A DNA stretch of 64,000 nucleotides, taken from contig NC_049982.1 in NCBI RefSeq assembly GCF_000003815.2, positions 4,452,942-4,516,941 of the forward strand. The letters run 5' to 3'. Position 1 is the stretch's first letter; every line of letters begins with the position of its first letter. The stretch is from Branchiostoma floridae (Eukaryota > Chordata > Leptocardii > Amphioxiformes > Branchiostomatidae). Both the position numbers and the translations under genes were made by a program. The notes under the pieces are model-generated. The model made no database searches. It was not told the origin of the DNA and worked only from the letters and a program-made list of their open reading frames with translations. Positions 1 through 64,000 of this stretch are shown in pieces.

Positions 1-1618
1 ATTATTCAAACTCATATCAAAAGGCATTCCGGTAGATTTTTGATATGCTAAAAAGTTATATAGTCAATCCGCAGCGAGTGTGAAAACAAATAAAGGTTTA
101 AGTGAAAATTTCCCTGTCAAAATAGGAGTGCGGCAAGGTTGTGTTCTAAGTCCCTCACTATTTAACCTATATATCAGTGACTTAGCAGACGAACTGAATA
201 CAGGAGATTTTGATGCGCCCTTGCTAAATACATCTGAAGTATCAAGTTTATTTTATGCCGACGACCTTGTCCTACTATCAACTAGCCAAAATGGTCTTCA
301 AAATGCAATTGATAAACTAGGTCTCTATTGCAACAAATGGAAATTATCAGTTAACATAAATAAGACAAAAATAATCGTATTTAACAAAAAGGGTCATATG
401 TTCTCAAATCTCAAATTTCATATACTCAACGAAGACATAGAGATAGTTTCTTCATATTGCTATTTAGGAGTGGTGCTTACAACAGGTTGCAACTTCACAA
501 CAGCATTAAAAACACTACAAAGGAAGGCGCTAAGAGCTTTGTTCAGTATTAAAACAACACTAGGTGAAACCAATCCTTCAATTTCAGTATATTGTAAATT
601 ATTTGATGCCTGCGTTGTCCCAATATTGACTTATGGTGCAGAGGTATGGGGCAAAATCGGATTAAATGATAAGTCACCCATTGAACAAGTTCATCTGAAG
701 TTTTGCAAGTCGTTATTAGGCGTAAGAAAAAACTCAAGTAATCTTGCAACAAGGGCAGAACTAGGCAGGTATCCTCTGTGGATCGAAGTATATACTAGAT
801 TGTATTCATACTACAAAAGATTAGTTAAAGAAGTGCCAAGAAATAGTCTACAATTTGAAGCTTTTCTTGTACAGCAGGACTTACACAGTCGCAGCATACC
901 ATGCTGGTTTTCCAATGTTAGTAAAATCCTGGAGGAGTCTGGTTTTGCCTATCTTTTGATTAACAGTGATCGCAACACATCTTTCGCTCAGTCCGAAGTA
1001 AACCAAAGACTGAAAGACAACTTTGTTCAAAATTTTTACTCCGAAATGAATTCTCCTGGCATGAAGGAAAACCAAGGTAATAAGTTAAGAACCTACAGAA
1101 AATTCAAGCTTACTTATGAAAGAGAAAAGTACCTAGAGATAACAAATTTTAGTTATCGCCGAGCCATGACTAAATTAAGGATCAGCGATCACCCACTGCA
1201 AATTGAAGCTGGCAGATACACCCGAACTCCTCCTGACGATAGAATATGCATGTTTTGTAATAAGAATGTCAGATGTATAGAAAATGAAATGCACTTTGTA
1301 CTAGAGTGTTCTCTGTACAATGATATGCGTAATAGCCTTGTTAATGTTAAACGTGTTAAAGAGAAATATACAAACATAACAAAGGTAGACATGTTTAAAT
1401 ATCTGATGTCATCAACTAACTATGACATATTGGAAGAACTGTGTAAGTTCGTTTACTCTTGTTTTAAGAGGAGGGACGAAGCTTGTAGAAAATAGTTATT
1501 ATTAGGATATAACATTGTTTATTTGTTGTCATTAACTTTATATCAAACTTAATGCATTTAGCCCCATTGGGGCATGAACATGCAATAAACATCATTGTCA
1601 TTGTCATTGTCATTATAT
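1..1618 (+). mobile_element. Non-LTR (LINE-type) retrotransposon, 3' part, decayed
   Basis: The element enters from outside the window, carries a reverse transcriptase reading frame up to the stop at 1493-1495, then a short 3' UTR and ends at about 1592-1617 in a CATTGT-type short tandem tail, which is how several LINE clades terminate instead of poly(A). The 5' part is outside the window, so length and insertion-site duplication cannot be judged. The clade was not identified; features fit an I/Jockey/CR1-like group. A second, more decayed fragment with a similar C-terminal region lies at 12045-12360. Confidence 0.85.
2..1495 (+). pseudogene. Reverse transcriptase C-terminal half of a LINE ORF2
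   Basis: The translated frame shows reverse transcriptase palm motifs in the usual order: a GVRQGCVLSPSLFNLYI block (RT motif 4 region), the catalytic FYADDLVLLS box, a KLSVNINKTK block and the YLGV block. A C-terminal CX2C...HFVLEC cysteine/histidine motif typical of LINE ORF2 tails follows around 1245-1300. The frame continues upstream to base 2 but contains an in-frame TGA at 41-43, so it looks inactive although the rest (80-1495) is open. The product would copy element RNA into DNA at a nicked chromosomal site. Antisense reading frames over the same stretch are shadows. Confidence 0.85.
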
Positions 1619-1959
1619 TTAGATGACAGAGTTACACGTCTAGTAGTCCAAGTGCTGTCGACTGCGAGGCATTTTGCCGACAGAAAAAGTCAATACGACG
1701 TCTTATTGGGTTTGCCGTAGTGAGAAAGGAACGACTACGGTGCAAAAAGGTGGATAATGGTGGATTTTGGGGACACATGACTTTATAATGACAAAATGTG
1801 GCGTCGCAAAGCGTAACGGTGGGGATTTGCTTAAAATACCAAGAGGTGTTCGGTTCTAGTCCCCAGATATGCTCCGAAGTTGTGTCCCTGGGAAAGACTT
1901 CCTAGTTTAAGGGATTTTTGTGATGGAATTAATCAATTTTCTGTGCTTATGTCTTCCCT

Positions 1960-2060
1960 AGCCTGTGTTTACACAATCTCTCGCTGGTTGGGGTTAATGA
2001 CCCCCTCCTGGCGGCAACTGTAGGGCCGGCCGCTAGGAGCGCGACTTTAGCAGACAGGCT
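1960..2060. mobile_element. Short foldback element, copy 1
   Basis: A stretch of about 100 bp starting AGCCTGTGTTTACACAATC and ending ACAGGCT, so the ends are short inverted repeats. A diverged copy in the same orientation lies at 2905-3001, sharing the TTAATGACCCCCT and CCGGCCGCTAGGAGCGCGA blocks. Two copies with matching ends indicate a MITE-like element; the superfamily is unknown. Confidence 0.55.
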
Positions 2061-2904
2061 AATTTCTTGCCGTTCACGTACATTGTAACATTGGCAGCAA
2101 TTTCGGATCAGGCTGGTAATAATGGCTAAGTGGGTGTCTTGTTAACTAGAACTAGATCGTTGTCGATCACTGTTGGGGATCGGTTCTGTGTTAGCCTCGC
2201 TGAAAATTGTCCGACGAATGTCATGTCCGATCATTCCAGTCGAAGGTACCAACCGTCTGGAACGAGCCTAATAAGGTTGAACTCCAGGCTAATTTCGCAC
2301 TGGATGAAGTGTTTCCAGTACAGCATATCCTTCATGGCTGACAAATTAGGCCCTGACAAATCAATGTCTCTTTCGATCATTGTCTTTAACGTAATGTGGG
2401 GTCTACCTACTCCCTGCCTTCTTTTAAGAAAGCTTAATTAGGTTCGACTGTCTGTCCCAAGAATATCCTTGATTGCGGTCGAGACCGGGTCACAAAAAAT
2501 TCTCCAAGAAGACGTTTTGGACGGGGGTCGGGACTTCTTACGGCTACCTTCACTCAAGGGACGATGCCCCCGACCGAAACCTCTGCTCGGAGAATACCAG
2601 CAATCTGCTTGAATGTTTGTGCAGCACACGCTGATGACCTGATTTGTATCGACCTGTGACCTGTACACACATTCGCTACTCAACAACAATAACAGAAACG
2701 TCCCGCAAGTTTCTAGGAAGGGAAAGAGCATTGCTCACTCTAGAACAGGCCAGTTTTGTTCCTTGGCGCCATCCTAGAACTTAAGGTGTTTTACTCAAAC
2801 TTTGACTCATCAAATATTCAAATCTCCTTGGACTCACCTTTTGTACAAATATATACTGAGTGTATTTCGTTGAAATGTAACTTTTTTCCAGCTACTTTTC
2901 AGTT

Positions 2905-3001
2905 AGCCTGTGTTTACACAATCTCTCGCAGGCTGGGCCTGGGGTTAATGACCCCCTTCCACCGTAAGACCGGCCGCTAGGAGCGCGATTTTAGTCAGGC
3001 T
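2905..3001. mobile_element. Short foldback element, copy 2
   Basis: Second copy of the element at 1960-2060, with the same AGCCTG...CAGGCT ends and internal GC-rich block. The DNA between the copies (2061-2904) holds no gene that I can support. Confidence 0.55.
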
Positions 3002-3454
3002 ACTTCCAAGTGAAAAACATAGACGGCTGGCACAGACGGTGATGTGTCGGCAAACTTCTCGACTTTCCGATTACTCCCAGTCACGGTCTGGGGAAGGTAC
3101 TAAGAGGAAGGGAGGGCATTGTTGGCTAAACTATTACGCGTGTGGCAGGGGCTCATTTTAATGTTTTACGTCATGGCGTGCGAAGCATTACGTACTTTTC
3201 CGCTCAGGTGATGAAAGCAGGTCGCCCTCCCGAAGTTAACGAACGCAACCTGCCTGCATCAGCTGAAAGGTTGGAGACCGTAAACATGTATCTGTTGAAT
3301 GATATAACACATTCTTGTTTTCCCCTATTACCAGACCTTCTATAAGAGCTCTTAGGCAGGCTAAAGGAACTCAGATACATCTGGTGATCACACTCGACCA
3401 CCGCCGACGTGGTAGCTAGCTGGAAGTCGATCTTTCTTTGAGACCTGACGCAAG

Positions 3455-3743
3455 ATGAGTGGTCAGGTAACAGCAGTCGTGTTCGCAGCGTCTGTACTAG
3501 CCTTGCTGTCTGCCTGCTCATCAGTAGAAGGCGAGGAAGGCTCGTGTCCGGAGAAGATGGCGAACAGCAACGTGAACAACATCACGGTCGTGGCTCCGCT
3601 CGGACCGAAGGGGACGCCGGCCGCCCGGACCGAGGGGCGTTCGCGGGGAGGCGGGGGTGGAGGAACGTCCGGGAAAGCTCAGGACCTCACGGCTTGGAGG
3701 GCCACGAACGGGTGAGAGAGAACTCCAGGAGAGAAGGCAGCAA
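3455..3743 (+). CDS. Probable first exon of a secreted, possibly collagen-like protein (partial)
   Basis: The ATG at 3455 opens a typical signal peptide (MSGQVTAVVFAASVLALLSA followed by CSSVEG) and continues EGSCPEKMANSNVNNITVV to a GPKGTP block. After that the plus frame becomes glycine-rich and stops at TGA 3713-3715, but Gly-X-Y triplets continue in the other two frames (GRPGPRGVRGEAG-like and GPHGLEGHE), suggesting a collagenous stretch broken by one or two single-base indels, either real or sequencing errors in this GC-rich DNA. It then runs into the gap at 3744. The rest of the gene is not visible downstream. A C1q/collagen-type secreted protein is possible but not shown. Confidence 0.4.
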
Positions 3744-3843
3744 NNNNNNNNNNNNNNNNNNNNNNNNNNNNNNNNNNNNNNNNNNNNNNNNNNNNNNNNN
3801 NNNNNNNNNNNNNNNNNNNNNNNNNNNNNNNNNNNNNNNNNNN
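3744..3843. other. Assembly gap
   Basis: One hundred N, a nominal size. The first bases after it (GGGGGGTATA) resemble the right end of the foldback family at 4461-4650, so a repeat copy may have caused the gap. Confidence 0.95.
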
Positions 3844-4460
3844 GGGGGGTATAACGCAACCCTTCGGTACCCGCTAGGCGAACCCTTATTTCACCCTCAC
3901 TAAACCGCTAACTACGTATACCCCTTTAGTAATTTTAACGTTAACGTTTGTCATTATAGCCATATGAAGTCAATACAATACATGTTCTACAGTGCTGAAA
4001 TTGAACTTGAAATTGTGGGTAGAATATGTAGTGAAATTTTATTTTTAGAGTCGAAAAGTATCATTATTTAACGCATTTTTGATCGACGCGGCTTAGAAAA
4101 AAAACGACTTTTCCAGGATAACGTCCTACGTGGTATAGAAGCTAAATTCTTCATGTTTGTGTAAAACTAATAAAAAATATAAAAAATTCTATGTGATTAT
4201 CTTTTTTGCAATCTCCGATGACGCAATTTTATCGAAATCGCACGATAAACGCTGCTATTTGGTTCATCAGGCGACAAAACCGCATCACCGTTCCAGCGGA
4301 CTAATACAAAAATGGTTTCGCTGGACGGCCAACTACTCCTCGCACAAAACTAATACAACACACAGACTTTTCAATACGACAAATCTATGCTCAGCTATAA
4401 CGATCACCATGCAGTAGGGAGCAAACGTTAGGTTGACAACAGCGCACTTCCGGCCTATTA

Positions 4461-4650
4461 TACCCCCCTCACATTAGGCGAAAATCGATTGGACGACGAG
4501 TCTGCGAGCTCTAAATTACGAGGAGGCATGACCATGATGCCGACGAAGAAATGGCAGAGTTCCCCCCTTCCCGTCAGGGTCATGCCTCCTCGTAATTTAG
4601 AGCTCGCAGACTCGTCGTTCGATCGATTTTCGCCTAATGTGAGGGGGGTA
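4461..4650. mobile_element. MITE of a TACCCC-ended family, copy 1 (near-perfect palindrome)
   Basis: The left arm begins TACCCCCCTCACATTAGGCG and the right arm is its reverse complement, pairing almost perfectly for about 70 bp around a centre near 4534-4577. The element is flanked by TTA on both sides (4458-4460 and 4651-4653). A 3-bp TTA duplication fits PIF/Harbinger-type insertion; a TA duplication reading cannot be excluded. Related copies with the same ends lie at 28072-28303 and 34942-35165. Confidence 0.75.
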
Positions 4651-4939
4651 TTAGTAGTGCCAAAAGTTACGTGCTGGAAGCCTCAAGAACCAAACGTATT
4701 ACTGACTGCTCTGTTTTCTGCTTAAAAGCCTCACTGCAATATTTCTACTGTAACATGTCAACTTATATATGTATGTGGATGTCTCGATTCGAATATTTGA
4801 TATATATTTCAACCATTGACTTTCAAAACGTAAAAGAAAACGGGATCGCTAATGTATGAAGTGCCGAAACAATATCATAATGTATGTAGGGATCTTGTAT
4901 ATGTATTGAAGCGATGGAATTCGAATATACAGAGTATAA

Positions 4940-5036
4940 CTTTACTAGTAGTGTGACGCAGTCAGAATTGTCAGAATTACCCTGAGGAAGGTGGCAGACG
5001 GTCACTGAAATATTGTTGTGAATAAAATCACGGTTA
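4940..5036 (+). repeat. Hammerhead-like repeat family, copy A
   Basis: Contains CTGAGGA (4982-4988), a hairpin GGTGGC/GTCACT with an AGACG loop, then GAAA (5007-5010) and a downstream GAATAAAA block. Related sequences lie at 42986-43095 and, as a head-to-head pair, at 45500-45715. The order CTGANGA, stem-loop, GAAA matches the hammerhead ribozyme core; this copy is degenerate after GAAA. Confidence 0.5.
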
Positions 5037-5332
5037 TGTAAAAAGAGTCTCTTTATTCAGTGACGTACAAACCTATTGAAAGCATTCACGGATGTACTAA
5101 AGTGATGTCAAGTTCTGAGAGAAACAGCTGCTATTTTTCTCTAATGCGAAATTATCCAATTATAATTGCACGGTCTGTTGCTAGAAGCTTTTAGCGATGT
5201 TTATGCATATACTAAGTAAGTGGTTATGAATTTTTAACACATCAGTGCGGATATTTTGCTTGAAGTTTGTGTTTAAAAGAGCGAAACATTGGCACTGCGA
5301 TTATGATGAAAGGCCCGTGCCAGTCCTCTTTT

Positions 5333-5590
5333 AAAGCCATGTTGATTTGATTATATGGATGACATCCACGCGCGCGTCAATTTTGTTCCATTTCAAAGGT
5401 TTTTCGACCATATTGTTAACCAAAGCAGCTGAAAAATGCTCAAATATATGACTTGCAAAAAGGTACAGCATGCCTAAATCAAGTCCAAAGTGATTTAACG
5501 AATGAATGTATTATTCGCTGCAACATACTCTAGATCCGTGTGATATTTATTTTAACGGTTCAACCTTCCTAATCAAGTAGACTTCATAAT
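5333..5590. mobile_element. Partial copy of the foldback element seen at 35627-36037
   Basis: The start (GCCATGTTGATTTGATTATA and GGATGACATCC) matches the terminal arm of the element at 35627-36037, and the CTTCATAATGAAGGCAACTTT block near 5580 matches its interior. The other end is missing or decayed. Confidence 0.45.
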
Positions 5591-5659
5591 GAAGGCAACT
5601 TTAACGAACCCACCATGTACCTTTATAGATTGAATACAACAGTAAATCATCTGCACTTT

Positions 5660-6016
5660 AGGTCACACCAATTTAATTTCTTGGTTCACGGATTTTTTCA
5701 TAAAAGATATGGAGCGAGAGGGCGAAATAAAAATTGTAAAATGGTTAGGGTAAAGGTAACGGCTAATCCAAAACATAAAGAAAAAAAGTTTTCAGCTTGA
5801 AAAAACTTGAGTACAAAAACACTATTATTGTACAGTAACAGCACCTGTACCCACACTTTAAGGAGCTTATAATATAAAGGCCAATTTGCTACACCAGAAA
5901 GTTGGTGAATGGTTTCATTAATGGTGAAAATTTCCTGAGTGGTAATTTTAATTTTTTTTTCCAAAAAATAGGAGCGAGCGAATCCGTGAACCAAGAAATT
6001 AAATTGGTGTGACCTT
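5660..6016. mobile_element. MITE with about 35-bp terminal inverted repeats
   Basis: The arm at 5660-5694 (AGGTCACACCAATTTAATTT then CTTGGTTCACGGATT) is repeated in inverted orientation at 5981-6016. The interior of about 285 bp is AT-rich, with a second short inverted block GGAGCGAG near both arms. No gene is present; the superfamily is unknown. Confidence 0.65.
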
Positions 6017-6389
6017 AGGTGCGTGTTTTACAAAAATGCCTCCTCGGCTTATTATAAGTCAAATCTGGCTCAAGTCCAGTTTGGCTATTCTGTTTGAAAT
6101 ACTTGTAGTGTGATTGGGTACCTTCCAAACTGGCAGAGGACATATCTCTGTGTGGGGAACATAAAGTGGTCGTGGATGTTGTGTCTTGTAGGTTTTCAAA
6201 CAGATTCAGTCGTAGACACTCAGGTGCTGTTATAATCGTCTAATCTGAGGTATGGTTAATAGTGTACAGAAGTTGACGGTGGCTTGTGCTCAGTGCTCGG
6301 GTGGTGCATAGGCGCTAGGCCAAGGAATTCTTGTTGATTCGCCCGTACACTATCGTTCTGTGCAGAGTTGCCGGGTTGGAAAGTACTGG

Positions 6390-6540
6390 GGATTACCCGA
6401 AGGTCGGGGAAGTCGGCGAAGCCGACCAATCAGCGTTGGAGTTTTTGCACCCGAAGGTCGGCGAAGCCGACCAATCGGCGTAGCCGATTGTGAGCGCGGC
6501 GAAGCCGCGCAGCGAGCGAAGCGGGAAGGCGGCGCAAAGG
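6390..6540. repeat. GC-rich array of short GAAG-loop hairpins
   Basis: The block CCCGAAGGTCGG(C)GAAG followed by CCGACCAATC occurs twice, and within the stretch GGCGAAGCC, CGGCGTAGCCG, GCGGCGAAGCCGC and GCGAGCGAAGCG follow one another. Each is a perfect short hairpin with a GAAG or GTAG loop. The composition differs sharply from the AT-rich surroundings. No protein is supported. Confidence 0.6.
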
Positions 6541-6926
6541 ATGACGGGAGCATCTGACGAGGTACTTCCGGATAGGCGGTAAACGGCGCACTCACAAATG
6601 ATCACAAATGTTACCGCGGCAGACAGAGCGCGCGGTAGGGTTCCTGTTTACTCAACAAAAACTATTTCCTCTTTGTTGCAAGACAACACCAACAACAATT
6701 CCGAGGCCTATTGCCCATGGGTGGTGGTGCAAAGAGGAAGAGAGAGTCCGGTGTTCTCTTACTTTAAATCTGGAGCCACTTAATATTTAGATGTTGCCTG
6801 GGCTATGCACATTGGAGTGGAGGGGTGTTATCTAACTATCAATAGTACGGATATTACGACAGTGGATGTCTAACATTAATAAATACACTTGATATGAACC
6901 CAATTATCACAAAAAGTACCACAGTC

Positions 6927-6993
6927 AACTGTCACAGCTACCCTTTAATATACTAGTCAGACTAGTATATTAAGTGTAGCTGTGACAGTTCCC
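6927..6993. repeat. Near-perfect foldback of about 66 bp
   Basis: AACTGTCACAGCTAC...TAATATACTAGTC is followed at once by its reverse complement GACTAGTATATTA...GTAGCTGTGACAGTT, giving a hairpin with almost no loop; probably a very short MITE. Confidence 0.6.
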
Positions 6994-7079
6994 ACTAGCT
7001 ATATAGGGATATATAGGGCTAACGTTTTTGATGTTAACGTGTTTGAATTAAGAATTACTGTCATACATCCATATTTTGC

Positions 7080-7640
7080 CACCCATCCATCCCTCTACCA
7101 TCATTTTTCTATAACTTTTACTCACACCCATTCACTTACTCATTCACACTCATACACACACTCATATTCACTCACTCACTCACTCAATACACTTACACAT
7201 TCACTCACACACACACACTCATATACATGTACTTACACAAACACTCACACACATTCACTCACCCACACACTCATATACTCACACCCACTCATACATACAC
7301 TCATACACTCACACACATTCACTCACCCGCACACACTCATACACATATTCACTTACTAACTCACACACTCAATACTTACACATTCACTCACCCACACACT
7401 TACTAGTATACACACATTCATTAACTCACACACATTCACTCAACCGCACAATCACACACACACACTAATACACACATACACACACACACACATTCACTTA
7501 CTAACACACATTCAATCAACTGCACACACTCATACACTCACACACACTCACACACACACAAACACATACACACATTCACTCACATGCTAGTTCACTCACT
7601 CATTAACTTACTCTCACACACTCTCACTCAATGTACTATC
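7080..7640. repeat. Simple repeat, CA/CT/CATT-rich
   Basis: Over 500 bp of interspersed CACACA, CTCACT, ACATTCACTCAC and CATACAC units with strong strand asymmetry (plus strand nearly free of G). Reading frames across it are low-complexity artefacts. Confidence 0.9.
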
Positions 7641-7734
7641 CTATAATACAGCTTGAGTTAAATGAGTATCAACCAAATATAACAAAGACAAGGCTGTTAC
7701 TTGGGAAGAGAGATTTTATTTTGATAACATGATT

Positions 7735-8300
7735 GTCCGTTGGTACTTTTTTCTGTATACATTTAACAGGTTATACACACTATATTCATGCCAGGTACAG
7801 GTACAGGTGAAGTAAATTTACAGGTGCAGATCAAAGTAAACTGTAGATAACTAGTCACTGTTAACATTACATGTAACATGGGTTTTATACATCAGAGTGT
7901 AAAATCCTAGATCTACATGATATCCTGTACACAGTACAGGTACAATTATTGTGCTGTCCTCTTAGCTGTTTTGTGATAGACCAAAGACTAGATATACACA
8001 ATAATACATTCAAGATCTACCCACAGTCAAAATATATTAACATTTTGCTCATTTCTCAAGTTTTCTCAATTTTTTTCTGCGTAAATTTACCAGGTTATAC
8101 ACATTATATTCATATTATTTACAGGTACAGATTGAAGTAAATTTACAGGTACAGATCAAAGTAAATGTACAGGTATAGATTGAAATAAACTGCCGTTAAC
8201 TAGTGACTGTTAGATGTAACATGGTTTTTATATATATATAGCCTGTAAAATCAAAGTTCTACGATAGCCTGCAAAGGTACTGTAATTAATGTGCTGTCTC
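7735..8300. repeat. Local direct duplication of about 225 bp
   Basis: 7735-7960 and 8075-8300 share the order ACAGGTTATACACA.TATATTCAT, ACAGGT(A/G)CAGAT, AAGTAAA(C/T)TG, AACTAGT.ACTGTTA, ATGTAACATGG and a final GTGCTGTC block, with many substitutions. ACAGGTACAG-type short repeats occur inside each copy. No gene seen. Confidence 0.55.
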
Positions 8301-8565
8301 TTAAGTTGTTTAATGTGCCTTTTATTTGTTTAATGTGCCATAGGATTGTTTTGCCACAGTCGACACTGTAGGGCTGATGTCACTTAGGATTTTACAATGG
8401 TCAATATTGACCGAAGAAGGCCATATATAGTGCCAGTATATACAAAAAGAATGGGGAGTGTAAGAATAAAAAATCACACGATTTGAATATTTGATTTTAA
8501 AAAACAAACAGAAATAAACCAATCAACTCTGAGATAGGAATTTCTCAGAGTTCTCAGGGGGAAAA

Positions 8566-9065
8566 AATGACAAGCTGAGAGTCCAGGATACCCATGCCAC
8601 AGATGTTATAGTGGGGAGACCCCTGCGCGCAAACAGACCATAGTCTGCTTGGGGTCTCCCCTGGCATGGGCCCTGGACAGTGGGGATGAGGTGGCGGCTG
8701 TGTGAGGATGTTAAATCTATAAATTTAGTTTAAAAACCATGCCAAAAAGAATAGAAATTTAAACAGCAAGCTGAGAGTCCAGGATACCCATGTGTAGGGA
8801 GACCCTGGCCCCTAAGCAGACCGAAGTCTGCTTGGGGTCTCCCCTGGCATGGGCTCTGGACAGTAGGAATGGAGTGGGACTGTATGTAATGAATAAATTT
8901 ATGTTAAAAAACATGCAAAAAAAAATAGAAATTTAAGTAACAAGCTGAGAGTCCAGGATACCCATGCCACAGATGTTATGGTGGGGAGACCCCGGCCCCT
9001 AAGCAGACTGTAGTCTGCTTGGGGTCTCCCCTGGCATGGGTCCTGGACAGGGTGGGAGGTGGAAG
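8566..9065. repeat. Three-copy tandem array of long structured hairpins
   Basis: Copies begin near 8572, 8766 and 8940 with AAGCTGAGAGTCCAGGATAC. Each folds on itself in three nested stems: GTCCAGG...CCTGGAC, CCATGCCA...TGGCATGG and GGGGAGACCCC...GGGGTCTCCCC, with CAGAC/GTCTG at the tip. An AT-rich spacer (AAATTTA, AACATGC, ATAGAAATTTAA) separates the copies, giving a period of roughly 175-195 bp. The second copy lacks part of one arm. A foldback element amplified in tandem, or a structured transcript, would look like this. Confidence 0.75.
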
Positions 9066-9513
9066 GGATGTAGGTGTAGGGTTTTATAAAAGGATTGATA
9101 AATTTTGTGAAGATTTGGAAATGCCAAAATGCAAAGAGAAAAAAAAACGTTGCTAAATCTATAGTTGAATAGCACACTCCCCATTCAAAAACGGCAAATA
9201 TGCGAAAATGTTATGACAACTGAATGAAATGTCAAATTTTTCAACCATATAACGTTAACACATATAACTTTCAATGTCATAATGAGGTTATTAGTTGTTT
9301 CTTGGCCTATATAGAGAAAACTAGAAAAAGACGTACATGATTTTACAAACTGTATGTACCTGCACATTAGGTTAAGACATCAGAAATACCAACGCAGATC
9401 TAATTTTATGTTATGCTGAATTTAAAAACACTACAGGCAAACATAAAAGTATATTTTTTTTCTGCTTCCCATGTTTTTAGATTTTTGTCCCAGGTATTCC
9501 TGAAGAATTCTCT
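9066..9513. other. No gene recognised; probable 3' UTR of the minus-strand gene
   Basis: AT-rich sequence immediately downstream (on the minus strand) of the stop codon at 9514-9516. No clear polyadenylation signal was picked out. Confidence 0.4.
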
Positions 9514-9914
9514 TTACCACCCTTGTTGGTAGCCTGGCCCCACCCCTATCCAGGGGTAGGTAGGTGCCTTCCTTGCTGGTGCGTCTGCCGATGTTGATTT
9601 GTCTTCGGTTTCGATCGTCTTCTTGTTCCGATTAAAGAACTACAAGGGCAGAGAACAAAAATCTGTCTCAGAATTGTGTATTGTGGATACTGGATGAATG
9701 TATATGATATCTAACAATTGTCATTTCTAAGGATGAGTTTTAACTTGTCATGCAGACAAGGAGGAAACGGGACTCACCATGTATGCTTCTACGGCACAGA
9801 TGGTAGTGCCTGTTGAAATCATAGCATATTCCGCAATCTTCTTCAGCGTGATGTTGTTCGCTGGAGGAAAGCACAAAATACTGACTGCCATGTAATGACA
9901 TGTATGTATGTATG

Positions 9915-9945
<31 letters not shown>

Positions 9946-10696
9946 TGACAATATGGTTCAGGGAAAGTGGTCTGAGTGAGCCTCCGCTTGGGGCCTCCCA
10001 GGTTTGGGTTCAATGTTTGTCATTCTTATTAAATAGCTACTACATACAGGGTGTCAAAACAGAGGAGTTACAACCTGACCCCAAACTGCAACACAAGATA
10101 CACTAGATAGATTTGGCATTTCAAGTTCTGAAATAAACTTTGACAATGTCATAGTAAACTAAACATATCAAGTGCCAAAACAAGCTGGGTTTGTTTTAAC
10201 ATGGGGCAAAGTGCTGTAATAAAGACACACAAATGCCGCAATGAACTATATACACAACTGAAGTATTTGAGCATGATGCCTTGTGAGTAAGTTAAGATCT
10301 ACTAAAGAAGAACTAGAGGAGGGACAGAGAGTCTTACCTGGTGGAAGACTTGGGATGTTGGAGAAAATCTTCGTGAACACCTGGGCAGGGGGGGCCTGGG
10401 GGGCTGAAGGAGAAACATCATGTTCACTAGTTGTGTAGAATACAACTGTCATGTAGAATACAACTATTCAGGACACAAACACCAACAAAAAGCCCTGTAG
10501 CTGTCATGAAAAGACATACAACTTACAATGGTAGGTTAAAACAGCTAACATTACAGTTATCTTACATACCTGACCAACATCTGTACATCAGTATTGTTAG
10601 AAGAGAAGTTAGTGGTCAAACCTTACCTGCCAGCATGTTGACTGACCGCGCCCCCGTCAGGCCCCGCAAAGCGGCCCTGCCCAGGGTTCCTAGCAT
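9514..10696 (-). CDS. Small single-pass, probably mitochondrial protein (114 aa, four coding exons)
   Basis: Coding exons on the minus strand are 10696-10627, 10403-10338, 9860-9778 and 9639-9514, all with GT-AG borders and a consistent frame (345 bp with stop). The N-terminus MLGTLGRAALRGLTGARSVN has Arg but no acidic residue, as expected of a mitochondrial presequence. It is followed by FTKIFSNIPSLPP, one hydrophobic segment (AEYAMISTGTTICAVEAYM) and a polar tail ending YPWIGVGPGYQQGW. The presequence plus SLPP plus single membrane span recall cytochrome c oxidase subunit 8, but the tail does not match what I know of that family, so I leave it unnamed. The start is the first ATG after an in-frame TAA. 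A 5' non-coding exon probably lies at 11180-11460. Confidence 0.6.
9898..9945. repeat. (ATGT)n microsatellite
   Basis: About eleven tandem ATGT units lying just upstream (minus sense) of the third coding exon of the small mitochondrial-type gene, inside its second intron. Confidence 0.9.
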
Positions 10697-11179
10697 TTAC
10701 ACTTTCCTGTTGAATAAAGAAACAGTTAACATTACTTCTTAGTAAACACGAGAAATAGTGTAAAGTACCGTCGGTGGTAACCTGGCTGCAAGGCTTGAAA
10801 TACCCCCCGGGCCCCGTACAACTCTTCTTAACACATGGTTCAACAAAGATTTGACGCTGGCGCCCCCTTCCTTACTACCGCAACAATGCAGTTTTTCAAC
10901 CGGGTTGTCTGTCCAGTTTGTTGATGTGTTATCTGCAGTTACATGTAGATACGTACCGGCTTCCCTTACGTTTCTATCTTTTTGTCAACAAGAAATTACT
11001 TGCATGTTATACCGGTAAGATTTCCACGCTTCATGAATTCAAAACCCTTGCCCTCCCCAAAACCCCTTGTTGAAAAGTTAGCGAAGTGCATGTGAATTTA
11101 CGGTAAAGATCGGGTAGTTAGTGATAAAATGCCTTTGAATGGTTCGGAAACTTCGTAAAACATGACATGTAAAACTTAC

Positions 11180-11470
11180 AGAAGGGGTTGTGGTTGTGTA
11201 CGCTGCTCTGGCAAATTGACGACCACCTACGACGGCGTCCAAGTGCGGAATGATGAGGTAGTCGCCCGGAGCGTTGCTAAGTGCGCCGCGGCGAGTCCAC
11301 TTCATGTTGTGTGGGGATGAACGAAAAAGTTCGGACAACTTTTACACCGCATGCCGATCGTTCTGACGCTTCAACAGAGTATCTATTGATGTGTATTGTG
11401 TACGAAGACGAATAATGAATCCTTGCCTTTCTACGATGAAGTCGTGGACTAAATACTCTAATCATAAAAG
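11180..11470 (-). other. Probable 5' exon (non-coding or upstream frame) of the small mitochondrial-type gene
   Basis: The minus strand carries a good donor (GTAAGT at 11179-11174) preceded by CpG-rich sequence and an ATG at about 11307 in strong context (ACAACATGA). That frame stays open through the spliced exons but is shifted relative to the main frame and stops just after the third junction. I treat it as an upstream overlapping frame; the exon could instead belong to a separate transcript. Confidence 0.35.
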
Positions 11471-12044
11471 GTAACTACAACCTCGTCGAATGGAATGGTA
11501 CGTTCTAAAATTTGCATATCGAGGGATTCCCTGGCAACCGCGCGGCGGCAAGTGCAAAATGTAAACAAACCCCAAGTGTGGGAGGGGGGCGAACTTATAT
11601 TATCAATTTCATGTCATTTTTACGATTTACTATAGTTATAAGAATGCGGAATGAAAGAAAATGAAGGCTACAAGATGAAAGCTCTGTGATATGAAATGGA
11701 AATACGAAATAAATCAGTGTATTCCTTCGCTTTATTAACGTTAATCATGTGTTTTTCTTCGAATGCACGTAAAATGAATAAAAAGATGTTTAAAGATCTT
11801 AAATGAAAGACCTCATTCAGGTCGTCTATCCTTTATCCTATAAACACATTAGAAACAAACATCTAACGTTAACGTTACAGAAAAGTGTAAACAAGAATAC
11901 ATAAGTCTGAAACACACAAAAGTTCTGTAACGTTACATGGTAACCAGTTTGAAAATTTATTCAAAAACCGCCAGATAGACACGTTTCTCTTTGACTGGAG
12001 ACAAGAAATAAGAAGTCTAAGCAAACCTAGCACCTACTGCAGAC
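11471..12044. other. Promoter-proximal and intergenic DNA, no gene recognised
   Basis: CpG-containing sequence up to about 11600 fits a promoter for the minus-strand gene; beyond it the DNA is AT-rich with several AACGTTA motifs. Nothing else was supported. Confidence 0.35.
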
Positions 12045-12360
12045 TTCTGTCTTGAAAATTACCCTTTAACAATTTAGATCAACGAATCTTTTAGAAATAT
12101 CATTACAAAACTAAGAATCAGTGCCCACTCATTACAAATCGAAAAAGGTCATAAGATACTATAACACACCAGCCAATGAGAGACTGTGTCCAACATGCCA
12201 TGATGATATTCTGAATGAATTCCACTTTATAATGGATTGTCCAACCTATGATAGAGAGAGACAAAAATTGTTACACTATTTAAATGCAAGTCTGATAGAA
12301 TACTACCACATATACCTGTGCATCAATAGAAACACAAGCAAGTACTGTTTCACAGCATAA
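12045..12360 (+). pseudogene. Non-LTR retrotransposon C-terminal fragment with frameshift
   Basis: The translation TKLRISAHSLQIEKGH, then after a frameshift NTPANERLCPTCHDDILNEF and HFIMDCPTYDRERQKLL, parallels the tail of the element at 1-1618 (TKLRISDHPLQIEAG, then CMFCNKN...MHFVLEC). The Cys/His tail motif is preserved but the frame is broken near 12145, so this is a dead LINE fragment. Confidence 0.75.
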
Positions 12361-12661
12361 ACTTGAACATAAAACCTCAAAAATTCAAGAATTAACAGCA
12401 TACATGTCCAACATATTTTACTGTACAGTACTACAGAAGTGGTTCAACCACAAACTTAAAATATTGCAACAAAAACACATTTCCTATTCAACTGCAAAAT
12501 TAAATCCCTGCAAAAATAACTGCTTAGGCCGGATAAATATTTTGCCAGGTAGGACTGGTAAGCAGAAACAAGCTGGGGCTCATGATATTGATGGCCTTCA
12601 CTTTTGAATGCTCTGAGTAATATGCACACTGCTTTTCTCTTCCAAAACTCAGCAGTCCTTT

Positions 12662-15600
12662 TCACGTGGGTCGGCTTGTTTGTGTAACCTCTAGATCTCG
12701 AGCGACAACTCTGTCTCCGAATGACATGAAAACACTTCTCGGTTTAACCCCAATGGTGGGGTTGTGGACTGTTTTGTGCTGTGAAATCTGCGAGTGAGGA
12801 AAGGCTCCTCTCTTTGACATAACTGCCATTTGCATGTTTGTTGGTTTGTTCACATGAACGGTACCCTGCAGGTTTGTGTCCTGGGTGGTACCAAAGTCTC
12901 CAAAGAACATGATGGGGTTGCTTGGCATTTTGGATCTCTCCACATCCTTTCTAACAGGAGAAGAACCAGGTATTTTACTCTCTGCTGAAGGTTGTCTTGA
13001 CATGAACAAAGGATAGTAATTTGCAGGAGAGTGGCTGTCCAGTGCACTGCTGCTATCACTTGTGTGCACATCTGAGGTTTCCATGTTCCTCTTTGATCTC
13101 TTTTTACCCTGAAACGTCTCTTCAGACCATTTTCTCTTCCTCCTGCCCCCTTCACTATCACCACAGTCTGTGTCAGAGTCGATTGTTGACCTTACCTCTG
13201 ACCTTTCACCTTCAGAGCAATCTGGATCCTCCTCCATCCAACCTGATGTGCTCACAATGGGATCCTCGTCCAGATCTTCCATGGCTGGGATTCCTCCCAG
13301 TTCCATCTCAAGCTCATTCAGAAGAAACTGGTTCAAATCCTCTTCTCTGGCTTTTATTCCCTTTGGGTTGCTGTCAAATGGATATACATCTGCATCTAGT
13401 ACTTTCTTCTGCACATCATGTGTCCATGGCAACTGACTAAAGCACGGGAACTCCTGTACCTCCTCTTTTACCTTGACCTTGGTACAGCTTGATGAAACAT
13501 TATTATCATCTGAAGAAGTATCTTGCATAGAGTTTGACTCAAATGTCTTGCTGAGAGGCTTACAAGCTTCCTCACGTGTTGGAACTTTCTGCTTCTCTTT
13601 GTTACAGCTGGCATTTTGTAGAGGAGTACTTTGGCTGCTGTCTGCTGATGTATACACTTCATTTTGCTTGTAGGTTGCACCACCATGTAAACTCTTTTCC
13701 CCATGGATGCCATCATTGCTATTGATGCTAACAGTTTTCTGTATGACATCGTTAGATCTAGAGGCCGGTGCATCTGTTTCCTCTCCGTGGGAATTTCTCA
13801 CCATTGTTTCCGAGTTCTGGAGTGTGGCACCATTTTTCGCCATTGTTCCTAAGTCCTGTAGTATTCTTGCAACTATTCCCAAGTTCTGGGGTATGGTACA
13901 TTTTTCTGTTGGCATTTGTGAATTCTGGGGTATGGTACACTTTTCTTGCATTGTTCCTGAATTCTGGACTGTGGTACCATTACCTGTACCAGTACCATTT
14001 CCTGCAACTGTTCCCAACTTCTGGACTATGGTACCATTTCCTGCTTGTGCTCCAGAATTCTGGACTATGGCACCATTTCCTGCTTGTGCTCCAGAATTCT
14101 GGACTATGGTACCATTTCCTGCTTGTGTTCCTGAATTCTGGATAACGGCACCATTTCCTACTTGTGCTCCTGAATTCTGGACTATAATACCATTTCCTGT
14201 ACCAGTGCCATTTCCTGCATCTATTCCCAAGTTCTGGACTATGGTACCATTTCCTGCTTGTGCTCCTGAATTATGGATTATGCCACCATTTCCTGTACCA
14301 GTACCATGGCCATTTCCTGCACCTATTCCCAAGTTCTGGGGTATGGTACCATTTCCTGCTAGTGTTCCTGAGTTCTGGACTATGGTACCATTTCCAGCTT
14401 GTGCTCCAGTATTCTGGACTATGGTACCATTTCCTGCTTGTGCTCCTGAATTCTGGACTTTGGTACCATTTCCTGTCAGTGTTCCTGAATTCTGGACCAT
14501 GGTACCATTTCCTGCTTGTGCTCTTGAATTCTGGACCATGGTACCATTTCCTGCTTGTGCTCCAGAATTCTGGACTATGGTACCATTTCCAACTTGTGCT
14601 CCTGAATTCTGGATTATGGTACCATTTCCTGCCACTGCTCCAGAATTCTGCACTATGGTACCATTTCCTGCTTGTGTTCCTGAATTCTGGACTATGGTGC
14701 CATTTCCTGCTTGTGTTCCTGAATTCAGGACTATGGTACCATTTCTGGCTTGTGCTCCTGAATTCTGGACTATGGTACCATTTCCTGCCAGTGTTCCTGA
14801 ATTCTTGACTATAGTACCATCACCTGTACCTGTACCAGCACCATTTCCTGCTACTGTTCCCAAGTTTTGGACTACGGCACCATTTCCTGCTTGTGCTCCT
14901 GAATTCTGGACTATAATACCATTTGCTGTACCAGTACAATTTCCTGCAACTGTTCCTAAGTTCTGGACTATGGCACCATTTCTTGCCAGTGTTCCTGAAT
15001 TCTGGACTATGGTACCATTTCCTGCCAGTGTTCCTGAATTCTGGACTATGGTACATGTACCATTATCTGCTGTTGTTCCTGTGTTCTGGAGTAACTTTAT
15101 ACAAGCCTGCTTGACCTCTTTGAAGTTGAAGTACCTGCCATTGGCAGCATGCATGATGTTCGCCGCACTTTGTTTAGTAACCCGAATACTGCCAGTGTAC
15201 AGGTAATCCAAGAGCTGGGCAAATGCAGAGGCCTTGAGATTCTTGTCTCCGTCACTCAGTCTTACACTTACAGCAACAACAAGGCCTTTTCTGTTTAGTA
15301 CATCGAACAAAGACTGGAAGTAACTACTGAATGCTGCCAGAACCACCCTGAAGAAATAAACAGAGAAAAAAATCAAAAAAGAAACCTGCATTATAGTGCA
15401 AATACAAATCAAATAGGAAGCAATGACACCAATACTTTGCCATGCCAAACAATTAACTGTGTTGTTAATCACCACAAATAGAGGAGAGCTTAGCTTTTGT
15501 TTTATTTCAAAAGTTCATTGCAACCACACCTAGCCCATGTAACCAATGGCTTCATGAAATTAGACAGGCCTGGTCGTATGTACTGGTATTTCAATAAAAA

Positions 15601-15821
15601 CCAGGGCTCTAGCCAGCGTCCGTTTTTCCGTCAATTGACGGAAATTTGCTACGTATGACAGTTGTTCCTCNNNNNNNNNNNNNNNNNNNNNNNNNNNNNN
15701 NNNNNNNNNNNNNNNNNNNNNNNNNNNNNNNNNNNNNNNNNNNNNNNNNNNNNNNNNNNNNNNNNNNNNNCTCCCTCTGTCCAAACGTCAGGGTGATACC
15801 ACCCTCCTGGTTCCCTGTCAT
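12662..15821 (-). CDS. BTB-domain protein with about 30 copies of a 13-residue repeat (N-terminus incomplete)
   Basis: The main coding exon runs from 15347 to the stop at 12664-12662. It starts after a consensus acceptor (TTTATTTCTTCAG) inside a BTB/POZ fold: RVVLAAFSSYFQSLF, then a block ending FAQLLDYLYTGSIRV and NIMHAANGRYFNFKEVKQAC, matching the second half of BTB domains. About 30 tandem units follow, consensus TIVQNSGAQAGNG, some joined by GTGTGNG linkers. Then comes an acidic/serine-rich region with two basic clusters (RRKRKW, KKRSKR; probable nuclear localisation) and twin FFGDFG/SFGD motifs near the end. No zinc finger is visible. An ATG at 15821-15819 opening MTGNQEGGITLTFGQRE into the gap 15671-15770 is the likely start, so the first BTB half is probably hidden in the gap. 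BTB proteins usually dimerise and act as repressors or Cullin-3 adaptors; which applies here is unknown. Confidence 0.75.
13790..15090 (-). repeat. Coding 39-bp minisatellite within the BTB-repeat gene
   Basis: Units of 39 bp encode 13 residues (TIVQNSG + three variable + AGNG). Extra 15-24-bp insertions encode GTGTGNG linkers at about five places. The units differ by scattered substitutions, and the C-terminal ones (TIPQNLG, RILQDLG, ATLQNSE) are most diverged. Because 39 is a multiple of three and the unit has no stop in other frames, long artefactual frames appear on both strands. Confidence 0.9.
15671..15770. other. Assembly gap in the BTB-repeat gene
   Basis: One hundred N. On the minus strand it separates a probable start exon (15821-15771) from the acceptor at 15347, and probably hides the first half of the BTB domain. 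The sequence after it (CAGGGCTCTAGCCAGCGTCC near 15602) looks like the end of a repeat. Confidence 0.9.
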
Positions 15822-15829
15822 CGCAGCAG

Positions 15830-16740
15830 CTACTATCATTTGTAAAATAGAAATAGAAAAGTTCAATGCCAATGGCCTCCTCTGAAATACATTTGTACTA
15901 CATTGTAGCCACTGTTTCTACTGCAAAGGACATCTAGGCCCGCTCGAAATCTAGTAGTTTGATTTACTCAAAGGAAGCCAGTGTGATACAACTTCAAGGC
16001 CTGTGTGATACAGAAAGTTATCACACCGTCCGGAACACCTGTATCAAACGTTATCACAGTCCAGGTATGACATAAACAGTTTTATAGTCGATTCAGGTTG
16101 CAACTGCACGACCTTTCATCGGTCACTCACGAAAGCTAGTTTTAAGACCGTTTGCAAAATCTATCCAGATGTTTGAAGCCTGAGTAACTTTGCATTGTGT
16201 ACCTGGATGTCTAATAGCTGCAACACTGCAAGGGAAAACATATTTTAATTGTAATACATAGTGTTGCTTTTAGAGGCTTTAGAGGCTTTATTCGTCCATT
16301 AGCAGAGATACAAACAATATATAATGCTAGTCTTTCTGGACATAAAATACACAAATGACAACGTTACACATACAGATACATACAATTATCTACAGTGTAA
16401 TTCAGTCAGAACAATTATTACAATTGTTTACAAATGAAAGTCGTTCCATGTGGATATGGCTCTTTCTGCAGAAAAACAACATTATGTATTAATGTTACAA
16501 TTGAAATACTTTTTCCTTGCAGCGTTGCCCAGCTAGATGTCTAATAAAACATTTATCGATATGTTTAACATTTATAGTCGTTTTTTAATTAAATATTTAT
16601 AGATCACAGTCTAATAAAACATTTAACGATGCGTTACCAGAAAATTTAGTTTGGAGTCTATAGCTCTACATCATGCACAAATAGAAGTAGATTGAAGTAG
16701 AAGTAGAAGTAGAAGTAGAAGACAAATTGACTGACTTACC
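15830..16740. other. Intron or 5' region of the BTB-repeat gene, no gene recognised
   Basis: AT-rich, with two TCTAATAAAACATTTA blocks near 16540 and 16610 forming a short direct repeat and a GAAGTA microsatellite at 16684-16722. On the minus strand a consensus donor (GTAAGTCAG) at 16741-16733 marks the 3' end of a probable 5' exon. Confidence 0.4.
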
Positions 16741-16741
16741 C

Positions 16742-17360
16742 AGGCAAAACTCCGGCCTAGCTACGTTAACGTTATAATTACACTGGAAATTCCGACTGTT
16801 TCCCAGTTTCCCAGATTGGGTTACAAATAAAAGCCGCCAGACGAAGTTTGGACAATAACCTTTTGGCAAAACTCGATCCGCCATACACACAGTTATGCTA
16901 CAGTTATATTGTTTCCCTCATGTGAACTGAAGACAACTTGCAAAGTACACATTCCCACGACAGACACACCAGTTGCGTTCCCGCGACAATATGCACTTTG
17001 ACCTTCAGATTAGTACATTGGCTCATATGGGGGTGAGCATTTTATTTTATTGCACTTGTATATCGTATTGAAATATCTTTACAAAGTTACCACATAAAAC
17101 TCAGATTATCTAATGGTCAATTTCAGGTAATTTTTTATATAAGTCATGCTCCTTATAGATTAATGTATATTTACGCAAACAGCCCCACCTACCCAGTTGA
17201 GTAGTCAAGTTGGGATATCCAAAATGGCTGCCTGAAGTGTTTTTGTTTTCCCAAATTTCTCCAAATCAAGAATTATTCTCAGAAATCTTCCGAAGCTGCG
17301 TTATCGCCTTTTGTTTCCTGCCTCATCCGTTCCTGGATTGACAAGGGCGTTGCTGAAAGG
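16742..17360. promoter_or_regulatory. Probable bidirectional promoter between two BTB genes
   Basis: The minus-strand BTB-repeat gene has a probable 5' exon ending at 16742, and the plus-strand ZBTB gene starts to the right. Within the interval CAAAATGGCTGCC at about 17220 matches a YY1-type site, and the same kind of sequence surrounds the ZBTB start codon (CCAAGATGGCTGCC at 18783) and the internal CAACATGGCGGCC. No TATA box is obvious. Head-to-head arrangement with a YY1-type core fits a shared housekeeping-like promoter; transcription start sites are not visible from sequence. Confidence 0.4.
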
Positions 17361-17604
17361 TACTCTACTTTTGTATATGTCATTCATAATTTTTACCTTC
17401 CAAAGTTGATACAACGTTGCGCGTTGAGACAAGGATTTATGTCGACGCGCCTTTAACTGAGTCTCACACTTTGTAACGTACGTTATTTGAGCTGCTCATT
17501 TCACTCATCTAGTCCCATCTTTTCCGGTTTACCTCCAGGTTAGACGGTAGCCTAATATTGGGGTAATTATGTCGCTAGTTTACTAGAAATCGGCCAAAGT
17601 TAGC

Positions 17605-18502
17605 GGGTTTACGGAAAAGCCTGGGCCCAGGAGCTGGGCTGGCTAGCCTGAAAGACTACCTTTTTGGGGCCCCAAGGCTATGCATGGGGTTTGGCCTGTA
17701 GCTGCAGTTTTTTTTTTCCTTAGTAAAAACTGGGTCAGTGACAATTCCAGCTGTGGGTGGGATGGGGCTGGGATGGGGGAAATGTAACAGTTGATCATAT
17801 TGCTGGGCTTGCAATGAACAGCTCATCCAAGTCTGTAAGAAAACAATCATAAACTAAATTCCAATTATACAACAGAAAATACTGGGAATGTTAAGATTGA
17901 AGGGAAGGGGTAACTGTTACTAGGTGAAACAAAGAATACTAGGATGGGGCACAACATCAAATTCAAAACAGATGTCTCACGCTTTGAAGGAGTGTATCAA
18001 TAATCGTTTGTTTACAAAAAAAAGTTTGTGTGTGCATGCTGTGAGTGTGTGTTTGTACTGTATGATGTACAACTAGTAGTGCTGTCTGTGTTGTTCCTTT
18101 CTTATGTGCAGGATATGTGACTGATAGACAGCATATTCCTTGTACTACATAGGACTGACTGGCAATGCAGCCACAGGGAATACAGGAGTATCTTGTCCAT
18201 GTTATTAAGTAACTGAGGGTTCCTGTAGTAGATACTAATTGTTGATTGCTTATTATAATTTCCTCACCCCCATTCCCCCATTAATATGATTAGCTGTCGT
18301 GTTCCATCCAGTCCACCCACAGCTGGGATTACCATTGACACAGTTTTCCTTCAAGGAAATTCCATTGGGGGCCCAAACCCCATGCATTAAGGGCATCTGA
18401 ATGGGTAGAATTGCAACCCCCATGCCTACCCTTGGGGCCCAAAGAGGGTAGGCTGGCTACCCTGCAGGCTAGCCTGCTGGGCCCAGGCTTTTCCGTAAAC
18501 CC
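17605..18502. mobile_element. Non-autonomous DNA transposon with 9-bp target duplication (MULE-like)
   Basis: The left end GGGTTTACGGAAAAGCCTGG is inverted at the right end (CCAGGCTTTTCCGTAAACCC). It is flanked on both sides by AAAGTTAGC (17596-17604 and 18503-18511), a perfect 9-bp duplication. Sub-terminal blocks are also inverted (GGGGCCCCAAGG, ATGCATGGGGTTTGG). An 898-bp element with 9-bp duplication and G-starting ends fits Mutator-like (MULE) elements. No transposase is present, so it is non-autonomous. It sits in the 5' intron of the ZBTB gene. Confidence 0.8.
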
Positions 18503-18787
18503 AAAGTTAGCCGGCAAAATGCTACAGTAAGCGATTGCGATATGATATCGGATAATCCCTATGTTATGAGTAACTGTTGCTTTCGGCCTCTGGTGTTTTG
18601 TCTGTCTAACGTTATTTGGCTTATTTCTGCTATTTCCAGTGACAGGTGAGGCTAGTCAGATGAGACCTTGCTCCGTTACTCTTTACTATAGGAGTAGAAA
18701 AGACACCATAAACCCCTTCGTTGACTTGACTTTCTTCTTCCCATTCGGACTGTTGTCCAGATCTAGATATCCAGCAGACTTTCCAAG

Positions 18788-20741
18788 ATGGCTGCCACAA
18801 AGGAAACGACCTTCAAGTTCCCCAACATGGCGGCCAGCTTCGTGAAGCACCTGAACGACATGCGTCAGCGCGGGCAGCTCTGCGACCTGACGGTGGTCGT
18901 CATGGGGATGCAGTTCCCGTGCCACCGCGCCGTCCTGGCGGCCTGCAGCTCGTATTTCCGCTCAGTCTTCACTAGCGGTGGGGAGGTTCCCAACGAGCTC
19001 CACCTTCCCACCATGAAGGTCGACACCTTCTCCAAGATCCTCGACTTCATGTACACTCACAGGTAGGGATACAGTCATACCTGTATTAGCAGCCTCCTTT
19101 GCATTGTGGCCACTTTTTGATGGTCCCTTGGATTTTTCCCATAGACCTAAGCATTAAGAAATAGTCTATAGCAATCGAGGTTTTTTATGAGGCGTAATGA
19201 CACCATATACACCTCGGGCGGGTCATTAAACCTTAATCAATTAATTCCCCAGGCTGACGCTGAATGCCGGTAACACGGGGGACATACTGGTCGCCGCCAC
19301 CATGCTAAACCTAGAAAACGTGGTGGACGTCTGCTCGCAGTACCTCAAACGCAGCATGGCTTCTATGGCCATGGCCATGAACTCCTCAGAGACTCAGACC
19401 ACAGCATCTTCCAGTACGGAGGGGGGTTCACACGACCGGCCGAGACAAGTCGCATCATTCGCGGACAGCCAGGATTACGGTATAGACTACTTTGGGTCTA
19501 CCGCGTCCTTCCAGTCTGGTCGTTCTGTCGGTAGTAGTCGTGTCGAGTCGCCCAGCGCCAACCCCCATTCCACCGGGTCACCGCACAGAAAGGAATCCAC
19601 CCCACAGGTAAAATGAAACAGTCCTTTTCACACCATACTGTGTATAGGGCAAGCCTTGATCCCAAACCTGTTATAGTTGCCCAAGTCTCTTTTGTCGACT
19701 TCTCTCCCCTTTGGATAGAGGTCAAAAGAGCGTTTGCAACTGTAGTAAGTTTGGATACCAGGCTACTAAAAAAAAAATAAGGCGTTGCCCATCTTGTTTT
19801 CTATAGTCCACACAGCTGAACAATTTTTCTTTTAGGGGGGTCTTAGTCTACTAAAACCAAAAAAGAAAAAATAGCAAAGGTCACAATTGTTCTTGAAGCT
19901 TTGCTTTATTGTATATGTCTTGTGTACTTTAAGTTTAAAAGAAATGAAATGATTGGAATTTAAAAAAAGAAGTTCTTCCCTCTGCAGTGGGACACACCAG
20001 TCATGAAGGTGGAGCCTGATCAGTTGGAGCCTTCTGAGGACAGCAGCACATCTTCAACTGCTGGGGGCGAGTTGAGGTCGACACCCATGCAGGTACAGGG
20101 CAGATACACTGATGTCAGAGAGAGGGCTGTAGACACCGCTGGGGATGGACTGCAGTTACAGATAGGAGGTAAGTGTCTACTGAATGATACATAATTTGTA
20201 CAGGGTCAATGTACCAGGGAAGTTGCTCTTGTCCATATAAATTACTAGTACCATGAAAAGTGGACAATGGCTGCTAGAACTTCTACCTTTCCCAATATGT
20301 TTTTCTTTCCCAGAGCCTCTCTGAAAAGCATTGCTTAGTCACTGAGAAAGTTATGCTGGTGAAGGAAAATGGAAATAAGTAATTAACTAATAAACTGTCC
20401 AGTAGGAATTGTTACCTCAGGGCGGTGAAGTTCACCACCAAGATTGAAAAACTACAATCTATGGTCTTTTGATATACAGCTGCAACTTTATCTATGTCAC
20501 GTTATGTTTATTGTAAGAACTAAGTCCTTAAGTTTCCCTGTCTATCCCCCCAGGTGTGACATCCTGGTCCACAGATGGGAACATGCTACAGAGAGACGGC
20601 AGTGCCACGCTGTCAGCCGCCCCAACACAGGACCCCTACAGCCCATCCATGCAGGTATGGAGCTATGCAGACATTTTACTGTTGATCACTATATAGTCAG
20701 AAGTGTGGCCACCTTTAACACACACACGCCACACACACACA

Positions 20742-20805
<64 letters not shown>

Positions 20806-23597
20806 CACCAACGAGTACAGCCCAACCCTGCATATATGGATGTTACTATTGGTATCGTTACATATATGTAACACTACGCCTGTCTAGTGTACGACACCAC
20901 CTTCACAAAGTGTACTACGCCTGTCGTTTCACCAAGAAGTCCAGTACTTTAACAGGCTTTGTTTTTGTTATTCTTTACATCACATTCAGGTCTCCGGCAC
21001 AGCAAAGACTACAGATGACCTCGGAAAAGTACTACGCCTGTCCAGTGTGCGACAGTACTTTTATCTGGAGTCCAGTACTTTAACACTAAACATCTGTACA
21101 ACACTCTCAGGTACCGGGCACAGCAAAGCATACAAACAGCCTCAGGAAGGTGTACTATGCTTGTCCTTTTCACCAAAAAGTCCAGTATTCAAACAGGCTT
21201 TTTTTTTTCAAAAATATTCTGTACATCACTCTCAGGTTCCTGGCACAGCAAAGCGTACAGACGACCTCGGGAAGGTGTACTACGCCTGTCCGGTGTGCGA
21301 CAGTACCTTTACCTGGAAGTCCAGTACTTTAACAGGCTTATGTTTTGTTATCCTTTGCATCACATTCAGGTTCCCGGCACAGCAAAGCGTACAGATGACG
21401 TAGGGAAATTGTACTTACTATGCTTGTCTGCTGTGAGACAGTACCTTTACCTGGAAATCCAGTGCTTAAACAGGCTTTTTAAAATATTATTCTGTACATC
21501 ACATTCAGGTCCCTGGCACAGCAAAGCGTACAGATGATCTGGGGAAGGTGTACTACGCCTGTCCGGTGTGTGACAGTACTTTCACATGGAAATCCAGTCT
21601 GCAGCGCCACATGCACAACCACTCCATGTGGAGACGCCACGTCTGCCAGGTCAGAAACATAGGAAACTAGAGTTCCACGAACACATACCTTTGCCAAATA
21701 AATTAGGTTTGTTATGAAGAATGATGTCTGTAGACAAATGCGTTACTCATTTCATTATCTTTATAATTATATGCTTGGAGTTGGTTTATAAAATTTCGGC
21801 ATTGATTATGCAAATTAGATCCCAAGTTACAATCAATTGATATCAAATTGTATCAAACATTACGTAAGCTATCAGCATACCAAAAATCATGGTGATCCTT
21901 TGATCCATTCTTGACTTATTCTCTTTCAAAGTCTTTAAATTCACCTCTTACTCTCTTCCCTCTTTCTCAGTTACCTGTGACAACTTTGAAAGTACTATAA
22001 TGAATGCATTGGATTTGTGAACTTTTCCTAACCAATTATGCAAATTAGCTGTTAATTTGCATAATGAGTATTACATTATATAAGTCTTCACTTAGGCTAT
22101 TTACATGCCAAAAATTATGACGATCCATCAACACGTTCATATTTTCTCATTGATTATGCAAATGAGATCGTCATTTGCATAATTGATATCTACTGACATT
22201 TCTCTCTTTCCCAGCTACATATGTGACAAGTTTGAAAGTCCTATCATAGAATGCAGTAGTTTTATAAACTTTCCTTATTAATTATGCAAATTAGTGGTTG
22301 ATTTGCATAATTAGTGTCTCATTATGTAAGTCAACACTCATTCTATCTACATACCAAAAATCATGAAGATCTGTCAACACGTTGTAGAGTTATTACCGTC
22401 CAAAGTTTGAAAGGAAACCGGCGACTGCAGTTCCAAAAAAGCTGCTAGGGGGCCCAAACTCACAGCACTTAATCTCTACCCCGAGGGCTATCAACCCTTA
22501 AAAAATCATGACCTCAGCATGTCCAGATCACGAGATATAAAAAATTGAGTATCCGCTGCAGTACCTTAGCAAGCCGCTAGGGGGCCCGTTATCGAACTTG
22601 ACCTTCGTTTTCCTGACCCCTACCCACCAACCAAATATCAACAGGATCCATCCAAGGCTTCTCGAGTTATGCTGTTGACACACAGACACACACACACACA
22701 GACACACAAACACGCCCAAAACATAACCTTAGCCATTCTGGCAAAGGTAATCAAGCTTCCTGATTGGCTAGGAGGAAGAATATCACATGACATTGTTTCC
22801 TTATTATATTTTGGTATTCTATCCAGTTATAGTGATTTGGTGGGGTTTTAAAATGCTCAAAGTGTTGCTCTCCAAAAACAAGGTCGCCTAAGATTTTCTG
22901 GATGTAATAGATGACACAGTTTTTGTCATACGTTTCCTAAGACAAAGCAGACAGTGGTGGCAGTTTTACGGCGAATTTAAAACCACCGCGAACATTTTTC
23001 CATGGCAGTAAGAGACTGCAATGCATGGTGCTACCGCAAACTTAAAACCAGCACAAAAAGTCCTTTTCCCCCAAAGGCATTTACAGTACTTCAGCCAAGT
23101 TATTAGATTTGAAATGTCTTCATTTTCTTCTCTGTTTCTCCACCCAGGTTTGCGGGAAGTCGTTTGCGCGGATGGACGTGCTGAAGGACCACATGCTGCT
23201 CCACCTGGCGGAGAAGCCCCACAAGTGCGACATCTGCGGCCGCAAGTTCACCCACAAGAAGAACCTGAAGATGCACGTCATGCGCCACATGGGCGGCTCC
23301 CCCATGACCTGCAAGATCTGCCACTACCGCTACGCCACCGTGGCCGGCCTGCGCAACCACATGAAGATCAAACACGACGCCGAGCTCGTGGAAGCCCAGG
23401 GTCCGGACGGGGACGGAACACCACAGTGTGCAGACATGGCGTCACCCTCGGAGCTGTCGTCCATTAACGTGGATCAGGGCACCCCCATGGAAGAGAGTGG
23501 TAACAGCCCAGGGGATGGGGTACAGCACGAGCTCTCATCTGTAGGCATGGACCAGAACACCCCTGTGGACGACAGTGGGAATGGCCCACAAGAGTAG
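18788..23597 (+). CDS. ZBTB-type transcription factor: BTB domain plus four C2H2 zinc fingers
   Basis: Six coding exons: 18788-19062, 19253-19607, 19988-20168, 20554-20654, 21509-21649 and 23148-23597 (1503 bp, 500 aa, frame consistent). Exon 1 holds the BTB core (FVKHLNDMRQRGQLCDLTVV, then CHRAVLAACSSYFRSVF); exon 2 completes it (LTLNAGNTGDILVAATML) and leads into a Ser/Thr-rich linker. The last two exons carry four C2H2 fingers starting YACPVCDSTF, HVCQVCGKSF, HKCDICGRKF and MTCKICHYRY, each CX2C-X12-HX3-4H; the fifth junction falls inside finger 2. The C-terminus has two imperfect repeats (ELSSINVDQGTPMEESGN, ELSSVGMDQNTPVDDSGN). The start has good context (CAAGATGG). BTB mediates dimerisation and corepressor contact, the fingers bind DNA; it should be nuclear. 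I cannot assign a vertebrate orthologue. A non-coding acceptor precedes at 18639. Confidence 0.88.
20715..20812. repeat. (CA)n microsatellite
   Basis: About 40 CA units with small interruptions (AAGCACAC, ACGCACAC) in the intron after the fourth coding exon of the ZBTB gene. Confidence 0.95.
20870..21485 (+). pseudogene. Decayed tandem copies of the first zinc-finger exon of the ZBTB gene
   Basis: The intron before the functional exon 21509-21649 holds at least four copies of that exon's acceptor and first half (AGGT.CC.GGCACAGCAAAG, YYACPVCDSTF). They lie near 20989-21080, 21110-21200, 21236-21340 and 21369-21475, and a further remnant near 20885-20960. Each ends in a shared AAGTCCAGTACTTTAACAGG tail instead of the histidine half of the finger. 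Some have frameshifts or lost cysteines, whereas 21236-21340 still reads well. The period is about 110-140 bp. They are best seen as duplicated, truncated exon remnants. Confidence 0.8.
21790..22400. repeat. Tandem repeat with paired octamer palindromes
   Basis: Three units of about 118-128 bp each contain ATGCAAAT followed 9-10 bp later by its reverse complement ATTTGCAT: 22038-22045/22055-22062, 22156-22163/22173-22180 and 22284-22291/22301-22308. A single ATGCAAAT also lies at 21808-21815. Between them a second conserved block reads ACATACCAAAAATCATG.(A/T)GATC. The octamer is the classical POU/Oct site. The repeat sits in the last intron of the ZBTB gene; a similar pair is at 59383-59390/59400-59407. 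Confidence 0.75.
22560..22740. repeat. Dispersed repeat with ACAGACACAC tail, copy 1
   Basis: Shares TTATCGAACTTGACCTTCGT, TTTCCTGA, AACAGGATCCAT, CTTCTCGAGTTAT and a CAGACACACA-rich end with 58200-58345. Two separated copies with the same simple-repeat tail indicate a dispersed mobile repeat, possibly SINE- or LINE-derived. Just upstream GCTAGGGGGCCC occurs twice (22442 and 22570). Confidence 0.6.
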
Positions 23598-24589
23598 TCC
23601 ATGGGCTTTTGCTATAAGTCTATAGACCAGAGACCAAAGCTATAACTAGTTTTTGCCTAATGGAACTTTTTATCTGTAAGCATAGACCAGAACACCCCCA
23701 TAAGATACAGTGGAATGGCCCAGAGGACAGGGTACAGCAAGAGCTGTCATCTGAATGCATGGACCAGAACACCCCTGCGGATGACAGTGGGAATGGCCCG
23801 TAAGAGTAGTCCATGGACTATGTCTAGGGACCAGGGCTATGTGATGATGATGATGGCTGGAAATCTAGAGAGAATGTACAATATCTAAATACACATTCCT
23901 GATAACTAAGTAATCTGTATCCATATAGCCGGTATTACCGCCCTTTGGCACACAACAGCTTCAGAAGTTATGTCTAATTTTTAAATAATGGAACTTTTAT
24001 CGTTAAGCATAGACCAGGACACCCCCATGGAAGGAAGTGGAATGGCCCAGAGGATGTGGTACAGCAAGAACAAACCATGGGCTTGGGATCTAGACTTTTA
24101 CTCTTCTTACTACATGTATTTATTTATTTTAGTGCAATTACTGAATTATGACTAGGCACTCTCTTCTGTAAGCATAGACCATGGCAACACTACAGCAAGA
24201 ACTAATCATGTACTAGATACTTTTTTACTGTCTTTGCTGTACATAACAGTTGTATTTGCAGATGTGCAATTACTGAATATTTATATGTAAGCAAAGACCA
24301 AACCCCCCCTGTGGAGGACAATGGGGATGGCCCAGAAGATCACGGCCTTACTGTTGTACATTCTTACAGCTACCATTAAGAATCAATGGCAATGCTGGTG
24401 ATGATGTTTAGATAATTTTCTATTTTGACATTTTAGCAAAGGAGCTGCAAATACAGAGAAACAGTGTTATCAAGATAGTCTTAAGACTCTCAATCTTAGT
24501 TATTTGCTTCTGGACAAAATTTCAGTAGCATTATTTATAGAAGGAGGACAAAATGGCAACAGAGTGTATTATCACATTAAAGGAATAAA
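23598..24589 (+). other. 3' UTR of the ZBTB gene with degenerate copies of the C-terminal coding repeat
   Basis: After the stop codon the sequence that encodes the C-terminal repeat (GCATGGACCAGAACACCCC, GACAGTGGGAATGGCCC) recurs in decayed form near 23675-23735, 23745-23805, 24005-24070, 24165-24190 and 24290-24345. A canonical AATAAA lies at 24584-24589 and is the likely polyadenylation signal. The coding minisatellite therefore extends well past the present stop codon. Confidence 0.65.
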
Positions 24590-24895
24590 AGCACTGCCTG
24601 AAACTGTATGTACCCAGGTAATAACTGTCTGTGGTAACCTTCCTGTTTAGCATTATCTTTTCTTAAACTAGAGAACCAGTGAATCAAGTTCTGTAGCATT
24701 AGCATTATTTTACAATTGAAGGAGGCTATATACATTATTCTGCAGCATGTGCATTCATGTAATATGTTCAGTTGATATCTAAAAATCTTTATGTATACAA
24801 AGTTGCTTTCCCCAGTTGGGATTAGGGGCTTTCCAAAACGGCTAAACCAGCCATTCAATATCCTTATCAAGGAAAAAGAAACAACATCATCAAAA

Positions 24896-25233
24896 CAGGG
24901 CTCGAAATACCACCAGCACATGCAGGTTAGTGCAGGTAAAATTGGAGCTGTGCAGGTATTTCTGATGTATACCCGAACCTAGCCTGCACTGGTCCATGTA
25001 CTGGGTTTTATACATAAATGTCTTACAATGTATCATGTGGCTGTATATGGATTGTTACCACCTATAAAGTATAAATCTAAATGAATAATAGCAATGGTTC
25101 CTTAACAATTTTAGTATGATCCATACTTCCTAAATTTATGTAGAGTGGTGCAAGTAAAATTTGTCTGGTGCAGTTAATTTTCAATGTTACCTGCATCAGT
25201 GCAAGTATGCAGAAAAAAAGATTTCGAGCTCTG
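24896..25233. mobile_element. Foldback DNA element with CAGGGCTCGAAAT ends (hAT-like)
   Basis: The left end CAGGGCTCGAAAT and right end ATTTCGAGCTCTG are inverted repeats. Internal GTGCAGGTAAAATT/AAGTAAAATTTG blocks echo each other. CAGGG-type ends are common in hAT elements, but the flanks show no clear 8-bp duplication, so the class is tentative. It lies upstream of the first cyclophilin gene. Confidence 0.55.
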
Positions 25234-25371
25234 TCAGAAGAAGCACTACATACCTGTGTCTACGAATCTATATCAGCGCTATCTGACATACTATTTCAAG
25301 CTCTAGATACTTCAATGTTTCTATTACATCAAAGTAGGCGGATTGATTCTAACTTAAACCACTGTGGTGCG

Positions 25372-25490
25372 GCAGTCACGTGCATATAAGGAAAGGGTCA
25401 CAGTTCAACATTCCATCCCGCCTGCAACCGGCGAAGCACGAGGCACACCTTTCCAAGTTCGTCCAGAGAAAAAAAGCGAGAGTTACAAAC
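25372..25490 (+). promoter_or_regulatory. Promoter/5' UTR of cyclophilin copy 1
   Basis: Contains an E-box CACGTG at 25377-25382 followed directly by a TATA-like CATATAAGG. The block GGGTCACAGTTCAACATTCC then occurs in the 5' UTR. The same E-box and GGGTCACAG block precede copy 2 (32249-32357), where the TATA-like stretch is replaced by a run of A. Confidence 0.55.
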
Positions 25491-28400
25491 ATGAATCGTC
25501 CAATAGTCTATTTCGACATCACTGCCGATGGTGCACCGGTGGGCCGAATCGTCATGGAGGTGACCTGTAGTATTTGACATATCTAAATTTCAAACAATCA
25601 GTCTATAGTATAACGTTAGACTTTCACCGGGAGGTATTTGTGGGAAGGGCAGCAAAGGTGACAATGCGTTCTGATCATGGTAGTTGGATAGTGAATGTTG
25701 TCTTTTGAGTTGAAAGCCCATGTCGCCATAGTCATATCAGGGGTTCACAAAAGGAGACTGTGTATACGTTTTAGGTACAGTCGTGGGTATGTGTCATACG
25801 TCACGAAATTCAACTGTCTTGTGACTTAAACGATGATCAGAGAGCCTCGGCCAAGTTGGGTTTGCAAGATCATTCTTTAAATCCAACAAAAAATCGAGCG
25901 AACGAATGTGATCGTTTACTTCAATGCCTGAATCAAGTAACGTTTTTTTTAAATCTATTTAACGCTAATACAGCAGCGGAGAAAGCTCTACAAACGTCTA
26001 AATGTAGAGTATGGGTGGAAATTTCCATCACATGATAATGTGTCTGTAGTGACATGTCTGGCCTTGTCATACCTGACGGTTTACATGGCCGCAGGCGAGT
26101 CTCAATGCCCATTCATTAATTCTTAATACCCCTTTCCACTAGGACGGCGCTCTCGCCGCGCTCTCCGTGCGACCTAAAATTTGACATATCACTCAACGAA
26201 TTGTATAGAAAATAAACGAAGCTTTTTACACTTTGTGTGTTTTGTTGTCTTCTCGGTCACAGTTTTACATTTTGTATGATATACCCAGTATGAAAGCGAA
26301 GGGTACACATAACCTGTTTAGGTCGCAGTGAGAGCGCAGCGCGATCGCCGTCTAGTGGAAAGGGGGCCTGAACAGCGACTCGGAGTCAAAAAGTAGGTCT
26401 CTCCGTTTTTGTTGTCCTTTCAGCGCTTAGTCCGTTCACGCAACGAAAAATTATAATGAATGAAAGACCTTTATTGTACATTTATGCTCAAACAAGCTAA
26501 GTACTGTACAGGTCATGGCGATCAGGCAAAATTTGATGTAGGAAAAGTGTTATTAATCTACGTCTACAGGGACTACTATATGCTAGTGTATACAGGTTCA
26601 ACTATATAAAGCAAACTTAGCTCTTGTCTAGTGCATTTCGATACCTTTGGCAAAAAAGAGGTGTTTCATTCAGTTATTGGCGTGCACGGCTATTCGGTAG
26701 AATGTGACTTGGTGATCATTACCACTTGCAGTGTTCATCTTTGGAAATTAGCTCTCTTTCTTCGGCGCGGAAGGCCTAGGCTGAATTTAATGAGTGCCAA
26801 AGAGTGAAAGGTCTTTTCCGTGTCAGCACATAGACCAGACCAACCGGTGCCATATAAGGAAGTCTCTAACGATGTACCAAAAATGGTGCCTAGGTTGAAA
26901 GCAGTTGTATTAGTTCACTTGGAAAAGTGCCAAAGAAGAAGCTTCGGTGTGTGGTGTTACAATGACGAGAAGTTGAAATCAAAGCCTTATTGATATTCTT
27001 TCATCTTCTACGAAGTGAAAATGGACTCTTGACATGTTGAAAAGTGTCAGATTGTTTATTTTTCACTTCGTAGAAAATAAGAATAGAATAGACTGGAATA
27101 GAATAGAATAGAAGGTACGAGGGTATAATCTACACAAAGTAGCAAAGTAACTGAAAAGCAAAAAGAGTCAGCTGTGAAGGTCACGCGCATTTATACACCA
27201 AATGGGCATCATAATCTTCCACATACGATCTAAAAGTCGACTCTTTATAAATCATACTACCATATAGCAAAATTCATGCCCCGCTGTCTTTCACTTTACA
27301 GTGTTTACAGACGCTCACAGATTTCGGCCGCACTACTTTTTTTACTCCTTTTTACCCTACGTTATTGAAATACAGTGTTCTGCTACCTTAACGTATCCTG
27401 TGTTACAGAATCAGTACTGGCAAGGAATCGGACCAGCTCCCTTAAAGAATGGAGGATATTCTAGAAGCTGTATCTATTCAGGCCAAGGACATTATGTAGG
27501 GATGTACACCATAATCGCCCTTGGTTAGGCTAAGCTTAGCGTAGCATTATGAATAATTTATGTGTGTGTATTCTGTCTATGAGTTCCCTGCATACGATAC
27601 TTAGCCCCCAGAGATACAAACTACAACCATCCTATTGTGTCTGACAAGTTAACCATGATGATATAACACTTTATTTTACAGCTCCGAGACGATGTTGTCC
27701 CCAAGACAGCAGGTGAGGCCTTGTCATTCAATGTCGTCTTGTCCATGTATTACTTGTGGTGGATTTTAATTTGATTTAGGAATTTTTAACCCATTCACTA
27801 TTTATTTAACTATCTTTGTGTGACCTCATGTGTCTTTTAAAGTCAAAGCTAGAGGGGAATTTTTCGTAGAGTGGAATTTGTTATCACCAAGTACAGTAGG
27901 GGCATCTTCTTTGGGTAGTTTTAAAGAACGCTTGCAGATAGATGTAATGAGTCGTTCGGTGTAATATAACCAGCTGCTGCCGCGCCGCGTGCCTGCGAAG
28001 CTGGTGTGTTACGCCGAACGGCGGTTATACCGGCTATATAGATACAGATGCAGATACAGCTACTCTTTTACTACCCCTGTCACATTTGGCGAAAATCGAT
28101 CGGACGACGATTCTGCGGCAATCGCCCGAACCTCGCTTATAATGATAACTTTATTGCACAACAATGATACAAGGTACAAAGTATGGCTTATATGTGACAG
28201 GGACGGTTTTCAGGTGGAAAATACGCGCAACCCTCTGTCCATCTTAAATATGGGCGGTCTTCCATGGATACGCCCGAAGATCGTCGATAATGTGACAGGG
28301 GTATTAACAAACTTTAGCTTGAACGTGACGTCATAATCGCCAAGCTGGTTAGACAAACTTGAAACAGTCAGACCTATAAATTTTCATGGGTACAAAACTA

Positions 28401-30821
28401 TACGTTCATGATCATAATTCAGATTTACCAGGAAAAGTCCAGTTTGCACCATCCAACATGGCAAACCATACCTACGGCATAAGTTACGCGAGTACAAACA
28501 CCATGTAAGGCACACTGAAGTCCAGAATCACCCTCATGTATGCTGCAGATGTCGCCTGCGTGCATGCGTGTACATGTGTGGACATGCGTGTACATGTGTG
28601 TACACGTGTGTACATGCGTGTACATGCGTGTACATGCGTGTACATGTGTGTACATGCGTGTACATGTGTTTACATGTGTGTACATGCGTGTACATGTGTG
28701 TACATGCGTGTACATGTGTGTGTACATGTGTGTACATGCGTGTACATGCGTGTACATGTGTGTACATGCGTTTACATGCGTGTACATGTGTGTACATGCG
28801 TGTACATGTGTGTACATGCGTTTACATGCGTTTACATGCTTGTACATGTGTGTACATGTGTGTACATGTACATGTACATGTAGTCAAATCACTTAGCCCC
28901 GTTACGCACAAACACGAAGCCATCTAACGCTACTTGTAACCCTCACTAGAATGCTCAGTGTTAGTACTGTTACCCTCCAGGCAGAGGTTGGTGGGGAAAG
29001 TCTTGACATTTTCCTTATATGCCACATTTTTTGCCAGTTGGTGGGGATAGCTAACAGAAAAAGACGGCATATAACGAAAAGGTCAAGACTTTCTCCACCA
29101 ACTTCTGCTTGGAGAGTAGCGTGTGTCTCCAGAAGACTGTGTACATGTTGCTTGTGTCGGTATCGAAATTCATGACACATATTGCAAGTTGTAATCCTTA
29201 TGTTCTTCTCCAGAAAACTTCCGCGCCCTGTGCACCGGGGAGAAGGGCTTCGGGTACAAGAACTCTTCCTTCCACCGGGTCATCCCTGACTTCATGTGCC
29301 AAGGGGGAGACTTCACCCGAGGGGACGGGACAGGAGGCAAGAGCATCTACGGCAACAAGTTCCCGGATGAGAACTTCCAGCTCAAGCACGAGGGTAAGAT
29401 GCTTGTCTGTCCTGTTCTGTTCAGTTGTAGTCAAGCGAGAAGTAAACGGCAAACCAAACAGCAGAGACTGGGTCAAGTTAAAGTTTATTGCACAGCAATT
29501 GTAACTGGTACAATGGAAACCAATGCGTTCTATAAGACCAAGGAGGTTTAAAAGTTTTTACCCCCTTTGATAAGACAACTGGCTAGTTTCCAGGTAAACA
29601 ATATTTAAATACAATACAATCTCTACAACAAATGGAAACAAAACGGAGATTTACTTCCGGACGTTTCGAGTGACATTCATCACACTTCTTCACTGTCACT
29701 ATAACGAACCGCCATAAGAATTCCATACAAGTCCATCGAAGTAGGAAAAAATCGGTTGAACATATCAAAGTCACTAACTCATTAGGATCGTATACAAGAG
29801 ATGTACCAAGACATTATCAGTAATCCTGAGGTATATACACTCCAGATATTTAGGTGTTCCAGACAATGTTGAGAAGGTCTCTGCAACAATGGTTTTTGAG
29901 AGTTGATGTTATTTGTTCTATGGTACATTGTTTATATTCCATGGTTTCATGAATAAACAAAGGTTCAAACAAACAGACCAGTCTTTAGCTGTCTGTTCTT
30001 CTGTATTTCCGCAGGTGAGGGTATCCTGTCCATGGCCAACGCAGGCCCGAACACCAACGGTTCACAATTCTTTCTGTGCACTGTTAAGACAGCTTGGTGA
30101 GTTATCGTTACACCGTTTTGTTTGCCGCCATTGCCTAAAATGGCTATAGAACTATCTTTACCTTTGCCCTTTCTTACTTGCGTGGAAATAGGAACAGTTT
30201 CACTAGTATCACGTGGTATTACGTGGTATTTCTACCAGACTCCGGCCTGGCCGAATAGTAATAGGAGACTTTGGCCAAGTTAGTGGGAGTGAACTGGCCT
30301 GCCGGATAGACTGCAAAAGAGTAATTGAAATCCCACGGCTACTTATATGTGCCTTTTTTTGCAAATTCTTATTTTCTTCATCCAGCTGACACGTCTGTTT
30401 GGAGACTAAAGGTGGTATCTCACTGCACTTGTGTCACGCTTGCGTCACTGCGGGGTTCACATAATACTCAACGAATTTCAGACATAAGAACGAATTTTCT
30501 TACTTTTTGTGTATTTTGTCATCTTCTAAGTCATACTTTTTCATATTATACAATATCTAAATTATAAAAAAAATGGAGAAAATGACAGAACAGTGACGCA
30601 ATGAACGAACCCCGAAGTGACACAAGCTTGACACAAGTGGAGTGAGATACAACCTTTAGTATCACGTACCTCTGTGTTTCTCCAGGCTGGACGGCAAGCA
30701 CGTGGTGTTTGGGAAGGTCGTGGAAGGCATGGACGTGGTGAAGAAGGTCGAGACCTACGGCAGCAGTCCGTCAGGCAAGACTTCCAAGAAAATCGTCATC
30801 GCGGATTCCGGGCAGCTGTGA
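25491..30821 (+). CDS. Cyclophilin A-type peptidyl-prolyl cis-trans isomerase, copy 1 (165 aa)
   Basis: Exons 25491-25559, 27682-27712, 29214-29393, 30015-30096 and 30686-30821 (498 bp with stop), GT-AG borders, phases consistent. The product starts [14 protein letters not shown] and has the full cyclophilin domain: [30 protein letters not shown] (catalytic Arg55, Phe60, Gln63 by human CypA numbering), [17 protein letters not shown] (Ala101, Gln111, Phe113), then a Trp completed across a junction, LDGKHVVFG (His126) and a C-terminus IVIADSGQL. The length of 165 aa equals cytosolic CypA, with no signal peptide or organelle tail, so it should be a cytosolic folding enzyme binding Xaa-Pro bonds and cyclosporin. 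All key residues are present. The second exon is only 31 bp. Confidence 0.93.
26129..26366. mobile_element. MITE in cyclophilin copy 1 intron 1
   Basis: Terminal inverted repeats CCCCTTTCCACTAG(G)ACGGCG and CGCCGTCTAGTGGAAAGGGG enclose about 200 bp. The interior (CTCAACGAATT, TTTGTGT.TTTTGT..TCTTCT) matches the interior of the element at 30405-30660 although the ends differ, so the two belong to one superfamily. Confidence 0.7.
27855..28060 (+). mobile_element. LINE 3' end with (GATACA)n tail
   Basis: The translated stretch GVEWNLL-type followed by [19 protein letters not shown] is a typical ORF2 C-terminus. A 3' UTR GCTGGTGTGTTACGCCGAAC GGCGGTTATACCGGCTATAT and a GATACA tail follow. The same 3' end occurs at 49265-49475 and, inverted, at 49150-49215. 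It lies in intron 2 of cyclophilin copy 1. Confidence 0.65.
28072..28303. mobile_element. MITE of the TACCCC-ended family, copy 2
   Basis: Starts TACCCCTGTCACATTTGGCG and ends TGTGACAGGGGTA, followed by TTA. The interior includes TTTATTGCACAACAATG and GGGACGGTTTTCAGGTG, shared in inverse orientation with 34942-35165. It inserted right at the tail of the LINE fragment 27855-28060. Confidence 0.75.
28555..28882. repeat. 10-bp minisatellite, strictly alternating pyrimidine-purine
   Basis: About 30 units of TACATGYGTG in intron 2 of cyclophilin copy 1. Almost every base alternates pyrimidine and purine over some 320 bp, which is the signature of DNA able to adopt the Z form. Reading frames here ([10 protein letters not shown]-type) are repeat artefacts. 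Confidence 0.9.
28971..29118. mobile_element. Foldback element in cyclophilin copy 1 intron 2
   Basis: CAGGCAGAGGTTGGTGGGGA and AAGTCTTGAC are repeated inverted as GTCAAGACTTTCTCCACCAA and CTTCTGCTTGGAGAG. GCATATAA and its partner lie further in. About 148 bp, probably a MITE. Confidence 0.65.
30405..30660. mobile_element. MITE in cyclophilin copy 1 intron 4
   Basis: Terminal inverted repeats ACTAAAGGTGGTATCTCACT and AGTGAGATACAACCTTTAGT, with inner arms TTGTGTCACGCTTG/CAAGCTTGACACAA-like. The interior resembles that of 26129-26366. Confidence 0.7.
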
Positions 30822-31340
30822 CGTGGTCGTCACTGGGGTTCCGTGATCACAGATTGATCACAGATTGATTAATCATAGATTAATTGATCATAGATTGAAT
30901 GATCATAGATTGGTTGATCAAATCCCACATGTCTCTGTTACCGTTCATATTGGTGTTGCAGGCAAACGAATGAACGTGCAATGGCTTAGAAGAATTGAAT
31001 TATTTGGCGGCTCATCAAAAACTGCTGTAACGTAGTCTTTTGGGGTTCCGATAATCATAAAACCTCTACCAGACTAACTACTCCAGATAGCTATAAGGAG
31101 GATAATTTGCCAGGGGAGTTTGACCACTGTAGGCTTTCTTTTTTTCTGAACCGTTAGGGGGAATGTTAACCTTAGCATGGACTCATTCTCCTGGCCAACT
31201 ATTCCCTTTTGTCGGGTCTGGTGGAGGCTGATAGAGCTAGCTCAAGTCCCACATGCTGTTGCCATTTTATACTGGTGGTGTTGCAGGTAAACGTGCAATG
31301 GCTTAGAAGAACAGAGTTATTGAAAACCTTTGGTGGCTCA
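30822..31340 (+). other. 3' region of cyclophilin copy 1 with repeated 3' flank
   Basis: Short GATCATAGATT repeats (30845-30920) follow the stop. The block TGTTGCAGGCAAACG, GTGCAATGGCTTAGAAGAA, GGCTCATCA then occurs at 30950-31020, again at 31250-31335, and likewise twice behind copy 2 (35440-35510 and 36085-36160). The 3' flank was thus duplicated before the gene was. Confidence 0.6.
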
Positions 31341-31915
31341 TCGCCGGTTTGAATCTTGTCAAAGTTTTTCTATACTACATGTATGTCAAAATGTAGGAAG
31401 GTTTGTCTTTCGTCAATGGTTGTCTGTGCTTGGTGTTACATGCGTATGATTTCATCAGCTATAAAGACTTAAATGTCAAGCGAATTTTGGATCTAAATTA
31501 AGTCAAAGCATCACGTAGACAAATTTGTTACATTTCATCGATGTTGTTTTCTTTTTTTGTAATCAACACGAGTGATGGTGATACTTAGCCTCCCTTGCAG
31601 ACCTTGGATTTTGTCAACGTCTTTACAAACAATATGTATCTTAAGAGATAGAAAAGTTTATTCCCCCTCAGACGCCTGCAAAAGATACTTACAGCATTTT
31701 CCCAAGAATGACGTCAACATCAGTACCGTAGTCAAATCTGTCTATAAGGTTTACATTGTTACAATTGGGTGCGTATCATAACATCAGCTGCAGAATTAAA
31801 GTTTTCTTTGGCTCGATACTTCTTATGAGTTTTTGCGTTGTTAGTCGTAAATAGTTTTACCAGGCTGGTTCGGTACCCTGCCGAATGGCAGCTCACTCCA
31901 GACCCTTAACCACTC

Positions 31916-32009
31916 AATTTCCGGTCTGTGTATTTATGATTATCTTTTCTCCAGTTGGCCATAGCTATAACTGGAGAAAAGATAATCACAAATACACAGA
32001 CCGAAAATT
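31916..32009. repeat. Compact foldback of 94 bp
   Basis: CCGGTCTGTGTATTT.TGATTA and TCTTTTCTCCAGTT are followed by the reverse complement AACTGGAGAAAAGATAATCA and AATACACAGACCG around a loop of about 12 bp. It lies between the two cyclophilin genes. Confidence 0.65.
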
Positions 32010-32357
32010 GTTTTTTTCAGGGGCATGAACGTTGGCTGAACTTTTGCAATGCAATAAATATCCACATGGCTGTGCTGGGCAAATCCTGTAGATACGAAAA
32101 AGTATAAACATTATGTATATCTAAGGTGTCTTTGTTGCAAAATAAGCTGTTGTTTACACCCATGCAGCGGGGTCAGCCCGTGACCCGGCGTAAGCCGTAT
32201 TTCAGAGAATAACTCGTTCTAGGGTGACCTTCGGTTCGACTGCACTGTGATGCGGCAGTCACGTGAAAAAAAGGGTCACAGTTCAACATTCCATCCCGTG
32301 TGTAACCAGCGTAGCACGAGGACAACCTACTCCCGCAAAAAAAAGCGAGTTGAAGAC

Positions 32358-33643
32358 ATGTCTAACCCAAAAGTCTTTTTCGACATCACCGCCGACGGTT
32401 ATTCGCTGGGCCGAATCGTCATGGAGGTGATTATTATAGTATTTGTACAATATTAAACAATGATTTTGGTAGCTATCGTGTATTAAACAAGGGCATATGC
32501 ATGCAAGGAGACAATGTACCACGCCCATGTCTAGGTAGTCGGATGTCGAAATCGTCTTGTCTTTTGAGTAGCATACATGTAATGGCCGAAACACGGGTTT
32601 ATTACTGTAACAGCAAATTGTGGGCGTTTTAGATACAATCGCGGATGTGCCGTGTGAAATTCGGCTGTCCTGCGACGGAAACGATGATCGTAGATCCTTG
32701 TCAAAGTTTGGTTTTGCCAGAGCTGCTCTTCAACTGCACCCCTCCGCACACACACAAAAAAAAAAACGTGCGAACGAATTGTGATCGTGCTTTAATACAC
32801 AACGCTTCTTTGCCTAAATCTGGTTTCTATGGAACGCTGATATAGCAAAAGGAAAAGCTGTACTGATGTAGAACATGAGTGGAAATTTCCATTACATTGT
32901 ATGTGCGTATAACGGACCTTTTCATACCCAGCCTATACATACCCGCAGGCGTGTCACCATGCCTATTCATCAATTCTTAATCAGTGACGCGCGGATCCGC
33001 AGCCAAGGTTGAGAGCATTAGTAATAGCTGTCTTGGCAATGCTCTAAAGACGAAGCTTTGCTGTGTCGTTTTACAATTACATGAACGAGAGTTTAGAATT
33101 CGGGAGAAAATAAGTCTTATTCTTTTACCTACTGTGAAGTGAGTAGTAAGTTTTTGGCATGTTCAAAAGTATAGTTTATTATCACGTTGTCGGTACAATA
33201 GAAGGTAAGGGGAGCGTTACTTCGTCATGCACGATTGAATGATATGTGTACTTCAAGCCATTATCACACAGCAGCACACAAAATGGCTCACAAACGAGTC
33301 TGGGAGCTCAAAAGGACCCTCCTGGCCTGAATACGGCCAGTGTTCTCACAACAAGCACTGCGCGATCTTAGGGTCCGGCTGTCAGTTACCATCCACGGCA
33401 ATAGGGTATACTTAGAGGCGAAAATAAGATTTTGAAACTTGACGGTTGAGAAGATTGCGCATATACCACTCTTCCCTGTCCTCCAATTAATATTCATTCC
33501 ATCTCAAGATAACAATGGTTCTATGCTTTATTTTACAGCTACGTGCCGATGTTGTCCCCAAGACAGCAGGTGAGGGCTTGTCTGTATTCAACCATCCTGT
33601 CAGAATATATAAATATGCCATATATATATATATATATATATAT

Positions 33644-33704
<61 letters not shown>

Positions 33705-35369
33705 GCCATTACATCATGATTTTTGGTGGCAACACATAACGTTGCTCACATTATTCCATTATACACGTACAATGTCATGTACTGAGTCAGACTATAGCTT
33801 TCCATGTTTATGGTACCAACATTTCATGACGTGTGTAAATTTAGATTGAGTAAAAACAATTCCATATTTAAACATCCAACATGCGTGCATACCTGCGTCA
33901 AGGTCACGTGAGTGTAAACACCATATAAGGTACGTTTAACCATCCAGCATGGCGTACAGTAAAATGCCATGATAACGTGTGTGCAAACATGCATGTAAGG
34001 CAGACTGAAATCCAGAATGTCCACGCCTCATCTCTGCTGCAAATATCGCCTGCGTGCCTGCAGTTAGCCAGACGACGGAATTAACTAGCGTAGAGATATC
34101 GATGCGTAAAGCTTAGGGCACAGCCCGCCGCACGTGCAAATACTTGCTGTCTACTTGCCAAAACGTGGGCAATCTTTTGGGATCCGTAAGTGGTAAGTAC
34201 CGCCTCCGTACGAACTCCGTGGCCTCCCCCAAAAACGTACGGCACAAATTGCACGTACAGCGGGTTGTGCCCTTAGCTTTACAAGTTGTAATCCTCTTAA
34301 TCCATTGCCATGTACGTCTCCAGAGAACTTCCGAGCCCTGTGTACCGGGGAGAAGGGTTTTGGGTACAAGGGCTCTACCTTCCACCGGGTCATCATTGAT
34401 TTCATGTGCCAGGGGGGAGACTTCACCAACCATAACGGAACCGGAGGCAAGAGCATCTACGGCAACAAGTTCCCAGATGAGAACTTCCAACTCAAGCACA
34501 CAGGTGACACGCTGTTCTTGTCTGTTCACATTCGTCATGAGCCGTCGCACAGTCTTGATGTCGTAAAAGATTCAGGCAGGCAGTGACGGAACCAAAAGCC
34601 GCCAACATCTAAGGCAGCCTTTTTGAACATTAACAAGACAGCTGGATTTTGCGCGACTATCTCAAGTTCTGTTCTATTCTGTATTTTTGCAGGCCCGGGT
34701 ATCCTGTCCATGGCCAACGCAGGCCCGAACACCAACGGTTCACAGTTCTTTCTGTGCACTGTAAAGACTTCTTGGTGAGTGGCATTGTTTTGATAAATGT
34801 TGCGCCATCATGTATTGAACATTGTAATTATCGATGTTAGGACCAGGCTGATTTGCCATAGCCTACCGTGGACCCAGTATTTGGAACAGTCTACCACCAG
34901 ACATACACATGTACGCACAGCCCCAACTCTGGCTTCCTTTATACCCCTGTTATATTACCCACGATCTTCGGGTGTATCGATGGAAGATCGGCCAGATTTA
35001 AGATCGACAGAGGGTTGCGCGCATTTTTCACCTGAAAACCGTCCCTGTCACATATAAGTCATACCTTGTACAATTGTTGTGCAATAAAGTTATCATTATA
35101 AGCGAGGCTCGGGCGATTGCCGCAGAATCGTCGTCCGATCGATTTTCGCTACATGTGAGGGGGTATTAAGAGACTCTTAAAGTAACAGAAACGACCAAAA
35201 TGAACGGACATAATGATGGTGTTTGTGTTTCTCCAGGCTGGACGGCAAGCACGTGGTGTTCGGGAGCGTCGTGGAGGGCATGGACGTGGTGAAGAAGGTC
35301 GAGTCGTACGGCAGCGAGGCAGGCAAGACTTCCAAGAAGATCGTCATCGCCGATTGCGGGCAGCTGTGA
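32358..35369 (+). CDS. Cyclophilin A-type peptidyl-prolyl cis-trans isomerase, copy 2 (164 aa)
   Basis: Exons 32358-32426, 33539-33569, 34324-34503, 34693-34774 and 35237-35369; exon sizes match copy 1 except the last, which is 3 bp shorter (495 bp with stop). The product starts [14 protein letters not shown] and keeps [32 protein letters not shown], Trp, LDGKHVVFG and ends IVIADCGQL, so the catalytic Arg, Phe, Gln, Trp and His are intact. Differences lie mainly in surface segments (TNHNGTGG versus [16 protein letters not shown] versus TYGSSPSGK). Same orientation and structure as copy 1, about 6.9 kb downstream: a tandem duplicate, predicted active and cytosolic. The CACGTG E-box is kept upstream (32260-32265) but no TATA-like box. 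Confidence 0.93.
33616..33708. repeat. (AT)n tract with GCCATAT palindromes
   Basis: About 90 bp of AT dinucleotides bounded and interrupted by GCCATATAT/ATATGGCATAT blocks, giving an extended self-complementary tract in intron 2 of cyclophilin copy 2. Confidence 0.9.
34108..34280. mobile_element. MITE with AAAGCTTAGGGCACA ends, copy 1
   Basis: Ends AAAGCTTAGGGCACA...CACGTGCAA and TTGCACGTAC...TGTGCCCTTAGCTTT are inverted repeats. The interior includes TTTTGGGATCCGTAAGTGGT. A longer relative is at 38186-38511. It sits just upstream of exon 3 of cyclophilin copy 2. Confidence 0.7.
34942..35165. mobile_element. MITE of the TACCCC-ended family, copy 3
   Basis: Starts TACCCCTGTTATATTACCC, ends CATGTGAGGGGGTA, with TTA on both sides (34939-34941 and 35166-35168). 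It is inverted relative to copy 2 at 28072-28303 and shares its interior. It lies in the last intron of cyclophilin copy 2. Confidence 0.8.
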
Positions 35370-35626
35370 CGTGGTCGTCTGGGGTTCTGTTGATCACAGA
35401 TTGATCATAGATTTATTGATCTCTGTTGCCGTTCATTCTTGGTGTTGCAGGCAAACGAACGTGTAATGGCTTAAAAGAATCGACTAATTTGGTGACTCAT
35501 CAAAAACTACTGAAATGTGGTCGTCTGTGATCTTGATAACTCTAACAGGCTAACCACTCTGACTATATAGAGACAAAAGTTTGCCAGGGGAGTTTGGCCA
35601 CTATATGATTTCATTTTCCCACACAT

Positions 35627-36037
35627 TTAGGCCATGTTGATTTAATTATATGTCTGACATCCAATCGCGCATCAATTTTTGGGCGTTTCCAAAAATAAAA
35701 TAAAAAGTTTTCACCGTACAAAGCAGCTTAAAATATATGCAGCTTAAATATAAGCAAATATCTGCTGTGCATTGCAAAAAAATTGGAAAACGTATAGTAA
35801 TGTCATAGAATATTCAAGGTTAAAGAAGATGTGAAAGAACAAAAATTAAGAATCAACGGTTCGGAATACATCGTATCATATTCTTATCTGTGCGTTCAGT
35901 CAAATGTACAACCTTTCTGACCACAAGATTTCATAATGAAGACAACTTTTTTGGGTCAAAGATTTTATACGCACGCTCGCATCAGAATTCGGGTTCCCAG
36001 GGGATGTCATCCATATAATCAAATCAACATGGCCTAA
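35627..36037. mobile_element. MITE with TTAGGCCATGTTGATTT ends
   Basis: The left arm TTAGGCCATGTTGATTTAAT and the right arm ATCAAATCAACATGGCCTAA are inverted, extended by TATATG.(A/C)TGACATCC. A partial copy is at 5333-5590. The element separates two copies of the cyclophilin 3' flank repeat. Confidence 0.7.
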
Positions 36038-36169
36038 GGAATCTAACAGAGCTAGCTCAAGTCCCACATGTCTCTGTTGCCATTTAATCTTGGTGGTGCA
36101 GGCAAACGTGCAATGGCTTAGAAGAATCCAATTAAAATTAATGAAAACTTTTGGTGGCTCATCAAAGAA

Positions 36170-37400
36170 AATGCATGTTTTCTGCTTAGTCAATTTCGTC
36201 AACGCCAACGTCTTTATACACAATATCATGTGAAAAATACAGGAAGGTTAATGTTTCACCCTAAGCCTGCAAAAACACTTCGGCATTATTCCCAAGAATG
36301 ATTAAAGATTGCTATTGCTCTATATTATCTGTTTTTGCGTTGTTATCCATAAGTAGTTTCATCATTGGTCAATCAACTGAACATAGTTTTCGTATGCATA
36401 CAACCTTATTTCTCCTATTCAAACGATTCGACAGTACTTCTCTGCTGTCTTTCTTATAGTATAGAATAAAAGAATGAAAATAAAAAAGATCATTTTACAC
36501 TGAAGAATGCAGCTGATAGACTGTCAAAGCGTATTTATAGCAGAAAAATAAATTAACGGTTGTGTACTTAAGAAAACTCAGTGTTCAATCGGTGTTATGT
36601 TTGTCCCACGCTGTCTGGTTACAATCTGTGTCTATGCGATCACATAAATAGGTCATGATTGTCAGCGACAAATGAAAGATCAGTTACTGGACAGAGTTTG
36701 TGGAACAAAGTAGTGCAGAGTCTGACTGCGCACCGGGGATGATGGTGACGGTCATCTCGTGGAATGTGCGCATCGAGTTTTTGTATGTAGGTCTTGTCCT
36801 GCATGTGTGGCATCCGTCTGTCTCGGAAGACAATGGTAGGCAGACAGGGTGGGTTAGGTGACCTGTCTGCCTGGCCTGCACGTGACTTTTTAAGGTGAAG
36901 GAGGGGGGGCCGTGCACTTCCTTCTCCACCCTCTCGTCCACTGTCCTACAGGGGCAACTGTGTGCAACGTGTAAGACGGCCCCAGCAGATGCAGGTTTGT
37001 TGTTTCTGCATGTAAGCCTTGTCCAAAATGTAGGTCTGATAGGTCTAAATTTCCAGGACAAAAGGATATGTCTGTTGCTGAACTGGTAGTAGTTTCACAG
37101 CTGACCTCCTGGTTCCAATTTTTTGGTAACTGAGAGACCGTGTTTAATCCCGTGAAGGGCATTTATTTGTCTATTTCATTTTCCATCTTGAAGACTCCTG
37201 GGTGACTCCTTCAGCATTTTTGTTGATTTTTAAGGGTGCCCAAGCATCTCGATTCAGTCTTTCAGAACGAACGTAAAGTGAGGACCCCTTGTTCAATAAG
37301 GTACTAGTGCGTCGAGCAAGATAAAGAGGAAGGGCTAGGATCCTATCCCCGTAAAATATATACCCTGCTACTGAAACAGCAAAGAAACTTGCCCTGTGTG
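36170..37400. other. Intergenic DNA, no gene recognised
   Basis: Between the second cyclophilin and the first esterase. AT-rich to about 36680, then more balanced. Open frames here show no recognisable domain, codon preference or splice context. Confidence 0.4.
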
Positions 37401-37419
37401 CCATACAAGCCATACAAGG

Positions 37420-37590
37420 GTGTGAATGATCGAACGAACGTGTCCCAGGACAGTGCCGAGGGGGCGTGTCTAACGCGCGAGCAGTCAAATCGCTGTGCGG
37501 ATATCATCATTGTGTATGCACACTATATATACCGCTTATCTACCGCTGGCCTCCCCAGCTACAGGAGTATAGACATTCCCAGCTCGCACC
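37420..37590 (+). promoter_or_regulatory. Promoter/5' UTR of esterase 1 with TATA-like box
   Basis: TATATATA at 37524-37531 lies about 60 bp before the start codon, with GCCGAGG.GGCGTGTCTAACGC and CGCTTATCTACCGCTG blocks around it. The inverted paralogue (56452-56580) has the same blocks but CACACTACCGC in place of CACACTATATATACCGC, i.e. the TATA stretch is missing. Confidence 0.6.
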
Positions 37591-43656
<6,066 letters not shown>

Positions 43657-43659
43657 ATG

Positions 43660-43765
43660 GGAAATGTCGTCGCCATTTAAGACGGGCGTTGCCATATAAG
43701 ACGGTCGTCGCCATTTAAGACGGTCGTCGCCATTTAAGACGGTGGTCGCCACATCTGAGCGTTTC
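43660..43765 (+). repeat. 19-bp tandem repeat in the 3' UTR of esterase 1
   Basis: Four to five units of GACGGTCGTCGCCATTTAA start four bases after the stop codon. They are absent behind the paralogue, so this expansion followed the duplication. Confidence 0.8.
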
Positions 43766-43769
43766 ATAT

Positions 43770-45160
43770 AACTTTGGGGTCTGGGGGTGTTAGATAAGAA
43801 GTAAAAAGGTATATAAGGCAACAGTTTGATTACAACTGTACAGCAGTGTCGTCATGAATAGTAAAAAAATAGGAAAAATAAGAAAGTGACCACCGCGGGA
43901 TCGACCTGTAATCGCTAACGGACTACGTCAAGGAACATCACTGTGTGGTAAATACATTTAGTTAAAGTGAGTGGATCAATACATTCCGGCCAAAAATGGG
44001 GTAGGGAATTTCCCGAGCAGCGTTGTAACCCTGCTTCGCCTATTGATTCAGTGAAGTCAAGCTTGCCTAATCTTGATGTTTCTGACTTAGGGAGAAGAGA
44101 TGCTGCCACAGTTATCGCTATGGGCCGCTTCATGATGGTATAACATTAGGCCCTACGAACCTGATTTTTTTTTTAAAGTGATAAAACGTTACATATTTTC
44201 AAATACACGTAGAAAGGCAACGACCATTTACGAGACAGAAATTAGCGCAGTGGAATGCTGAGATATGATGGCCCAAACAGGTTATATTAGAATTTTATTA
44301 GAATTATCCAGCAGGTTTCAGAGTCAAATAGGACACGGAAATTTCAATACTGAAAGTTTGCATGTGCCGGAGACGCATTTGGCGGTTTTGCCAACAGTGT
44401 GTCATGGTTGCAACATGTGTCTATATCAACTTTAGCCCATGAAAAAACAAGCGGGATCAATGGACGAATGATTTATTGCGCAACAATTGCATCCATGACA
44501 ATGTATGAATAACACCAATTACAGTATAGTACTACCATTACACATATATATAATATTACAACAATTCTAGTTACTACAATACTAGTGGACTATTGGAATC
44601 TATGGTATTCAATAAAGGTAACTATTACATACATCAGATTGAGTACTACTGTGTTACTTTCATGCAGATTCTTATAAAAAATCTGAACAAAAATATTGAG
44701 AGTTATTTCATAATCCACTTAATTAGAAAACAGTGGAATATCAATTCCAGCTTAGCCAGTGAAGAAACCTCAAGTTACCTTTTAAAATATGGTGGTGTAC
44801 TTGAAAGGCAACCTAGTAAGCAATATCAGCCCGGGTTGTAGCACTTCAATTATCAAAGTCAATTTTTGGGACACATTTCTACGTAATAAGATGAAGCAAC
44901 TCTATTCCATTCCATACCAACATTCAAGGAGCAAATATTAGATGCCGCAGTGGCATGACGATGCCGTGAAGTCTAACTTTCGGGGGTTACAATAATTAGG
45001 GAATCCTTGCGCGGCTTGTTTCTGCGCCGTTTTTAATCGCTCAAAGGATGAAATAATGATGTAAATGTGACAATATAGTGCAGTAGATATCAATTCTATA
45101 CATTTTTTTCCACTTTTAATGCTGTAATATTGCTTAGGTTGCCTTGAACATGAAATTCAG
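43770..45160. other. Convergent intergenic region, no gene recognised
   Basis: About 1.4 kb separating the 3' ends of the two esterases. The stretch near 44465-44540 (TTTATTGCGCAACAATTG, ACAATGTATG) resembles the 3' ends of LINE fragments elsewhere in the window. Otherwise only AT-rich sequence. Confidence 0.4.
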
Positions 45161-48100
45161 CTACAGCTCGTACTTTTTGGACGACGCTATCATTTCAGGA
45201 ATGACGTCATTCCACAGCGCCACCCTGTCCGGGTGCAGCCCTACGTCAGCAGATGACGTCAGCCCCAGGTTCATGTAGGCGGGGCTGTCCGGTGTGTACC
45301 GGGGCCACTCTGGTACCGTGGGGCTGTCTGCCGGGCCGCCGGTACGGTCAGACGGGTTCCTGGGGGGGGGGGGGATTTAGATTTTACTGAGCAGTAGTTG
45401 TGAAAAATACTTCTATAATTCATGTGATTAAGACATATTGGATAAGCAGCAACCAGCTGTATAGGTACATCAGGTCAATGCAAGATCCTATTGAATAACA
45501 AGATTCTTTGGTCACAGCCAAGCGTTCTCTTCAACCGACCTTTCGGTGACCGTCTGTCACCTTCCTCGAGGCAATTCTGACTGGTTCACATTGTACTGCA
45601 GCACAGGTGTTGCTGCTCACAGATTCAATGTGAACCAGTCAGAATTGCACTGAGGAAGGTGACAGACGGTGATCGAAATGTCGGTTGAATAAAAGACATT
45701 TATTACGTCTGGGCTTTACAACCATCTCTCAAAAGTGACGGGGAACGCCATAGACTTTCTGCAACTTATGATCTCGTGTTTTATCTGCATAAGTTGACGT
45801 CAGAGAAGATTGCTTATTCCTTGACAATGACTGGAGTTGGGCTGTGGGAAATTTGGGTAAGTCCAATTTCGTGTTGGAAATTACGGTTCAACTTTGATCC
45901 AAAACCAGGTGTCATATACAAGTATGAGGTCAATGTGCAATATTCTATTAACGGGCAAAGTCACATTATGTTCACATAAATCGATACAAGAAACAAAATG
46001 GTAAACTTCATTGATAAGGTAAACAGTATAGTGTATACGGCACGTGCCTACCGTAGATGTTGTAGTAGTAGCATTAATGCGGTTCTTCTTTGTTATGAGT
46101 TCCATGTGAATCGGTCTATACAGATATGCTGTCAGGGCATGACAAAAGTAAGTTGAAAGTGTTGTGGATTCTGTCTGAAACGTCTGACCGTTTTTAAAAC
46201 CGTATCCAGTAGCCTGAGTGGTTGCTACTTGGCGGATCTTAATACATGGATGTCTAACCTTCATAGACGTAAATTCAAAGCCTGGCGAACTTACCCGGTT
46301 CGAGCGAAGTTGGCCCAGTACGCCATGATGTCCCCGCTGACCTTCCTGTCTTCTGACGAAAACGGAAGTAGGCCCCCTCCCTCCCCCATCCTGGTACTCA
46401 ACGGTACGTCCAGGAAGGGCCAACCCGTCACCATGAAGACGTCATCACTGTGGTCGGCCCCCATCCAGCCTGGTCGGACGGCAGAGGCGAACGCAGGCGG
46501 GTAATGGTACTCGTACAGGTACGCTTTGGAGCCAGACGCTGGAGAGGAACAGAGAGGAGTACTTATGTCATTGAATTAAACACACTGCCAACACGCACGC
46601 ACAGTGACATCAACAACTAAGATAACGATTCTGGAAACTTATCAGTATCTGTGTTGGTAGTAATCATAGTACGTATACAATGCTTTCTTCCAACACAAAG
46701 AAATTTAAGCATTGTACGACGGGGGTGATCACATAAGTCCTCGGACCCAGCCAGAAAAGTCTTATATAAATATGTACCAAAATTCAAATTATTGTGATCA
46801 TTACTTTGCAGGCGACACCCAGTAATGGTAGGTAAGGGAGAAGGAAAGAAACATGGACAATTGACCTGACCTGTGGTGTGCGGGTCAACTTGCGCTGCTG
46901 GAAGTCAGACACCCAATTCTTTTTGCTTGAAATAGAAAGAGAATCATTTTGACAATGTCTTTTGTTAATTTACGGCATGGGGAAGTCGACCCACACACAT
47001 CTGATCACAATTCACACCACTTTTTTCTCGCCACTTACCTTCTGATTTGCAAAAAAACGAATGCCTGTAAAGTAATGACTGCAATGATTTGAAATTTGGC
47101 GGATATTGATAAAAGGCTCCATACTATGAAGTTGTGCCTCAAAATCTGAGTTGTGCTTGTTATTTCTGGGTGGGGCAGAGAACTTATTGATCACCCCTCG
47201 TACAACATTAGATAATTTTAAATTCGGGTTGTTCCAATAAGCTGATTCCAGGTTTGAACTGCACGTGCTCAGAGAGATTCGTTGTTGGTAATATGTCAAA
47301 GTTGAAGGCCATAAACAAAACTGGAAACGTATCAAGCACGGTCTAGACAAGAGAAAATGATATCAAGAGGATCCTCATTTTCATCGGATTCACACAACAC
47401 TGTAAGCTTTTGCAGTATGTTCAATCATTCATGAAAGATAACAAATATTTGAGTAACCAATCTCCCGTCTTACATCCCTGACTTGGAGTACCTGCATGCT
47501 TATAATTCATTTTAAAAAGATCATCGAATTAAACACTTGGCAAAGGTACACATCAACAACTTTAGGCAAGAAGATTTTATCAACGACGACAAGAAGCTTT
47601 TATCAAAATACACGGCCGAGTATTCACAATCTCCAAATGTGAGGGATAAGTGATACCAATCACAGATTTTCTGGCATTCATTTAATTTCTGTACTTGAGC
47701 AGAATCACCAACTGATCAAGGCCTAAGATTTGATTAGTATTCTCTTTGGTATGGAATTAAGTAAAAAGAATATATCATCCCACCTGCGTGTCTATTAGCG
47801 GTGTCCACCGTGGGTGCCACGAACATCCAGTCACCGTAAAAGTTGGAGAACTGCCGCTGTATGGCCATGGGGTCGTCCGGCTTGTCCTGGTCACGGTACA
47901 GCTGCCGAGCGGCGGCCACGATACTGGCCGTGTGGGAACTCTGGCATCGTGAGAGAAAGGAAGAAAAGATAGCAGAGACACATTTTTTAATTGGGCAAAT
48001 GTGTACATTTTCAAATATTGGCAACTTACGTCATTTACTTGCTCATTTCACAGCTGTTACGTGCGATTTACAGTACGGTTGAAAACGATGTATTTTTAAA

Positions 48101-51100
48101 CGGGTGAAAATTGGTGCATGTGTCGATATCATTCATACAATTGCCATGGCCTAACAACGACAAGAAAAGCTAATTGGGTTCTATTACCGGATAAAGTCCT
48201 CCTATGAGCGCCTTGAGGTGGCGGTTGAAAGTGTCCTCTGTCATGCCCTGTCCAAACTTCGGCTCGACCAGAGACGCCAGCAGAGATCCGAACTCGTCGT
48301 TGGTCACTCCAAGAAGATAGTCCACGGGGTGTGCCCGGCCCCGGTCGTACAGATCATCGGGGTGCGCCGGGAGGAAGCTCCCGTCGACTACCGGCCCGAA
48401 ACTGTCCCACATCGACGACTTGATGACGTCCTGCTGAGCACCGACGAGCTCGTCTGCTGGTTTCTGCCGGAGACAGGACACCATGCTCCCCGTGTCCTTA
48501 CCATCACAGCCGACCGCTTCAGCCAACGTCGTGGCAACTCCCAACGGCTTGATAATGGTTCCGAACGAGTTGCAGGTGCCGCTCTGCGAGATGGCCCGCC
48601 GGAAGAGCCCCTTGCAGAGAGGAGAGACCACGTGGTAGCAGACGCTCATGGCACCAGCAGATTCGCCGAAGAGCGTGACTCGGTCAGGATCTCCTCCGAA
48701 GTTCCGGATGTTTTCTTTCACCCACGTCATCGCCTGGATCTGGAAAAAGGAATTGGCGTTATGCGATGGTCGTTGTCTTTGTTTAAGTGGCTTAGCAATA
48801 AGCATCTTTCAAACGTTGCCTACTTTTCTCCTTGCGAGGCTAGTTGGGAGTTAACCGTCAATATAGATGGGATATAGATTTCATTTTGTCACACAAAGCT
48901 GGGCAGTTGTCGATAATTATCCGTTCAACGTTTGTAATACATATTTTGTCATTTTACTCCTTCCTAGCACGTAAAGATTAAGTAAAAATGCATCGACAAA
49001 TACCTTTCCCAGAAATTTTTGATATCTATTTCATCTCACTTCGCCGTCAATAACATAAGCTGAAACCACGTTTTTTTTAATCGAAATGCCATTAAACTTA
49101 GCTTAGTCTGCCAGCAAAATTTGCTTACAGTAATTTAAGTATTTAGTGTATTTCGTCTGTATCTGTATCTATACAGCCGGTATAACCGCCCTTCGGCGTA
49201 ACACACCAGTCTCGACTGATGTTTTGTTATAGCCATATGAAGTTAACAAACCTGATAGCAAATTCTTATTTTGCCAGAACTATTATAGAGTGGAATTTGT
49301 CATCACCAAGCACAGTAGGAGCATTTTGGCTGAATATTTTAGACAACACTTGCAAAAGTTAGGTGTGACGGGTCGTTCAGTGTAATATAACCAGCTGCTG
49401 TTGCGCTGCGTGCCTGCGAAGCTGGTTTGTTACGTCGAAGGGCGGTTATACCGGCTATATAGATACAGATACAAATAAAGAAACAAGCTTAAGCAAAAAA
49501 AGTACGTAGTCCACCTGGTCCAGGAAGCCGAAGTTCCCAGGCGCGTTCTCGTCCCCAGTGCTGAGGAAACCCAGCGCCCCCAGGCGATAGTTGATGGTGA
49601 CGACAACCACGTCCTGATGAGCGGCCATGGCGGCGAAAGGTTGAGGGCGTCCCGTGCCGATTTGGAACGACCCACCGTGGATCCACAGGAGAACCTGGAG
49701 ATGTGAGGTGGAAGTTTGTTATACACCTTTGCAGCAATGGGAGTGAGAGTAATTCCTCTATAGTTAGAGGCAGATGTTAAATCACATTTTTTTAGGTATT
49801 GGCACAATTCCTCCTTTGAGCCAAGATGATGGGTAATTTTTCAGACATTAACACATATACTTACGAAACTAAACTTTTTGGATGTCTCTTTTCCCTTTGG
49901 GCGGGGGAATGTGGACTTACGTTCAAATTGTGTTTTGCTATTCGGTATTGTCTACTTGCCTTGGTATTCTTTATCATCCACTGTTTGACTGTTTTGGTAA
50001 ATATCTTATTTTCCGGGCTGTAGAAGTGGCGGCGAGTAACGCTATATAATTTGTATAACTTGTTTCGTCCGTGTATTTGTGTTTGATGAAAAAAATAAAA
50101 CACACACACACACACGCACGCACTTACTGGCAGTCTCGTGTCATTTGCAACAGTTGGTGTCTCAACGTTCAGCGTGAGGCAATCTTCATCGAAGTCGTGG
50201 TGTTGGAGCTGGAAGGGAAGAATGTACAGCATGCTCGGCCCTTGTGGACAGTAGGGACCAAGTCTGGTGGCGTTTCTCACTCCCTTCCACGGAGCTACAG
50301 GCTGTGGGGTGCGGAACCGCAGGTCTCCGACAGGCGGCGCTGCGTACGGGATGCCCAGGAAGCTGTAGACCGGTTTGTCGGGCAGGTCGTTGGTGTGCTG
50401 CACTGTTCCCCGCACATCGCCGCTCGCCGTGCGCACAACAGGGACGCCATTGCCACTGTCAGCAGCTGCTGGGAATTAGTGTTTACAATTGAACTCGTAC
50501 AGTAACTTGACTGGGGCCGATGTCGTCAAGTATGAACATCATCATCTTTATTTCGCACAAAAACACTTTGAAAAATAATATATTCCCACTCACGTTGCCT
50601 CAGTGGAGAGTTAAGGACTGGGGTGAGAAGACCGAGGCATCGTGGAATCCGAGATTCCATGCTTACCCGTAAAATACTTAGGGGGTGGGTGGGTGGGGGG
50701 GCTAAAAATTTGACTGCACTTCTTTCCCGTGCTCCCCCCCATCTACTAATATCCTCTTCAGCAGAAAAGGTGAAGAATTGCTCCGAAACTTGATATCATG
50801 TGTTGCGCTCTGTTGTTCAGATATAACACAGAAAAGACACCTACACTTGAACAGAACTTTATTGCCCGACAATTGTACATGATATGGCAACTATTATTAC
50901 ACAAAGTACCAAATGACTGACACTCGGTTTTATTCCGACTGCTGTACCACATGAGAAAGAGCCATACACTCTTTGTGTCTGGCGGTAGGCTGTTCCAGAC
51001 ATTGGGCCCATGGTAGGCTATTGATCTTCTGAAGGTCTCTCGCTTAGGCTTTGGGACAACCAGTTGACTACTTGCTTTGGTTGTTCGTGTACTCTGGTCC

Positions 51101-54100
51101 CTGCAGTACACAAACATCTAGCGCATGTAGGGTAGTAGTTGCATATAACTTCGGAGCTTTGGATAATCCACACAGATCGGAGATATCCCTCTGGTGAAAA
51201 ACGGCTACACTAGAAACCTACATTGCCTCTGACCGTGGACTGTAGCTAGACTAGTCTACTCTTGCTAGGCTGTGTCCCTCCCGTCCGGCTCATGATTCAC
51301 TTGTGAATAGAGGGGGAGTTATATCACATGTCATAAACTCACGCGAGTGGAGATCTCGCGAGAGTTCATTCCATTGTGATATCATTGGGAATCATAATAT
51401 ATTCCCACTCACGTTGCCTCAGTGGAGAGTTAAGGACTGGGGTGAGAAGACCTCGGCACCCGCTTCTCCCGAGTGCCATTATTCCCCTAATTTAAGTTCC
51501 TACATTTCCCTTCATTTAATCCTCTCCCAATCCTTATTCTTCTCCATTCCCTTTTCCCAATCCTTATTGTCTTCATTCCCCCAATCCCTTATATTTACTC
51601 CCTCACCTCTGTGCCTTTCCGTACAAAACCCTCTACGTATGCATTAAGCCACCTTGACAACACAGCAGCATCCCCTATGGTCTGCTGCGCATGCTTGTTG
51701 TTATCAACAGGGTGGGTGTAAGACTATCACAGTCACAGTCATCAGTCTTTAGGTGTTCCTCAGGAATGCAGATTGATCCCTGGTTCTCAGCTAAGTTCCT
51801 TGGGCGCCTAAGGTCCGGCTCGAGTGGGACCTGTCCAATCCGAACTCAGTGGAATGGTCGACGACCAGTCCGATTAGATAGAGAACCCTTAGAGATTACC
51901 TGAGACCAACCTCTCCCAGGTTTACAGTAGTTCAACTCATCCTGCGTCGTGTTGGAAATCAAACATTGATTTCTCTGCGTATACAAGAACAATATTCCAG
52001 CTGCAGAGAAAGCTATCACCACAATGCTTGCTCAGTATCTAACCTGTAACTGTCGACCTTTACGCACAGTTCTATGTATTTCAGTCTGGACAGGCCCCAC
52101 TCGCTTCCCGGACCACCAGGCCGAAGCCAGTATGGGTGGCAACAGCTTAAGGGAGCTGAACACGGTCCACGAGTGAGAACTAGGCCAGCTAAAGGTAGCC
52201 AATAAACAGGAACACAGAAAATCCAATGGTAGGAAGGAATGTGACACGAGAAACTCGTCATGATCTTTGTCTTTATTCCAAACTTGCATAACAAGAAACG
52301 CAAACACCGGTTCAGTCAACGGTAAAATCACCATCCAACATTACCGTGCAGACGCTGCGGACCTTATCGAAAATTGCATGTCGTCCAAGGTCACAATCTA
52401 ATTGTGACAAACGAAGTTCCATTGTTCCCATTGTGTCCTCCATTCCTTTGACCTTTACTTCTGACCTGTCCAACAAGGTAGGTCTTCACTGTACTACCGT
52501 ACGGTTTGTTACCTACCATGGATTTGTTCACCAACCATGCAACAAACCAAACAAAATCTGAGGTTGTCCAACAACCTGTCGTCATATCAAATGAAACACC
52601 GACTCAAATCAAACAAAGTTACGATTACCGTCCACCGGCGCCCGTTGTCTTACAGCGAAAATCCACTATACCGTCTGACGCACCCCGCTGTCCAACAACG
52701 AATTCTCTACACGATTGTCCAACAATCTCACCACACCGTCCACCGGTGCCGTTGTTCAACAGCGAGTACAATATACAACCATGTACTGCACCCCACCGTC
52801 CGACGGTGCCGCTGTCCAACAGCAAATACAACATACAGTCATATACTGCACCACTCCCTCCAACGGTGCCGCTGTCCAACCGCAAATACCAGATACAACA
52901 AAGTACTGTACCACACCGTCCAACAGCGAATACAACATACAACCATGTACTTGTACTACACCGCCCAACGGTGCCGCTGTCCAACGGCGTATACAACATA
53001 CAACCATGTATGTACCGTGCCACACCGTCCGGCGGTGCCGCTGTCCAACAGCGAATACAACATACAACCATGTACTGTACTACACCGTCCGACGGAGTCC
53101 GCTGTCCAACAGCGAATACAACATACAACCATGTATGTACTGTACCACACCGTCCTACAGTGCTGCTGTCCGACAGCGAATACAATATACAACCATGTAC
53201 TGTACCACACCGTCCAACGGTGCCGCTGTCCAACAGGAAATACAACATACAGTCATATACTATACCACACCGTCCGGCGGCCACGCTGTCCGACAGCAAA
53301 TGCAATATACAACAAAGTACTGTACCACACCGTTCAACGGTGCCCGCTGTCTGACAGCAAATACAATATGCAACAATTATTGTACCAAACCGTCCGACGG
53401 TGCCGCTGTCCAACAGCAAATACAACATACACGATGTATGTACTGTACCACACCGTCCAACGGTGCCCGCTGTCCGACAGCAAATACAATATGCAACAAT
53501 TACTGTACCAAACCGTCCGACGGTGCCGCTGTCCAACAGCAAATACAACATACAGGATGTATGTACTGTACCACACCGTCCAACGGTGCCCGCTGTCCGA
53601 CAGCAAATACAATATGCAACAATTACTGTACCAAACCGTCCGACGGTGCCGCTGTCCAACAGCAAATACAATATACACAAATTACTATACCACACCGTCC
53701 GACGGTGCCGCTGTCCGACAGCCAATACAATATACAACAATTGCTGTACCAAACCGTTCGACGGTGCCGCTGTCCGACAGCAAATACAATAAACACAAAT
53801 TACTGTACCACACCGTCCGACGGTGCTGCTGTCCGACAGCGAATACAATATACAACAATTACTTTATTACGTCATCCGACGGTGCCGTTGTCCGACAGCG
53901 AATTCTAACCAATTAAAACATTAAATCGATCGACGATCCTCAGTCATACAGAGTCAAAACCTAAAGTTTCCCCACAAAAGTTACGTCCTCGGTACTAAGA
54001 AATCAGACCACTGCGCCCCGCTGATCAGCCTGACAGGAGCTGGGGAGGAGAGAATACCGGGTTAGTGCAAAACTGCGACCCACTCCGAAACTACGTCTCG

Positions 54101-56451
54101 CTGATCAGCCTGACAGGAGCTGGGGAGGAAAGAACGCCGGGTTAGTAACGAACTGCACCCCGCCAGTCCGCCTGACAGGAGCTGGGGAGGAGAGAACGCC
54201 GGGTTAGTGCCGAACTGCTCCCCGCTAGTCAGCCTGACAGGAGCTGGGGAGGAAAGAACGCCGGGTTAGTGCCGAACTGCTCCCCGCCGATCAGCCCGAC
54301 AGGGGCTGTGGTGGAGAGAACGCCGGTTTAGTGCAGACCTGCGACCCGCCCCGAACTGCGCCCCGCCGATCAGCATGACAGGAGCTGGTAAACTGGAAGA
54401 AGGGCACATCACATGTTACGTCATCGCGGCAAAAATTACTGAGAAAACAGAAACATCACGAGTTCACGACGGTTAAAAGATCTCTTACTAGCGTACAGGC
54501 TGTCCGACAACCTGAAGTGCAAAAACAAACACTTTCAGAAAGGATATCACAGTCAACTTGGAATCACCGCTGCAAATTGTTGACTACTGCCCGAGTAATG
54601 AAGTCTTTGAGCCTGGTCCAACCACTTTCCGGGCTGTTGACTGCTCCACAGATTGCAGAAATGCTGGCCTAGCACAGAAAACCATGGCAAAATTGTACGG
54701 TAAAACAGACAAGCAACACTGCTAAAACGAGAGCAGCCCAATCAGGCAACTCTACCCGAAACATGGCGCTTCGGCACACACAGAAAAACACTGACCACCA
54801 CTTTGACGACTGCCCAAAGTTTCCAAAAAATGGCTTAACTCACCCACAGCGGTGTCAGTAATAAGTTTAACCACTACTGTCGTCAGGGGAGGAATGTCAG
54901 GTGCTCCTCCAGGCCCTCGGTGATCAGTTCAGTGTTGTTCTGCTCCATTAGGCTCCTTGCGCGAGAAAACAAGGATTACGGCAGTCCTGGTGGTGATACA
55001 GCCTTGTCTGAATACCTAACTCATGCGAAAAAACAAACAAACAAGGAAATCACAATGCATCCGAAGCCAAGTTAACCACGCTAAGTTGAATCAATCTCAC
55101 CTGCGCACCCGAACACGTGCGCTCCACATACAGATGCAAATTCCACTCATAAATGACACGAGTATCAGAAGGAACATTTGAAAACTCGAATATGCTCTAA
55201 AACACAAGCTGCACGCCTTAGGAAAGGTGAGCAAACAAATTCACAGAATAATAAAACGAAATTCAGACAGCAAAATGTCTCTGCACTGAGAACACTGTCC
55301 CGCCAAAGCGCGGGAAACAGACCGCCAAACGAAAATTCCAGAACACGCCATAAGGCGGCAAGGCAATACTGCGTACCTTCTAGGTTAGTGACACTAACGC
55401 CAAAGGAAACTACTCAGTCCTTTGCTGCCGGCAAGATACGTTCCCAGAAGTAAAAGATGTCACCGGCTTGCACATGGCTGGTACCGCGCTACAGGAGCTC
55501 TGCTTGGCAATGTCCTGTTCGTGCGGCTCATGATTCACTTGTGAATAGAGGGGGAGTTATATCACATGTCATAAACTCACGCGAGTGGAGATCTCGCGAG
55601 AGTTCATTCCATTGTGATATCATTGGGAATCAGGATACGTTGAAAACACGAAAACAAGATGAAGGTTAAAAAGACACCTCGATCGACCCCTTAATCAAAC
55701 TTCAATTATATATATCACTGAGTCGAATTAAACTGTTTTAATAGAAAGAAGAAAACATCAAGTCAACACACACGAGCTTCTATGGTGTTTATATATCACC
55801 GAGCCCCGTCCAGTGCGACGGGCTAGATTTACAATTTAAAAGAACTTCTGAAAAGAATCTGGTAATTTAGAAAGTCGGCTACCTTCTGCTGGAGATCAAC
55901 AAAAGGTTGAAGCTCGTCGACCGTGCTTGTGTGACAAGAGCTAAGGTGAGGTATGCCGGACCTAAGTTTAAGATTCCCACGACTATCAGATACGAAGCCA
56001 TCATTTAGTAGCCGAGAACAAACAACCTAAAGCAAACACCTCGGCTGACCCCAAATCTGATCCGTCGTGTTCGATGTTTAGGGGTCATACTGTGGGGAGG
56101 GGTCGTCGCGCTTTAGGCACAGTCACGTGTACATTGGTCGTGCGATTTTGACTAGGGTTAACGCCACAACACGACTTACGTTGTACAAAACATTCGCGAC
56201 TGGCTTAAAATGTCCCCAAGTTGCTGTCGCGGACCTGTCATATAACGACTATGACCAGGCCTTCACGTGTATACTACTAGTATATAGAAGCCTTCTACTG
56301 ACACCTGTTGCGTAGAATCTGTTTAGCGGCATTACTTTTAGATCACACCATACCGAAGGCAGAGTCGCACCAGATTAAAAAGTCACATCTTAACCCCACC
56401 TTGCACTCCGCAGCACGTCAGTAGTACTAACAGCAATCCCCGAATGTCCAT
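45161..56451 (-). CDS. Type B carboxylesterase with KYEL tail, esterase 2 (574 aa)
   Basis: Minus-strand exons: 56451-56400, 50468-50128, 49694-49515, 48739-48188, 47940-47784, 46538-46295, 45359-45161 (1725 bp with stop). The signal peptide MDIRGLLLVLLTCCGVQ is followed by the same hydrolase core as esterase 1: LLWIHGGSF, canonical FGESAGA nucleophile elbow, acid GVTNDEFG, His in GADHSDD. The C-terminus SSKKYEL resembles an ER-retrieval tail but Tyr replaces Asp, so retention is less sure. Exon 48739-48188 equals exons 4 and 5 of esterase 1 without the intron between them and is 9 bp shorter. Intron 1 is about 5.9 kb (1.3 kb in esterase 1) and full of minisatellites and foldback elements. 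Upstream sequence matches that of esterase 1 but lacks the TATA stretch. Confidence 0.92.
45500..45715. repeat. Hammerhead-like repeat family, head-to-head pair (copies D and E)
   Basis: Copy D (minus, 45595-45510) reads AATTGCCTCGAGGAAGG with the hairpin GGTGACAGACGGTCACC, GAAA and GGTCGGTTGAA. Copy E (plus, 45625-45700) reads GAATTGCACTGAGGAAGG, the stem-loop, then CGAAATGTCGGTTGAATAAA. They flank a short centre and together form a 200-bp palindrome between the last two exons of esterase 2. Confidence 0.55.
49142..49480. mobile_element. LINE 3' ends in opposite orientation
   Basis: The plus strand 49265-49475 encodes an ARTIIEWN-type then SPSTVGAFW.NILDN end of ORF2. The 3' UTR GCTGGTTTGTTACGTCGAAG GGCGGTTATACCGGC and a GATACA tail follow. 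The inverted end (TATACAGCCGGTATAACCGC) is at 49150-49215. Same family as 27855-28060. The tail touches exon 3 of esterase 2. Confidence 0.65.
49696..49807 (-). pseudogene. Reverse transcriptase fragment in esterase 2 intron 2
   Basis: Minus-strand translation QYLKKCDLTSASNYRGITLT and PIAAKVYNKLPP matches the conserved KKGD...NYRGI.LL...K.. block of LINE reverse transcriptases. It ends directly at the acceptor of exon 3 (49694), so the intron's 3' end is built beside a LINE fragment. Confidence 0.7.
50579..50636. repeat. Direct repeat of about 58 bp, copy 1
   Basis: ATATTCCCACTCACGTTGCC, TCAGTGGAGAGTTAAGGACT and GGGGTGAGAAGACC recur at 51397-51455 in the same orientation; the second copy abuts the foldback element at 51293-51394. 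Confidence 0.7.
50850..51117 (-). pseudogene. LINE ORF2 C-terminus and 3' end in esterase 2 intron 1
   Basis: Minus-strand translation VYCRDQSTRTTKASSQLVVP and KPKRETFRRSIAYHGPNVWN with SLPPDTKS is the conserved tail of many CR1/L2/RTE-like ORF2 proteins. Downstream a 3' UTR contains GTACAATTGTCGGGCAATAA and ends near 50850. Related 3' ends are at 29470-29540 and 44465-44540. Confidence 0.75.
51293..51394. mobile_element. 102-bp foldback element, copy 1
   Basis: Begins TGATTCACTTGTGAATAG and ends ATCATTGGGAATCA (TGATTC/GAATCA inverted). The centre contains the palindrome TCTCGCGAGA. An identical 102-bp copy is at 55531-55632, and only about ten flanking bases on the left are similar. Confidence 0.75.
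52620..53905. repeat. Minisatellite of about 60 bp with self-complementary units, about 20 copies
   Basis: Units read ACCGTCCGACGGTGCCGCTG, TCCAACAGCAAATACAACAT, ACA.CCATGTACTGTACCAC with variation (57-66 bp). Each has two small hairpins, CCGTCCGACGG and GCTGTCCGACAGC. It lies in intron 1 of esterase 2. Long open frames on both strands arise because the unit is close to a multiple of three and lacks stops; I do not treat them as genes. Confidence 0.85.
54005..54390. repeat. Minisatellite of about 65 bp, five to six copies
   Basis: Units contain GATCAGCCTGACAGGAGCTG, GGGAGGAGAGAACGCCGGGT and TAGTGCCGAACTGC.CCCCGC. It is a different sequence from the array at 52620-53905 and lies 100 bp downstream of it. 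Confidence 0.85.
54391..55530. other. Intron DNA of esterase 2, no gene recognised
   Basis: Mixed-composition sequence between the second minisatellite and the second 102-bp element. No domain or splice-supported exon was found. Confidence 0.4.
55531..55632. mobile_element. 102-bp foldback element, copy 2
   Basis: Identical over 102 bp to 51293-51394, including the TCTCGCGAGA palindrome. Flanks differ on the right (GGATACG versus TAATATA), which defines the end; no target duplication is evident. Confidence 0.75.
55848..56117. repeat. Direct repeat of about 270 bp flanking the esterase 2 first exon, copy 1
   Basis: CTGAAAAGAATCTGGTAATT, AAAGTCGGCTA, GATTCCCACGACTATCAG, GAAGCCATCATTTAGTAGCC and GATCCGTCGTGTTCGATGTT recur in the same order at 56988-57260 with roughly one difference in ten bases. 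The pair brackets exon 1 (56400-56451) and the promoter. Confidence 0.8.
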
Positions 56452-56600
56452 GGTGCGGGCAGAGTTACTCCTGTAGTAGGTAGGTCAGCGGTAGATAAGC
56501 GGTAGTGTGGGTACACAATGATGACATCCGCACGGCGATTCGCGACTGCTCGCGCGTTAGACACGCCTCCTCGGCACTGTCTTAGCAACCGTTCGTTCAG
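56452..56600 (-). promoter_or_regulatory. Promoter/5' UTR of esterase 2, TATA-less
   Basis: On the minus strand the blocks CAGTGCCGAGG, GGCGTGTCTAACGCGCGAGC, GCGGATGTCATCATTGTG and CCGCTTATCTACCGCTGACC match the esterase 1 promoter in order, but the TATATATA element is deleted. Confidence 0.6.
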
Positions 56601-56987
56601 TCTTCAGACCTTTGTAATGTCTAGTGGCACATCGGACAAGTTTCTTTGTCAGGTTATATCTTAGGCTTAGGTCACATTTCTAAACCAGGGCCCGGCTGGG
56701 CAGCTTTCGGGAGCGAAAATAACTAGAAAGGTAATATTTGCAAGCAAATACAGAATGTTACCTTCACATGGTCTAGCCTAGCATTTCTACCTGATTTAAA
56801 TGATACAGGATAATCAAGAAGGGATCAAGAAGGGACGAATGAATTTCAATATTTTTTATCTGTAACGTTACGTATCTTGAATAACAGACACAGTGTCCCA
56901 TTTGGTTCTAAATAGGGGTTCTCATCATCGTCACATCTCAGTTGCATAGCTACCAACCACATGGGCACTGTAAAAAAATGTATCTCT

Positions 56988-57260
56988 GAAAAGAATCTGG
57001 TAATTTACAAAGTCGGCTATATCTTCTGGAGATCAACATAAAAGTTGAAGCCCGTCGACTGTGCATGCGTGACAAGGGCTAAGGTGAGGTATGTCGGACC
57101 TAAGTTAAAGATTCCCACGACTATCAGCTGCAGATACGAAGCCATCATTTAGTAGCCGAGAACAAACAACCGAAAACAAACACCTCGGATGACCCCAAAT
57201 CTGATCCGTCGTGTTCGATGTTTAGGTAAAACTGTAAGGAGGGGTCGTCGCGCTTAAGCC
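56988..57260. repeat. Direct repeat of about 270 bp flanking the esterase 2 first exon, copy 2
   Basis: See 55848-56117. This copy has a small insertion (GCTGCA) and ends CGTCGCGCTTAAGCC where copy 1 ends CGTCGCGCTTTAGGC. Confidence 0.8.
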
Positions 57261-57537
57261 CCCTTTACAAATCAAGAATTTATAAGAATTTAAGAAAGCA
57301 CACAGCTCTAACTGACCTCGTCTGTCTTTTCTTCAGGGGCTTATGTTGATAAAGACACATGTTGTAAACAATCAGCGTGGGGCAAACATTGCAACATAAA
57401 TCCTAGAGTCACTGTTATCATAACGGTCCATAACGGTGTCAGCATGTGCGAACTTCGAGCATGCACAATTCAGTTTTCTTCCTATCAACCTTGCTGGATA
57501 ATCAAACATCATTTCTCAGTATTTGTCTATGCTAATT

Positions 57538-58069
57538 TAAAGGGGCATTCCACTCCACAAGGGAGTGTTATTTTCCGATAGATATTCATTTTAGCAAGTG
57601 ATAACTGCATACGACTTCACATTATACGATAAAGTACCCAGTTGCTCCACATACCTCAAAAGCATTCAGTCTTCTACTAAACTCCCCAAGTACCCTCTAA
57701 TTGAATTAATCCTATGGCTGAATACAATGCAGAACTTTTATGTAAGGTTACCAAACTAATTTCAGGTTCGCTAAGAAATTTCGTCTTGTTCTTGTATTCT
57801 TTGCTATCTTATGTGCAACTTGCCTTCTCGGTGTGCTCAGCGTACCTCATTTTTTCTGAAAATATGTACGATAAACAAAGTGTCTATGCGTATAGGGAAT
57901 GCATGGGTAGGGTCTGCATGGGTTTAGTGAGTGTCATTACTGTTTTATAAAACACACATCACGCAATTCATCCCAAGGTGAATTCCACAAAATTCGGCTG
58001 ATTATGTATTCATTGACACATTATTTATTGGAAAACAAGACTCCCTTCTGGAGTGGAATGCCCCTTTAA
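57538..58069. mobile_element. Non-autonomous DNA element with TTAAAGGGGCATTCCACTCC ends
   Basis: The left end TTAAAGGGGCATTCCACTCC and AGGGAGT are inverted at the right end as ACTCCCTTCTGGAGTGGAAT and GCCCCTTTAA. About 530 bp, with no transposase; the open frame at 57714-57950 inside it has no recognisable domain. Confidence 0.75.
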
Positions 58070-58199
58070 GTCTTGCAGACGGTTGTCGCCTTTTACATGT
58101 TATTATTCTAACATATAAACGTCCGAAGTTACGGGTATGTCGAAGTTACGACACCTTCCGTTAGCGCGTTTCCTCACTTAAGTGCATTGGCACGCTGTG

Positions 58200-58345
58200 T
58201 CACATTATCGAACTTGACCTTCGTTTTCCTGAGTCCTAACACTACCCAAGTATCAAACATCATCAGGATCCATACAACGCTTCTCGAGTTATATTGTTTA
58301 CAGACACACATACCGACAGACACACAACACACAACGAAAATACAA
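58200..58345. repeat. Dispersed repeat with ACAGACACAC tail, copy 2
   Basis: Matches 22575-22700: TTATCGAACTTGACCTTCGT, TTTCCTGA, CATCAGGATCCATAC, GCTTCTCGAGTTAT, then a CAGACACACA-rich tail. Confidence 0.6.
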
Positions 58346-58407
58346 CCCACTTGGTGAAGGTACATAAATTCTAACAGGAATCTTAGCGTATTACATTTTG
58401 ATCGATG

Positions 58408-58507
58408 NNNNNNNNNNNNNNNNNNNNNNNNNNNNNNNNNNNNNNNNNNNNNNNNNNNNNNNNNNNNNNNNNNNNNNNNNNNNNNNNNNNNNNNNNNNNN
58501 NNNNNNN
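58408..58507. other. Assembly gap
   Basis: One hundred N at the 5' edge of the long mucin-like exon; the exon start and part of its repeats are probably missing. Confidence 0.9.
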
Positions 58508-61500
58508 CCGAAACGTACCACAGATTTAACGACAATCCCGACCACAAAGAATCCTACCACTCAATCATCAACTAACAGTCCAACGATAGTTACCACGGAT
58601 TTAACAACGATCGAGACAACCCCAAACCCCACCACAGTTCCCAAAATAACGACCTTAACGACACTCGAGACAACGCCAAAACGTACTACAGATTTAACGA
58701 CAATCCCGACCACACAGAATCCTACCACTCAATCATCAACTAACAGTCCAACGATAGTTACCACGGATTTAACAACGATCGAGACAACCCCAAACCCCAC
58801 CACAGTTCCCAAAACAACGACCTTAACGACACTCGAGACAACGCCAAAACGTACCACAGATTTAACGACAGTCCCGACCACACAGAATCCCACCACTCTT
58901 GTAGCAACGGACAGTCCCAGCACACTTCAGACGACGGATTTGACAACAGCCCAGACGACCCCAAACCCGACCACATTGCCCCCGACTACAAACTCGACTA
59001 CCGAACGAACAACGGTAAGAGGATTCTTGAACTCAGCGTTATTTTGGAATGGAATGCCAGATTCATTCTGAATGCTTAATAGCAACTGCCATTCACCAAT
59101 AATGTTATACCATGTAAGCAAAAATATCATGGTCGATTTTTAACTTTTTGATTCATAGAGAAATCATTCTATACATGCACAAAAAAACAATAGTACATCA
59201 TTTTAGGCATGCAGGTAGCTTAGGCAAAGATGTTCATAATGATATACATGTTATGTAAATGAGGACGTAATTTGTATGGTTAATGACGAAATTGTATAAT
59301 TCTATAATTGTTTTCAATAACTGGACTTCAATAAATGTAACACATGTAATTATGATAGGTGGAAAATAAGCAGAAACGAAATATGCAAATGGCAATTTGA
59401 TTTGCATGATGATATATATATATGCAAAAATTGCAAAACGCTTAATGATTAACGACACGAATTTTATACTTGTGACATGTGTGTGTTAGTCAATAATGAA
59501 CATTCATCAGTCACTGGGTACCATACGTAAATTACAAAAATGTGGAAGTCATTTGCATAAAATTTACAAAAGCTCTAAATATCTCATGGAGGTATCAGGT
59601 CTCCGAACTCTAGCTTTCTAATATTTTGTGGCTAGTACCTTAAACACAAACATATTCGTTATCAATAGTCCTAAAGTGCACTTTGTGATATTTTTTCCGC
59701 GTTAAATCCAGTGACTTTGTCACCTTTAACTACAGTCATACCCATAGGCCGAAAAGTGTGTTCTCCTTTCTTATATATCCCAAGCCACGAGCACGTGTGA
59801 CAGAATAACAATTCCCACAACTGTTGTCGCGACAAACGGAAAACGAACGAATCCACACTTATCACGAAAATCACGACCACACCGAATCCTTTTCCTCTTA
59901 ACAATGAACACTCCAAACAAAGTTCAAACAATTGACAACCCTACGACAAGGCAGCAGATTTCACAGCCCACACGAAACTTTGGATATAACTACCAAGAAA
60001 TACAGTAAAGCAACGAAGCAGATAAATTGGGATTTTTTCCATCATAATTATGCAAAAAATTACATCTACATTATATACAGCGACAAACTACACAAGGTAC
60101 AACTCAGCAAACAACAATACCCAAAACTAGTCTTACAACGTTAAGGACCACCGACCAATCCACAGCACTGACAACCAAGTCTACAACGGCAAAAACAACG
60201 CAGCAGACAACTCAAACCACAACGACGGTAAACAACACTTAGCGATTGAAAGTATCATTTGAAATGTACCAAAGTGATTGAGCTAGCTATTTTGACTGTA
60301 TTTTGGACGACATTATCTAAGGATCCTCAAAGTTTCCATACCACTATGGTTTGCTAGAGGAATTCTGTACGGTCATTGAAAGGCAAAAATGCTTTTTCTT
60401 CTTTATCAAATGCAGAGACAAACTACATTAAGTACAACCCATAGAACAACAATTCCCACCAGTGTTTTAAATACACACAAGACAACTGACGTATCCACAC
60501 AATTGACCACAAAACCAAATGCAGTATCGACCACGCTACGGACAACACTACCCTCCACTACGGTACAGAATTGAACCATTAGTTGAATGCCCAAGTCATG
60601 TCGAGGCTTTCACAATATCTCGACTGCTATCTTGACATGTACTGTCCTTTTAAATTCCTGTCATATGACGTATGACTAAACGTCACTTCTTNNNNNNNNN
60701 NNNNNNNNNNNNNNNNNNNNNNNNNNNNNNNNNNNNNNNNNNNNNNNNNNNNNNNNNNNNNNNNNNNNNNNNNNNNNNNNNNNNNNNNNNNNNNNNNNNN
60801 NNNNNNNNNNNNNNNNNNNNNNNNNNNNNNNNNNNNNNNNNNNNNNNNNNNNNNNNNNNNNNNNNNNNNNNNNNNNNNNNNNNNNNNNNNNNNNNNNNNN
60901 NNNNNNNNNNNNNNNNNNNNNNNNNNNNNNNNNNNNNNNTCACATGAATTGTTTAGATGGTTTCTTGACTGTTTTCTTTCACTGCCCCACAGATGAATTC
61001 TAACATGACTTTAGACTAGCTTTTCTTTTATCCTGACAACGCAAAAATTAACACTTATTTCCACTTTATTCAATGCAGAGACAAACGACATTAAAAACAA
61101 CTCATAGAACAACAATGCCAACCACTCTTTTGACTACGCTCAAGCCAACTGAGGAATCCACACTTTTGACCACAAAGCCAACTACAGTGTCGACCACACT
61201 GCGGACAACTCTACCCACAACTACGGTACAGCAACGAATCAGAGCTAATTTCTTTAAGAAAAGGAACTAACCGACTCATATGCGGCTTGTAGACGGCTTC
61301 TTTAACCAACTTCTTTGATTGTCTTTATTTTCCAACATCATTAAGCGAAACATAAAACATCTTATTTTCCCACATCTAATACAGACACAAACTACACAAC
61401 GTACAACTCAGCAAACAACAATGCCTACAACTAGTCTGACAACGTCAATGACAACGGACGAATCTACAGCACTGACAACCAAGTCTACAACGGCACAAAC

Positions 61501-62879
61501 AACGCAGCTGACAACTCAAGCCACAACGACGGTAAACAACACTTAACGATTCAAAGTATCATTCCAAAATGTGCCAAAATGATTTAGCTAGCTATTTGAC
61601 TGTATTTTGGACGAAATTCTTTAATGATCCTCAAAGTTTTCTTACCACTATGGGTTGCTAGAGGAATTCTATACGGTCATTGAACGGCAAAAAATACTTT
61701 TCTTTTCTATCAAATGCAGAGGCAAACTACATTAAGTACAACTCATAGAACAACAATTCCCACCAGTGTTTTAACTACACACAAGACAACTGACGTATCC
61801 ACACAATTGACCACAAAACCGACTACAGTATCGACCACGCAACAGACAACTCTACCCTCCACTACGGTACAGAATTGAACTATTACTGTCGAATGCCCAA
61901 GTCATGTTGAGGCTTTGACGATGTCTTGACTGTTATCTTGACATGTACTGTCCAGTTTTAAATTCCTGTCATATGACGTTTGACTAAACCTTACTTCTTC
62001 CATCGTTATCTCGAAGCAATAGATTCAAGACCCAATTTCGTCTTTATCTAATACAGAGACAAACTACATTAAGTACAACTCATCAAACAACAATGCCCAC
62101 AACTTTTCTCACCACGCACAAGACAACTGACGAATCCACACTATTGACAACAAAACCAACTACAATAGCAACCACGCTGCGGACAACCCTACCTACAACT
62201 ACGGTACAGCGACTTTGCAGACCTGAGTCTCATTTTGGAATGTCAATATCACATGAATTGTTTAGATGGTTTCTTGACTGTTTTCTTTCACTGCCCCACA
62301 GATGAATTCTAACATGACTTTAGACTAACTTTTCTTTTATCCTGACAACGCAAAAATTTAACACTTATTTCCACTTTATTCAATGCAGAGACAAACGACA
62401 TTAAAAACAACTCATAGAACAACAATGCCAACCACTCTTTTGACTACGCTCAAGCCAACTGAGGAACCCACACTTTTGACCACAAAGCCAACTACAGTAT
62501 CGACCACACTACGGACAACTCTACCCACAACTACGGTACAGCAACGAATCAGAGCTAATTTCTTTAAGAAAAGGAACTAACCGACTCATATGCGGCTTGT
62601 AGACGGCTTCTTTAACCAACTTCTTTGATAGGCTTTCTTAATTCTATTACAATGACGTATGATTACTTGTCTTTATTTTCCAACATCATTAAGCGAAACA
62701 TAAAACATCTTATTTTCCCACATCTAATACAGACACAAACTACACAACGTACAACTCAGCAAACTACAATGCCTACAACTAGTCTTACTACGTCAATGAC
62801 AACCGACTTATCTACTGCACTGACAACCAAGTCTACTACGGCACAAACTACGCAGCTGACAACTCAAGCCACAACGACG
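58508..62879 (+). CDS. Mucin-like Thr-rich protein built of tandem cassette exons (partial)
   Basis: The long exon 58508-59014 opens in the gap and encodes three 56-residue repeats (168 bp; starts 58508, 58676, 58844) of the type PKRTTDLTTIPTT...NPTT, ending at ACG|GTAAGA. Cassette exons follow at 60081-60227, 60416-60562, 61079-61225, 61385-61531, 61720-61866, 62057-62203, 62389-62535 and 62733-62879. Each is exactly 147 bp (49 residues), phase 0-0, with an acceptor CAG or ACAG and a donor ACG|GTAAAC or ACG|GTACAG. Products are RQTTLKTTHRTTMPTTLLTT or TQTTQRTTQQTTMPTTSLTT followed by similar Thr-rich sequence. Such Thr/Ser/Pro-rich segments are typical O-glycosylated extracellular stalks. 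Start, signal peptide and C-terminus lie outside the window or in gaps. Confidence 0.7.
59015..60080. other. Intron of the mucin-like gene; decayed exon-like sequence at about 59800-60000
   Basis: Mostly AT-rich. 59860-59930 (TCACGAAAATCACGACCACA, CCGAATCC, AACAATGAACACTCC) resembles a decayed copy of the long exon's repeat, followed by ACTACCAAGAAATACAGTAA-type remnants with stops. A paired octamer (59383-59390/59400-59407) is also present. Confidence 0.45.
60692..60939. other. Assembly gap in the cassette array
   Basis: Run of 248 N. From the array spacing a 147-bp cassette of the type at 62057-62203 is expected here: the sequence on either side (TGACTAAACGTCACTTCTT; TCACATGAATTGTTTAGATG) matches the surroundings of that exon. 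Confidence 0.85.
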
Positions 62880-63001
62880 GTAAACAACACTAAACGATTC
62901 AAAGTTTCATTCCAAAATGTGCCAAAATGATTTAGCTAGCTATTTGACTGTATTTTGGACGAAATTCTTTTAATGATTCTCAAAATTTTCTTACCACCAT
63001 G

Positions 63002-63101
63002 NNNNNNNNNNNNNNNNNNNNNNNNNNNNNNNNNNNNNNNNNNNNNNNNNNNNNNNNNNNNNNNNNNNNNNNNNNNNNNNNNNNNNNNNNNNNNNNNNNN
63101 N
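63002..63101. other. Assembly gap
   Basis: One hundred N between the last visible cassette and the terminal minisatellite. More cassettes may be missing. Confidence 0.9.
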
Positions 63102-63103
63102 AA

Positions 63104-63735
63104 TGAAAGGAAATACACGTTACTCACCTGTACGGTGTCTTACCTGGTCTGTGAACAAAGGAAATACACGTTACTCACCTGTATGGTGTCTTACCTGGTC
63201 TGTAATCAAAGGAAATACACGTTACTCACCTGTACGGTGTCTTACCTGGTCTGTTATAAAAGGAAACACACCTTACTTACCTGTACGGTGTCTTACCTAG
63301 TCTATAGTCAAGGAAACACACCTTACTCACCTGTACGGTGTCTTACCTGGTCTGTACTGAAAGGAAATACACGTTACTTACCTGTACGGTGTCTTACCTA
63401 GTCTGTTATAAAAGGAAACACACCTTACTCACCTGTACGGTGTCTTACCTGGTCTGTAATGAAAGGAAATACACGTTACTAACCTGTACGGTGTCTTACC
63501 TAGTCTGTAGTCAAGGAAACACACCTTACTCACCTGTACGGTGTCTTACCTGGTCTGTAATCAAAGGAAATACACGTTGCTCACCTGTACGGTGTCTTAC
63601 CTAGTCTGTAGTCAAAGAAACACACCTTACTCACCTGTACGGTGTCTTACCTGGTCTGCTATAAAAGGAAACACACCTTACTCACCTATACGGCGTCTTA
63701 CCTGGCCTGTTATAAAAGGAAACACACCTTACTTA
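63104..63735. repeat. Minisatellite of about 50 bp, about 12 copies
   Basis: Unit: AAAGGAAATACACGTTACTC, ACCTGTACGGTGTCTTACCT, GGTCTGTAAT. On the minus strand each unit contains two consensus 5' splice-site sequences, CAGGTAAGAC or TAGGTAAGAC, and CAGGTGAGTA or CAGGTAAGTA. Reading frames across it (SYLVCNERKYTLLTCTV-type) are repeat artefacts. Confidence 0.9.
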
Positions 63736-64000
63736 CTTGTATTGTTGTCATTTATTAAGAAGAGAAAAAAAAACAATTTGTTTGTAAATGTTAATAAAGG
63801 TACATTTTACAATTGAAATTTTCTACGTCATAACTAAATGTTATAAAACATTTCCTTTCTGTACTCAGAAGAGGAGCCCGCTTGTGCCATGTTCCAACAT
63901 TTTATTAGGCTATTGATAGCATGTGGTCACATTTTACTGCACATAAATAATGCAATTAATATTGTTTATGTGTCAACTTCTTCCAATACTTTAAAAATAT
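63736..64000. other. AT-rich flank, no gene recognised
   Basis: Short AT-rich sequence to the window end; no exon, repeat boundary or RNA gene seen. Confidence 0.5.

Follow-up and report, generated by a model that had tools for sequence, protein, structure and literature searches.

This locus raises the question of what a gene makes when a BTB domain runs directly into some 30 copies of a 13-residue unit, and whether such a repeat has a function in its own right or is a by-product of the way in which it arose. The analysis covered a stretch of 64,000 nucleotides of amphioxus (Branchiostoma floridae) DNA, referred to below as the window.

A long exon with a BTB part, a repeat array and a tail

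On the minus strand, an open frame of 895 residues runs from position 15349 to a stop at 12662, a count in which the split first codon is completed with the AG of the intron. A pyrimidine tract followed by AG, resembling a splice acceptor, lies directly ahead of 15347, so the exon would span 12662–15347 (minus strand), with its first base being the third base of a codon. This predicted long coding exon contains the BTB part, the repeat array, the tail and the stop, in the order given by a previous reading of the sequence alone (hereafter the sequence-only reading), and the open frame, the Pfam match and the unit map all bear that order out. An assembly gap of 100 N, which may differ from the true size, occupies 15671–15770. 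On the far side of the gap from the long exon, the minus strand is open again and offers ATGs at 15839 and 15821; the translation there, MIVAAAMTGNQEGGITLTFGQRE (15771–15839), enters the gap and may mark where the first coding exon begins. Because its junction would fall inside the gap, this assignment is put no higher than plausible. Taken as a whole, the gene is of animal type and codes for a BTB protein that is probably nuclear.

Pfam PF00651 (BTB) matched residues 1–89 of the exon (15083–15349, minus strand) with E = 6.2e-11 and 42.9 bits against a cut-off of 20.5 bits. The match covers profile positions 27–108 of 110, that is, the C-terminal ~80 positions of the BTB/POZ domain, and the first ~26 positions, the N-terminal part, probably sit in or beside the gap. 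When the BTB part alone was compared with PDB sequences, nine distinct sequences were found at E up to 0.1; nearest were KLHL3 (5.7e-5) and a ZBTB17/NACC1 fusion (1.7e-4), and a ZBTB17/BCL6 fusion and ZBTB5 were also among them. A Pfam scan of the exon at E up to 10 returned just three families, with no BACK, Kelch or MATH, and as a second domain neither zinc finger, BEN, BACK nor Kelch gave a Pfam match, so that the exon shows none of the known partner domains; the sequence-only reading had named zinc fingers, Kelch, BACK, MATH or ankyrin repeats as the usual ones. The minus strand of the window holds eight C2H2-like pattern matches in total, none of them below 23,497, though a further exon of the gene could lie downstream, beyond the window. 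ZBTB/NACC-type proteins often carry long acidic or basic regions after the BTB domain. As the PDB matches to KLHL3, ZBTB5 and ZBTB17/NACC1 indicate, the BTB domain is common to those proteins and the present one, whereas this exon lacks a zinc finger, BEN, BACK or Kelch domain and has a repeat array in the linker. For comparison, NAC1 is described as BTB plus BEN (PMC7764960).

The tail of 375 residues (12662–13789, minus strand) has a net charge of −14 and, by translation and pattern match, one VKEE SUMO-type motif, a bipartite basic cluster resembling a nuclear localization signal (RRKRKWSEETFQGKKR, 13097–13144, minus strand), two FGD motifs and the stop. The NLS-like and twin FGD features noted previously are thus present, in the form of one bipartite cluster and the two FGD motifs. 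None of 2000 first-order Markov simulations of the tail was free of stops over 375 codons, and the other two sense frames contain 9 and 31 stops. At E up to 10 the tail matched no PDB sequence, nor did any Pfam family exceed the cut-off for it, and in a charge-hydropathy plot it falls on the disordered side of the line. The protein is probably nuclear, and the tail would bind partners.

Layout and origin of the array

The array comprises 421 residues and 30 units between 15052 and 13790 (minus strand), all in frame, with the consensus TIVQNSGxxAGNG; 29 unit cores have 13 residues and one (unit 28) has 10. Tandem Repeats Finder gave a period of 39 bases and a score of 763. The unit map divides the array into 25 regular units plus five linkers (13976–15052, minus strand), the units having 29–39 of 39 bases in common with the consensus, and five decayed units, 26–30 (13790–13975, minus strand), with 30, 28, 24, 26 and 24 of 39. 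The description of about 30 near-identical 13-mers therefore holds for the 25 regular units and fails for the strongly decayed five (24–30 of 39 bases). The occasional linkers between units that had been noticed were located by the map: they are 6 or 8 residues long and follow units 3, 5, 18, 20 and 25. Among the regular units, all five that carry Leu at position 6 are followed by a linker and none of the 20 others is (Fisher P = 1.9e-5), an association which suggests that blocks of several units were copied together. Over all 30 units, a linker follows five of the seven Leu-6 units, decayed units 28 and 29 having the Leu and no linker.

A 31st, divergent copy, KLLQNTGTTADNG, lies at 15059–15097 (minus strand), overlapping the final helix of the BTB domain, and probably founded the array. 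It has 29 of 39 bases in common with the consensus, compared with 23 of 39 for the closest ungapped match anywhere else on either strand of the window. Since this copy reaches into the end of the BTB match at that level of identity, the array would appear to have arisen at the end of the BTB domain's own last helix and grown from there, and overall it looks like an exonic minisatellite.

Minisatellites within genes have been described in amphioxus as "mirages", tandem duplications of an exon–intron boundary (PMC3087553). On that description, mirages and the present array would have in common a minisatellite within a gene and edge units which escape homogenization, but mirages span the exon–intron boundary, whereas the array lies wholly within the exon, with 250 bases separating 15347 from the founder-like unit. 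The array was accordingly not classed as a mirage. A prokaryotic or viral source was also considered and rejected. In prokaryotic genome contigs, a collection not of animal genomes, 57 stretches fitted a pattern and one passed tblastn (Cytophagales), which by eye is an amidohydrolase-like enzyme lacking the repeat and was set aside as chance; in viral contigs, likewise not of animal genomes, eight stretches fitted and none passed. The literature yielded no occurrence of TIVQNSG, NSGTQAGNG or IVQNSGAQ, and none of the titles listed for amphioxus BTB, BTB with minisatellites, coding minisatellites or NACC-kind BTB deals with this gene. Scanning the window for Rfam families and tRNAs gave no hits.

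Selection on the units

For the 25 regular units, changes were counted by parsimony on a neighbour-joining tree, and the null consisted of the same number of changes of the same spectrum dropped on the root. Of 54 inferred changes, 19 were synonymous against 16.6 expected (P = 0.29), and so no excess of synonymous change indicating selection on amino acids was seen in these units, in a test that presumes tree-like descent, which homogenization breaks. Calculated among the units, pN/pS was 0.71 (25 units) or 0.86 (29 units) in the coding frame and in the other five frames 0.53–0.79 or 0.61–0.74, respectively, leaving the coding frame not distinct; unit 28, with its 10 residues, was left out of both sets, and units 26, 27, 29 and 30 were left out of the smaller. 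The eight positions I2, V3, N5, G7, A10, G11, N12 and G13, a set picked after seeing the units, had 16 non-synonymous changes compared with 24.8 in simulation (P = 0.012). Synonymous changes were equally scarce at the same positions, with 8 synonymous to 16 non-synonymous versus 11 to 19 elsewhere (Fisher P = 1.0). The absence of stops from the array, where 2.06 would be expected, does not reach significance on its own (P(0) = 0.135).

Because there is no synonymous excess, and the results for the eight positions and for stops are not decisive, the sameness of the units is put down to recent copying more than to constraint. The sequence-only reading had held that equally frequent synonymous and non-synonymous differences between units would mean non-coding drift, and the outcome of the comparison agrees in part with that. 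Relaxed constraint on a repeat, however, differs from being non-coding, and the open frame, the BTB match and the tail argue for a coding exon.

Interpretation of the array

The account that we favor, with moderate confidence, is that of a BTB protein, probably nuclear, in which the linker between BTB and tail has been lengthened by an in-frame exonic minisatellite. The array would have grown by unequal exchange or slippage, with the middle units homogenized. As 39 bases are 13 codons, gain or loss of a unit keeps the frame, so that length can drift. In the resulting protein, the BTB part would mediate dimerization, nuclear targeting would fall to the basic cluster and partner binding to the tail, while the array would serve as a spacer of variable length whose exact sequence carries little weight. 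The sequence is unusual and the mechanism ordinary; most likely the array is a linker that has overgrown, and so far no result supports a separate function for the repeat. If the exon is transcribed, minisatellite growth has given rise to a protein region of 421 residues at the margin of a folded domain, and the founder can still be recognized. The array would then be a clean case for asking whether structure or function was gained or growth merely tolerated, and for repeat length variation between individuals.

The overgrown linker need not be a limp spacer: by charge and hydropathy the array plots as folded (hydropathy 0.474 versus a boundary of 0.418), its mean TOP-IDP score is low (0.068), and AlphaFold2 gives it a solenoid. 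An array forming a beta-solenoid rod of 13-residue coils, with I/V inside and N and G at the turns, and giving a BTB dimer a rigid scaffold or a surface for self-association, nevertheless seems unlikely. For 12 units, the best of five AlphaFold2 models was a beta-solenoid with a mean pLDDT of 74.3, compared with 41.4 and no beta-solenoid for the same DNA read in another frame, a single control; the remaining four models reached 56.4, 46.4, 42.1 and 36.3. The solenoid suggested in the sequence-only reading is thus favored by the best model and its control and not by the other four. The support is weak, since AlphaFold2 is reported to predict spurious solenoids for repeat sequences (PMC11795689). 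Foldseek found no match at E ≤ 0.001, the best being TibA (about 1e-3, TMq 0.39), and no selection on amino acids was seen among the units. The model resembles the fold of bacterial beta-helix autotransporters (antigen 43, TibA), but with 4–8% sequence identity in the best five matches, and the fold of the array is a prediction only. The lowest E of its search was a weak sequence match to lysostaphin (6rk4, E = 2.1e-4, residues 227–331). The lysostaphin propeptide has 13-residue repeats, and this match most likely reflects periodicity and composition. An elaboration would have a BTB dimer bearing two rods of 30 coils, grown as a minisatellite from the last BTB helix and differing in length between alleles, that join a BTB assembly to the nuclear tail. 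If true, this would be a case of repeat expansion adding a new extension to a fold; we consider it quite improbable.

It is also rather improbable that the array is an untranslated minisatellite which belongs to a pseudogene or an intron, or is a product of mis-assembly, and is open by chance. Such a reading would accord with the pN/pS values, 0.71 in the coding frame against 0.53–0.79 in the other five, so that the units are without a coding signature; with the gap, which hides the first exon junction; and with the antisense frame, which is likewise open over 510 codons. Against it, the frame is continuous from the BTB match through all units into the 375-codon tail whose openness the Markov simulations never reproduced, and the acceptor at the exon start is good. 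That the units are short sticky motifs, as weak binding sites or aggregation-prone segments whose number tunes condensation or partner binding, is very unlikely: the many near-identical copies and a composition of 22% G, 14% N, 12% T and 10% Q with few charges would suit it, but no partner or motif is known and no Pfam repeat family matched the array above the cut-off.

Neighboring loci in the window

A second BTB match is found on the plus strand at 18767–19066 (E = 2.6e-21), and C2H2 fingers lie at 23046–23597 (plus strand, E = 1e-12); the two appear to form one gene. This BTB was examined as a recent paralogue of the one described above and rejected as a recent duplicate, with 20 of 52 residues identical in the aligned part. 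Between that BTB and the fingers, at 20980–21622 (plus strand), are five tandem copies of an acceptor and the start of a C2H2 finger exon. By eye, the acceptor CAGs end at 20989, 21110, 21235, 21369 and 21508, and the last copy alone continues into a complete finger, CPVCDSTFTWKSSLQRHMHNH. This locus at 20.98–21.6 kb fits the mirages of the study cited above (PMC3087553) better than the 39-base array does, a likeness that by itself points to a probable cephalochordate source.

Two similar cyclophilin exons are located at 29195–29551 (E = 1.6e-13) and 34197–34586 (E = 4.2e-13), both on the plus strand. Carboxylesterase-like exons are arranged in inverted orientation at 38808–42963 (plus strand) and 46291–50475 (minus strand), of which 48170–48808 matched COesterase (E = 4.3e-53) and the rest was assigned by eye. 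A 60-base minisatellite of 19.6 copies occupies 52730–53903, where a plus frame is open for 483 codons (52465–53916), for which Pfam gave nothing at E up to 0.001. From 58408 to 63816 (plus strand), there are Thr-rich, mucin-like open stretches with three N gaps between them and a 51-base array at 63102–63741. At the other end of the window, 44–1495 (plus strand) encodes a reverse transcriptase (RVT_1, E = 4.3e-17), by eye part of a LINE-like element.
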